Below are positions 1-64,000 of a stretch of 64,000 nt of DNA, one piece after another (position 1 is the first letter of the stretch; each line of letters begins with the position of its first letter). The notes under the pieces are model-generated. The model saw only the letters and a program-made list of their open reading frames with translations, was not told the origin of the DNA and did no database searches. The position numbers and the translations under genes were made by a program. Source of the DNA: Periconia sp. R9002 (lineage: Eukaryota > Ascomycota > Dothideomycetes > Pleosporales > Periconiaceae); contig JAMAHW010000091.1 of the NCBI GenBank assembly GCA_023627715.1, forward strand, positions 62,001 through 126,000, in the 5' to 3' direction.

Positions 1-1021
1 TTGAGCCGACTGATGTGAAGAGATCGGATAAATGTGATTGGTAAGGCGAGCAGTATGGCGTCTTGCACTATAGCACTTACGCCCACCGCGAACCCGATAC
101 CTGAAACATCCTTACATTTTCCTTTAATATCGAGATCCCAAAACCCCGGTACCGGGTCGCAGGTGAAGATGGTGACGAAACAAAGGACCAGGGTGTTGAC
201 AGCGATAAAGGCCAAGACGGTGTAAGCGATGATGCGAAAACGAGGAATCTGGAAAATCTCCATGTAGAATAGGACGACGGAAGCTTTGAGAACTCCCAGG
301 ACGGCGATGTATACAATGGCAGCGATATAAACTGATCAAATCAGCGCGTATCTTTTGTCCAATGGCAAGTAACTCACACAAGCGGAGGATAGGGAGAAGT
401 CTGCCATCCTGAAGATCCCATAGATGCAATCCAAGCCCCAAGTAAATCACTGGCCTCGTTAGAAAAGTCCGTGGATCGTAGAATTTGTCTCGCATACTGG
501 TAAAAGTGCAGCCCATAGGGACGGCTTGCAAAAAGAATGCAATAGTGAGAACAAGGTCGTCCAACGATAGTCGTTTAGCAACATATTTCCCTGTAAGTCG
601 GAGAAAGACCGACAAAGCAATGCAGACATATGTGACGAGCAGGACCCAGAACATTTCCTTCCGGCTCGATTCATGGGGAAGGTTGCACAGATCTGCTTGA
701 ACTCTTGAAGTGTTTTGGATATCGGCCATTGTGCATTTTGCGAGAAGGCACCTGGAGAGATCTGCTGTAAGCTTGTCATTGGTGCAGACGCAATGCTGAT
801 CGTCTGGAGCACAGCCGCTTGTCGATATGAGCGGAATCATACATTGAATCTGCAACATCCAAATCAGCCTCGATCTTTATATTCAAGCATACGATACTTA
901 CAGTGCATGGCGGGAGATCGGCAATGGTCAAATTTCGTCCCGCGATGCTGTTCGCGAAGGCTCCTTGAATAATAATGGCCAAAGAAAATAGGATGATGAA
1001 TGTGTGCGTGCGTACACTCAT
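1..1021 (-). CDS. CFEM-domain PTH11-like seven-helix receptor (3' end outside window)
   Basis: Plasma-membrane receptor-like protein of the fungal PTH11 class. Introns are inferred at 850-901 (GTAAGT donor, CAG acceptor) and 332-377 (GTGAGT donor), joining three exons in frame. The protein starts with a hydrophobic signal peptide (FIILFSLAIIIQGAFA), followed by a CFEM domain with all eight cysteines in order (PPC..QC..GC..HC.C..RC..KC..DLC). Membrane helices follow (MFWVLLVTYVCIALSVFL; IAAIVYIAVLGVLKAS), then the family-typical stretch CDPVPGFWDL and part of the next helix up to the window edge. PTH11 relatives are implicated in sensing surfaces or ligands in plant-associated fungi; the ligand here is unknown. 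The C-terminal helices and tail lie beyond base 1. Confidence 0.9.
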
Positions 1022-3822
1022 GGTGGTGACAGTCTCTATCGAGAGATAACGGGATATCCTCTTTGAAGAAATGGCGAGAAATTCTTATTAACACTTAATA
1101 TTCAAAACTTTTTTGAACTGGGCTGCCCAGCCTAGGTAGTATACGTACTATTTCAAGTGCCCACAACTCATGGCGAGGGAACATCTCTTTGGTTCACAAA
1201 CATCGTCAACGGTCCGGTTGTGGCGTTGAAACCCATCGGCATACCTTCACATCTCGCGAGGTTTCCCCAATTAGGTTCCTTCTAGCCCAAAGTATGATTT
1301 GTAGATTTAGAGTAGAGACTAGGTCGCACTAACAGTAAGTGGAACCTGGGGAATTTGATACTGCGGAAATTTACATATAATGGATTCAGATCCGCGACAA
1401 CAGGACTATTACAGCACATCGACCTGATTCGTAAGTATCTACCTATTCTCACAAAAGCTCGTGATAATAGCTGTGACGAGGCCCTGCATATGTAGTTTTT
1501 GAGATCAACACTAGCATGATAAGAGGATGGCTACAATGGATCTCGACGGTTCTGTGGATTCTAAAATATTCACAGATTGCTACTTGCAGTGCTTCCCCGC
1601 ATACATATCTCCATGTACCCTGTGTCGTGGGGGACAACCCCGCTCGGCATCAGTATCCTACCGTACACTACGGTGTATCTTCACATCGATCGGAGCCACG
1701 CAGGATTGTCTCAAGATAGCCAAGATCTGCCGATACTGTTACATAAATGTAAATACTCTAAACTTTGAATTGTACGACAACTCTAGATAACCATTGGTAA
1801 GGACGCCAAGCGAGTTCGCGCCCTCATCGAAACATTTTCAGGTGCTCGCATCCAACCAGAGTGCTGTCATGATAAACTAATACGACGATTGCCCCAATAG
1901 ATTACTCTAACTTTCAAATGCTGAGCATGGAAGGTCGTTTCATCGGGACAGAGGCGCCAAACACAAGTAATGATAGCTTCACCTAAAACATTTTATCTTT
2001 CATAATCGTGAGCAACGCACCAAAAAAACAACCCAGTGATTCATAGCAAAGACATAGATGACATCATCACTAAGTATCAACGATGGCGTCAGCTTTTGCA
2101 CCTTCTTCAACCTATAGCCACTAACACAGCTCCAGGTATCTAACACACCATTGCGTTAAGACACTACCGACATTGACTATGGACTATGACTCACCGGGTG
2201 GAACACGTTGGCCTGCAGGAGTCTTTCGAGTTCGGAGTTATTTCGCAAGCATATCTCCATCAAGCGGCTCCTTTTCCAACTTTTCGAAAAACAATTCTTA
2301 GCGGGAGTGAGGTGAATTGTAAATTCTACGGGTGGCGTAAAACCGATCCTTCCAAGGCTTTCCATAGAATGATCAACCTCACTCGTTTCGAAATCACAGA
2401 GCCTCAAATAAGTCTCTCACAGTAGATTGACTCGATAATGTGGTGAAGGCCATGCTGGATGCGGACGTGGAAGTGTATCCGGTATTGCAGTTCTACAACT
2501 CCTTTGCTTCAATGAGAAGGGACTTGGAGAACAATATACAGTGTCCCAGAGCATGGATAGTGTATGCTGGGCTTCAGGACTTGACTATCATGTCTTGATT
2601 TGATACATCGGCGATGAGGACTCGGCACCAGCGAGCCCGGTTTGCGGATTTGCTAGGGGTATTTGTTGAAAGTTGTATCCCAACAGCTTCCCAGAGTGAT
2701 AAAAATTTAAGACTGTGGTAGGGGGAAAGAGTCGACCAAGGCCATACCATTATATACTCTCTGGGAAAGAACGAGGCGATACTAGTAGCGTCGGTTTTGA
2801 AGCGACGGGATGGCCATTGCCAACCTCGCACACTATCCAGGCGATAACCGAAATCGGCGTAGCTACCAACTCTTGTGAGAATTGAGCATAAACTCTCCTT
2901 TATTTATAGTCTTCAATCCGAGTTCCATATCCCAACCAACCTCTCCAACCCTCACTAACATGACACCCCCAGGGTGAAGCCAGGGAGTCAAAATAAGCAC
3001 CAGTCCACATATATAAGCGCGCCCAACCGGTCTCGCTAGGTAGGTAACTCTCAACCAATTGTCACCAAGTGTTTCCCTCCTCATATCAATACTAATCAAC
3101 AAAGCATCCATCTATAAAGAAAAGAATGTAGTCAAAATAAGCACTGCGTTGCATGTAAGCCTTAGTCGCGATCGATTGCGCAAATTGTACTCGGTGTTTC
3201 TGTGGGGATGGTGTCCTTGTGCAGGGTATGTGCACGTGGAGCAGATGTCCAGGGTAGTGAGATGTGAGACAACACACCACATTCTTAGGTCCAGCATGTA
3301 AAATTGACGGGCGGTAAAATAGACCCTGCGCATGCCCGGGGTTCTGCGGGGTTGTGCAGGGCTGGGTGGATTGTTGAGGTGATGGAGTTGGTATTGGGAA
3401 GATGGGCTGGCAATTGGATTTGGGTTATGCTCTTGTCCTTATGCTAATGAACGTTCTAGTTGGGATCGAGGGATTGAGGGTGCATTGCGCGAGCTAAGTG
3501 TGGTTTTCCTCTGCGTATATATCAGCAGCCTACAATTGATGTTTGTGTAACACAGAGAGCCCTTTTCTTGGTTTTGTTTTAATAGCTGTCGACCTCGGTA
3601 AGGATCCCCAGCATGAGTGCAAGCAGTAGGTTATCGTTGACCTCAAGATCAAAAAAAGTATACATCAACGTTGGCGAGGGGAAGCGAATCTGCACCAGGC
3701 ACCCAGACGAAGACTGAAAGTTGCGGGAAGAGAGTCGTTAATTCGTACCTTTGCACTAACAGCTCGTGTGAGTCAGGGAGAACGCAAATAAACATTACGA
3801 CTTCATAAAAGGAACATCGACA
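1022..3822. other. Gene-free interval
   Basis: Between the receptor promoter and the P450 stop codon I see only short ORFs without coding character, domain motifs or plausible splice joins. No tRNA, transposase or terminal repeat was recognised. Parts at 1100-2800 are AT-rich and could be old repeat relics, but I cannot support that. Confidence 0.4.
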
Positions 3823-5730
3823 TCACTTTATCTCTCTCCCACCTCGTTTCTTCAGCCGGATCAAAGGGCCTTCATGATAACTCGTGAAGACGTCCAGCAT
3901 CTGAAACTCCTTCTCCTGTGTGCGCCCCCACTCCCGTCTTTCCGCGACGTAATCCCAGTACACCTCCCTCCAGCCCTTGCCCTGCTTTTTCACTACCTGG
4001 AAATCATACGCCCACAGCATGCGCGCCAATACTAGACCCATTTCCTGGTACGCCATTGCCTTGCCCACGCAGATTGTCCTGCCTACTCCGAACGGCATGA
4101 AGACCTCTTTCGAGTCGGTGTTCTCGTTTTCAGTGAGCCACCGCTCAGGCATGAAAGTGTGCGGCGCTGACCAGTATCGCTCGTCGCGGTGGATGGCGTA
4201 AGCCGGAACGCCGACATCCACGCCTGCGGGGATAGCCCAGCGGTCTGCAATTACAATTCCACCTGGAAGGACTTCTCTAGGGAGTAGCCCGCTGACGGGG
4301 GGTGAAAGCCGTAGTGCTTCGTCGATACAGGCGTAGAGGCATTTGCATTTGGTCACGGTTGATGGCGTCATGTTCTCGATGCCTCCTGGGGCATTTGGGG
4401 GAAATAGTGAGTCCAGCTCACTGCGAACTTTGGCCAACGCATCGGGGTTGTGCAGGAGATAGAAAAGTGTTGCTACTGTGCCGGTAGCAGATGTGTCTGC
4501 CCCCGCTACCATTAAAATGCCTGCCTCGGCGGTTAAGTCTTTGAGGGTGAATGAGTGCGGTTTATTTGAGGGGTTGGGGCTTTTGAGCTCGGGTGCTGGA
4601 TCGTCTTCTAATGTAGTCTCATCAATGAGTGACGAGAAAACATCGCGATGCAGAATCGTTGGCGCGCCTCGAATGCGTTCAATACATTGTTGACGAGAGA
4701 GAGCTATGAATCGGAACACCCCTCGCATCATCCCAGGAAACAGAATTCGATGCAGTTGAAGCTTCAACATAAGAGCAACGTGCCCAGCAGCGTGAATCCC
4801 AGCAGTAGCTTGCGGAAGCAGTTCAGGGATAAACCGGTTTTTGTCGGACGTTTGGACTTCGAGCTTTTTGGAGAAGATGGTATCGCCCATCATGTCGGTA
4901 AAGAGGTATTGTATAGTTTCCGACAGGTTGAAGGTGTTGCTCCAACGCTCCTCTTTAACACCGCCGAGCACGGTCCCCGTAAGAACTCTGGTGTTTTCCA
5001 AGATACTGTTCTCAAAGTCGCCTAGTTTGGAGGGCTCCAGTGCTTGCTTGAGCACACGCCTTTTGAAATTGTGTTCTCCTTTGTCGATGGAGGTCAATGT
5101 GGCAGACGCTTCGAAAGGGATATTAAATCCGCTGTGGATCTCAATTAGTACTTGGGTTTGCTACCGGGGGGACGGGGTGGAAAATACTTGTAGACTTGCG
5201 ATTTTTGAGTGTTTGCGCGGACTCCATATATTGCTTGGACAGCTTCTGCCGTGCAGAACGAGAGCCGGTTTGGAGCATACCGAACTACAGGGCCTGCGAT
5301 ATTCAACTATTAACTAACCAAATTGTATTATTCTCGTAATAGGATCTATACCATAGACATCATGCCATATCTTGAAATGAAGATGGCGTTCGCCGCAAAG
5401 ACATGAGAAAATGTTGTAGAACTCAGCGCAAGCAGCGTACCACGGGCCTGGATATCTTGCTAGAGGGTGAAAGGTGACGCGGTAAACGATAGTGAGAAGC
5501 CACTGCTCGTATCAGAAAATTGTTCCTTGTCTTGATGGAGCAACTGCATGTGATCTTACCAATTCAACGCCCAAGATTGCTAATCTTGCGACATTCGTCT
5601 GCGTTTGACGAAAGAGCCAAAAGAGAAGAATACAACTGAGTAGACATAGCGTCGCCAGTATGGGATGGTGTGTAAAGTTTAGTGTGGTGTTTCGAGAATG
5701 AGTTGATGGCTGCTGTCCAAGAGCCTTCAT
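3823..5730 (-). CDS. Cytochrome P450 monooxygenase
   Basis: Haem-thiolate monooxygenase anchored in the ER. Four exons: 5730-5560, 5502-5352, 5293-5188 and 5131-3823 (introns 57, 58 and 56 bp), giving 578 aa. The N-terminus has a long hydrophobic anchor (ILATLCLLSCILLFWLF) followed by the hinge FHPLARYPGPWY. The I-helix motif is AGADTSATGT, the K-helix ExxR is EALRLSPP, and the haem loop is FMPFGVGRTICVGKAM with the ligand Cys near residue 497, so the enzyme looks intact. The last intron (5132-5187) is set by a TACTAAT branch point and CAG acceptor; an alternative donor nearby leaves the frame broken. It lies 742 bp from, and in the same orientation as, the UbiA-like gene upstream, which suggests the substrate is a terpenoid or prenylated compound. 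That substrate link is inference. Confidence 0.92.
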
Positions 5731-6472
5731 AGTGCAAGAGGTCTAGGATTCTGACAATGACATGACAGGGAGAGAGGAATCAAGGTAGATGGATAATGTT
5801 AACGGAAGAACGAATGGTTCTAGCCGATTACTACAAAGACAGTTCGCCGATCAGTCAATTTGCAGGTTACTCTATTTCTTGATGCAGCAGTGCGGGGTGT
5901 GCGTTTATGCCCTGCTACAAGGCCTACCTCCTCCAATAGAGTCAATGTCCAACCCAACATTCTTGGTGGCGCGCTCGTAGTTGTATGGTCTGCAATATAA
6001 TGTCGGCTGAGGGATGCGTTAAGTCCTTGGCTAGTGCGCGGCATCCTTCGGAGCAGGGCAACGTGTGCATGACATATTGACGAGGCGGCGAGGTTGGATG
6101 CGAACTTGCAAGCGATAGGACAATCCAAGCAGGGAAAGTTAATGCCAGTCACAGCTTCGGTTTGGGCCTGATACGAGAGCCACGTTTTTGTTACAGGGTC
6201 ATGCGTGGGCGGATACCATAATTAGCAGTAGTCGCGAAGCTGGAAACCGGCTCTTCATTCATGGGTAGTTTCACATCTCCGCCATTGCTCGCGCGGATGA
6301 GGAACGAATGCCTGGCCACCTCCAACACACTGGTTCACTACCACCCCGGATATCGGTTTTGCTCCCAAATCATGTCATGTCATGCCATTTGATATCATAA
6401 TCTAAAACCATCTAAAACTGTACAACATCATCGCGGTCGGAAGGCGCGATCAAAGATTAAAGCTCATCATCA
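5731..6472. other. P450 promoter and UbiA-gene 3' region
   Basis: No gene seen. The interval holds the P450 5' flank and the 3' flank of the UbiA-like gene. It contains a short direct repeat (catgtcatgtcatgcc, near 6373). The ORFs overlapping it lack coding character. Confidence 0.4.
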
Positions 6473-7670
6473 TCAATGATAGCCACTTCCAACACACCAT
6501 GCCCAAAAAGGTAGGAGATATAACGAGCTAAGCCACGCATTCCAAACCAGGAAAGTTTTCTTGTCCTCCTTCACACCTCTGAACACCATCGTCCGAACTC
6601 CAACCACCCCAGCCAGGCCTGCCACGAGTCCGCTCATCCAAGCACCCGGACTCCAGAACCACGAACACAGGACAGAACATAGCCCCACCGAACTGCAAAT
6701 GCTGACACGCGCCGGAAAATCACCAATCACTAGTGGTACCGTGCGTCTTCCGCGGGCTCCATCGCCCGGTTGGTCTTCCATGTCTTGTGCGTGTGTTGTG
6801 CAGAAAAGGATGCAGATGAGAACAGCGAACCACTGGTGTAACAGTGCGCAGTCCGTTTGCACTGCTCGGAAAGGTGTCAAGGAGTGTTTCATCTCCATGA
6901 GAGAAGGGCAGGACAGGCCGAAGATTGGTTTTCCTAGAGCGACTTCCATCGCGCCAGTCGAGAAACTGATGTATCCGAGGCTGTTGATGAGGTTTCTCGC
7001 TAAGGCACTCCTGTTGCCGCCGCCCACGTTGTTGTATGCATACCCTGAGACTGTTAGCCCGGTTGGTAATGCGGGTAGGGTAGTTTATAGGCACGCGGCA
7101 AAAACTACCCAGGAGCAATGCAAGAAATGCAACTAGGAATTACGTAACATTCCCCCCGGAAAGCACAAGGAAATGAGGAAAGTAAGATAACGTACCCAAA
7201 CCCATGAGCGCCACACACTGCACCAAGCCCCCAATCCAGTAGCTAACCGCGAAAGCCGCGCAATACACCCTCACCCTCCAGCTGTCCATCTGGCTCTGTG
7301 TGATTCTACCAGCCGGTATCGGTCTCCATGGCTTGTTCAACTTGTCTTCTTCAATCGATGACGTCTGTCGCTGGTTTTCGATTGTGAATAGTAGAAGGTT
7401 GATCCAGACCCATAGTGCCGTCAACGGTAGCCGCCATAGAATCGATGAAGGCTGTGGTATACTTCGTGAATCGAGTCCAAAAACGGGAGCTGCGAGTGCA
7501 TTCGATATGCCGAAAAGGGTTTGTGGGAGTAATATGCTCTTGATATCGCTGTAGGTCATGAGCCAGAGGGTGTATAGGAGAGATGGTAATCGTGTCGACA
7601 TCTTGACTGTGTCTCCCAGAGGGAGACATCTCTTGTAGAGAAAAAGGACATAGAACATAACATTGCTCAT
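6473..7670 (-). CDS. UbiA-family membrane prenyltransferase or terpene cyclase
   Basis: Polytopic membrane enzyme of the UbiA superfamily, 348 aa in two exons (7670-7196, 7044-6473; 151 bp intron with GTACGT donor and CTCAG acceptor). The first Asp-rich loop region ends in DKLNKPWRPIPAG, typical of fungal UbiA proteins. The second loop is HAQDMEDQPGD. Conserved AYNNVGGGNRSALARN follows the splice join, and several hydrophobic helices surround these motifs. I chose the ATG at 7670 because a TATA-like element (TATATATAG, near 7730) lies about 60 bp upstream and would fall inside a longer reading. Fungal members include prenyltransferases and the UbiA-type sesquiterpene cyclase of fumagillin biosynthesis (Fma-TC); a neighbouring P450 fits a terpenoid role. 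Which of the two activities this protein has cannot be read from the sequence. Confidence 0.85.
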
Positions 7671-7727
7671 GCTTGCTGAAATGGGCGTGCGTAAATTCGC
7701 TCCGAAAACCTTAGGAAGGCCCCTGGC

Positions 7728-7738
7728 TATATATAAGA
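7728..7738 (-). promoter_or_regulatory. TATA-like element of the UbiA-like gene
   Basis: The plus strand reads ctatatataag, a TATA box on the minus strand about 60 bp upstream of the chosen ATG at 7670. It argues against starting translation farther upstream, because the longer ORF would translate the TATA box itself. Confidence 0.5.
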
Positions 7739-9441
7739 CCAACACCCACCAACACCCATCTCGTCTCGGCTTCCCAAATCAGCAGACCTAGTTAGACAAT
7801 GCATCGGATCGCGTTCTTGTGTATATGTGCTCGGAATCCTGACGGATGTTCGGAGTTACCCCAGAAGCTCTTTTCACTGAAAAGTACAAAGTTACAAGGA
7901 AACGTCTTACAGTACGCAAAGTACTACCACCATCAATTGATCTTATGTGTACATGTATGCAACAACGCCTGATTTTCTCTCGTGAAGCTTCGATAGTTCT
8001 CTCAACATACGCTCCGGGTCAATTCAACAACTCATTTCCTGTGCTCATGGTGAAGCAAGTTAATAAATGCAACTTCACGGCGTAGTCTTTATCGAATAAT
8101 GCAGCTATCCGGCTCCACTCGTCCTCCTACAGTAAAATTAATTTACAGCGCATGTGCCGAGGTTTGACGATCCGACCAGTTGACGCAAGGAGATCATTTG
8201 CCGCGGGTACAATTTCCTTGCGTGTATGGATGCGCCGTGATGTCACGAGTAAAAGTGGGTGGTGTTCCGTGTGAGTGTAACAAGAGGGAGGCATCGCCCC
8301 GTTCTCTCTCAGGCATTATCCGTTGGCACCCTAGCGAGGCATTTGGATGACTAACCATCCCACCCTCTACTTGTTGCGTATTACACCAGTGAGACTAGTC
8401 AAACATAACCAAGTATGCACTGCTGGCCTCAAAACTTGTTGTTCATATCGTACTCGCTCAGGCCCGACATCCCAAGGATCTAGCCTAGAATCCGCCAAGT
8501 ATGTGACAGGACAAAACTGAACTGATCTCTTGGATAGTGTCTACAGCACATGCGCAACGTTGAGCATCTTGTATTCCGTAGTACACCTTGCCTAGAAAGC
8601 GGTAATTATGGTAGCCCGCTGATTGGATATTTCTTCTAGATGCTTTTAGTCGGGTAGAGACGCCTCTCTAAACACCCCAAACAAAAAAAAAAGCATGTAG
8701 TACTCACCACCTCCAACAACCTGCACCAACAAGAAAAGACAGCTAGTTCTCAAACACCCCAGCAAAAATGTAAGTATACCAAGTCCTAGGTAGTGGGTAC
8801 GTAGCCAACACAATGGCGCGCCCACGTGGAAGCTGCATGGCATTCCTAATGAATCTAGACAGACGGACGAACTAACGGACACGCCGGGGAATACGATATG
8901 CTTTCCCCAACCCAACAAGGCGATCCCTTTATTTTAGTCTAGTTGTACCGTACGAAAACCAACGACACTAAGGTTCCAAACCAAGATGCTGAAGCAGCAC
9001 TTGCCGCTGTCTGCGCGTCAACAATCCTCCATACGAGTGAATTCTAGCCCCCCGGGCTTGCCGCGTCTCTTACGAATACAAAAAAACCCCGAGAAAACTC
9101 CACATTACCCTGACATCGCCTTTGATCTGGATAAGCATATCTGAAGGGTAGTTGCAGTACTTGATTCCGCATACGTGGGGTGCCACTCAACCCTCCAAAC
9201 CACCTCAAGCCTACACAGAAAAACACAAACGACCCTCCCTCCCCCTCTCCCCACCAACCCCAAAAAATCCCCCAACCCATCTTACGCAAGTGGCACCAAC
9301 CCCAACCCCAACCCAACCCGCCAACCTCAGACGAAACACACGCCCACCAGTTCCAAAGTTAAACTAACCCAACTCGAGCTAAGACAACAAACCTCTCTGC
9401 CACCACCACCAACATCCCACATCCCGCATCCTACTCAATCG

Positions 9442-9462
9442 AGACTAGACTAGACTAGACTA
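9442..9462. repeat. GACTA pentanucleotide repeat
   Basis: Four head-to-tail copies of gacta followed by aggcta. A simple-sequence repeat in non-coding DNA. Confidence 0.8.
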
Positions 9463-10661
9463 AGGCTAGGGTGTTATTATAACAAGCCTACGGCACATCA
9501 ATCCGTTTTTGGATCCGGCATATCATGTGTGTGTTAAGGGATGGGATGGATGGTACTGGGTTGGGTTGGGCTACCCAAGAAGCTAACAGTTACATATACG
9601 AACCCAACACCTTGTCCGCGGTAAGGTGTGGACGAGATGGATCTTACCTACATAGGAAGCCTCGCGAGGACATAGATAGATATGTATGATGAGTCTAATC
9701 TTTGTTTGGGCAATCATGCTTACTAGATAAAATCAAAGTACCGTAGAGTACCGGATATCGCGATTTCCGGTCCTACACACAAAACAGTACATACACAAAG
9801 GATTCAGTCAGCTCAGCCACGTACGGACAGCGTGATAGGTATTCCACCAGGGTGACGCCGAATATCAAGGCGTTCAGCTCAACTGCATTCTCTACAACAT
9901 TAGACTTATCGCCTCCGCTTTATACGTACGCATGTATTACCTAGTCAGTTAATGATGTCCTGATATACCCCGTCTCCAATGTAAACACTTTGCTTGCTGT
10001 ATGTATGTATGTATCTGGATTGTAGATGACGCTTGGTACAGCTATGTATTTATCCCAACCCAACTCCTCACAACAACCCCCTCCCCCTTCCTCCCAGAAT
10101 CCCACCTCAAGACTTCACTCCACACCGATACAAGGACCTACCTACCTTCCCCATCCCCCCCATTCTCCCCTCCCTTACCAAACAAGAACCCCCCACCACA
10201 CGTAACCCACATATCCACAGCCACCACCCTCCCTCCCTCCTTCATCCATCCACCCAGCCCAAACATAACCTCTTTTCTCCCAACGCGTTTATCATAGTTG
10301 ATTAGTCGATTAAAATACAACCATTCACCTTCGCATTTACGTTTCCGTCCTCGTTTCCGTTTCTACTTGAAGCTTAGCGAACACGGTACAGGAAAGTAGA
10401 GGAAAGGCAGGTTAAGTATTGGGTTCGTTGGTTTTGTGATAAGGAGAAGGGTGGAAGGTTTGGTAAGATATATGTACATATGTAAGCATCGACATGGTAT
10501 AGTATAGTTCAAGCTCCACCAAACACTTTGGAAGACTATCTACCTACATACATGCCCAGATACCAACCCTCCCTACCTATCCTATCCTTCTCATACACAT
10601 ACAACCTCCCAACCAAACCAAGGAAAAGACATCCAGTCCGTTCGTTATGTACGCGTGATTC

Positions 10662-10662
<1 letters not shown>

Positions 10663-10696
<34 letters not shown>

Positions 10697-10697
10697 A
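10663..10697. repeat. CTTT tetranucleotide microsatellite
   Basis: About eight to nine perfect copies of ctttctttc in non-coding DNA. It generates poly-Ser/Phe and Lys/Glu-rich spurious ORFs on both strands. Confidence 0.9.
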
Positions 10698-11589
10698 CCT
10701 ACATACATAATCCGGTGTTGGTGTTGATACTTGTGCGTGGTTTTATCCAATCGTGTCGCGCGAATAAAACTGCTTTTGATCGGATGGACATGTATGAATA
10801 CGCCTTGCTGAAAGAAAGGACGAAGGTTTATGATGTATGTATATGTAATGTGCAGTCTGTGGTGTTTTGGTGGGTTGGTAAGTTGCGACGTTGCGAGTCG
10901 GTGATGTATGTAGTTGGATTGATTGATTGGGAGGGAGTGGGGTGTACATGTTTTGGTCGATATCGTAGAGTTTGTACTTTCGGCTGCTGGAAAATAATTG
11001 CTTGCGATATCGAGGTGGGAGATGATTTGGTATGTATGACAAGAGATTAACATAGAAGGTGCGTGCATGGAAAGGAAAAAAAAAAAGAAAACGTTCGAGA
11101 CCTGCAGACTCCAATATTTTAATATTTCATTTCTTGAGTTGTTGCTGACCGCTAACATGTTACCCCAGCTATGTGCGTGTGGGCGGACGTAACGACATTG
11201 CTTGGCTGTATATCTATTAATGCAATTGATATGAGGGACAAAACGAAAGAAAAAAAAGCCCGGGGATTCGGCAACAACGAGTTCGGGTATATCCCTCATA
11301 GACAGATGGATACTATCCATCACAACGCATCCAAGAGAACGCCGGTCCAATCCACGCCTAGATTCATGTCGTCTTCAAGAACTACCTCCAAACTCCTTTT
11401 CGCGCTGTCATTGTGGCGAACCAACAACGTTGACCAAATAGAACATCATCACCCTAATAGATGCTAATGCAAATGTAAATGCCGCTTCGTTTCGATACAT
11501 GAACAAACAAAAGGACAAAGCAACTGGTTGGTGTCCATAAATACCCAGAGAAAACCAAGAAAGAAAAGGCAGCGCAATGTAAACATTCG

Positions 11590-13090
11590 TTATCGCGACG
11601 GTTCGGCGCGGTGGTAGTATGATGCGGTGGGTTGGCTACTCGGAGCTTGCGGGGGGTGGTACATGGGACTGTTGACGGACTTTCCGGGAGCAGGATGGCC
11701 TTCGAACATGACGCGACGGGGTGTTGCGATGGTTCTTTGATGCTCTCGAGGACCGTCGGTGTTGTGAGGGACGCGGCCGGAGTTGTTAGGACTGCTCATA
11801 AAGAGCAGGGTATCGACGGCGTCTTTTTCAGCTTGTTGACTAGGCATGCGAAGAATACCCGCGCGTGGTGTGGCTGGAGCTGGCGTTCGTGGAGTTCCGC
11901 TAAGATCGCTGTAGTATTTTCTTTGATTCGATCCGAGGAGGGGAGGTGGATGGTATGAGGCACTGGATCGACGCTTTCTCCGTGAACTGAGATCGGGGGC
12001 TGGGCCGAGCATTGGTGCGGCGTTTGAGCCGGTAACTGTGATGAGATTTACGGCAGCGTTCATGGTGGGATTCGCGCCGGGTCGCCAGTATGCTAAGGCA
12101 CATTAGTATGAGTGAAATTCGAATGTATTGATATAGAGAGACATGCCTGGAGGAGTGGTTGCAAGCGACCGCGAGGGGTCTGATGGTGTGCTATGATGCG
12201 GAGACCTCATGATATGGTCCGAATGTTCAGATACACCACTTGGACGTCTTGCACGGTCTATGCCTAGAGGTGAATCGAATGTCGGCCGAGGGCCGTTGTT
12301 TCTGCTGATGGTAGAAATGGGTGAGCCCTGCTGGGAGGTCTGCTCCTCGAGTTCTTCAAGCGACTGCTTTTCCCATCCATTCTGCACCTTGACCATGGCG
12401 TATGAAAGCCTCGTCTTGAGTTGTGCGGAAATCTGCATCCAAGAGTCAGTCACATGCGAATCGGCCTCCCACGTCTTCGGCTTCTCAGCACATACCTCAC
12501 CAATTCGTGAAGTATCCATGCTCTTGCTTCTTTTGTGGGTTCCAGCGCGCCCAGCAGCAGCATCCACCGACGACTCAACAGTTCCACCCTTGACTGACCC
12601 GTCTGCTGTCCTTTTGAAGCCATGGGTGGCAGGCGAGCAAAGCGATATGGGGCTGGCTGCTGTGTCACCCGTTCGCGGCAGGTTCGCGGCGTCGATCCGG
12701 AGCAATGCATCTTGAGCTTTAGCTCGAGCTCCGTTCGGCGATTTGGGTGCCGCAGGGGCTGTATTTTCCGCCGGTTGATCTTGAACCAAGGGGGCCTGAG
12801 ACAAGGGGGGAGTCGTCAATTCGGTGTCGGTGGAAGTAGACAAGTTACTTGAGGATGATGGTAATTGGGGTTCGGAGAAAGTGCTGGATGAAGCCGAGAC
12901 ACGAGATTCCTGCGAGCCTGGCAGCTCCGGTTTGTACAGCGGGGGAACAGACGCCGGATGAGCGGCGTTCATGTTCACTGGGGTGAATTGTAAGCTCTTG
13001 AGCATGGTGATGATGTGCTACTTGATCGAGTGTAAGACGCGACCACTTACGCATCGTAGTGGGGTAGAGAACAGCCCCGCCGACTACCAT
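11590..13090 (-). CDS. Whi5/Nrm1-like G1/S transcriptional repressor
   Basis: Mostly disordered Ser/Pro/Thr-rich nuclear protein. Inferred exons: 13090-13051, 12977-12496, 12432-12147 and 12092-11590; 436 aa. The key motif is ISAQLKTRLSYAMVKVQNGW, which resembles the Whi5 domain used by yeast Whi5/Nrm1 to bind SBF/MBF. Many SP/TP sites (SSPNNS, SGTPRTPAP, RSPHHSTP) would suit cyclin-CDK control, and a conserved-looking AEKDAVDTLLFMS helix and TPRRVMFEGH follow near the C-terminus. The 63 bp intron 12433-12495 is a multiple of three, so skipping its removal adds 21 residues without a frameshift. The last intron (12093-12146) has a GC donor (CAG|GCATGT). The first 13 residues come from a tiny exon; the start could instead be at MNAAHPAS. 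Family assignment rests on one short motif and overall layout. Confidence 0.72.
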
Positions 13091-14337
13091 GGGAGGGCGG
13101 CGATATGGTCAAACGTTGCAAAGCAAGAGAGGATGTGAATTGTGCCAAGATTCCGTGGTGATGGTATAACTGGTATGCTGAGGGGGTGGGGGGTGTGAGA
13201 TAATGATATGGGAGCAGGCAATTGGGGAGGGAGGACGTGTCGCGCAGACACAGTGGCCAACACAAGCTTGACGCGACGGACAGGGTTCCAGGGGTCGATG
13301 TGAGGTACAAACGGTGAGGAATTCAGCGAAGGCGATGCATAAAAATAGGTGCAAGATGGCCGATCAGAGAGGAATCGCGTTTGAGGCCGTGGAGGGACAA
13401 AGGAAGTGAGTGGGTGGGTGCGTGGGAGAGTTGTGTGAGCTTCAATGTTCCGCGAGGTCACGCTGCTCGGATGCGCGTCAAATAGCGGCGGGCAGGTCAA
13501 CGGGTCGCTAATGGAGTGGCGATCTCAAATGGGACAAGACGGAAACGAGATTGATTTAATGACCGCGTGGTTGGGGATTTGCACAATCCTTCAGTGTCCA
13601 TGGCCGTACGCGCATAAGATATTCATCCGTGTCTGGTGTCGTTCTTCACATCTGTTCATTCATGATTGCACCCGTGTCCGCCCGTGGCCAGCAAAGACGC
13701 GCGTACCACCACAGCAGGCAACGGTAATTGCTCTTCATAAATACCACACAATCCTTCCTACTATACTATGCTATTTTTTCCAGGTGCTGTCGATAATCCA
13801 TCTCTTCGACGTGCGGTGCATACATGGTGACCGTCAATGTTTGCGCCGCAACCGGCATAGCCTTGTCAACATTTTCACCCTCGAATTCGCCACAACGCGC
13901 ATCCACGTGCCTTTTCCCGCTGTGATCTTCACGTATCACAACGGCTGCACGACATCAATCCTCCGCCCTCATCACTCGCATCCATCGCCACCCATGTTCC
14001 CTTCATTTCGTGCACTTGTGACAAACTTTCTTCGTCAACGTGAATGCTCATTCGTTTACTTCATCTCCCACGTGCATGCTATCTGCAACCTTAGCTTCAT
14101 ATCCTCCTAGCCCAGCGAATCCTTTCACATACCTACATATGTAGTGTATACATATCCGGATCCATCAATCCTTGCAGCAGAAAAAAAGCAAAAACATGAT
14201 CTCAACGCGCCCTTTAAAAAAACAAAAAAACAAAAACAAAGCATAGCATCAATCAGCCAATAATTCCAGATAAACATCGCTGTCAAATGCAACGCCAAAC
14301 TCCATCCTTATACACATCATCCCACTCGCGTATAAAG
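13091..14337. other. Promoter region of the Whi5-like gene
   Basis: No gene supported. A 221-codon plus-strand ORF (13445-14110) has Cys/His-rich, non-repetitive sequence without any recognisable motif, and I regard it as chance. A run of A's with scattered C's lies at 14184-14241. Confidence 0.4.
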
Positions 14338-16446
14338 TTATGCCATCCCGCTGACTTTCCTATACGTCAATCCTTGCTCATTCATTCCTCCCATCGCCCA
14401 CCTCTCCGATGAGCCCGCTCCTCCTCTGCCCTCTTCAGCAATCTTTCCGCTCACATCTCTTCGTCGGCCGGGGGTGCCCAGGTCCGATCCATCGTCATTG
14501 TACAACCGGCCCTCATAATCCACGCCCGATCGGCTTACAACGCGAGGGGACTGCGAGCTCGTGGGTCGTGCAGCAGCCACCGTCTTTTTCACCTTGGGGT
14601 AGTTTTTGCGGTCGAGAGAAAATGGCGAAGTGGTGTTGTTGGTGGTTCGGACGCTGGGCGATAGGTTGCTGGTGTACTGCTTGACTGAACTAGGGTACGT
14701 GGGCGTGCTGGGTTTTGCTGGGGCCGTGGAAGGAGGAGTGCTGCGCAAAATGTTTTGTTGGGCTGATTTCAAGTCTCCGTAATATCGTGATTTGGTGGGT
14801 GAGGGGCTGGGCGAGGGGCTGGGCGAGAAATGACGGGTCGAATCGCTGATCGCCATACTTATCCTCTCGACGCGCTTAGTTGGAGAGGGCGTTTGAGGTT
14901 GTGGGTGAACGATTTGGTTAGCTTTGTTGCTTGTCTCCTCGAGCGGTTGAGGTGGCGGAGGGGTCGGAGGGTTCATTCGAAGAGGCTCTGGCATCATGGG
15001 TGGCTCAAGTTCCTCGTCCGACACATCGTCATAAGCGTTGACAGACATGTAGCCAGTGTTCTTAGGGGGGAAGAGAAAGGGTTTGGGAGGTGACTGTTGC
15101 GATAGCGACGCTGAAGGCTCGTCATTAACAAACCAATAGTTGGTTCCTACATTTTCACGTTCTTTCTGCAGACCAATGTCTCCAGAGGGGTCGCTTCCAT
15201 GAGCTGGCGGAGGGGGCGGTTGTTCTTGCTTGGTATTCTTGGACGCTGAGCTGTGCATGGAAGTGGGCCTGGAGTTCCGCTTGATGGCTTGTTGCGCCAA
15301 CATTTCCCTACGCTGAGCCAAGGTCTGCTCTTCCGGCTCATCTCTTCGGAGAAGGTCATCTCGCGTGTTGAGGTCCATACGCAGTGGTGCTCCCGAATTA
15401 GGCCTGGGGAGCCATTCACGTGACTGCTGAGCGGAGTTTGGCGTGTGTGGTGAGTATTGCATTGCGGAATTGGCTCGGGTGTGCATAAAGGACATATGTT
15501 TGCGTTCAGGAGAAGGAATTCCCCGATCGGCCATAAGAGGGTCGGTTTGAGAGGTGGACATGGTTGACAAGGTGCTCTGCTCGCTGTATCGTTTCTCCGT
15601 CAATGGAGTTATGGCCGAGATGGAAGAGGTCTTGTGCTTGTGTTTGGTCTTACGGCGAGAAGTTAAGTTATCCTCAAGTGGATTCATGTCTGGAGGTAAG
15701 CTGGCAATTTTTCGGAAGATGAGCGTCAGCCAAATGTCCAAAAACAATGAAGCGCAATGAAGGCCAGCCACTGAGACAGCAGCCAGCCATGCAGTTAACA
15801 AGACTTTGCCAGTCTCCTCATCTGTCGGAAAGAAGGTTCGCCATCGGCCCGATGTTCCTGCATCCTCATCCAAATTCCGCTTTGCCAGCAAAGCTGTGAA
15901 GACGTAGAAGGGCAGGAATCCAGCATCCATGACGAGCGCGAAAAAATGATAGCTAGCGGCACTCCCGGGAGGTCGAGCCGTTGGTTTACGGAGGAGATGA
16001 TAGATTGCGTAAAGAGTAAATACAATGTCCACTCCAGGCTGTCTATTGGTCAGCATAACGAAGGGATAGAGATGATATGTACGACAACTTACAGCGATGC
16101 GCATAATGTACCCTTCTGTCTCTGCTGCGCCTTTAATGAAGATGGCACAAATCACGACACCAACCGCACCAAGCAACAGTAGCAACCGCAATGTGAACTG
16201 TACCCATCGTACAACCTTGACGGCTGTCTTGGTCTTCGTGCTCATGGGCTTCGCGTTCGTCTTGCCGTAGGGGAGCATCAGATAGCTATCCGGATGCTGA
16301 TTGAAGTTGATGTATGGCCCCTCGGGCTTCTTTTTGGGCGATGGAGGAGGGGCCCTGGAGGCCATGGTCACCGCCTTCGGGTTGAAAGTAGACGGCGGTC
16401 CGATCTGGCTGCGCGGTGCATCGTAGAGGTAGGGTGCGCCTCCCAT
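14338..16446 (-). CDS. Four-helix (MARVEL-like) membrane protein with long disordered tail
   Basis: Predicted membrane protein of 684 aa. The ATG at 16446 (MGGAPYLYDAP) is used because the upstream extension has no ATG. A 54 bp intron (16039-16092, GTAAGT donor, ACAG acceptor) is a multiple of three and contains no stop, so naive reading keeps it as 18 residues. Four hydrophobic segments occupy roughly residues 75-260 (TLRLLLLLGAVGVVICAIFI; DIVFTLYAIYHLL; ALVMDAGFLPFYVFTALLA; VLLTAWLAAVSVAGLHCASL), an arrangement like fungal MARVEL proteins. The remaining 420 residues are cytosolic-looking, rich in Ser, Pro and charged residues, with many SP/TP motifs. Function is unknown; similar fungal proteins are annotated only as integral membrane proteins. 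Confidence 0.82.
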   Translation of the reverse strand: MGGAPYLYDAPRSQIGPPSTFNPKAVTMASRAPPPSPKKKPEGPYINFNQHPDSYLMLPYGKTNAKPMSTKTKTAVKVVRWVQFTLRLLLLLGAVGVVICAIFIKGAAETEGYIMRIAVSCRTYHLYPFVMLTNRQPGVDIVFTLYAIYHLLRKPTARPPGSAASYHFFALVMDAGFLPFYVFTALLAKRNLDEDAGTSGRWRTFFPTDEETGKVLLTAWLAAVSVAGLHCASLFLDIWLTLIFRKIASLPPDMNPLEDNLTSRRKTKHKHKTSSISAITPLTEKRYSEQSTLSTMSTSQTDPLMADRGIPSPERKHMSFMHTRANSAMQYSPHTPNSAQQSREWLPRPNSGAPLRMDLNTRDDLLRRDEPEEQTLAQRREMLAQQAIKRNSRPTSMHSSASKNTKQEQPPPPPAHGSDPSGDIGLQKERENVGTNYWFVNDEPSASLSQQSPPKPFLFPPKNTGYMSVNAYDDVSDEELEPPMMPEPLRMNPPTPPPPQPLEETSNKANQIVHPQPQTPSPTKRVERISMAISDSTRHFSPSPSPSPSPTKSRYYGDLKSAQQNILRSTPPSTAPAKPSTPTYPSSVKQYTSNLSPSVRTTNNTTSPFSLDRKNYPKVKKTVAAARPTSSQSPRVVSRSGVDYEGRLYNDDGSDLGTPGRRRDVSGKIAEEGRGGAGSSERWAMGGMNEQGLTYRKVSGMA

Positions 16447-17043
16447 GATGGACGACAATGAAGCGATCAAAGGTTAAGGAATGTGTACCTTCGATCTGCT
16501 GTCGCAAAGGAATGAGCCAGATGTGAATGGATGTCGGACGCTTGACGAATTAGTAGAGGAATGCGGGTTGATGCGAGGCCGGGGGATAAGGTAGTAGTCG
16601 TGGGGGTGAGAATGGTAAATACCGCGTTTCCACAGCAACCATGCATAAAGCTGTCACAAATATTGAGGCGTGCGACAAGCGGAAACCTGCGCCATTAAGA
16701 TATATTCAATAGCGCAGCCTAGACAAATTATCAATGAAGCCAGTGATAAAATTGTGCGGTACCCATCTCCGCTTCTGCATCCTGAGCATATATAAACTTT
16801 GTTGAAGTCAATCGGTCCCAGATGTGATGGTGGGAGGACGGTCCCGTATGGTCAGTCACTCAGTAACTTCCAATATGCAGCCATGGTTGGTGTTTCGTTG
16901 CATTACTCTATAAATACGATGGTTCTCACTATGCAGTGTGATGTCTGTGACTGAATAGTGAAGCAGCAGCAGGTGGAGGGTTGTTGATCACGATCAACAG
17001 AGGCGAGACGGAACGGGTGCTTAGTCACCTTGAAGTCTGAGGA
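16447..17043. promoter_or_regulatory. Divergent promoter region of membrane protein and adrenodoxin reductase genes
   Basis: The two flanking genes are divergently transcribed from this interval. TATA-like elements on the plus strand occur near 16790 (catatataaac) and 16910 (tctataaatac), the latter about 130 bp before the reductase ATG. Confidence 0.4.
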
Positions 17044-18801
17044 ATGACGCGAGTATGTACGCAGAAAGATGACTCGCCCTCACTTGACAGCATGCCGACG
17101 TGCAAACGCCTGACACCCACGGTATACAATTATGTGTGTGCGAACTGCGTCCGCGGTACCGCGATTCTGCATGCACCAGCTGTCAAACAGCCATTGACGC
17201 GAACCTATGCCTCCGTACGACCCCTCACCTCCGCATCCAGTCCGCCGACAGCCGTACCAAAACCACGGTCTCTACGAACCACTGTCTCTCAATATGCATA
17301 CAGTACTGCAGCTTCCGAAAGGTCGCTTCGCTTGGCTATCATTGGGAGCGGCCCAGCGGGTTTCTATACTGCACACAGGTTGATGAAGAAAGTCCAGAAT
17401 GCCGTGGTGGACATGTACGAGCAGCTCCCCGTGCCGTACGGCCTCGTTCGATACGGCGTTGCACCTGATCATCCTGAAGTCAAGAATTGCGAAGACACAT
17501 TTGAAATGGTCGCTGCCTCGGAGCGCTTCAATTACATAGGCAATGTCAAAATTGGTCAACACCTGCACCTGAGCGACATGAAACCCCACTACGATGCGAT
17601 CCTATTCTCCTATGGCGCTTCCGAAGATAAAAAACTCGGTATACCGGGCGAGAATCTACCAGGCGTTTACTCGGCCAGGGAGTTCGTGGCATGGTACAAT
17701 GGGTTACCGGAGTTTCGAGATCTCAATCCAGATCTACAGTCTGGTGACCGAGCTGTAATAGTTGGGCAGGGAAATGTTGCGCTGGATGTAGCGCGCATTC
17801 TCCTCTCGCCAGTAGAAGATCTCCGTAAAACTGACATCTCCACACACGCTTTGGAAACACTCTCAGCTAGCAAGATCAAGTCTGTCAACGTCGTTGGTAG
17901 ACGCGGGCCTCTGCAGGCGAGTGACCGTGTATCGGAATTTGGAACCTATTGTATTGACATTCACTAGGCTGCGTTTACCATCAAAGAAGCTCGTGAACTC
18001 ATGCGTATTCCTGATGTCGCCTTTGCGCCAATCGATAAGTCGCTGTTTCCCCCAGATCTCAAGATACTGGAACGGCCACCGCGACGGATAGCTGAACTTC
18101 TGGTAAAAGGAACCCAGCATACTCCAGAGGAAAGCGCCAAGTCATGGGCACTAAACTTTCTTCTGTCGCCTACATCCTTGCATCCACACGAAACAACAAA
18201 CCATGTAGCTGGTATCACATTTACGAAACAAGCTTTTGCTGCAGATGCAGATCCCTATTCAAAGTCGGCACGTGTTGTGCCCACCACAGAGACCGTCACG
18301 ATGCCAACCTCCTTGGCTTTCAGGTCTGTGGGATATAAATCGACTGCTCTTCCCGGACTGTCAGAGTTCGGCATCCCCTTTGATGAAAAACTTGGTATCA
18401 TTCCCAATGACCCTCATGGACGTGTTATAACAGGATCGAGCGGGCCAGGAAATCTAGGAGCGGGCCATGTTCATGGCCTGTATTGCGCCGGATGGGTTAA
18501 GCGAGGGCCGACGGGTGTTATAGCAAGTACCATGGCAGATGCGTTCATGTCTGCCGATGTGATTGTTTCAGATTGGGAGTCGAATGTACCATTTTTGAAC
18601 TCTGGACGCACTGGGAATGAAAGCACTGGACTGGGGTGGGATGGTGTGAAGGACGCCGTTGCACAATCAGGAGCAAGGCCCGTGAGCTGGGAGGATTGGA
18701 AGCGAATTGATGCCGCGGAACGCTCAAGAGGGAAGGAATTGGGTAAAGAGAGGGAGAAATTTATCAGCATAGAAGACATGCTGAAAGTTTTGGATGGTTG
18801 A
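17044..18801 (+). CDS. arh1: NADPH:adrenodoxin (ferredoxin) reductase, mitochondrial
   Basis: FAD enzyme that passes electrons from NADPH to mitochondrial ferredoxin for Fe-S cluster and haem A synthesis. Two exons, 17044-17916 and 17968-18801; 568 aa. The 51 bp intron has a GC donor (CAG|GCGAGT) and CTAG acceptor; without it the frame stops at once. The N-terminus is basic and Ser/Thr-rich, as expected of a mitochondrial presequence; a second ATG at 17092 could be the true start. The FAD site is IIGSGPAGFYTAHRL, followed by the family block PYGLVRYGVAPDHPEVKN. The NADPH site is VIVGQGNVALDVARILL, with VVGRRGPLQ, RSVGYKS and the C-terminal FAD-contacting AGWVKRGPTGVIAS. The sequence is complete, single copy and housekeeping in character. 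The 3' end lies 130 bp from the convergent UstYa gene. Confidence 0.96.
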
Positions 18802-18931
18802 AGCACGTTCCGCCCAATGAGATCAGCTCAGTTCAAGAAGAACAGAAAACGCTCACTGGCCATGTAACATTATTTTGTACAACAGAACTTCCCCCTCAAC
18901 TTCAACCTCTTCTGTCTTCGTTTTTGAACAT

Positions 18932-20220
18932 CTAATCGCCACCCCTTTTCCCCCCATGATGATGCCCACCCTCCTCCTTCAAGCTCGGATCAAACGTCAC
19001 AGCATCCCCAACATCCTGCCACATGACCGCCCGCTCCGTCTCCCAATTCCACTTCACAATCGCATCGAAGTCGCGACACGTATGTCGGCTAGAGAAATCG
19101 GGAAGGGAAAGTCTTCGCGCAGGGATCGAGCTGTCATCGTAGAAGGTTACTGGGGTGACGTCTGCTGTGCAAGTAAGAGAGAGGCGAAGTGCATCTACAC
19201 AGTGTTCTGAGAAAGGGACAATTAGTTCTGCTTCGGTAACATATAACAGAAAGGGGGAAAAGGTATACCATGGTGAATTTGTATCGTCTCCAACGCCGTT
19301 CCATTGGGATAGGAATGCTTGTAATAATCCCAATTGAAGAACAAAGCTTTGCGAAGTTCGTCCTACACCTCACATCTCCATTAGCTAGCTACCCTTCCTC
19401 ACCTCCGCCACTCTCCCAAAAACGAGATAAGAAAACTCACCAAACAGTGCAACAAATGCATAACCTCCAACATCGCCACATACCCACCCTTCCCATCCTG
19501 CACCTCATGCATCTTCCTCGTCCCGTCGACCAGCTTCTTCCCCAACAACCCTTCAATCTCCTCGCCTGAGAGTCTTATCCCTGGCACGCCGACGCCGACA
19601 TCTTGCCAGGCTTGGTCGACGGAAGGGGGTGGTCGTTCGCCTGGGTGGCCGCGGAATTTGTTTGTTTGGTGGATTTCGGCGGGGAAGAAGGAGGGGGGTT
19701 TGTAGGTTATTGCGGGGAGTGCGGGGGCTGTGGGTGGGGGAGGGTTAGTGAGGATTTTTGCGTGTGATATGAGGGAACGAGGGCGTTGAGGTCGACGGGG
19801 AGTTTGTGGATGCGCATCTCGTAGGTGTCACAGGTCTTGCAACCCTCACCGCTAGAGGCCTTGCCGATGGTGATTTTGAAGTTCTCGGTGGGAAAACAGA
19901 CGGGCGGATTGAGGAAACTTACACCATGTGGAGAATTTACGGGTGTAGGATTCAATCGAGATGGATGGATGTCGCCATATGTAGAGTATGATGAGGATGT
20001 AAATAGAGGATGTCAGAATATGTGAAAGGATTAAGAAACGAGAACTATGCTTAGTTCCAGTGATACGTTGCCATATTCGCGATACGAACGATTCTTTCTT
20101 TTGTTTGTATTTAGATTTTTCGGAGGGTGTAGTCGTAAGGAGCTCATGACTTTCTTCGTCGTCTACGCCACGGATTGATTCCTCAGACTTTGATAGATCA
20201 GAATAGCTAAATATTGACAT
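18932..20220 (-). CDS. UstYa-like (DUF3328) oxidase
   Basis: Membrane-anchored protein of the DUF3328/UstYa family, whose members carry out oxidative cyclisation of ribosomally made fungal peptides (ustiloxin, asperipin, phomopsin types). Four exons: 20220-19923, 19727-19441, 19362-19269 and 19206-18932; 317 aa. A Ser/Lys-rich cytosolic head is followed by one helix (FLILSHILTSSIYILIILYI), then PPSVDQAWQDV, which matches the family's PPSxExDxAW-like region. Both family metal-binding motifs are present: HLLHC (first HxxHC) and HEHC in HHEHCVDALRLSLTCTADV (second HxxHC). The first intron, 195 bp, is longer than its neighbours and its boundaries are less certain. The gene is divergent from the repeat-precursor gene 1.37 kb away, which makes a dikaritin-like pair plausible. 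Confidence 0.9.
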
Positions 20221-21587
20221 TGGGGGACAAGGAAAGAGTAATCGCAATTAAGGGTCGTAGATGTTGTCGTAGGAGAGCGAACCGAAATAGTGTGACCGAG
20301 ATGACAGCAGCAAACATCTGGAGTCTACAATGCCCAGAAAACAATCCCTTTACTATCTTTGGAGAATGCCATGTCTCCTCTTTCCTTATCCACCTTACAC
20401 TCCCTTATCTTGACCGCGGCAGCTGAGATTCTCCGTCTAAGCCAAGAATCTCACGGAATAGGCATCATAATCGCATCAATGCATCCATGTAATTGCCAAT
20501 CAAGCATTCGCTGCAGAACCTTTTGGCCAAGTGCCAAGGACGAGGTCCGCCGCTTACGGTGTCGCGAGACGATTCCCAAACTAGGAAGGTGTTTGTCTAG
20601 CACTCTGACATCGCCAGTTTCTTCAATACTATTTGGGGCAATAAAACGAGGATTTGCGGGGGCGGCACTAAGAAAGTAAACACCAACTACATTTTCCTGC
20701 AGCACGACATGCACGCCTGAATATTACAACATTACATGTACTCCTGAAAATGGTCTAGGTTTACATTCATCGTATAACATTGAATTCTATAGGACGGAAC
20801 GTGACGTTACACAGTGTCGACAACGGTAACTCTTTCGAGTAAATAAACGACAAGCATGCCGAGACGTGGCTGGAAGATCTTGTCCAGTGATTTATCATTT
20901 TCAGCCCCAAAGCTAACCCGTCAATTCGTAAACGCTACCAGATTCCGGTTCAACGTGCGTAGCCCTAATACTCACTCCCCATACATCCAAAACAAAAAAT
21001 CCTACACCGTCAGCTGAGCACCAAGCTGAACGAAGCTTTCATCCCAAAAGCTCCAGCTTGAATGCTTATATCAAAGACTGCTTTACACCAATCGTTTGCG
21101 AAGACAGAAACACTTTCGATACCAAAGACTGTCTGATTGCCCTGTTCTCTTATACTCTAGACGTTCATACTATAACCGAGAAATCCTTCCATATTCATAA
21201 GTACGGAAAGGCAATCAACCATACGGCCTTTTCAAAAGCGGAATAAATGAGAACACACTCACAACCCAGACCCACATATACCAAACCAAACTGTGAAACA
21301 AACGATACGAAGACCATACAAAAAGGCTAGATCCAACAACTCTAAGCTGACCACTTGCATGGGAGGCCCTGCTGCCTGTGTTGAGTTAGGAAGGTAGAAG
21401 GTAAGAAAGCGTTGCAAGAAGAATAGGGAATAAAAGATACGCTTGCGTGATCATGAAATCGTAGACCGAGGTTCTGTTGTATACATATATATATACCGAG
21501 ACTGATTCTCCTATTCCGTTGACTCCATCCTGCCACATCAATCAGCATCCGACTCCATTCATCTGAAACAACTCTTTAATCTCCAAA
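20221..21587. promoter_or_regulatory. Shared intergenic promoter of UstYa gene and repeat-precursor gene
   Basis: Head-to-head intergenic region of 1.37 kb, so the two genes could be co-regulated. A TATA-like stretch (tatacatatatatatacc, 21480-21498) lies about 95 bp before the precursor ATG. Short overlapping ORFs at 20359-20714 have no clear coding character. No transcription-factor gene is seen here. Confidence 0.45.
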
Positions 21588-21985
21588 ATGAAGTTCACCG
21601 TTGCTGCCTTCGCCCTCGTGGCTGCCGTCGCAGTTGCTGCGCCTGTTGTGAGTTAACACACTCTTTGTTTTTACATACAAATGTTTTCTTCTTTAAACCA
21701 TGATATACCATGACACAAAAATTGACTTCGATCAAACAGGAGACTCTCAACTCTCGGGTTGGTCTAGATGACGGACATTACGGCAAATCAGAATTGAACA
21801 CTCGTGTTGGACTTGACGACGGGCATTATGGAAAGTCGGAACTGAACACTCGCGTTGGACTTGATGACGGACACTACGGAAAATCAGAATTGAACACCCG
21901 TGTTGGACTTGACGATGGCCATTACGGAAAATCAGATCTTAATACTCGCGTGGGACTCGATGATGGGCATTACGGCAAGAATTAG
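21588..21985 (+). CDS. Secreted repeat peptide precursor (candidate RiPP precursor)
   Basis: Small protein of 101 aa from two exons (21588-21647, 21740-21985) split by a 92 bp phase-0 intron with GTGAGT donor and CAG acceptor. Exon 1 encodes almost exactly a signal peptide (MKFTVAAFALVAAVAVAAPV) behind a good start context (CCAAAATGA). Exon 2 is five head-to-tail 16-residue units of the form LNTRVGLDDGHYGKSE; the only changes are Ser for Thr in unit 1, Asp for Glu at the end of unit 4 and the final Asn. Signal peptide plus tandem repeats is the architecture of dikaritin and Kex2-processed repeat precursors, and each unit has one Tyr that a UstYa-type enzyme could modify. Unlike those precursors, there are no dibasic KR/RR sites; only a single Arg and a single Lys occur per unit. 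A plain secreted repeat protein is the alternative. Confidence 0.85.
21746..21985 (+). repeat. Five tandem 48-bp coding repeats
   Basis: Units begin at 21746, 21794, 21842, 21890 and 21938. The protein repeat is nearly invariant while the DNA differs mostly at third codon positions (for example Leu codons ctc, ttg, ctg, ttg, ctt at the first position), so the array is old and its peptide sequence is under constraint. Confidence 0.95.
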
Positions 21986-22405
21986 ATTAAAAAAAATTAC
22001 AACTATCGCTTGGAGTGTTGATTGAAACTTAAAATGGCCTCACGCTTGATTTTCAGATGCCGGCGTAGCATCGTACGTTGAATCATGCCAATTGATCAAA
22101 GCATTTAAATGGGATTTTAGTACGCATAGCCCGACATCTATAATTCTTATGAATAATCTCGCGGAACCCAAGGATTTCTCAATGAGCAGCGTGCCCGAGA
22201 AATTGGCTTTACTGCAAACATTTCTAATGTCTGGATCAGATGTAACGTTTATGTTGTTACAAAGTGATTATAAACTGCTCACATTGCCTATCTTTATCCA
22301 TCTGCTTTTGATTCTATGTAGTAAATAACTTCCTATCAACAGTTGTGGTGTTAGAAAGGAACGACTATTGCTGAAGCTCGCGGAGAAGGGACAGCCTGTC
22401 AACTA
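21986..22405. other. Gene-free, AT-rich interval
   Basis: Downstream flank of the repeat-precursor gene. A 78-codon ORF (22092-22328) has no recognisable motif and is probably chance. Confidence 0.35.
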
Positions 22406-22636
22406 TTGACTAGCAGTACAAGCCCATACCGAAGGAAATTTTTTCCTACGAAAGAGTTGATAGGTCTGCTAGAATCGCTAGCCACAGCTGAAAAGCTGGG
22501 TTTAGGCCTCAGAAAGATAGCTATAGCCGAGTATTACACGCAAAACCATCCGCACCAACAAAAATCAGAACAGGAAGAGCTCCTTACTAAGGTCTTAAAC
22601 GATTATAGTGAAACGTTAAGAGTTAATCACAGCTAG
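22406..22636 (+). CDS. Unclassified short ORF
   Basis: A 76-codon ORF with charged, helix-like sequence (LLESLATAEKLGLGLRKIA; SEQEELLTKVLNDYSETLR). The composition looks more protein-like than the neighbouring ORFs, but I recognise no family and see no splice partner. The ORF's first codon is not a convincing start. It may be a fragment of an older gene or mobile element. Confidence 0.2.
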   Translation: MTSSTSPYRRKFFPTKELIGLLESLATAEKLGLGLRKIAIAEYYTQNHPHQQKSEQEELLTKVLNDYSETLRVNHS

Positions 22637-22911
22637 AACATTAAGCTGTGTGCCGCCTTAATTATACCGGTTAGAGAGAAGAGGGGTGTCAGCTTCCTTC
22701 TTCTTGTCCAACGTAATGTCTATGGACTGGATTCGCTGCAGTGGCTAGGGGGACTAAGCCCAAGGCAAAAGACGCGTCGGGGCATCGCAGCCGGCGAGAA
22801 CACTGTTCGTAGGCTTGCACCTGTTCCAGGTGTGCAGAACCGCGAATAGTCATTGCAGCCATCTTGTCTGTGGCGATCTCGTTCACTTGCATCAATGTAT
22901 CATCTCCCGAA

Positions 22912-23157
22912 TTAACCCCTGTCCTCATCCCCTTCATCATTAACACGGGCATTGTCTTCGCTTGAAACTTGAGTCTGGGTATCTTTTTCACTGCCACTGT
23001 CCAGAACAATAGGATCCCACTGTGTTGTCACATACTCTGACAGTTCACCGAAGGAGTTACTCGAAGATCCCTTAAAGGTGAACGAGCACAGTGCGAGAAT
23101 GGAGGAACTGGACGCGGCACCCCTGGGGGTGGGCGGTGCCTTTCTCTTTCTTGCCAT
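22912..23157 (-). CDS. Unclassified acidic-tailed small protein
   Basis: About 80 codons from an ATG near 23155 (MARKRKAPPTPRG) with a basic head, Ser-rich middle and acidic tail. It contains DPIVLDSGSE, resembling a SUMO-interaction motif (hydrophobic patch followed by Ser and acidic residues). After its stop, another frame stays open (22689-22960) with plausible protein sequence, so the gene may be longer, spliced or frameshifted. No family recognised. Confidence 0.25.
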   Translation of the reverse strand: MARKRKAPPTPRGAASSSSILALCSFTFKGSSSNSFGELSEYVTTQWDPIVLDSGSEKDTQTQVSSEDNARVNDEGDEDRG

Positions 23158-23774
23158 CCCGGATAATGGGAAGAGCGAGTGATCTCTACGTACACGACAA
23201 TGAGCGTATGACAACGAGTGGATAGGGAGGGATTTGGTGATTAGGTCACAAAAGACGAGATAAATGCCATCTCGAAAGCAGCCTGGCGAACTCTTATGAC
23301 GTTAAAGCCCATCAAGGAGGAAGGCACATTGAACTGGGACGGCTCGTTGGGCCATGAGGCCTTCGCATAAAGCAGGAAGGCATGCAACCCCAAAGCACAT
23401 TCCCTTTGGGTATTAGAGTTTGTGTAGCATGGAATGAATGGAGTACACGTCACTTATTTGCACAACGGATACCGGATAATGTCAGGATGACTTGAGAAGC
23501 CATGTACTTCAGCTGTTTCTATCACTGATTACGGATCGCCACTTTCACTTACGCATATAATTGACTTGAAGTTATCATCGCGTCGTCTAACGTATATTTG
23601 AACATACTTTCATTTTAGAATTATGAAAGGATTTGTTCAAAAATTTTGAACATCGAAAACCCTGAATGATATTACCAGATATTATGCTGACTTGTAAAGC
23701 AGTGACTCGTAAGTATATCGTCAAAGCCCGCTTGCATAGCTATTCAACCAGCCCCAAATTCAACAGGAAGAAAA

Positions 23775-25192
23775 TCACTCGATCACCATAACCCCCACCT
23801 TCTCCGCCAACTCATCCCCTTCTGCCCCTCCTTCCCCTTCCTTCCAAAACTCCGCCCCCACAGACGGTACCATCTCAAATCCAAACAAATTCCTCTCCTC
23901 CTCGCCCATCGACTCATGAATAAACCCTTTCCCCTCAATATCCAAAACATCAATTAGAACCGGCCCCTTGTACGTCTCCCTTCCCATCGACTTATCCTTC
24001 GTGAAAATATTCACATAAAACGGAACACCCTTCACGTCGCCAATATGTTCGACCGACAGCCGCGATACGGGGCAATCGCCATGTACGTAAGCGTTCTCAC
24101 CACTTTCCTCGTCGTAATACGCAAATGTCATTTGGTCGCGTCCGATGGAGACGTGTAAGCGCATATCGCCGTCGTTCATTGGTTTACCGTGGTAGAACCA
24201 GCGCGTAGGTCCGTTTCTAATTTTCCGAGCTGCGGTAGCTGTTACCCCGTTTCGAACGAGAATGGTATCTGGGCGCCTACCCACTACGTCGGTAGACGAA
24301 TTGCTCAATACGACCGAGAAGACGATGTCAGCGTGCAGGTTCGAGAGATCGACTGCGAAAGAGTGGACTTCGTCGGACCCGGTTTGGAGGTAGATTGGTT
24401 CGGAGGTGATGATTTCTGGTTTTCCGGCTTCAATTGTTGACTGGGAGAAGATGGGCGTTGCGGGGACGGGGGTGGCTTCTACGAGTGGGATACGCGGAAC
24501 GGCAGGGAGACGGTCCTTGTATTCCAAGAAGGTTTGTCTCGCGCCTTGTTTGACTTGCTCGAGATCTCCCATGGTAACACTTGCCTTGACTAGGCTGCCA
24601 TTTTCTTGTGGGACGTAGTCTGGATAGCGCAGCAGGAGAAAGTCAGCGAAAAGGCTTGGTTGGAGTGTATGAAGCGAGAAATTTTCACGTACATGACACG
24701 ATGGCAGACATCAGGGACGCGAATAGGGATGAGAGAGTGTACTCGGACTTCCAAGTACCCCCTGTTGCCGCCGGGCGCAGGATATCGAAACACAAGCTAC
24801 TTTGCGTTGTGGTTTTCCCTATCACCCATCGACTCGCATCGACGTTATATCGCTTGGTAGGTGTATAAAGATGGACTACTGGTGGCTTCGTGGGATACTC
24901 CTAAAATATGATACCAAGTCAGTGGGCGATTAACATCTTTAAAAACTCGTTTCCCTCGCGTAACACTGACACAAACACATCTATGCTGAAAGTAGTGACT
25001 TACATCCCCAATATAAAGAGATCCCACAAGATTTTGGTGAGATAAAGCTCCATCGTTGGGCTGCATGATGAAGTAAAAATGAGTAACATCGTTGTCGGCG
25101 TTGCCACGACTGATTTGGGTCCTCAAACTGAAGAAACTGCGGTTCACATCCTCGATCTCCGCCCACACTCGCTTGAGAACGCTATGCTTCAT
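23775..25192 (-). CDS. E2/UBC-fold protein with C-terminal extension
   Basis: Three exons (25192-25004, 24900-24693, 24619-23775; introns 103 and 73 bp) encode 413 aa. The first 150 residues follow the ubiquitin-conjugating enzyme layout: an N-terminal helix with LKRVWAEIEDVNR, then GSLYIGDEYPTKPPVVHLYT (the E2 YPxxPP turn), then SLCFDILRP with a Cys where E2 enzymes carry the catalytic Cys, a Trp (GGTWKSEYTLSSLFASLMSA) and the crossover helix. The usual HPN triad before the Cys is not apparent. The remaining 260 residues match no family I recognise. The upstream exons are recovered only by splicing and join in frame. It could be a true E2, or an inactive UEV-like protein if the missing HPN is essential. 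Confidence 0.72.
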
Positions 25193-26139
25193 TTTGGAGA
25201 AGTTGTAATTACAAAAAAACCAAAAGATCAGGGCGAAAATCTCATATATTTTTATATCTATCTTGATCTACTTTTTATCGCTATGTGCAAACTCCCAATA
25301 CTGAGTCATTTGGCTCAGCTTTGCGGACATCGTTAACGTCGCTTATAGGACTTTGTTAGGATTTGGGTTAGCGTGCATAATTTAGGTAGCGCGTACATGT
25401 ACAGTTATTCTACGAATAATATCCTAGAATAGAACCCTTCTCTTGATTTAGGATATTCCAATTGGTTCGTATCAGCGCAATGCTACCTACCTCATCGACG
25501 CTACACCGCGTACGCAGCAAAAGCAGTTTAGCGCAATTGAAGTGTAAGAGTCAGAGCATTTGGCGTCGGAATCCTACCTCCCTAATACAGGTAGTAATAC
25601 GAATAGCTCAGTCTCTTTTTTCTAGGGAGAAATATTTTCTAAAACGGGGCTTAGGAATGTGAAGGAGTCATAACAAACCACGACCATCATCAAATCTCTC
25701 AGCCCGACCGACCCCTTCCCTCGAAAAGATCGACATGCAAGTAGTGGAAATTTTTTCTCATACAGAATCGTTACATTTCGTATGAAAACTATGGAACTCT
25801 CATCGCAGAGTATTGTACTACTCGCGGTATCAACGTAGGTAAAAGAAGAAGAGAGAGAAAAACACAATAACGTCCTCAGCCAGGACAACCACACACCTGG
25901 GCAGGTCTTGTTTTCTTGGAGCGCCACGGAAAGCGAGAATATGAACGTCGTCGTCCTGACAATCCCATATCCTCTGGCTCAACAGCGAGAGCGGAGCCCT
26001 CCAACGGAGATTCTAGCGGCGGTTCCATCACCAACTCCATTGTGCATGCGGAGCTGGATCTACCGCAAAAGCCAGTTATGGCATAAGACTAGACGACTTT
26101 ATGGACGTAATAGACAGCGACTGTTTGACTTCTCCCTAG
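25193..26139. other. Gene-free, AT-rich interval
   Basis: Promoter side of the UBC-like gene, then AT-rich sequence (25340-25660) with short scattered repeats of the cctaggata type that look like decayed repeat DNA. No transposase ORF or terminal repeat could be identified. Confidence 0.35.
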
Positions 26140-26676
26140 GTGAACGCGAGAATGTTTGCGGCAGACCCGGAAGTGCCACAGGACCCCCCACAAGACGTGC
26201 TTGAGCTCTTTGAAAACCACGCCGAGGAACTGCTTCCGAGAACGGAAAGCGCTCTGGTAGATGTACCGAACCTTCCTATCCACATGGCCGTTCGATCTGG
26301 TTCGGCCAAGGTTGTGGGCTTGCTTCTCGAGCACGGCGTGAATTGCAATGTTACAGACGATCCAGGCCTCTCGCTCCTGATGGCGGCGTGCATCCGCGGT
26401 GACATTGAGATTGTCAACACGCTACTCGATGCTGGTGAAGTCATCACATGTTCAGATGCATGTCAATAGTCTCCGTGGCACTGTGCGGTACTCGGTTGAC
26501 TCGAAGCTCTGCTCAAAGTTCTATTGAAACATTGCAACGACGACACTAGGGTTCTGAATATCTTTGATCGGGATGGGCCGACGCCCTTGCACCTTGCGAT
26601 ACAGACTGGATTTGATGCGGCTGTTGAGGCACTGTTGCTTGCTGGTTCCAATGCAAGTTGCCCGGTCCGGAAATAG
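26140..26676 (+). pseudogene. Broken ankyrin-repeat gene
   Basis: The frame encodes several ankyrin repeats: LPIHMAVRSGSAKVVGLLLE, LSLLMAACIRGDIEIVNTLL, then SPWHCAVLG, and TPLHLAIQTGFDAAVEALLL. The same frame carries two internal stops, TAG at 26467-26469 and TGA at 26497-26499, with ankyrin sequence continuing on both sides. Both stops can be explained by a single C-to-T change (CAG to TAG, CGA to TGA). The left edge coincides with a plausible acceptor (cctag before 26140), so upstream exons may once have existed; none is clear now. Probably an inactive relic. Confidence 0.75.
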
Positions 26677-27528
26677 TAGCGCCATCTGTTAAGGCTGGGG
26701 GCCGAGATATAATGGCTTTCGAAAAAACATGTTTAGGTCGGACCATGGAGCAATTTAGACGAGGATCACCGATGAAGTCGCCTTCAGATGTTCACGAGTA
26801 GGTACCTACGCAAGTGATGTCACCTGTCACCTATCTATTGGTCGTTCACTATGGGTCTAAGCTTTATGCACGCCTTGTGCAGTACTTATGTAATTTGCTG
26901 CAGCTACGAAGTATCCGTAGAAACTGTAGGATTTATAATGGGATGTCTTTCTCTCCCCCGCAAAGATTCGGACGCACTCACCACTCACGCTAGGCTTCAC
27001 ATCAGACCCACAGTGTCACTCTCTTACTGTCAGCTCAAGTCCTGGAACAATCAGTACCGTCAAATCCAGGTCGCTCTGCACAGCACCGTACAGCTTTGCT
27101 TTAACGCTTCGCATTCCCGTGTAGATACCTTCCGTAAGCAGTAATCTATGAGTGCCAAACCAGCCACATGTGTATGAATGCTCTAGGAACTCTAGTCCCT
27201 CCAAACCAACGTTAACCTTATGGCGAATTGGCTAAAGCTAAGATGGCGCCACTAGCGTTAAGCTCCCGCCGTGCCCGCTAGCTCCCGCTAGTTCCCGCCC
27301 CCACTAAGTACTGCCGGACGCTCAAGGCAGCTACCGCAACATAAACAAACACGGCTCAACTACGCTATACGCAGCCTGGTTCCTGTGTCCAAGTGCGTGC
27401 AAAACAACCTCGTCTTTACCACTAACGAGCTCTTCGAGGCCGCTTCTCTCGCTCTGCAACACGACTTCACCTCGAGGTCCATTCTCCACGCATCTCGTAA
27501 TTCTGAGTGCGTTCGATCCAAAGCAATT
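26677..27528. other. Gene-free interval with short GC-rich repeat
   Basis: Relic sequence beyond the ankyrin gene and the promoter region of the dehydrogenase. A short GC-rich stretch at 27262-27303 repeats gctcccgctag/ttcccgccc units. An ORF crossing into the dehydrogenase from 27385 has no ATG and is not used. Confidence 0.35.
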
Positions 27529-28431
27529 ATGGCAAACCAGCTAAAGTACAACTCCAAGCTCTGCGATGCACACATCCTCGTCATCGGAGGCTCCTCTGGC
27601 CTCGGCTTTTGCGTCGCAGAAGCGTGTCTTGAACTCGGCGCTAACGTTGCCATCGCCTCTTCCAATGCGACCCGGGTAGACCGCGCCGTTGCGCGACTGC
27701 AAACCAGCTACCCCTCGGCCAAAGATAAGGTGCATGGCCTACTTGTAGACTTGTCTGATACCGAGACATTAGAAGAAGAGCTGAAGGGCGTGCTAGAAGG
27801 GGCAGTTCAGAAATTCGGTACAAGTAAGCTCGACCACGTCGTGTTTACCGCAGGGGATCCGTTGGCTATGATGCCCTTGAAGGACATGGTATGCTCACAT
27901 TTACTTTATCTGTACCTGCACAAGTCCGTCGCCCTCAAGAAAGGTTCGCCCTCTAGAAAAGTTTCCGGCTAACTGGTAGGGGCGTAATGATAGAACACCA
28001 AAAATGTCATCCGCGCAGGCACAGTTCGCTTCTTTGCCCCGCTTCTCCTGGCCAAATACCTCCCCTCGTACCTCAACTCCTCTTACAAATCGTCTTATAT
28101 CATCACCACGGGAGCCGTATCAGAGAAGCCAGTTCCCAACTGGAGCGTCATTGGTAGCTATGCAGGCGGGACCCATGCTATGGTGCGCAACCTCGCGCTA
28201 GATCTCAAACCCATCCGGGTTAATGGCGTAAGTCTCGGCGTTGTAGACACAGAACTGTGGGGCGACGATCAAGACAGGAAAGACAAGACCTTGAGCTTTC
28301 TGGCGCAGAAGATGGCGACGGGAAGACCAGGGCGACCTGAGGATGTGGCAGAGAGTTATTTGGCTTTGATGAAGGATTGGAACATTGATGGAACTATGAT
28401 CAGCACTAACGGCGGGAGTTTGATCATGTAG
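27529..28431 (+). CDS. Short-chain dehydrogenase/reductase-like protein
   Basis: Rossmann-fold NAD(P)-dependent oxidoreductase family protein, 265 aa, in two exons (27529-27888, 27994-28431; 105 bp intron, GTATGC donor and ATAG acceptor). The cofactor loop is VIGGSSGLGFCVAEA (TGxxxGxG class), LLVDLSD is the adenine-binding acidic loop, VVFTAGD replaces the usual NNAG, and IRVNGVSLGVVDTEL follows the active site. The catalytic YxxxK is degenerate: the aligned stretch is SYAGGTHAMVRNLALDL, where the Lys position holds Thr. Related fungal SDRs share this change, so it may be a specialised subgroup and not decay. Substrate unknown. No neighbouring biosynthetic gene suggests a pathway. Confidence 0.88.
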
Positions 28432-29161
28432 GAGACTGGATGCTTTGGAGTCATTTTTGTACATGGTAGCTACATCTGTTGCTATTGATCCCAGTGGAAA
28501 TTTCGAACACCAGTTCTCCTACCCACTCCAAGGGACACCTCTTACTTCTGCGACGAACATTAGGCTACGGCTATGGTGAGTTCTAAGTGGAGCAACGGAA
28601 GCAATTGTCGCAGTGATAAGAATTATCCATGTGGCCGTTTACCGATTAGGTACCCATTAGATTCAGAACTTCAATATTATTTCTATAACCCTTATCTCTA
28701 AAAGCACGAATACTCTCCACCTTCCTCTAAAGAATCAATTTGCAAGCGATGGAATTGTATCTCATCACTTGGTCCCTTAATTTACTGTGTACACACCCTG
28801 AGCTAGGACATTACCACGTTTTTCTTATCGTCCCACGATAGAAGATTTTTTTCATAAGGCAACATTTTGACCATATTTTTATTTACAAGGAATAGAAATC
28901 GCGTTTTTTCGCGTCCACTTCCTTTTTTAGCCTAGAGAATGGGAGGAATGATTATGATGCTTAGGAGATTATGTACGTCTAATGCAATATGACGGAGGGT
29001 AATCGCCAATCCATCGCCGAAAAACCCAACCCGTGTACGTCGGTCGACCACGCCACAAACGCCTGATGCCCAAAAGGAAAATGGATTGAAGAAAACACGA
29101 CGAGATGAAGAAGGTAGGAGTAAACACTCTCTCCCTTCCCCTATCATAAAATGCCCACGCC
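28432..29161. other. Convergent 3' intergenic region
   Basis: Lies between the dehydrogenase (+) and csf1 (-) stops. AT-rich, no gene or structure recognised. Confidence 0.4.
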
Positions 29162-32100
29162 TCACGAAGTCCCCAGAATCCTACCATACGCGTCCTCCAC
29201 TTCCCTCGCGATCTCCAACAACGTAACAATAACAATCTGGTGCGTGACATTAGGCAAGCGATCCCTATGTAGACCGATCCACTCAAGAGGGGGCGTGGCC
29301 TCGCCCATGTCGCGGAGCTGCGGGGTTTCGATGAGAGGCGGTTCAAGGGCCTTGTATGAGTATCGGCTTTGGGGGACGTTGACTACGGCGGTGATTTTGC
29401 CTTCGGGTTGTTGTTGAGTACTTTGAGGCTGGATTGATGTTGAGAGTGTTGCCGTGGCGTCTTGTGAAGCTGGGGTTTTGTTGTCGCCGCTGGAAGGCGC
29501 AGCAGCAGTGGCCGGCTCATTGGAGCTGATTTTGATGTTGGATTCCGGGAGTGGTTTCCCTAATCGTGAGGCCAGGGTGCGCGAGTGATTTGACCACATG
29601 GTGCGGATAAAGGAGATGCGGTTGTAGTTCCAGCCAACATCGACTTTGCCCTCGAGCGAGCTTTTGAATACATATTCTATCTCGCTGCTGCGAGGCTCCT
29701 GCCACGTGTGCATAGTGGCAATGACCTTGGGTACGCGCAAAATGGTTCCTCCGCGCGCGTTTTTGATGTTTTCCATGACGTCTTCTACAGTGAGGTCTGT
29801 CACGGGATTGGTAGTTGTTTTCTTGGGTGATGGAAGAGAGGAGAGCGCAAAGGAGAGTTGGCCTAGCGTGAGGCCGAGACCCGAATGGATTTTACCACCT
29901 TCGAGGGCAACGGCGAAACGCGCCTGGGCGTCGGCGGCTGTTAGGAGTAGGATTTGCGTGTCGACGAAGGTGGAGGGGAAGACGCCAAAGTTGATGGAGC
30001 GCAGTGTGACAACGACGTCTGTATGGAGTGATATTGGAGCTTTCACATCGTCCTCGTCGGGCTTTGAAGAAGACATGCTCTGTGACATTTTACGACCAAA
30101 TGGCTGGCCAACTGAGGATTTGCGACGCAAGAACTTCTCAATGTCTTTGAGGGATTGTTTGTAAGCTTGCTGATTTTCCTGAATCAGGCGCTCAATGGCT
30201 TGCCACAGGGCAAGGCCCTGCGCTGCGCTTGTCGTGTGACAGCAGACATGAACCTTGTCTCCGTCGAGGATTGCGACAAGGCGATTGCGGGCGCCCTCAT
30301 TTGGTTCGCGCACATTATACATTAGGAAATTGAAATTGGCAATGTCGGCAATTATGAATGCCTGGTAGTCAAATCCTGCCTTGACGCGTAGCTGATTGAA
30401 TCCGATGGATGCTTGAATCATAGGAGTCTGCTTGCTAAGAACTTCTTGGGAAGGCCAGCTAATCGATGTTCGCACCTTCACACCAGCAAGCTCCACAAAC
30501 CCGCTCGTGCGGCCTGTGCTTTCGAGACTAATTGTGTCAACACCGATGCAAAGATTCTGCTCCCAATCGGTGCTCTTCCTGGAAGAGGCCCACATGTTGT
30601 GGATATTGAGTGATGTCTTGCCAATAGCTTGCCCAAGGTCAAGCTCCACCGATAGCTTGGCGATAGCCACGTTCGCATTCCATGGAAAGGCGGTAGCTGC
30701 TGTGACCTGCTGGTATCGCTGAATGAGATACTCCTGCGGCTCTTGGGCCATATTGGGTGCAGGAGTCTTGGGTGATTGGCGTATTTCAGGCGGAACCCAA
30801 ATTTCTCTGAAGAGTAAGAAATCTTGAAGCTGTCGAGCATTGATCTGTAAGGCCATGGGATTGATCTTGAGTATTGCTGAGATACCGCTGGTTCCACTTA
30901 GATGCTTGCTGTTCATCAACGACAGAACGACAGAATCGACATTGAACCCAAACGTGGATTCCCTCGAATAGACGTGTTGAACAGTGGCTTCCAGATTCTC
31001 GAATGCAGCCGAGGCAGCGAAGAAATGGCCGTGTTCCTGGGATTTGACGCTGTTGACTGTAATATAAATATCTTCAAGCTTTGCGATGGCTGCAACGCGT
31101 GCGATGGGCTGGCAGCTTAAACTGAACTCTTGTCTACAGATGCGCAAGCCCAGATTCAACCGGGTCCTTCCGAGAAGCGTACTAGGATCTGCAGTGATTA
31201 GGTTGTTCTCATCATCTTGCGGCTTTGGCGCTGACTTCGGTTCAATCTGCAATTGGGATGGTTTCGCAGGTGTAGAGGCAGAGTTGGGTGATTCCTCGTC
31301 TTTCTCGCGAACAACTTCCTTGATGCTCTCGGAAATTTCGATGATGACAGGCACGACAGTGGGATACAGAGTATTACTCGACCCATCGACCCTCATCTCA
31401 GCGTTCAGAGACGGCTCGTGTCCTTCCTCGTCTCTATACTCTACTTTGATTGCTACACCTGGAGCTCGTAGATCCAAACTGCTCTTTGACGAATCTCCAA
31501 CAAATTGACTATATCGTCCCTTTTGCTGCGAGCGGCTTTCTTTGGCGTTCGAGTCCAGCTTTGAGTCACTTCCATTAATGTGGACCACCGCACCAGCAAA
31601 GTTTGCATCCACCAAAAGTGCACCCAGTTGTTTGTTGCCGAATGGATTCTTCCGTTGAGCTCCGCTTTTGGTAGGCGTAGTGCTCCAGTTTGCGGAAGCA
31701 TTGCGAAACTTTTTGCCTGCTAATGCAATTGACCGCTCGATAACGTTGGCAGGCTTGATGAATTGAGAATCGAGCTGCAAATGGAGCGATTTGCCTGCAG
31801 CATGAAATGCAATATTTCGGGTATCCTTGGTAGAACTGTATGTCACATTGAACACAACTTCGGGGAGGAGGGCTGAGTTCAAAGACCGTGCACGTTTATC
31901 CGCGGATACTGGTACCATCTGCAAGTTCATATCCTCAATCATCAAACGAGCTGTGTCATCTTTGCGTGTCGACAGATCAACTCTTCTAAAGGATAACACC
32001 AGATCTTCAGATTCAGTGTTTGAGAAGGGAGCAATTGATGTTCCTACAATCCAACTGATTTGAATATTTAGCAATTCCAGAGAATACGTAGACGTGAATA

Positions 32101-35100
32101 GTGCACCAGAGTCCACGCTTTGTTGGTCAACATCTGTATCGCTCTTTATGCTTTGAGCTCGCTTATTAGCAATCTGACTCTTCTTGTTTCGAAGTCTCTT
32201 CAGATATTTCTTTTCCTTTGATAGGTCCAAGTCCTTGATCTTGTCCTGCAGATGATTCATCACATCTACCACGGCAGATGCTGTGTCTGCAAAAATGTTC
32301 ACTTCAAGGCCAGAGCTCTTAGCTCGGTACACTCTGCGAGTAGACCCTTCGTTCACTTGTGCAGTAGCTTGGAACATGGCGCTGAATGTAAGATTTCCGC
32401 AACGCCGAATTGAGTCGTGATCCGATAATGTGATGTCGACAGAGATTTCGTGTAGCAATACAATTGCCTCTGGGAATGCTAGAATCTTGTTGTCGTGGCC
32501 GATGTTAGATGCTTTGAGCTGAACGGAAGTTAGTCGAACAGCTAGATTTGCGGTAGGAGAGTCTCTATGCTGTCCTGGAGCGTTGGCAAGAATGTTCAAA
32601 CCAGAAAGCGTCAGCTGTACACCGAAAACGATTTCCCTCGAAGACAGTGGCGTTTTGGCAACTGGCTCACTGCTTTTAGCAGGGAATATCTCTTCGATGT
32701 GTGTCCTCAATATCTCCACGTCATCTTTGATAGCATGAACCACGTTAGAAATCTCGGGTTTGTTAATGGTCGCTATCAGGGCTTGGATTTCCGAAGCCTG
32801 CAAGTTGATCGTTTCAATGGTTCCTGCAGCAGACACTTTAATCTCCTTCTCGGTGTTCGTGACCGACACTCTGCCATTGACAGGCGGAAATTCGAGCGAG
32901 CTAACGATATTCGAACTTTCCAAGGTGTTGCTGAGCATTCTGTGCGTATGAGCTGCAAGATCATAATCCACGCGCAGTGTGACATTCTGGCCAAGAGTAG
33001 GTATCACAGAGATACGGCCCGTTGTACCAGCGATCGACCAGGTCAGGGAGTGCAAGAATGCCACTTCAATCTGATACTCATCCATCAGTAAGGCGAGCGT
33101 GATATTCGGTAACTGTGTTGCCTTTTCATCCTTTTTCGGCGTGTCAGACTTAGACTTAGACCCAGTCTGCATGGCCATTGCTTGCCCATGGAGATACGCA
33201 ACCTCATCTCGTACCACCAAATCGGCAACTTCAATCAAGCCAAGCACACTCTCCTCAACACGCAATTTAATCATTTGACTAGCACCAGCCACTTGGATTT
33301 CATCGGGAATGATACTCTCCGTCCCATGCTCACGGTGTGAAAAGTAAAGACTTGGTTGGCTGAAGTGAGAGTGCAGCAGTGGCCGAGACCGTGAAGACAA
33401 TCTCGCCAAAGCCTGCTCTGCATGGATATGCACCGTTGATGTCTGTCCTTGTTTGGAGGCTTTACGATCTAAAGTAACGACGGATGTCCGGAAGCGTTTG
33501 CCCACAAGCACACTCTGCAAATTGATGGTATCGAGCGAAAGTTCAGCCTCTTCCGTCACAAATACAATTTGCAAACTACGATCGAAGATGCTCTCTACTT
33601 TTTTGTTTACAGAGCGTGGCGGGCTGTCGATCGTGTGCTTGAGACTTTCCTCCTGAAACATGCCCATCAGGGTTTTGACGAGCTCACAAATTTCCCAGCG
33701 GATATGAATGAATGTGTGCATAGCATTGATCTGAACGACTGTGGTCTGCTGAAGAGATTCAGATGCCGTTACCATGAGACCTGTAGGCTCCGGGGGTGGT
33801 TCCAAGACGACATTGATTGCCAGAAGTTGTAGTCCGACTTCGCTTTGGCTGGGGCCGGGATCAAGGATCAATTTGATACCTGCAGAACGGATATTGACGT
33901 GAAGTGGAGAGCTCTTAACTACCTCCGCTTGACTGACAAGACGTCCAAACAGCATCTTCATTGCCAGACTTTTCTTTACATGTGCTAGATCCCAGGCACG
34001 CCACTGGTCCCACATACTAATGATCTGCTCTTCTGCGTCCTTGGGACATGGCTGAACTGTATCCTGAGCGCAGTGATCCAAGACTTTCTGTTTTTGAGAG
34101 TCTGTCAAGCTCCGCCAAGTGTATCGAAACCGCGAGAGGATTTTCCAAGAGTCGTGGCTACGTAAATGGTCTCTGACCGCACGAAGAGTGTACGACGCCT
34201 TCGTCAGGAAAGCCGGGTCCTGGACCCGATCTTGCAGACTGGTGAGATACCATGCCAGATACTGCAATCGCGTTTCTTGTCTCTCGATAACATGGGTAAA
34301 ATCTGTACCCAATTCTTCTCCTAGCAGGGTAGTCCGATGAATGAGTGAAGCCAGGTATTGAATCTTCCGACTCGCAGTGGCCGTTTCAAAAGCTTTGAAA
34401 TTGACGTTGATGGCGGTTTCTTTGGACTTTCTCATCCACACTAACAAATCTCTTATCTCAGCCTGAACTGCTACATCTTCATCAGACTCATGTGCGCTAC
34501 GTTCCGTAACAGAAATGCCAAGCGAGCCTAAAGTTGTGTGCATAGAGATCGAATTCTCCCCGGCTTGTTCACCGGGAAAGTTCTTGATGCGAGCCGCCGT
34601 CTTGAGCTCGTTGAGAATTATGTCATATTGGTCTTTGCTCATATCGAATTTGTTTTGGAATCGAATGTGGGTGAACGGAACGTGAACATCGAACTCGATC
34701 GTGTCCCCTTTTCCTTCGCGGCGTTTTTGATTGTCAAGAATCTTTTTCATGACACTGACTTGGAAACCATCCAAAACATCCTCGGGTTGACGTGGTTGCA
34801 ACTCATCCAATAGTTTTGACGCGCATCGGACGAAGACTGGGGTACAGTAAAGCCTCAGGCCGGGCTCGGCAGCAACAAGAAAACTCATATGCTCAAAGTT
34901 TTCGTCGAAGTTCTTCGAAGCTATATCGTTGAAAACGAGTGCATCCTCACCAGCATCACGTGCTGATCGAGAAGGCAAACGAGGAAATTCGGGAACATCT
35001 GACATGTCAGGCTCAACAAGATCCAGGGGGAAATATGGGGCAGTAAGAGAGCTGGATAAAGCAACTGAAGACGGCGGAAGATTTCTTCGCGCCCTCTCTT

Positions 35101-38100
35101 CTTCTGCGTAAACCAAGTGGTGTCGCTCTCGGTTGCCCATATTTGTTGATGCATTGCTCGGTAATGTTTTGCTTCTGCTAGAGCTTGTCTTGCTTTGATG
35201 ATTGACTACTGATCGGATGCTGCTACGAATAGAGCCGCTGGATGACGAACGTGAGGAGGCAACATGCTTCTTTCGTTCACGGTTTGAAATTGAGTTGGAA
35301 GAATATCCAGCAATAGTCGATGAACTTGAGCCAGAGCTGGGCTGGAATAAGAAAATTGGATGGGGAATCTCAGGGTATTGTAATGCAGGAGGACGAGAAG
35401 CCGCTTCATTCTGCATGTTCCGAGAGGACGACAAGAAGTTGTCCATGAACATGAATTGAGTCCGATTCGTTCGTCGATCCTGCTCCTGCATATGCTCTTG
35501 CTGTAGTTTCCGCTCTTCAGTGAAGTTGAGTTTCCGCGTCAGCATGTCGAACGTCAATGTAGTTTGTAGGAAAGCATGGGTCTGTATCAGACGTTGTTCA
35601 CCCTCTCGTGTTCTGTGACGTGAAGCAGATAGCGCGTCGACAGCCCCTACAGTCAGATCTGGTATCCAGACATTCAAGCGTTGTGAAAAGGTGCTTCCAG
35701 CGAGATCATTGAAGTCGAGTTTGATATGCCTAGTGCTAACCAATACTACTTCTTGCGCAACATGGAACCACACGTGAACATCCGCAGTCCGGAGTCGAAG
35801 GAAGGTAGAGTCATGTATGATCAAAGGATGTGCGATAGGAAGGGTATTCTCGTCATCATCCAGCGTGAACGCAAAGGAACGAGCTGCGCCGATACCCTTG
35901 GCGACAAAATCGGTCGTGCATTCGCCAGATATTTTCCCGACATCAAAATCCCAGCTGCAGACGTACGTGGGCTCTGTGGGAGGGAGACCAAACAAACGGT
36001 GGCCGTAGATAACAACCGAGTCAATGAACAGTTCGGTTTGCCCTCCAGAATCATCCACCACGCCTGTTTTAGTAACAGAGGTGCCAATCGACAGGCTGAT
36101 AGGGCTGAAATTTACCATGAGATCCATGTAGTAGTTGGTGAATCGTAGGTCGGCAGATACAAAAGGCAGCTCTGCTCGGAGACTGTTCTCGGCCGTATAC
36201 AAGTTTGACGGAAATATCGCGCTGGTTTCTTCGACGGAAATTGTCAAGATCACATCCAGGTCATTTGTTACTTTCACAGGCTGGTCATTGGATGCCACTC
36301 CATCTGCTGCAAGGTTTTGAGCTGGGAGACCCTGAAATTCCTCCAGCGTTTTGAAATGCATGTCCTCGCCAAAATAGTTATCCTTCATCTTCATGAAGTG
36401 ATGGACCAGCCAGCCAAACAACTCAACATATAATCTCTCACCCCTGCAGTCCATGAACAATCTATCCGTATTCATGGCAGATGTTTCAGTCATATACGTG
36501 TGACTGCCTGATAGTGACAAAACACCAAGTTTTGCAACATTTTTTGATTTGATGAACGTACTGATGGTATTCTGCGAAGAAGTCAATATATCAAGGCCTA
36601 TGTCCTGCCCTTTCACGTCGAACTTGATCTCGTTTTGAAGGGGTTTGAACTTGTCCAGAGGTATCACAACGTCTCCATGTAAATGATGGCCGTGCAACAC
36701 AACGAAGTTGTTTTCGTCGAATTCCGTCGGATTGTTGATAATGTTGGAATCATTCGTGTTGAGATAGATCTTGAAGTTTGGGAAATCGACATTCAACAAA
36801 TATTGAAAGGGCACGAAAGTAAAGTAATCTGGAGGTGGGCCGGAGCCCCAGTCGGTAATAAGATCTGTCAATAGAAACAGATGATCCCGCAATAGAAACA
36901 GTTCCAGATCCTTACACGAAATGCCAAACCCCCATTTACGCAAAGTGTTCCAGCTGATTGGATTGGAAAGATCGCAATCAAGGCCAATTGCACCTGAACG
37001 CCAAAGTAAACCATGGTTGACGCTTGAAGAGATCTCTGTGCTAGCGATGTCAACACCTAATTTGTTCTGGAATCCCTGCTCCGAAGCAACCATATCCATT
37101 AAGTAGTTGACGGAAGAGTTCCCAGCAACCTTGATGTCAATCCAACCAAAAGGTCGTACATTCTGATGGGAAGCAGTAGTATCACGCGACTTTCCCCGGA
37201 TTGATTTTCGTCTTGATCTTGATTTTCCCTTCGCTTTCCCGGCTGCCTCCTTGTTTTTGGTTACCGCGCGTGCTTTCCCTTTCCATTTCCAGTCCTTTGA
37301 TGGCTCGCGAGTTGGAATACGGAGTACAGTTTCTTTTTCAATGCCGAGGTAGACCCTGAAAGTGGAAAGTATTCTTGCATCACCTGGCTTCAACGGTGGA
37401 GACGGTACGGCATCAACACGAGCTCCAGGGAAGAACATATTCTGAAAAACAACTCGATGTCGATCAGCCCATGGTCCATAATTGATAATGCCGCCATTTA
37501 TTTGTATTTCCATGCCGTACGCCGGCGGGGCGCTGCCATTGATGTCCCCAGGGCGCGTTGGGTCATCGTATATACTGTTGTCAATTTCGCTTGGTACAGG
37601 TCCAGTGACATCCCAATAGAATACTACATTGACAGAGGGGCAATCCACTATAAGTGACGTGCTCGCATATTCCAGTGCATCCCATTCGCCGTGGGCATCC
37701 CTTTCGTTCTCATCGAGATAACGTGCAAGCCCTTTCCACTGGTCTTGACCGGGCAGCTGCCATTGAGGAACAAACATGTTGCTTTTTTTCGCACCATCAG
37801 CATTGGAGTGGGTATGTATTGAATCTGAGGATTTGGAGAAGAGGTTTGGCAGATGTGGTAGTCGTAATTTCCATATTCGAGCCTTTTCCGCCGCGACTTC
37901 TTTTTTCTCGCTTTCATAACCTTCCAGTTGATGTTCCAAGGTTTGTTTCAAGCGTATAGCGGAATCCAATTGAGGTAACTGGTAGTCTGGATTGGGTTTC
38001 ATGTGCACTACTGGATGTGTAAACTGGAATCTGAAAACCTGTTGGTAGACATCAAGAGGTCCACATGAAGAGGCGTCTAGTTCACCGCTTGCTTTGTCGA

Positions 38101-39083
38101 ATTGTGCGGTGATTACGGACTTGGTATGCTCGTTGCCGACCACGATGGCGCCTTTGTTGCAATCGATGTGAATCGGCAGCAACCGTAGAAAAGAGGGTAT
38201 GCTGTCCTTTTGGGTCTTCTCCGAGGCTGGAGGGTCCGTTTCCGAGCGCAAGCCATCGGTCTCCTCAGTGGATTCAGCCCCCCGAGGTTTTCTTAGCCTC
38301 TTGTGTTGGCTGTGGTCCTTAGGGGTATCGGTTGAAGGCCTATATGAGCTCGTAGCCGCAGTTTGGCTATCCTGACCATTCGCGTCATTTTCAGGGGTGG
38401 AGTCGTCCGTCTTGCGCTTGATTGCATCGATGATACCGTCATACGCTGGACTACGATTGTACATGAAGGCCTCAACGCCAGATATCTTGACCGAGATGCG
38501 ACATGGCAGCTTTTTTGTAGTCTGCTTCCCTCCTTTTTCGGCCTTATCCACCGAAGCGTCGGCGCTGCCAGGTTGATGGGTAGAATTGCTGGACGTGTCA
38601 TGATCTGATACGGGCTCGGTAGGGGTTTGGTTCGAGTAGACGTCGGCCTCTCTCACTCTTCGCAACCAGTAGTTCCAAGTTATATAGCCACCATGAATCA
38701 GTATGGTTTCATTGTGCCCATGGTAGCGTATGTCCTTGAAGAAGAGGCGACCTCCGAGCACCGAGATCTGCAGAGCTTGAATATCGATGTAGGCCCGATA
38801 CACACTCCAGGTATACGCGCGAATGCCATAGGAGACGAGGGTGGCAAAAAGACGGTTGAAGTAGAAGAGAAAGAAAATTGACCTAGCATGTACGTGAGTA
38901 AGGGAAGAGGAGGGACGGGGGTACATACATACAGAATGCTACAAATGAGGAGTTCCACAAGATAGACCCTAGATATGACCAAAGGATCAGCGTGTGGGTA
39001 CATGAGCGCGCAGTAAATGGGATTTACCAATTGAATTCGGCCTGAGGCCTCAAGGGCTCCGGAGTGAGAGTTGGTGCTGGCAT
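29162..39083 (-). CDS. csf1: Csf1, bridge-like lipid transfer protein
   Basis: Very large protein of 3270 aa, the fungal member of the BLTP1/Csf1 family that forms a long hydrophobic groove for bulk lipid transfer at ER contact sites; yeast CSF1 is needed for growth and fermentation in the cold. Three exons: 39083-39028, 38968-38933 and 38882-29162 (introns 59 and 50 bp). The two tiny first exons complete the membrane anchor (FNWVYLVELLICSILSIFFL) and join in frame. The signature N-terminal block follows: YRAYIDIQALQISVLGGRLF, FKDIRYHGHNETILIHGGYI and TWNYWLRRVR. The 9.7 kb last exon stays open throughout. Its sequence is the beta-rich, motif-poor type of RBG proteins, with low-complexity basic and Ser-rich insertions (around residues 150-240, 540-590 and 1180-1240). 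Length is like that of fungal Csf1 proteins. Confidence 0.95.
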
Positions 39084-39602
39084 AGCAGACTGAGTTATGG
39101 GCCGTCGCGGTGGGTTAGGAAGTGGGCGCGCATGCCTGGCTAACTGGACGCGCCGGAGGGCATGGAACGAGAAGTCGTTTGCTCCGTGCTTGAGACGAAA
39201 GTAATCATCTGGGGTATAGAGTCCAGTAAACTATACCATCGTCGACGAATTCGTGTAACTAGAGTTCATGTGATATCAGTGAAGGGTGACGGCTAGACTA
39301 TAGAGTTAGAGGTGCGCTAGTGGGGGGCCCAAGCTTCTTCCCCCAGATCTATTAGCCTAGATCTACCTTCCTACATAGGTACCTACTTACACAGCAGACG
39401 TCGGAACAAAACATCAATCCAACCGTCACAGATTCAAGCACTGTACGCAGCCAGATTGCCTGGCCCGACTTTGCTCCCGCCGCCATGCTCATTGCCGCCT
39501 GCTAGTTTCCTCCTGTCTCTACCACCACTTATCCTCAGAGACCCTGTTCCCGCTCCGCTCGTCTCGTCTCGTCTCTCCGTCTCCATCTCCGCCCTCGACA
39601 CC
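39084..39602. promoter_or_regulatory. Divergent promoter of csf1 and the Ost-alpha-like gene
   Basis: Head-to-head intergenic region of 519 bp. The plus strand turns C/T-rich (tcgtctcgtctcgtctctccg, 39557-39577) just before the Ost-alpha-like ATG, which is typical of leader regions of expressed fungal genes. No TATA box seen. Confidence 0.4.
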
Positions 39603-41812
39603 ATGGCGGCAGGCAACCTCATCGCCATGCGCACCGTCTCTGAAAGCTCTTCAGGCGGTACAGGACAGCACTTTGCTCGCGCAGTCATCATTATTGCCGG
39701 TGTGGCAGCTCTGGTAGCCAGTATCTTGACCTTTATGTAGGCTATCGCCCCTCCTCTGCTGTCGCCTGATCCCACTGACGTAGTGAATAGCGCTGTTTGG
39801 CTGCAGACGTAAGCATCCACTCGACCCGTTTGCCTGCACAACATGCCCCAAATACTGATCTTTGTATAGTAAAAACTACCGTAAACCGCTCTTGCAACGC
39901 TATGTCGTGCGCATCCTACTCATGGTCCCTATCTACTCGGCGTCGTCCTGGGCCAGTCTCGTATCCATACAGGCCTCCTACTGGATAGGCCCCCTGCGGG
40001 ACATCTACGAAGCCTTCACCATCTATACCTTTTTCCAGCTCCTCATAAACTTCATCGGCGGCGAACGTGCCCTGATCGTCCTCATGACCGGCCGTGCTCC
40101 CGTATCCCACCTTTGGCCGCTGAACCACGTGTTTTCCAAAGTGGACATCTCGGACCCTCACACCTTTCTCATGATCAAGCGGGGGATCTTGCAATACACG
40201 TGGGTGAAACCACTCCTCTCTCTGGCCGCCATCGTCATGAAGGCGTTCGGTGTGTATAAAGAGGGAGTTTTGGCAGTTGACTCTGGATATTTGTGGAGTG
40301 GCATCATCTACAATGTGAGCATCACTATTAGTTTGTACGCTCTCGCCATGTTCTGGGTCTGCATGGTTTCAGATCTAAAGCCATTCCGTCCCATGCCCAA
40401 GTTCCTCTGCATTAAAGGCATCATCTTTGCCTCATACTGGCAGGGCTTCTTTCTTTCCATATTGGTTTGGTTAGGCGCGATTCCCAATGATGTTCCCGGT
40501 TACAGTGCGGACAACCTCGCTGCAGCCATACAGGATGCCCTGATCTGTTTCGAAATGCCCCTGTTCTCCGTTGCCCATTGGTATGCCTTTTCCTGGCATG
40601 ATTATGCCGACAACACCATTTCTGCGGCTCGTCTTCCGGTCAAATATGCACTGCGCGATGCGTTCGGGCCTCGCGATCTTATCGAAGACACCAAGGATAC
40701 CTTTGGCGGAAAACATTACGAGTACCGGTACTTTGATGCGAATGATAACGTGCTTGCCCATGAAGAGTCTTCTTCGAGAACCGCGCGCATGGCTGAGGGT
40801 ATGCGATACGAAAGAGGGGGTAAAGGGAAATATTGGATACCTAAACCGGGCCACTCCGAGCGCGAACCTCTCCTTGCAAAAGTCGCTGGAAGCCGAGCCC
40901 GCACAATGAGTCCGGGAGCTCATCGTGCACTAGAAGCTGCGCAGTACGGGACCAACAAAGACGATGAGGAACCGGAATTGAATGCCGAAGACGAAAGATT
41001 ATTTGATAGTGCGCGAGCACTCGAATTTGGTGATTGGAATGTGAGTATATCTCTATCACTCCCTAGGTCAGTCTAACAAATTCAGTACCCGGTCATCGAA
41101 GCGAACCGACCTTCGCGCGAAGCGTACATGTATAACACTCCGTCCATAATAACTGGCTCGACAAATCGCCATCTACTGCAACCCACTGCGGACAACCAAA
41201 AGAGACGAAAGAGCAGAATCAAGGACATTCAGGCGTCGGCTGGCAAAGGGAAGCACCGCAGCAGCTCAAGCAGCGGTGGGGAGCCATCCAGTTCAAGCTC
41301 TGGGATTCCCCCAATTAGCAAACTATTACGCCAGAAGTCATCTGACTCATCCAACTCTAAGAAGTCGGACCGCAGCCAATTAGTGGACTTGGTCGTTGAG
41401 GACCATGACGCCGAAGAGGTCGAGCGTGTAAGAGCTCGCAAGGAAGGCAGCTCAGGCTGGAACGAGGTACCAGCCAAACATTTTGTGTAAGCTCAGCATC
41501 GTGTTTTCTATTGTGTGAGACCTAACCTGTAGCAGCCATGCGTACCCAGAAGAAGGGGCAGATGAAGCAGTTCGCGAAGGTTTCGAGCCAGATCACCCAG
41601 AACCGGAAAATCCAGAGTCCGCCCATAATCTCAACTATCCCTTCACCGCCGGAGAGGGCGAGATGGGTGGAGACAATAAACCACTGATCAACGAGCCCGC
41701 TAATCGATGGGAGGAACGTGATTACGCTGGTGAAGGCGCCGCTGATAATCAACAAAGGAGCCCGCAATATGGAAGCTTCAGAGACGAACATAACGCTTGG
41801 AACGACAGGTAA
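39603..41812 (+). CDS. Organic solute transporter Ost-alpha/DUF300 (TMEM184-like) membrane protein
   Basis: Seven-helix membrane protein of the Ost-alpha/TMEM184 family, 666 aa in five exons: 39603-39736, 39791-39808, 39870-41040, 41086-41486 and 41536-41812 (introns 45-61 bp). Exon 2 is only 18 bp. The family hallmark spans the exon 3 join: KNYRKPLLQRYVVRILLMVP, followed by IYSASSWASL, SYWIGPLRDIYEAFTIYTFF and NFIGGERALI. Later helices and VSDLKPFRPMPKFLCIKGI and FFLSILVWLGAIP are all in place. The C-terminal 280 residues are hydrophilic, with poly-Ser and Lys/Arg-rich tracts and a PEEGADEAVREGFEPDHPEP acidic segment, typical of fungal members. Fungal homologues are linked to vacuole-related membranes; substrate unknown. 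Confidence 0.94.
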
Positions 41813-42742
41813 CGATTTGCTTGTATGCACGAGTTCGATCTACCTTTCTGTGTGTAATGCATTTTTTAAAAGATGTTTTGGGTTGCTTCTTTTTCAAATC
41901 GATTCTCTTCCCCTCATCACGCGTTCAACTGGTTGTTTTTGATCTCGGTGGTCTCTATACATTTGTGCGATGATCACGTTATATACCCTTTCTTACGCAC
42001 GTAATTTTGTTCGTCGTACATTTTTGCTCTCAAAACATGATGTACTGTTGTCCCGGGTTAGGCGTTCAATTTGACGTAGTTAATATACCGATGCAGTAAA
42101 CACAATACCTTTCTTCCTTTTGACTGAGCCCGCAACATTCACGCTTCATGCATATGTATTCATTCTGGGAAATGATGGGTGTGAAATGACGTGGCAGAAG
42201 ATAGATATACCTTTGACAGCAGCTGTAGCACATTCCTCGGAGCATCAAACATCCCCACCAAGGTTTTTGGGAAAATCTCGAGAATTCCTAGTGCCGCTCC
42301 CACGGCCTTCCTTATATGTACCCAGGCCAGGAACAAAATGGACGGCATAAGTTTTTAGTGGTAAGTTAAGGATATGAATAATTGTAGTTCGACGAAGATT
42401 TTTACATGGAAATTTTGAAGTTACAGAAGTATTGGTTGAGTCTTTATGCACTTGTTTTCTTGTATAAAAAAAATCTATGGGAGCTACTAAGTATCAAAAG
42501 TAAAGGCTTCACCACTTTTTTGCACTAGGCCTAGGCAACCTAGGTAGTTATTACTATTAAAAGTGCCTAATACTTATAAAAGTAAAGGCTAACGATAGTA
42601 AGGGTATTACATTTCCTTCGATCTAGATTTTTATATATTGCCTTACTAGTACTATTTTATAGCCAAGTTTTGGTATGCTCTTTCTAATACTTACTAATTC
42701 CGTGCTCTCACACAAAGATCCACAAACAATAACAAGGAAGCT
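41813..42742. other. Gene-free, AT-rich interval with a short direct repeat
   Basis: 3' flank of the Ost-alpha-like gene followed by AT-rich DNA (42350-42700). The motif aaaagtaaaggct occurs at about 42498 and 42579, and cctaggcaacctaggtag at 42531. It looks like a decayed repeat element and marks the border of the accessory island to the right. Not assignable to a family. Confidence 0.4.
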
Positions 42743-43087
42743 ATGGTGGTCTGCATGGTGCGATGGCTAGTTTGGTATGTTGCATATGCTTTCACTGGGT
42801 GTATCTGTGTGGCTGCTCTTAGTGACAACGTTATGAAGATCACTATATACAAGAAGAGTCTTGAGAAACACGACTTTCCAGCATGGCCGGACAGTAAAAC
42901 TATTCTCGTTTCTATCGATGATCTTACGCGTCGCGGGTTACTCTTCCGCATATTCCACAAACCCAACAAGGGGCGCGTTAATCTGGTTGGGCTTGAAACC
43001 CCTATACAATTAGCAACACGTCGAGAGTTATCAGAAGTGGGCAGTTTAAGAGCGCAGGCAGACAAGGTAAAGGACAGTGACCTATAG
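42743..43087 (+). CDS. Unclassified small protein
   Basis: A 114-codon ORF with an ATG, a hydrophobic N-terminus (VRWLVWYVAYAFTGCICVAA) and a basic, moderately charged C-terminal part (KTILVSIDDLTRRGLLFRIF; ETPIQLATRRELSEVG). After its stop, a second frame has a similar phrase (VGSLHNPIQVALEPVPGLVH, 43111-43170), suggesting a longer gene that is spliced or broken. No family recognised. Confidence 0.3.
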   Translation: MVVCMVRWLVWYVAYAFTGCICVAALSDNVMKITIYKKSLEKHDFPAWPDSKTILVSIDDLTRRGLLFRIFHKPNKGRVNLVGLETPIQLATRRELSEVGSLRAQADKVKDSDL

Positions 43088-43492
43088 TAACGGAGCCGAT
43101 GACAATCTGGTAGTTGGGTCGCTGCACAATCCTATTCAAGTAGCACTGGAGCCTGTTCCAGGACTAGTGCATCTCAAGAACTGCCAATCATTAGCATTAC
43201 CGCCCGCTTGTGGCACAGCCTCCATTTAAGTTGCACTTGGTGTGGTATGAACACTCTGGCAGTGTGACCTATGCTGTTCAACTTGTGCGAACTTCGAGAG
43301 ACAGTCAGCCAAGATTCAAGAAGATGAGGGTGCCATACAGCGCTTCTGTATTGCCATATGCGTCACTGTTGCGATTCTGTCTTTCTCTGTTAGGTCTGTC
43401 GACAACTATAAGAGCAGGCAGCCCGAGATCCGTTCAAAACTTGGACAAATATCCTATAACCTTAGCTTGTCTTCTGAATCTTTCACTGAACC

Positions 43493-44294
43493 ATGTCGTT
43501 GTCATATCGACCCGATCAGATTGATGCCACTAATTTAACATTTCGTTACAATAGGATCACCAACGACCCACGTGAAGTTTACTATCAGCTCAAAACAGGA
43601 GCGCAAGGCTTTCCTGAGAGTTTCTGGGAGTCGCAGCTGTAAGATGATCTTATTATAGCGCTCAGGCTACGTGCTAACCCATCTGTCTACTGCCAGCAGC
43701 TCGCAACAAGTCCCCTCTTCGTCGCAGCAGGTACATCGGCCTACCGTCCCCACAGTTTCCAGCTATGGAGAGGAAGTCATCTCCACCTTCCCAACTGTCG
43801 CGCATACTATGGCACCTGTCAGACCAGGCGGCGCTGTTAGTCAAAATCACTGGACAATCTTCCTTCTTGTGCCGGGCGGCTCTGTGCAACTGAACATGAG
43901 AAGCAACCCGAACGCTCGTCGTGGAATCTTTGAAGTTCGCGACCATGGTTATGAAATATCTAAATCGGCAGTTAGGTGGCTTGACTTTCCGGCTAGAAGT
44001 GGCCTGCTCGTGAACCTTGTTGAGCACGAAATTTGGTCTCACCGTTGGAATCAGTATGAGATGACTGACACTGGAGTCGGGTGTCGATGGTGGGTGTAAG
44101 TATTCAGCATCTTGTATTCATCTATGCGTACTAATTGAGTTCTTACTAGCCTTACTGTTATGCGCGGACTAGCTAGAAAAGGGTTCGTTGATGGAAACAA
44201 AGTGGAAAGTGATCTTGCCCCAGCCATCGGCTACAACTACTCGAGAAACATTGAACCCATCGCGTTGGAAATGAAGAAAGGAACATTTGTTTAA
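43493..44294 (+). CDS. DUF7770-type protein
   Basis: Protein of 229 aa in three exons (43493-43638, 43697-44095, 44150-44294; introns 58 and 54 bp, both with clear GTAAGA/GTAAGT donors). The core reads NHWTIFLLVPGGSVQLNMRS, HGYEISKSAVRWLDFPARSG and YEMTDTGVGCRWWVLTVMRG, the pattern of the fungal DUF7770 family, an uncharacterised family expanded in accessory parts of ascomycete genomes. A Gln/Ser repeat (SSQQVPSSSQQV) sits just after the first splice join. There is no signal peptide or membrane segment, so it is probably cytosolic. The gene ends 116 bp from the convergent APH-like gene. Confidence 0.8.
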
Positions 44295-44409
44295 ATTAGG
44301 GCAAAACATATACCCATCTATAGCGCTAAGGATGGGATAGTGAGGGCACCGAGCTGCTCGAATAGGCATCAATTGCTGTCGAGCCTTTCATTCTTTATTA
44401 GCTTTAACT

Positions 44410-45237
44410 TCAAGGATCTCTCATAGGTACATACGCGTATTTAATATTCACAAAGGCTGGTATGCTCAGATACGGTAGAACTTGCTTGTCGTTATCGTCG
44501 GGTTCCGGTGAGAGATGCAGAAGCTGCTCGAACCAAACCCTATCTTGGTAAACCAGCTCCTGGAAAGTGTAGATCTCAAAGATATCAGGAAAGAATCCGG
44601 CGAAAGCCCAGTCTACAAAACAGATGGAGGAGTTTGGGAGCACTAATATGTTCCGTCTGGCGAGGTCCATATGATGCATACTAAGTTGTTGGTGCCGTGC
44701 AAGTGATATATGTGGTTGCTTAACGACGTCAAGTCTCTTGTTCATCCATTTTTCAATGTCCTTGATGGATTCGAAACTTTGTTCAGTGCCGTAATCTGAC
44801 CAGATATAGCCATAGGCAGCTCCGCCGCCGACCGGTCCGGGCCCTTGACCTGGGGGAATGGGAATCGTAGCAAGATGTCGAACTGCTTCCATCGTGCGCT
44901 TGGCAAACTGCGGATTATCGAGCACTTCTAGCGTATCCAAGCCAACTCCATGCACATACTCCATAACAATGAATCCCATGTCGAAATCGAACAGAGTGGC
45001 TCTGAAGAAGTGAAACACCTGTGGAATATACAAGACTGTGCTGTCCACATGTTTACGCGCATAGCTTTGATTTGCAGCTTCTTGATTTCGAACACCAAAC
45101 CCGAATTTAACGGCTATACTGTCGGAAATTTGAACCAGATGACTTCCACCCTCGGTTCCAGCAAAAGGGGTAGTACTCCTGCATAACTCCACGATTTCAT
45201 AGTCGCTCGGTAGAAGTACTTCACGGAAAGTTGTCAT
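44410..45237 (-). CDS. Aminoglycoside phosphotransferase-like (APH family) kinase
   Basis: Single-exon protein of 275 aa with the APH/choline-kinase fold. HHMDLARRNILV matches the HxDxxxxN catalytic loop (here with Met-Asp), and SICFVDWAFAGFFPD matches the metal-binding [IV]DW motif. The N-lobe has IAVKFG with the likely ATP-binding Lys, and MGFIVMEYVHGVGLD is the hinge. All catalytic residues seem present, so it may be an active small-molecule kinase. In fungi such genes are abundant and mostly uncharacterised; antibiotic resistance should not be inferred. It is divergent from the small gene at 45782 and convergent with the DUF7770 gene. Confidence 0.88.
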   Translation of the reverse strand: MTTFREVLLPSDYEIVELCRSTTPFAGTEGGSHLVQISDSIAVKFGFGVRNQEAANQSYARKHVDSTVLYIPQVFHFFRATLFDFDMGFIVMEYVHGVGLDTLEVLDNPQFAKRTMEAVRHLATIPIPPGQGPGPVGGGAAYGYIWSDYGTEQSFESIKDIEKWMNKRLDVVKQPHISLARHQQLSMHHMDLARRNILVLPNSSICFVDWAFAGFFPDIFEIYTFQELVYQDRVWFEQLLHLSPEPDDNDKQVLPYLSIPAFVNIKYAYVPMRDP

Positions 45238-45781
45238 TGTGCTGCGTAGAAGTGGTAGCCTTCTTTCAGTTGAAAATTGGGTTTGTCGTCAGATCTCTGA
45301 TGCAGTGAGCGTGCAAGAAGGGATATTTGCCAGATTTTCGAAGAAACTATGCTGTGGTTAGGAGGAGGAGACAGTGCCACTCGCAGTGTGGGAGAACAAC
45401 TGGCTTTGTGGAGGGGCAGTCTTGGCTATTCAAGCGGGGATGGTGGTTTCACAGCCGTATTGTGTAAGTTCATCTAGTTCTTTTCTTCTAAAAGCTGTGT
45501 AGCTGTCTGAACTACATAGTTGGGCATCAACTATAGCCAACATATGAACGTTGCATCGAGGAGCAGCACGACTCTTAACCTCCGCTCTTACTCTTGCCCC
45601 CCATCGACCTTCTTGCCTGCGCCTGGTTGAGAATATCTTCAAACCTCGATTACCAGCTTTCATACCTCATTAAGACGAACATCAGGTCATCGGACTGGCT
45701 TTACGCATAGGCAGTATAGCTCCCTGTCTGACTCTACGTCTTCGGTAGAACTATTCACGTTACATCCCTTATCTCTTCGAT
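45238..45781. promoter_or_regulatory. Divergent promoter of the APH-like gene and the 82-aa gene
   Basis: Head-to-head intergenic region. The short minus-strand ORF here (45430-45663) shows no coding character. Confidence 0.35.
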
Positions 45782-46086
45782 ATGGCGGTTAGTCTTCCCT
45801 CTTCTCAGCTCTGAACATATGTAGCTAATTTACGTTTATTCAGAGAGGTGATGAGGCTCTTGCCGGGCGACCAGAATATGTTCCGAGCCATATTTTCGAG
45901 CCCAACCCCACCAAGGAGAAGACAATATACTTCAAAGGCTGGTTCATAGAAATTGTCGATACGCAGAGGGATGTGACGACAGTAAAAATAGACAATGACA
46001 GGGCTAGCACCGAATACAACCAGTACCGTATTGCGGCCGGATACACCTGTTATTTGAGAGGTGCAACAGTATATATGAAGACTTGA
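45782..46086 (+). CDS. Small protein of 82 aa, unclassified
   Basis: Two exons (45782-45787, 45844-46086) joined by a 56 bp intron (GTTAGT donor, TTCAG acceptor). The first exon supplies only Met-Ala. The product is a compact, probably beta-rich protein: YVPSHIFEPNPTKEKTIYFK, GWFIEIVDTQRDVTTVKI, YNQYRIAAGYTCYLRGATVY. It has no signal peptide or membrane helix. Codon use looks like that of real genes and the frame is open to a clean TGA. I found it by reading past the lack of an internal start codon. No known family comes to mind. The tiny first exon makes the start uncertain. Confidence 0.5.
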
Positions 46087-47228
46087 AGTTTGAGCTCAAG
46101 TTGCAACGCCAACATATTATTCAGTCAATAGGCATCGTGGTGACCACACCAAAGAGGGAATGAAACGTCTTGTCTGCGATCCACTGGGAACAAAGTAGCC
46201 AAAGATCCATAATTCTTAACCGTATTATTATTAGATTTCTGTATTCTATCGTAGCCACTCTTTTGGAATTGAATATTTAAGTAGACCGCGTAATCCTTGT
46301 TGATCTAGGATTCTAGGTTACTCAGGGCTTTAGTGTGTTCCTTCAGCTAAGAAATTACGGTATTGCTACTGAGTATGTGTTGAACAAAAAACGGCAGGGG
46401 CCCCATCAGCCAGTGATCTGTGCAATGGGATATTTCATACAACAGTATGTCCTACCATCACACACATCTACCATACATTAGGATATAAGAAGATGAATGG
46501 TTCCAAGCTTCGGTGCAAAGTGTCGACCTCCAACCAGCAACAATTCTTTCCTGTTCAGGAGCCAGGGGCTGATCAAGTAGTTTCGGTGATGGTTCGGGGT
46601 AGATACAACTGGCACGGATTTCCAGGTCCGACACTTCGCTTGATCATTACCCGTCACCACTAGTACACCCCGCCAAAACCACATTGAGTAAAGGAAGCAA
46701 TCATAAGGCGTTTTTAGGTCTTATTTAGATTGGTTTAACAATTGTGAAAAGGCAACAATGCGATCCGACGATGCTCAGACAAAAAATGGGGCTTTACTGC
46801 AGATAGAATGCGTGGCGTGAGACAAGAACCTCGGGCAAGAAATCCCTACCCATTTCTCCGAAGGGGATATAAGTGGGGAGCTTGATCCTAGCTATGGCCT
46901 TCGTCCTTTCGCTTCGACGTCATAAAGTTGTAGCTTCCGGATCGTTCGAGGCCAAACCATTGAATCATTTTTGGCTTCTTCTTAGCTTTCCGCACATATT
47001 TTCTTTCATTTGTTCAGTCCATCTCCACTCCTCCATCCCCCCTTCTCCGCGTGCCCCCGCTGCATTATCTCCATCTTCGCGTAGTGTACCAACACCCTGT
47101 CGGCTGGACCTGGAGCGTGAAGGGCACCGTCAACACTGATCGTGTTTATCCTGCACTCTGCAAGACTCTATTCATAACATTGAAACGTCAATAACCGGTT
47201 CCATCCAATTGATCCCTCAGCTCTCAAA
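46087..47228. other. Gene-free interval and acetyl-CoA hydrolase promoter
   Basis: No supported gene. The right part (46990-47110) is C/T-rich leader-like sequence of the next gene; the ORF at 46873-47139 is a by-product of that composition. Confidence 0.4.
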
Positions 47229-49086
47229 ATGTCTGTCTCAGCGGCGTTGAAGAGCAGGTGTCGCCGCCCAAGCTACCTGAACAAGATCGCCAAAGCTGAG
47301 GACCTACTACACCATTTCCCCAACGGAGCCTACATCGGATGGAGCGGCTTTACCGGCGTTGGGTATCCTAAAAAGATCCCAACTGCGCTTGCCGACCACG
47401 TCGAGAAAAACAACTTGCAAGGTCAGCTGAAGTACAACCTGTTTGTGGGTGCGTCCTCAGGTGCGGAGACGGAGAACAGGTGGGCTAGGCTTAATATGAT
47501 TGAGAGGAGGAGTCCCCACCAGGTCGGAAAGGTATGATGATCACTTGGATCGTGACCTTCGCATTCATAACTGACTTTTTGCTGTCAGGAAATCGCCAAA
47601 GGTATCAATAATGGCCAAATCAAATTCTTCGACAAACACTTGAGCATGTTCCCCGTCGATCTCATGTACGGCTATTACACTCTCAACAAGCCGCAAAACA
47701 AATTAGACGTCACTATTGTCGAAGCATCCGCCATCACTGAGGATGGTGGCATCATCCCTGGGGCGTCGGTTGGGGCTTCGCCCGAACTGATCCAGATGGC
47801 GGACAAGGTAAGTTAAAAAAACATAGATGTATAAAACAACATTCTAAAGTAAGCTCTCCAGATCATCATAGAACTCAACACCGCTGCCCCATCCTTTGAA
47901 GGCTTGCACGACATCACCATGACCGATCTCCCACCGCGCAGGAAACCCTATCTCATCATGAGCCCTGAAGACCGCATCGGCACACCCCACATTCCAGTCG
48001 ACCCCGAAAAGGTCGTGGCAATCGTTGAAAGCGACTACCCCGATCAGACACAGCCGAATGCACCCGAAGACGACACCAGCAGGGCGATTGCTGGAAACTT
48101 GATTGAGTTTTTGCAACACGAAGTCAAACATGGCCGACTCCCCCCCAACCTTCTCCCCCTCCAGAGTGGCATTGGAAACATTGCCAACGCCGTTGTAGGC
48201 GGTCTCGCAGTAAGACTCTTCCTTGCCAAATATCAGCACAACCTAATCACCCAATCCACAGTCCGGCGGCGCAAACTTCAAGAACCTTCAAGTCTGGACC
48301 GAAGTCCTCCAAGACTCCTTCCTCGATCTATTCGATTCCGGAAATCTCGATTTCGCAACCGCAACCTCGATTCGCTTCTCTCCGGACGGTTTCAAGCGTT
48401 TCTACAAGGACTGGGACCACTACGCACCCAAGCTCCTTCTTCGCTCGCAACAAGTGTCGAACTCGCCTGAAATCATCCGCCGTCTCGGCGTGATCGGCAT
48501 GAACACCCCCGTGGAAGTAGATATCTACGCGTAAGTGCTGCCCTGTGCCATGTCCCGGGCGTGAAAACATCCCAAGTTGACCTTCACTAACGATACTCCC
48601 TCAATTAGACACGCAAACTCCACCTGCGTAATGGGCTCACGCATGCTCAACGGTCTCGGAGGATCCGCCGATTTCCTGCGATCCGCCAAATACAGCATCA
48701 TGCACACGCCGTCGACGCGTCCATCCAAGACCGACCCCACCGGCGTATCCTGCATCGTCCCCATGTGCACCCACATCGACCAAACCGAACACGACCTCGA
48801 CGTCATTGTCACCGAGCAGGGTCTCGCAGACGTCCGTGGCTTGTCTCCTCGCGAGCGTGCCCGCGTCATCATCGACAAGTGCGCCCACCCCGACTACAAG
48901 CCCATCCTTAAGGACTACTTTGAGAAGGCCGAGTTTGAATGTCTTAGGAAGGGCTGGGGACACGAGCCGCATTTGCTTTGGAATAGCTTTGATATGCATC
49001 GCAGCCTTTTAGAGCAGGGAACAATGAAGCTTAAATCTTGGAATTATAAGAGCTCTGAGGAGGGTATGGAGAGTTCTAAGTTGTAA
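47229..49086 (+). CDS. ach1: Acetyl-CoA hydrolase / succinyl-CoA:acetate CoA-transferase
   Basis: Mitochondrial CoA-transferase that moves CoA from succinyl-CoA (or acyl-CoA) to acetate, recycling acetate into acetyl-CoA. Five exons: 47229-47531, 47589-47807, 47862-48209, 48262-48530 and 48609-49086 (introns 52-78 bp); 538 aa, near the family's usual length of about 525. Recognisable blocks are [78 protein letters not shown] [52 protein letters not shown] and [18 protein letters not shown]. The first residues can serve as a short mitochondrial targeting peptide. Intact and housekeeping in character. Confidence 0.97.
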
Positions 49087-50229
49087 AAAGTGTATTTTTC
49101 CGTAATTAGGCTCATCATTGGCGTATAAATTAAATAAATCATCAGACTCATGGTACGAAGATACTGGTCAAAGATACATCCCTGGCAAAAAGATTACTTA
49201 AAAAAACTTGAGGACAAGAGTGCATGACGAGAAGTATAGATTTAGTCGCAAGTCCTTTCCGAGGCTGAATCTAGCCTTGCGTAACTCCACTTCCCTTTCA
49301 CGTGGGTAAGAAATTAGGAGCATTACTTCTGTGTCGTGGTGAGTTCCCATTTAGCGTATGGAAGTCAGGTCCGTTCACCAAAACCATGACCACGAAGACT
49401 ATGACCATAAAGATTCAGGATGATTGTAATTAACAGGTTGAGCGTTTCAATTTTCATACGTCAATTGCGATCCCCAGATATCTGCACCCAGTCTGGTCCA
49501 TCTTCAAACATTCTCGCAGTTCTCTGTCCGCCACAGAAATTCCTCACTTATGATGAAGGCACCAAATCCCCCAAATATGCTCCTGCAGCATATTTCATGC
49601 GAACTATCTAGCTTCCCAGTTTTGGAGCGGCTCTGGTGCTCGATTCAGCAACTTGATGCGTGAGGGGTGCGACTTCCTCTAGATGGGGAATCCACCACCT
49701 TCGCGACTTCCATCATACCAAGAGGACAGCTAAGTGCTCAGAATGAATCAGGCTCTCTCCTTTCTTCATGTAACATCTCCCTTCATTCATGTTTCATCAA
49801 AAGGTCCCTTTGTAAATCAGAAAAAAATTCGTACCCACTCCTTTCGTTCCGCCATTCTCCTGACCGCCTTTTGCGGCTCTGTTCAAGCCCGGTTTTGTTT
49901 TCTTTCTTTCATGCATTGCGAGGCGCCTGTGCCGTGGATACATATGATCAATGGGATCAGTGATCAATGAGATCACCTGAGGATTCACGATATGGCGTTT
50001 TGCATGGTCTCACGGTTTTATGGTTTATGGCTCTCATGAGTTCACTTCAGATGCGGACATCTGGTTTTTCGGGCAATGGGCAGATGCTATGGCACGTGAC
50101 CTGGTCATGTGACTCTTGGCGCTAGTGCCTATTACTTCCCTGTACGATAGCTCACTGATACACCAACAATTCACTTCATTTCTACTACTTTTGATCCTTT
50201 CTTGGTTTCCCGGGCTGGGCCCTTGCACG
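49087..50229. other. Gene-free interval
   Basis: ach1 3' flank and upstream flank of the acidic-protein gene. Several ORFs of 60-100 codons overlap without any recognisable motif. Sequence near 50090-50115 has two tcacgtgac-like palindromes (cacgtgacctggtcatgtgac), a possible bHLH-type site. Confidence 0.35.
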
Positions 50230-50862
50230 ATGGCCCCAAGTAGGGAGCATCACACCGCTTCCCCTTACACCACGAGAAGTACCTGCAGGCCTCTCTTTGT
50301 TCTTGACAGTGAAGACGAGCTTGTTCAGGGATCGACTAAACGCCGCAAGACTATCGTCGTTCTTGACAGTGACGATGAGTCTGATCAAGAATCGATTAAT
50401 TTTCATCGTTCTCGAAAAGTCTCGCGGATTGACAACGGAAATAATTGGTCCGACGACGAATACATTGATTCAGACCCCGACGGTGATGACATCCACTCAG
50501 ACTTCGACTTCAAAGATCCGGATGGCGAGATTGACTTGGAGCTCACAGACTTGAATAAGGGGCTATTCATCCGCATTCTAGATCCAGAATTGTGCCTCCT
50601 GGAAGAGGATGACGGGGAAGAGGATGTGGCACAAGATGATTACACGATTGACGGCAATTGTGGTACATTCTCTGGAGTATTGAAAATTCCCCCGAGGTTC
50701 TTGAGAAATCTGGGCAATTCTCAGTGCGGCTCGCAAAGCTTTCGACACCCAGGCCAGGAACAAGATGAAGGCATTGAACAATTTCGAAAACAAGTCAGGG
50801 ACATCATTGTTACACTCAAGGCCAAGGCCCTAGAGGATTCCGCTTCGGTCATTTTCACTTGA
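50230..50862 (+). CDS. Acidic protein with duplicated SUMO-interaction-like motif
   Basis: Protein of 210 aa if started at the ATG at 50230 (MAPSREHH); an in-frame ATG at 50116 would add a hydrophobic leader. It carries two copies of a hydrophobic-plus-acidic motif, LFVLDSEDEL and IVVLDSDDES, exactly 60 bp apart and each followed by related sequence, so one arose by duplication. Such V-V-L-D-S-acidic stretches fit the consensus of SUMO-interaction motifs. A strongly acidic stretch follows (YIDSDPDGDDIHSDFDFKDP), then a less charged C-terminal part with no known domain. I cannot name a family; nuclear location and SUMO binding are inference. Confidence 0.5.
   Translation: MAPSREHHTASPYTTRSTCRPLFVLDSEDELVQGSTKRRKTIVVLDSDDESDQESINFHRSRKVSRIDNGNNWSDDEYIDSDPDGDDIHSDFDFKDPDGEIDLELTDLNKGLFIRILDPELCLLEEDDGEEDVAQDDYTIDGNCGTFSGVLKIPPRFLRNLGNSQCGSQSFRHPGQEQDEGIEQFRKQVRDIIVTLKAKALEDSASVIFT
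50299..50400 (+). repeat. 60-bp internal coding duplication
   Basis: The string gttcttgacagtga occurs at 50299 and again at 50359, and similarity continues for about 40 bp (gagcttgttcagggatcgact versus a diverged copy). It produces the two SUMO-interaction-like motifs of the acidic protein. Confidence 0.75.
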
Positions 50863-50886
50863 AACTACAAAGCAATCTTGTCAAGC

Positions 50887-51099
50887 ATGTCCGAAATGGC
50901 CCTGCTTTCGCATATCCTTTCCGGGGTACCGCATACGACTGCTTTGATTCTCGGGAAGACTGGGGTCACTTTTGCCGACCTCCTTGAATTACCAAAGCTG
51001 CCCGTGGAGATTTTGTGTCAAAAAGGGGTATACTTGGATGCATTGAAACAGGAAGAAAGGAGCTTCTTTACGTGGGCTCTGCAATCGGCCCTCACGTGA
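50887..51099 (+). CDS. Unclassified short ORF after the acidic-protein gene
   Basis: Seventy codons from an ATG 24 bp after the preceding stop. The sequence looks protein-like and helical (LLSHILSGVPHTTALILGKT; LLELPKLPVEILCQ; EERSFFTWALQSAL). It may be a separate small gene, or the last exon of the acidic-protein gene if an intron removes the stop at 50860-50862. No family recognised. Confidence 0.35.
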   Translation: MSEMALLSHILSGVPHTTALILGKTGVTFADLLELPKLPVEILCQKGVYLDALKQEERSFFTWALQSALT

Positions 51100-51606
51100 A
51101 TATATATATAATGTTATCACCGTGTTGTCCCATTCACGTGACCGGATCATCGCTTCATGTTCCCCGATATTTATACGCCCCGTTTACGCCCCCATCTCGC
51201 CCTGTCCGACCTTTTGTTCTCAGCCCGCGGTCTGCAAAAGACTATTGGCTATATAAGCTCATGCGAGGACAGCACGTCGCTGCCTACTGGTGTTGCCTGA
51301 AGGATTCGGTTCCTTGCTACGTGCTTTCCTTCCTCATCATACCGTGGAATTGCGCATTTGCGTATACTGCTCATCGCGCAAAGCAAGTTCCAACGCCGTG
51401 TTAATACTTCAGTTCGATGACTGCCATCGGTTTTATATTGACCGCCGATATCTTGATAAAGGGAATTGAGGAACCTAGCCGACTCTTGTATTTTCATCCA
51501 ACACAGCTTGTTACGATTGATCGATCACCCGCCCACGAGATAGATGAATAAATAAATCACTTACGACGACAACGTTCATACTCTCCAGCAATTATAGCAG
51601 CACAAT
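51100..51606. other. Gene-free interval
   Basis: Promoter region of the F-box-like gene. ORF 51015-51404 has no recognisable motif. A short alternating tatatata run lies at 51101-51110. Confidence 0.35.
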
Positions 51607-52614
51607 ATGGCCCGCATCTCTAACCCCACACCTCACAGCAGCAAACTCCTCCAGCTTCCCACCGAACTCCGCCTCCACATCTACAGTTTCATGACACTCT
51701 ATCCCCTCTCCTCCGATTCCATCCTCTGGTTCGGCGCCTACTACTCCTGCCGCACCCTCCACTCCGAAATGCACGCCTTCCTGCAATCCATCCCACCCGA
51801 CAAACTCATCGCCGAGGAAGAAATCTCCGACGAAGAAATATCCGAAGTAGATCCTGACGCGTATCCCCTGGCAATCGACATCGACAGCGACAGCGACATC
51901 GACACCGAACCAACCCAAGAACCGCTGTACAACTCAACAGTAGGCCTCTACAGAGGCGACCAGCTCCTAAAAAACCTCTACCTCGCCGACATAACCCCGT
52001 CCCTCAACGCCTTCAACCTCATCTCGAAAGTCACAGTTCGGCTAGAGATCCCACTGTCCAACTTCAAGATCGAATGGGATCCTCTACGCTTCCCAATGAT
52101 ACTCTACCGCAGAACCTGGCTCCATCCGCAAACCCCTCTCTCCTTCCTGCTGCGAACCTGGGCGAAACCACCGGGACATCATTTCTTAACCCCGCTGCTG
52201 GGGTTGTACGTTAATCACGTGCAATTTACGTTGTTATCGGGCCAGCATTGGTGTGAGCCGTTTACAGGGTTTGAGGGGGATATGGCGGATGGGCTTGTCA
52301 TGCCGTTTATCTTGCACCGAGCGGTGCATGTTAACGTTGTGACTGTCACGCTTGAGGTGCCTGAGGAGACGTGGGCGGAGAGTAGAACGCTTGATCCGGT
52401 TGAGAAGGTGAAGGTTGTGGATTGGAGAAGGAGGTTGTGCGTGGAATTTACGGTGACGGAGACGGTGGGTAGGGAGGGGGGTGTGATTCAGAAGAGGTTT
52501 GCTGCGAAGAGGAGGGGGTTTGAGGCGGTGGGGTGGGGGGAGTGGATAGGGAGGAGGGTGAGGAGGGAGGGGAGTGTGTGTCGGGGATTCTTTTCTAAGG
52601 GCTCTGCTGGATGA
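51607..52614 (+). CDS. F-box-like protein
   Basis: Single-exon protein of 335 aa. The N-terminus has an F-box-like stretch, SKLLQLPTELRLHIYSFM, as in many fungal F-box/LRR or RNI-like proteins that recruit substrates to SCF ubiquitin ligases. It is followed by a short acidic segment (AEEEISDEEISEVDPD; DIDSDSDIDTE) and a C-terminal domain with LLRTWAKPPGHHFLTPLLG and VDWRRRLCVEFTVTETVG that I cannot assign. The coding strand is C-rich and nearly G-free in the first half, then switches to G-rich near 52200. The substrate is unknown. Confidence 0.72.
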   Translation: MARISNPTPHSSKLLQLPTELRLHIYSFMTLYPLSSDSILWFGAYYSCRTLHSEMHAFLQSIPPDKLIAEEEISDEEISEVDPDAYPLAIDIDSDSDIDTEPTQEPLYNSTVGLYRGDQLLKNLYLADITPSLNAFNLISKVTVRLEIPLSNFKIEWDPLRFPMILYRRTWLHPQTPLSFLLRTWAKPPGHHFLTPLLGLYVNHVQFTLLSGQHWCEPFTGFEGDMADGLVMPFILHRAVHVNVVTVTLEVPEETWAESRTLDPVEKVKVVDWRRRLCVEFTVTETVGREGGVIQKRFAAKRRGFEAVGWGEWIGRRVRREGSVCRGFFSKGSAG

Positions 52615-54069
52615 GGGGGCTTCGATGGGTGTGTGGTGGATGTTTAGGAGGTTCATAATATTGTGCGTTCAAAGTTAGCTACATGCAACTAGGATAGCTA
52701 CAGTACATAGTTATCTTCTCAATACGCTACGGCACGCGGTATCTCGATAATAGACAGCTCTGTATATGGAGTTTAATATCCGGCATTTTTCTTCCTCGGG
52801 ATATCTGAGATATAGTGTCCTCTGTCTGCTTCTGGCCTCCGTTCAATTCCTCTATTGATGATCAATGCCGGCACTAAGATCCATCTTTTTCTCTCAATTT
52901 TATGCGTTGATGTCTATCGGCCAATGGCTGCAATTCCTCCCATTCCCTTGTAGACGTTTGAAAACAATTGGACCCATTTGCAGGAGAATTTTTGTAGTAC
53001 TGTTCTAGCGGGCTGCGAGGCAAGAAGTGGAGAAATGCTGGTACGTTGAGCTAAGTAAGCCCTGACATTGATGTCTGTAGGGCTGACACTTAGCGCATAG
53101 TCAGATGCCAGATGCCCGTCACCGGTTTTTATGCTGCGGATTCCTGAAACTGTGCCCTTTGTACATACTGGGCAACTATCAACAAACGTGATTGCATGCC
53201 TAAAAGCCTACTTACGTCGTATAAGCAGAAAAACAACAAAATAAGAAAGCTGAAGTTCATCCCCGGTCTAGGGGGCTATGCGGAGGCAAGGAGTAAGTTA
53301 AGGCGACACGACGAGTGGGAAACTAGGTTTGTCTGCGCAAAGCTTACAGAGCCTCAACTCGCGGCGTTTGAAACGTGCAAAGATGCAGCCAATGGCATAA
53401 GGTTGGCATGATGCCGCAAGCCACGGCTCAACGGCAAATGTGATCAACAAGGCAAGCTACTGGTACCTACATGTGTTCCTGCTTGGGAGTGGCTGCGCTA
53501 TAAAAGGAGTTGAGGATTGGGGGCGTGGATGGTAAGGACACCCAATGCGCCTCAACACGAGTCAGCGGAGAGTGAACAGCGCCGTGGGAGAGAAGCCTTT
53601 CGTGGGAAGACCTGTGCAAGAGGGATGTGGACTAGACTGCTAGTAGTCAGTGGTGAGACGGGTCAACTGGTGGAAACAAAGCTGCGCGCGAGAGAGAAAC
53701 AGAGCGAGTTTTGCAGCATCCCCCCGCCAAGCCGGGGCCCCACTGGTCGAGGTCGAGGTTGTCCTGTGTTGACGACATGCACCAACGGCCGGCCTTCAAC
53801 GGCATGTGCATAGCTCCATAGCTAGTACCTCACATACACCTACATAGACCAGAGCTCCGCGCCGCGCTCGCCCGTTTTGTTCATTCCATTTTATATTTTT
53901 TCGTCATTCACACATATCGCTCCCTCTTTTTCTCTCTCTTGCTTTTAAGCCTCTGGATCGCGTCCAGCCACTTCCTTTCCTAAACCACCACCAACTCCAC
54001 GCGCATCAACCAATCCATTGTACCACAACCATCACCAACACAACCTCCAAACCAACCACCACCACCACA
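52615..54069. other. Gene-free interval
   Basis: No gene supported; short ORFs at 53196-53813 have no family features. The last 200 bp are pyrimidine-rich (53890-53950 and 53980-54069) and look like the leader of the thioesterase gene. Confidence 0.4.
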
Positions 54070-55080
54070 ATGCACCTCCACCTCCTCCCCCTCTCCACCC
54101 TCCTCCTCATCCCACGCATCCTCTCGACCCCCGTCCCACCACCACCCACGCCTCCCCTCACCCCCCTCCCCCTCCTCATCTGGCACGGCCTAGGCGACAA
54201 CTACGCAGCCGACGGCCTCCAATCCGTCGGCACCCTCATCAACCAAACCATCCCCAACACAACCATCTACTACATCCGCCTCGACGAAAACCCCGATTCC
54301 GACCGCACCGCCACCTTCCTGGGCAACCTCACCACCCAACTCGCCCAAGTCTGCACCGACCTCGCCTCGCACCCAGTCCTCTCGACCGCGCCCGCCGTCA
54401 ACGCCCTCGGCTTCTCGCAAGGCGGCCAGTTCCTCCGCGCCTACGTCGAGCGCTGCAACAACCCCCCCGTCCGCAACCTCGTCACCTTCGGCAGCCAGCA
54501 CAACGGCATCGTCAAGTACCAGATCTGCGGCGCCACCGACTGGCTATGCAAAGCGTACATTGGGATCCTCAAAGCCAACACATGGGGTGCGTGGGTCCAA
54601 GCGCATCTCGTCCCAGCACAATATTTCCGCTCTACAGACGAAGAGACCGGTGAACCGTCAGAAGAATACCTCGAAAACTCCAACTTCCTCGCCGACGTCA
54701 ACAACGAGCGTTCCACCAAGAACAAAACCTACGCCCGCAACCTCGCGAGTCTCAATAAATTCGTCATGTATGTCTTCGAAGACGACGAAACGGTGATTCC
54801 GAAGGAGAGCGGCTGGTTCGCGCAGACGAACATGACGAGTGGGGAAGTCACGCATCTGAGGAATCGCACGATTTACGAGGAGGATTGGATTGGGTTGAGG
54901 ACGTTGGATGAGAAGGGTGGGTTGGTGTTTGAGAGTACCGAGGGGGGGCATATGCAAATCAGTGATGAGGTGCTGGTGGATGTTGCGGAGAAGTACTTTG
55001 CACCTGTTGACGCTAGGTTGTTGAATGAGGAACCGCCGTCGCCGCGTGCGAGTCGCGGGAGGGAGAATATGGAGTTATAG
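54070..55080 (+). CDS. ppt1: Palmitoyl-protein thioesterase (PPT1-type)
   Basis: Secretory/vacuolar alpha/beta hydrolase that removes palmitate from cysteines of proteins. Single exon, 336 aa. A hydrophobic signal peptide (MHLHLLPLSTLLLIPRILS) precedes PLPLLIWHGLGDNY, the characteristic oxyanion region. The nucleophile elbow is NALGFSQGGQFLRAYVERCN (Ser in GFSQG), then VRNLVTFGSQHNGI and WLCKAYI. The catalytic acid is probably in VFEDDETVIPKESG and the His in EGGHMQI. Glycosylation sites NTT, NLT and NMT fit secretion. The coding strand is C-rich in the first half and G-rich in the second. Complete. Confidence 0.95.
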   Translation: MHLHLLPLSTLLLIPRILSTPVPPPPTPPLTPLPLLIWHGLGDNYAADGLQSVGTLINQTIPNTTIYYIRLDENPDSDRTATFLGNLTTQLAQVCTDLASHPVLSTAPAVNALGFSQGGQFLRAYVERCNNPPVRNLVTFGSQHNGIVKYQICGATDWLCKAYIGILKANTWGAWVQAHLVPAQYFRSTDEETGEPSEEYLENSNFLADVNNERSTKNKTYARNLASLNKFVMYVFEDDETVIPKESGWFAQTNMTSGEVTHLRNRTIYEEDWIGLRTLDEKGGLVFESTEGGHMQISDEVLVDVAEKYFAPVDARLLNEEPPSPRASRGRENMEL

Positions 55081-55733
55081 GCTATGTGCGTTTTGTTTTT
55101 CTTTTTTCGTTGTTTTGGGTTTTTCTCATGGGAATCGGTAAAGGGACCGTTTTTTTTTCCTCCTAATCGCAAACGGGGGAACAATCGGCGTTTTTTTCAG
55201 GGACTTTACGGTGCCCTTTTTTTGGCTGGGAGGGATTCACACGGATGTACTTATCGTCACCGTGGGCGTTTTTTGGGTCTTTGTGATTCTTCGGGGATCA
55301 ATTCGGTACATACATAATACCTTCTCGTGTATGTATGTAGTATGCTGGGGTTTTCTACTATCGAAGGGGTGGGGGATTGGTTTGTACAAAGTTTGCGGTT
55401 GCTTGATAGTAGCAATTGATATTATCTTACATGCATCTACTACTTGCATGTGGTTTAATTTGGCGATGTCAAGTGTTTTTTTTTTCGGGGGATTTCTATG
55501 ATTTGTCTCTCGTGCAACGGAATCAAAAGGAAACAAGTGGTATTCTCATTCTCGTGATATGGACATTCTGGTAGGTAGGTAGTCGAGAAACATGGAACTT
55601 GTCTGCGAAGTTTGAACACACCAACGCCTCCCAAAACGCCCGATACAATGTACCCTTTGCAAAAGAAGAAGAAGAAGACGAAGAAGTAGGAATTTCTCAG
55701 ACTTTGCCTCTTTCCGAGGAATAACGAGGGAGA
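55081..55733. other. T-rich 3' intergenic region
   Basis: The region between convergent ppt1 and the L1-family gene stops. It has T-rich runs (for example ttttttttcc at 55150 and ttttttttttcgg at 55476) and a gaagaagaagaagacgaagaag tract at 55664-55685. No gene seen. Confidence 0.5.
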
Positions 55734-57019
55734 TCATTCAGGGACCACACTTTTCGGGACATCCTGGAGCGCCGCCTGCTTCAACTTGTCCCGCTTCTCC
55801 TTGTTCTCCTTGCTGATGGAGCTCTTGTCCTTGTCCTCCTTTGATCGCCTCTTCTTCCTCTTCGCCGGCGCATTGCCCCGCTCGATGTTCTTGAGCAGAT
55901 TGAAATCTTCTTCTGTCATGACGTCCTTTGCCCACTCCTCCCACTTCCTCTTCTTGAGCGCCTTTTCACCCTCGCTTTGGCCGATGGCGAGCTTGGGTTC
56001 CTCCTCCAGAACCTGCGAGTCGTCCACCCACATCTCCTCGAAGACCCAAATGGGCAGCGCCTTGGTGGTAGGACCCTTGATTTCCAAACGCCGCACGTTG
56101 CGCCACGAACGCGGGACAAATCGAGAGATTACCTCATTGGATACGGCTTCGACGTTGTCCCTGAGCTGTTCTGGCGTCATGGAGAGCCTGCCGACCTTGA
56201 TGGAGGTATTTAATGACGGGCTCATGCTCACGTACGTTGAGTGCAGCGCGGATTTGATCTCGTGGCCAACCAAAAGGGGTGAGCCGATGTCGTCCACGGG
56301 TTTTCCGGTCTTTGTATTGAGCATTGAGCCCATAGTCAGGTCAATTGGGATGGGCCGCCGGGATTTTGTGCCATAGAAGGTTTTGCCAAGGAAGTCGGCG
56401 GCGATCTTGATGATGCGCCTGTCGACCATGAAGACGTCGTATTCGGCGAGGAGCTGTCGTTTGGATTCATAGGTCTTGTACTTCTTCTTGAGCTTGTCGA
56501 GGCCAATGACACGCCCGATCTTGGGGCGGACTTCATCGGGGAATCGGGGGTCCGCAACGAGGTCTTTGTAGGCGCGTTGCGGGTCTTTGCAGAAGATGCA
56601 TACTTTGATGTTGTCGTTGTAAATGGAATGAGGGATTTTTCTGGGGGCAAGATTAGCTCTCTGGCTGCGCGGGCGCAAAAAAAAAACGCAGCATGTAGTT
56701 GCTGGTGAAGAGCTCACATTCTGGCCGGCTTCAATCGATGGGAATCGTGGATGTGGGTTTTTGTGGCAAGGTTCAAGAAAATGGGCTCGTCGCCAGCTCC
56801 TACGTGATCATCATCTGCGAGCAAATTCTTCTTGTCGGCCTTCTCTTCCTTGGACTCCGCATGCTTTAACATATGGTAATGGAGCGCTATAGAGGCTCTG
56901 TAGACCTGCGCGGGGTCGAGCTTGTAGGGTGATTCCTTGGGACCATTGGAAGCTGCAGGCACTTCGGGTGCCTTCTTCGTCGCCAAGTCGGTTTTGGTGG
57001 TAGGATTTGGGTCTGTCAT
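55734..57019 (-). CDS. L1-family ribosome biogenesis factor (Cic1/Utp30-like)
   Basis: Nucleolar protein of the ribosomal protein L1 fold, 402 aa in two exons (57019-56718, 56640-55734; 77 bp intron with GTGAGC donor and CCCCAG acceptor). Exon 1 has the Cic1/Utp30-type KLDPAQVYRASIALHYHMLK and DEPIFLNLATKTHIHDSHRL; exon 2 joins as ARIKIPHSIYNDNIKVCIFC, then GRVIGLDKLKKKYKTYESKR, DVFMVDRRIIKIAADFLGKT and SPLLVGHEI. The C-terminus is a Lys/Arg/Glu tail (KRKKRRSKEDKDKSSISKEN) typical of nucleolar assembly factors. Yeast Cic1/Nsa3 acts in 60S and Utp30 in 40S assembly; I cannot choose between them. Confidence 0.88.
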
Positions 57020-58915
57020 GGTTCCTGGAGGGTCAACGTGAAGAGTTTAGTAGTTCGGCCGGCCGAGTTCATGAAAATTCACGGCGCCAGCATAGCGGCG
57101 AGGCCAAAAATTTCGGCGGGGCGGTAGAACGATTCTCCGAAGGCGGAGCACCTCCAGCCAATCAAGCGCGTCGATTGCTGTACGGTGAGAAGACACGCGA
57201 CGTCGGGGTGGAGTGGAGCGGAGTCTCTTCCCAATCCATCTTCAGGTTCCTGCGGCACAGTGCACATGTGCCTTGTCATCATGCAGTGAGACTGGACTGT
57301 CATCGAGTGTCAATTGATGGCAGGATATGATGAGGTTTATTCCATATCATATTTTGAGCCTCGTGGATACAATTTACCGGTACATAGGTACATATATGCA
57401 GTTGGCAGAGAACTCAGCAGAGGTGGAATGGTGTGTATTTTTGGAGCAAAGAATGGGCTTGGATGCTTCCAACCTAAGCCTGCGGATTGCTTCAAGCCGA
57501 AACCGATGAGACCGAGCTTCGCCCTAGGGCAGCACTTGATATGTATGTAATACTCATTACAACTCGCCGTGCGTTTCGACGCGTCCATGACATGACTTGA
57601 CCGTGTTGCACCGCGACGTCGATCGACGCGTAGAAAGAAAAAAAAGTTTCAACCATACTGGAAGCGTCACCAGAGTGGATTCTTTTGCACAAACTTTTTT
57701 TTTTCGTGTGCTCCGTGACGGGTTTGGGGGAAACGCCTGTCCCACCTGGTTGCATTTCGGGCTGGCTTTCTGCAGGTCATTCTTTGCAGGCGGAGGCGGT
57801 AAATAGCAAAGGCATCCTAAAGGGCTGCTGCAAGTGACAGGCTGAAAATGCATGGATAGAGCAAGGAAAGTGGTACACGAGAGCCAATTGCACATTTGGG
57901 CACCATAGAATAACCGATTGGTAGCTTCCTAAGATGAGGGATGGGGATGTATTGTTGCGAACTCCGCAACGCAAATAGCAGTTGGTGCGCGGGTGATTAA
58001 CCTGAAATCGTGTACAGTACACAGAGACAGCGCAGCGCGGCACGGAGAGGTGATTGAGTGCATGACGAGACAGATTGTGCACCAACAACCAGGCAGTTAC
58101 AGTCTCAATGTTGGACAGAAACTAGTCAAGCAGGGCAGAGCATACACACATGAATGATGATAATAATAAGTAAGAGGGGGCTGGGACGGACGGGACAGCG
58201 AAAAAAGGCACGGTCATAGCCGAACGACCGAGTAAAAGCAACCATACATTCTGTACCAGCATGACGAATTACGTTAACCTATAGTATGTACTGTAACCAA
58301 GTATCGTGCTCGTGCTCAGGTCCTAAATACGGTTTGGTACCTAGCTAGGTACACCTCGTCCATGTATGTAACCAAACTCCAAACAAAGGCGCCTCGCCGA
58401 CCATAGAAACAAATGCGGTGAACAAAGACCTGCTGCTTGGGTGCCACCGGAATCAGCTGCAAAACGCAACATGGAGCACAAAGCAACGTGGACAAGTTAT
58501 CACCACGGAATCGTAACATTCGATAGATCTGTGCACGTATGTATTGTAATGGTAATTGTGCCGTGTGGAGAAATTCCAGCTACCGTGTCCAAGCGCTTCT
58601 TCGCGTCTAGTCAACCCTCCACCTCGCGTGTCGCGACACACGCACATCATATCCTTGGCTTCCCACCCGACTCTTCTTCACCTCCAACCTGACCTCATGG
58701 CCGCTTCTTCCTGACCTCCTTTCCGGCCATTCTCCTCCTCTCCCTCTCTCCTTCTCTACAACCTCTCTCTCCATCAACCCGCTGTTCCATCTGTCGGCTG
58801 CCCACCCCGAGAGAGGTACAGGCATAGTCAAGTGCTACACTGCACGTCGACCGTACGTACGTATAGACACAAGTATACACGCCTTGCCAGCGCGTTTGCA
58901 CCCCCAGTCCTTGCC
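57020..58915. other. Gene-free interval between divergent genes
   Basis: Nearly 1.9 kb between the divergent L1-family and FHA genes. Short ORFs show no coding character. The right end (58670-58800) is C/T-rich leader-like sequence before the FHA gene. No RNA gene recognised. Confidence 0.4.
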
Positions 58916-60539
58916 ATGGACTCCTCCCCCAACAGTCGGGCTTCACAATTGCCCGTGGAGGCGGACCGGCCGTCTCTAGAGCCTACGCGGAAGCCGTCGT
59001 TGCTCCCCGCTTTCGAGCCCTTCTCCAGCTCGCCCATCGTCCCGCGTCCCACCTCGTCCAAAAGGAAGTTCAATGAAGACTCGCCCAGCTACCCGAAACA
59101 GCAGCTCAAGTATTATCCCACTCCCGTACCTACCTCTTCAACCGGCATGCTGCCGTCCTCGCCTCAGAATGTACGTCCCGCCCTGGGGCGTTCCATCAGT
59201 ACGCTGTCCGAGCGACAGCCGCTTGGCGCTGTCCCAACCATCGACCTTCCAGCCGACGGAGAGGTCCTCAAAATGGGTAGATCTTCAAATGCCTCCGATT
59301 ACCAGCTGTCTGCGAATCGTCTGATTTCACGCGTGCACGTCCAGGCTGCCTACCACGCGCCGAGCGCGTCGTACCCCCACGGATACATTGAGATAGAATG
59401 TCTGGGATGGAATGGTGCAAAGGTTCACTGCAAAGGCCGTGTGTTTGAACTGGAAAAAGGAGACACGTACGTGTCTGAGAATCCGGAAGCTGAAATCATG
59501 TTGGATGTTCATGCAACTCGCGTCATGATCGCCTGGCCCGTGATTCCACGAAAACTGTCTTGGGACTCGGACGACGAAGCTACTCCTACGCGACGAGCAA
59601 CGCACGATCACTTTGCCTCGAGCCCACCCGTGGCGCCTCGATCGCCTGTATCCCAGAGTCCCATGCGTCAGCCGGTCTTCACTACCGAGCCTGTTGTTCC
59701 CCCTCAGTCTGGCTCTGTAAAGATCTTTGAAGATGTCGATGCAAGCAATAATGCTCCTGCCACCAGCCCCATTCCCGCCGATGCCACCTTTATCCGACCC
59801 ACTCAGTCAATCTCACGTTCTCCCACCAAACGGGAAGTCCTCGATTCAAAAAGCAGCATTCTCTCCTCTTTCAACGAGGACGACTTTTCTGACGGCGACG
59901 AGGAGAACGATCCTGTGGTCCATTCCTTCGGTCCATTTGGAGAGAATCTGCTGCCGCGTCTCGCTTCGTTCTCCACCGCTACACCCATTCAGCGCAACAC
60001 GCCCACTCAACGACGCCCTCGTGCCGCATTAGCATCTTCGTCGCCTAGGCTGTCCAGTTCGGAGACTCTCAAGTTCAAGACCTCCCCCATCAAAAACCAC
60101 GTCATCAACCAATTGGCCTACTCTCGTCTCCACTCCCAGCCCCTGTCCGTCATCCACACCAACCTTCCTGCAGAACTCAAGGCTAGTATCACCAAGCCCT
60201 CCGAGGGAAATGCTTCGAGCAGCGATGGCCAAACGACCCCCGTTCCCCAGCTCGGTAAGCAAGACTTGAAGAAGCTTCTTGATGAGATACCGTGCGTGGG
60301 AGAGATTCCCCGCTCCGGCAAGGACGCTGCTGGTCAACCCCTTGAGAACGAGTTCTACTACGTGCCGGAGATGGATACGGATACCGCTCGGCGTGAGACT
60401 ATCACGATGGGCATGCGTGGTGCCGGAGGTCTCCGTGCTGTGAGGAAGCAACACAAGGTAAGACATCATGTTGGAGCTATCATGTATGGATTGTGCTCAC
60501 ATATTATAGCAATATTACTGGAAAAAGCCTCGCGTCTGA
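58916..60539 (+). CDS. FHA-domain protein, Tos4/Plm2-like
   Basis: Nuclear phosphothreonine-binding protein of 523 aa in two exons (58916-60457, 60510-60539); the last exon adds only QYYWKKPRV. I chose ATG 58916 because the upstream extension has no plausible sequence and lies in the C/T-rich leader. The FHA domain covers roughly residues 110-215: GEVLKMGRSSNASDYQLSAN (GR-S loop), RLISRVHVQAAY (SxxH), YIEIECLGWNGAKVHCKGRV (NG motif) and ELEKGDTYV. Ser/Thr-Pro-rich regions flank it (PSSPQNVRPALGRSIS; SPRLSS; TSPIKNHVINQLAY), and a conserved-looking LKKLLDEIPCVGEIPRSGKD segment is near the C-terminus. Tos4 and Plm2 are G1/S-regulated chromatin or checkpoint factors in yeast; the match is by layout and FHA type. 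Confidence 0.86.
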
Positions 60540-61384
60540 GCTGGTTCCATGGTATCGACCCCTGTTGTCCTCATTTGTGTTAATCAACGTATCATGTTGG
60601 ATTCCCTGTATCAACTTCAGCATGACGATTTTCCCAGACGACTGTGATGAGTGCGTTCCAGTGCACATGGCCTCTCATGGCCCATGCAACATCAACGCCG
60701 CCCATCACCCATGTCGTCTCCCCACCCCATCTCCTCACGGCTTCCCAATCGCATCAAAATCAACCATACCCTTCCTACTTTTCAGCTTGCATAGCGAGGC
60801 GTTACTTATACCACTTTTTTCTCTTTCTCTCGATGTTTGTTTATCATGTTTTTTTTTTCTTTGTTTCTTCCACCATCCTGCACTTCCATTTCCCACTTCC
60901 CTCTCTCTTTTCCCTTCATAAGAGGATTCATACGAGATGGAATGGCTGGATTTGGATTTCCGTGGACATGTATTTTGCGGCAAATGAGCATGGGCGCCGG
61001 GGGAAGGGCATAAAATCTGGATGGGGGGGACATGGGCACTGAAACTGGAAGTTTTACAAAAGATAAAAAAGCCTTTGATGTGTGTGTTCTGTTTGCGCGT
61101 TGTGGATGCATGTGCTGTGCCCTTTATTTTTTTGGTTTGGTTTTTCGTGTTATGTATGTACTTGTATTTTTATCTGCCTTTGCTTGCTTGATCTGCTTTT
61201 TTGCTATATCTTGCTTTTTTTTGAAGATTCTCAGATTGTTGTTGTACTGATGAATATGTTTAAACAAAGGGAGGGCCTGCATTACTTCACCTACCTATCC
61301 ATTTAGTGTTGAATGTCACCTTCAAATGTTGTAGTCTACATCTCATGATGCACAAAATTTATAAAAATATCAACAAACCCGCGC

Positions 61385-61411
61385 CCCCCCACCCCCCCCC
61401 CCCTTCCCCCC
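61385..61411. repeat. C-rich homopolymer tract
   Basis: Runs of C interrupted by single A and TT (cccccccaccccccccccccc...). A length-unstable simple repeat. Confidence 0.9.
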
Positions 61412-61819
61412 CTCTACCCTTTCTCTTCTTATCCTGATTCCAGGTACACCTCATCTTCCAGTGCAGTCTAGTCCAGTCTCCCCCTTTTAAACTGTGTCTC
61501 CTACATGTACTCTACACTAGACATACCCTACCTCCCTCGTAACGTATACCCTACCATTCCAACATACTTAATCCCATCTCTTTCTATATTCTGCCTTCCC
61601 ACATATAACCTTTTTTTTTACCGTAACTTTTATCTACGTACACACCGTCTTACCCTTCTACCCTTCCATCCGCCCGTCCGTCCGCTGAGGATAGATGATA
61701 TGTCTATGTTGTCGGAGTTTGAATTTCGGTGTGGAGCTGGGTACGTAGGAAATTTGGTATATGGATATATACGGATAGAGAGGAAGTTAAATGGATATGT
61801 ATGTTTTGGAAATTTGTGG

Positions 61820-61907
61820 AGGTAGGTAGGAGTGGTAGGTAGGTAGGAGTGGTAGGTAGGTAGGAGTGGTAGGTAGGTAGGAGTGGTAGGTAGGTAGGTA
61901 GGTAGGG
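61820..61907. repeat. TAGG-based minisatellite
   Basis: Four tandem units of 17 bp (aggtaggtaggagtggt) followed by a taggtaggtaggtagg run. The unit is not the fungal telomere repeat TTAGGG and the array is internal. Confidence 0.9.
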
Positions 61908-63354
61908 AGATGGTTAGATGCTTATGTACGTACATACGTTGTAGGGATAGAGATGGAGATGGGATATGTAAAGATATATACAGACGGGTCTATTTACCTA
62001 GGACCTTATATACCGCCCTTTCAGTTTCTCTCCTTTTTTTTTTTTCAAAGATTATTTTTTGGGGGTGGGGGAGGGGGAATTAAAGGTGGTCCCGCCTCTT
62101 TTTTGTCTTGTTTTTTACTTTTGGATTTTTAAGATCTTTAGTAAGGGCAGAAGCGTCTCTTGATTATTTAAAAATGAAGAAAGGTACCTACCCCATGTTT
62201 GCATAAAGTGAAGGAAGGTAAAGCGGTGCTATTTACGTACTAATGTAGCTATATAGGTGTTTATGTGGCGCGAATGATTTAGACGGGTATTTGGCGGACG
62301 TGGGTAGGGATTTTGTTGGAGGTAGGTGGGTGGGTAAGTGTCTGTTTTGTTTAATGGGCGTTGAACGTCAAGCATAAGGAGGCGTTTTTTGCGGGGTGTC
62401 TAGTAGGATAGGTATTTGCAAGTACGTATACGTTTAGAAGATGGGGTTAGGGGTGTGATGGATGTGGACTAAGGAGGGGTGTGTGTGAGAGAGAGAGATA
62501 GGCACAAGGGATAGCTACCTATTTACCTTTTGAAGAATAAGTATGGGATTGAGCGAACAGGATGGTATTGATGTTGGTGTTACCAGCGAATAACTCACAC
62601 CTCGTGCACGGACTTTGGGGGTATCTAGGTGGAAGAGAGACCAGAAAATCTGTAACGACTAGGAGACCGTACACGAAGGTATGGAGAATTTGATATTCAT
62701 AAGAACATTCAGGGGAAAAGTTAGATAGAAGCTTTAGAGGGTTTGTTTACAGTGTGTGCTCTTCATCTAGGTAAGGAATTTCAAGAAGTTGGAGCGTAGA
62801 GATGGCATGGCGAAGCTGGGCAAACATCATTATGGATTTGGAACGGTTTTGCTCGCTAGGTCAGGGATTCAGAGTGTATGGATTGGATTCACAACGAATT
62901 TGTGGGGTTTGCGCATTGTTTACAGTTTTCGTAGGTGGGTGGGGAGACGTGATTGTGATGACGTCATTCAAGATAGGCGGTACGCGGTATCATGTGATAG
63001 TTTATATAAGCGAGCTCTTCGCCTTTCGCACAATTCGAGGATCCAGTTGGGGCTGCATGTCTCTCTACAGGAGAGAGACATGCGGTCTGAACTACATCCC
63101 TTCAACACATGCATAGATGATAATTGTCAAAAAGGAAAGGTTATAGGTATTCATTTCACTTTACATGCCCAGTCCCAAATGCTGCTGGAAGTCGAAAGAG
63201 TTCAACGCACAAATCGATTTCGCCTGAAACAGAAACCGCGTGCCAGATTGATATCTGCATGCCGAGCCCCATTTTTCCCCACTTTCCAGAGTCGTTGACA
63301 GTCGTTCCATACATGCCCACATCTCGCCAGACGCCCCAGGATAAAGCGATCCGT

Positions 63355-63956
<602 letters not shown>

Positions 63957-64000
63957 GTTGTCGGTGCTGCTCGATCTTGTCTTGGATTTCACGTTCTGGA

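Follow-up and report, generated by a model that had tools for sequence, protein, structure and literature searches.

A UstYa oxidase gene and a divergent five-repeat precursor gene: a possible minimal RiPP-like locus in Periconia sp. R9002

The 64-kb window (the whole stretch of DNA analysed here) contains a UstYa/DUF3328 oxidase gene lying head to head with a gene for a putatively secreted protein built of five 16-residue repeats. On the reading that we favour, and hold with about even confidence, the pair may constitute a minimal RiPP-like locus for an oxidised repeat peptide, which works like the dikaritin pathway but with release at single basic residues. The repeat protein was examined for dibasic sites, and none (KR, KK, RK or RR) occurs in its 101 residues; the locus is therefore not filed as a dikaritin or as a KEP (Kex2-processed repeat protein), a group whose members must have three or more repeats, each 8 residues or longer, between KR, KK, RK or RR (PMC7329392).

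The oxidase gene and the repeat gene

The features of the pair are as follows:
18932..20220, minus strand: UstYa/DUF3328 gene, 317 aa, four exons (hand-built gene model, Pfam and alignment with 29 relatives)
19444..19458, minus strand: first HxxHC motif, HLLHC, residues 190-194 (gene model and alignment; coordinates by hand from exon borders)
19199..19275, minus strand: second HxxHC motif, HHEHC, residues 225-229 (gene model and alignment; coordinates by hand)
20221..21587, no strand: divergent intergenic region, 1,367 bp (sequence inspection)
21588..21647, plus strand: precursor exon 1, signal-peptide-like MKFTVAAFALVAAVAVAAPV (read by eye)
21648..21739, plus strand: 92-nt intron, GTGAGT...CAG (precursor gene model)
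21740..21985, plus strand: precursor exon 2, five tandem 16-residue repeats and stop (gene model and repeat finders)
21746..21793, plus strand: repeat 1, LNSRVGLDDGHYGKSE (gene model)
21794..21841, plus strand: repeat 2, LNTRVGLDDGHYGKSE (gene model)
21842..21889, plus strand: repeat 3, LNTRVGLDDGHYGKSE (gene model)
21890..21937, plus strand: repeat 4, LNTRVGLDDGHYGKSD (gene model)
21938..21985, plus strand: repeat 5, LNTRVGLDDGHYGKN, and stop (gene model)

The oxidase gene consists of four exons (20220-19923, 19727-19441, 19362-19269 and 19206-18932) that contain no stops and whose borders were set by eye; the encoded protein matches PF11807 (UstYa) in Pfam, with a score of 153.5 bits where the cut-off is 25. 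Four open versions of the model exist, which differ only at intron 3 (19207-19268). This intron splits the second HxxHC motif, and the version with the TCTCAG acceptor was used because it restores HxxHC. The HxxHC(x)nHxxHC pattern of the family is present in the window protein, both by inspection of the sequence and in the alignment. By eye, the protein begins with a charged stretch, followed by one hydrophobic helix and then the oxidase domain, and it contains an SPA stretch common to most of the aligned relatives.

A search among 1,606 candidates gave 29 relatives of this protein at E<=0.001. The nearest are from Paraphaeosphaeria sporulosa (58% identity over 92%), Paraconiothyrium brasiliense (64% over 67%) and Lophiostoma macrostomum (66% over 64%), all three of which we take to be Pleosporales; after these come Diplogelasinospora, Microdochium, many Colletotrichum and a few others. 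Such relatives point to a probably pleosporalean source. H225, H228 and C229 are invariant in all 30 aligned sequences (the window protein and its 29 relatives), and H190, H193 and C194 are shared by 90% or more of them, the first-motif stretch being missing from one annotated relative (P0001). Judging from its sequence the window copy appears intact, in that we saw no sign of damage, and an intact UstYa gene with both motifs favours the RiPP-like reading. The predicted monomer structure of another relative (P0003, AlphaFold) was too poor for use, with a mean pLDDT of 52.7, and the sole solved-structure match to the window protein, an epoxide hydrolase at E 0.043, was taken as noise.

The precursor gene (21588-21985, plus strand) has two exons and encodes 101 residues, namely MKFTVAAFALVAAVAVAAPV-ET followed by the five units, and its N-terminus, MKFTVAAFALVAAVAVAAP, was recognised by eye only as a putative signal peptide. 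The five 16-residue copies recur at a 48-nt spacing, an array that repeat finders located independently, with the consensus LN[ST]RVGLDDGHYGK[S/N][E/D]. Within codons 1-14 of the units there are 16 variable sites, of which 14 are third positions, and a single residue departs from the consensus; when the same number of changes was placed at random 20,000 times, the mean was 18.6 amino-acid differences and the minimum 8. The excess at third positions, with its one residue change, therefore indicates that the repeats are translated and constrained rather than a product of chance. Over all 16 codons, pairwise comparison of the units gives 82 synonymous versus 15 non-synonymous codon differences, the latter at S/T in position 3, at E/D in position 16, and at the S-to-N change and the stop of the last unit. 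The S/T, E/D and S/N changes all lie outside the 11-mer RVGLDDGHYGK, which is identical in the five units and has the sole basic residues of the unit at its two ends; this constancy also favours the RiPP-like reading. Each repeat carries one Tyr and one His. Tyr occurs in 65.6% of the repeated sequences in DUF3328-linked KEPs versus 38.2% of those in other KEPs (PMC7329392), an enrichment that points the same way. Two Pfam matches of the precursor, Phage_OMP (22.3 bits, under its cut-off of 27) and DUF5061 (17.5 bits, under 23.6), were set aside as chance.

The sequence-only reading had described a UstYa gene with both HxxHC-type motifs, divergent from one that encodes a secreted five-repeat protein with one Tyr in each repeat. 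Its coordinates were right, and the gene models bear out both genes and the Tyr, to which a His per repeat is now added. The missing dibasic sites had gone unremarked in that reading.

The start codons of the two genes are separated by the 1,367 bp of the intergenic region, in which inspection reveals a TATA-like run at about 21480-21495, some 100 bp upstream of the precursor ATG. A bacterial promoter and terminator scan of this region was disregarded because the host is a fungus. The flanking genes on both sides look unrelated to the pair:
17041-18801: two ORFs, the first matching Pyr_redox_2 (Pfam)
23775-24710: unclassified ORF
27292-28431: SDR ORFs (Pfam)
29162-38938: very long ORF

A P450 ORF (3823-5160) and a UbiA-like ORF (6473-7778) were also set aside as cluster members: their distance from the pair exceeds 10 kb, and a Whi5-like ORF and a pyridine-nucleotide-oxidoreductase-like ORF intervene. 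The five-gene dikaritin definition of Ding includes further genes such as a tyrosinase, methyltransferase, transporter or peptidase (PMC12048977). A Pfam scan of 18 other ORFs of the window found no tyrosinase, methyltransferase or peptidase, which weakens the RiPP-like reading, and its sole transporter-named match, Solute_trans_a (39859-41076), lies about 18 kb from the pair; asperipin-2a likewise has no peptidase in the account given by the same source (PMC12048977).

UstYa loci elsewhere in the genome

The genome (42.9 Mb in 267 contigs) has UstYa domain matches at 61 places, which by eye form 34 loci, that of the window among them. We read 26 of the 33 other loci, as 20 regions of about 10 kb and six of 4-6 kb. 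Open stretches in all six frames, 4,945 with the window's included, were scanned for tandem repeats; L001-L010, which are short loci at the same places or in the window, were omitted, and three control rounds with shuffled residues gave no score above 5. Kex2-type repeat genes lie near UstYa in three of the 26 regions, and no repeat gene was recognised in the other 23. The L018 gene has 19-residue units, TN[I/S]YPGV[K/R]YPGD...KR; that of L014 has 12-residue units with VAYPESYKR; and that of L011 has units with WYDITYIDK. In the stretches counted, these contain 8, 4 and 14 dibasic sites, respectively, versus none in the window precursor. Each repeat gene has a UstYa domain match no more than about 1.4 kb away (distances by hand), and at L014 and L011 a signal-peptide-like stretch was seen by eye upstream of the repeats in another frame, presumably separated from them by an intron as in the window precursor. 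This presumed-intron layout at two of the pairs, and the nearness to UstYa at all three, as here, favour the RiPP-like reading. Among the remaining rows of the scan, one at L018 (score 12) is the other strand of the L018 precursor, and eight in L026 and L029 (scores 9 to 16) are, by eye, low-complexity stretches in several overlapping frames. Within the 64 kb of the window, the scan found no other repeat ORF at a score of at least 9.

Thus, the genome has ordinary UstYa-KEP pairs, and the window pair shares their layout without one of their defining features. The window UstYa protein is at most 42% identical, over short stretches, to the paralogues at the other loci, and so shared ancestry with these known-type pairs cannot be claimed. 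The dikaritin-type RiPP locus of the sequence-only reading is accordingly upheld in part: the layout is the published one and recurs three times in the 26 other regions read, while the dibasic Kex2 sites of such a locus are absent. Its suggestion that the core is undescribed is consistent with our search of the literature text (supplements lay outside it), in which GLDDGHYG does not occur and DGHYG occurs only in two papers that, judged by title and abstract, have no bearing on it.

Searches for homologues of the precursor gave none at E<=0.1 among 5,679 candidates, and none with a lengthened query at E<=10 among 7,994 scored; against its own genome the precursor matched only its own two exons at E<=10. 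Conserved linkage or co-inheritance with UstYa is therefore not demonstrated here, and finding no precursor homologue despite 29 UstYa relatives weakens the RiPP-like reading. The search depends on shared 5-residue words and on predicted proteins, and annotation may well pass over a repeat gene this small with two exons, so the missing homologues are weak evidence of absence. Precursors without relatives are also common, since 2,560 of the 7,878 KEPs in the published survey have no homologue (PMC7329392).

These results bear on whether the two genes are neighbours by chance, the repeat protein being an ordinary secreted one (an effector, or a protein of the wall or surface), with the UstYa enzyme serving another product or a substrate from elsewhere. 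We consider this unlikely, though far from negligible. The genome carries about 34 UstYa loci over its 42.9 Mb, and both this number and the 23 of 26 other regions without a recognised repeat gene speak for it, the latter also weakening the RiPP-like reading; UstYa relatives occur in Colletotrichum and Pleosporales, whereas precursor relatives were not found among the 5,679 candidates or the 7,994 scored. In addition, a UstYa-family protein tailors the non-ribosomal peptide cyclochlorotine (PMC12435403), and the enzyme alone is thus no proof of a RiPP. Against chance stands the layout, which is the same as in the three Kex2-type pairs of the genome. The probability that a UstYa gene lies within 2 kb of a given gene, estimated from about 34 loci in 42.9 Mb after the pair had been noticed, is about 0.3%, a post hoc figure that disfavours chance and favours the RiPP-like reading. 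In the KEP survey, a DUF3328 gene is among the 15 closest genes for 22% of KEP genes, with a peak at the next position (PMC7329392).

Possible modification and release of the repeats

If the two genes act together, the precursor would enter the secretory pathway, where the UstYa protein, as a membrane-bound binuclear copper oxidase facing the lumen, would oxidise or cross-link each GLDDGHYG-bearing unit, with Tyr and His as the likeliest sites. Such chemistry would be in keeping with the DUF3328 protein CctR, which is reported to be membrane-bound, dioxygen-dependent and binuclear for copper, with the copper on its HxxHC motifs, a description that its authors extend to the family (PMC12435403). 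A Golgi protease, either Kex2 acting after a single Arg or a monobasic protease, might then cut after LNTR and/or GK, and a carboxypeptidase would trim the basic end. The predicted product is up to five copies of about VGLDDGHYG (computed [M+H]+ 932.411; minus 2 H, 930.395; minus 4 H, 928.380), or the whole 16-mer VGLDDGHYGKSELNTR (1760.856; minus 2 H, 1758.841); VGLDDGHYGK would give 1060.506.

Published work on Kex2 points in both directions. In a Kex2 scoring matrix, P2 carries weight for Lys and Arg only and Thr is zero, and enzymes outside Saccharomycetales are expected to be stricter for a charged P4 and P1' (PMC2515848). The candidate site between LNTR and VG has Thr at P2 and no charged P4 or P1', which disfavours it as a Kex2 site. 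The same source also mentions evidence for other residues at P2 and reports an excess of acidic and small residues (A, V, L) at the P1' and P2' positions of cut sites (PMC2515848); P1' here is V, and both points favour monobasic release. So does the behaviour of mushroom KEPs expressed in Pichia, where several peptides were cut after a single Arg and products ending in Lys were obtained (PMC9769878).

The lack of dibasic sites, which weakens the reading with monobasic release, would also fit a repeat protein that is oxidised by UstYa and left uncut, that is, a secreted 84-residue protein with one oxidised or cross-linked Tyr/His per repeat. The three UstYa-linked precursors elsewhere in the genome have 4-14 such sites against none here, and the entire repeat is nearly constant, beyond the presumed core. 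However, the described dikaritins are small released peptides (PMC9233826, PMC10512285), and the single-Arg cuts reported in expressed KEPs (PMC9769878) tell against an uncut protein, which we regard as decidedly improbable. Less probable still, in our estimate, is that the repeats are cut to yield a linear secreted peptide or a pheromone-like signal, with no part played by UstYa. The multi-copy secreted layout would suit such a signal and, if the signal peptide were cut after A17, the mature protein would start with AP, a dipeptide of the XP type that Ste13 removes (PMC7329392, PMC9769878). Nevertheless, almost all KEPs annotated as pheromones in the survey are without DUF3328 neighbours (PMC7329392), and dibasic sites are wanting for this route as well.

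The favoured reading, with oxidation by UstYa and monobasic release, bears on how such loci are sought. Of 69,264 signal-peptide tandem-repeat proteins, 7,878 passed the KEP survey, which required dibasic sites (PMC7329392), and a precursor of the window type would therefore have been dropped; a second survey likewise has the rule that repeats are separated by Kex2 sites (PMC9632046). If the pair works as proposed, this search rule (PMC7329392, PMC9632046) is too narrow, and other UstYa genes without a recognised substrate may adjoin one. We suggest, tentatively and with somewhat more doubt than belief, that some UstYa-modified peptides form a class of their own: their multi-core precursors would not be Kex2 dibasic substrates but would either be cut at single basic residues or persist as oxidised repeat proteins. 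If so, surveys that demand dibasic sites, such as that of PMC7329392, would have missed all of its members. With one oxidase and one 101-residue substrate, the pair is a small system in which to study the action of a copper UstYa enzyme on a Tyr/His core, and it also suits the question of how cleavage of a precursor proceeds when dibasic sites are missing.

Comparison with known systems

The dikaritins (ustiloxin, phomopsin, asperipin-2a, epichloecyclin and victorin) have, like the window, a precursor in which a signal peptide precedes tandem cores, with a UstYa gene nearby. The window core, GLDDGHYG, is presumably unlike those of ustiloxin, asperipin-2a, epichloecyclin and victorin. It is also unlike the phomopsin core, YVIPID (PMC7099791). 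The asperipin-2a pathway, as here, has a single UstYa gene (PMC7329392). Dikaritin cores are separated by KR, RR or KK (PMC9769878), whereas the window repeats lack these separators and no further tailoring gene was recognised among the ORFs scanned. The KEPs, similarly, have repeats of at least 8 residues (the window has five, of 16) after a signal-peptide-like start, but must have the dibasic pairs between repeats that the window precursor lacks. The L018, L014 and L011 pairs share with it the closeness of repeat gene and UstYa, although the repeats themselves are unrelated and their UstYa proteins resemble that of the window only remotely.

On the side of the enzyme, CctR of the cyclochlorotine pathway has two HxxHC motifs, as does the window UstYa protein, and is reported to bind two copper ions; its substrate, unlike the one proposed here, is a non-ribosomal peptide (PMC12435403). 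The burpitide cyclases of plants (BURP domain) likewise carry out copper-dependent cross-linking of side chains in ribosomal peptides (PMC12186524, PMC12435403); they are plant proteins with a domain of their own, and are likened to UstYa by description.

Kex2-type repeat genes at other UstYa loci

Three other UstYa loci of the same genome carry repeat genes of this type (coordinates of each locus):

L018:3490-4164, minus strand, Kex2-type precursor (G000:C100)
L014:2893-3102, minus strand, Kex2-type repeat exon (G000:C75)
L011:4847-5206, minus strand, Kex2-type repeat exon (G000:C60)

The L018 precursor, whose gene apparently lacks an intron, contains nine 19-residue units (TN[I/S]YPGV[K/R]YPGD..) with KR between units, and is surrounded by several UstYa hits. 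The L014 exon encodes 12-residue units containing VAYPESYKR, with a signal-peptide-like stretch upstream and two adjoining UstYa hits; the units of the L011 exon contain WYDITYIDK, and a UstYa hit flanks it on each side.

P450 and UbiA-like ORFs in the window

3823-5160, minus strand, cytochrome P450 ORF
6473-7084, minus strand, first UbiA-like ORF
7140-7778, minus strand, second UbiA-like ORF (Pfam score under the cut-off)

These three neighboring ORFs (3823-7778) possibly form a separate small metabolite cluster.

Intron 1 and tail of the window's UstYa gene

Intron 1 is long (19728-19922, 195 nt) and is enclosed by a 101-aa open stretch in a different frame (20012-19707, minus strand), an overlap that is probably due to chance. 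At its C-terminus the protein has a His-rich tail, GGHHHGGKRGGD (18932-19000, minus strand); in the alignment, many relatives from Colletotrichum finish in a similar way, with GHHHG or HHH.
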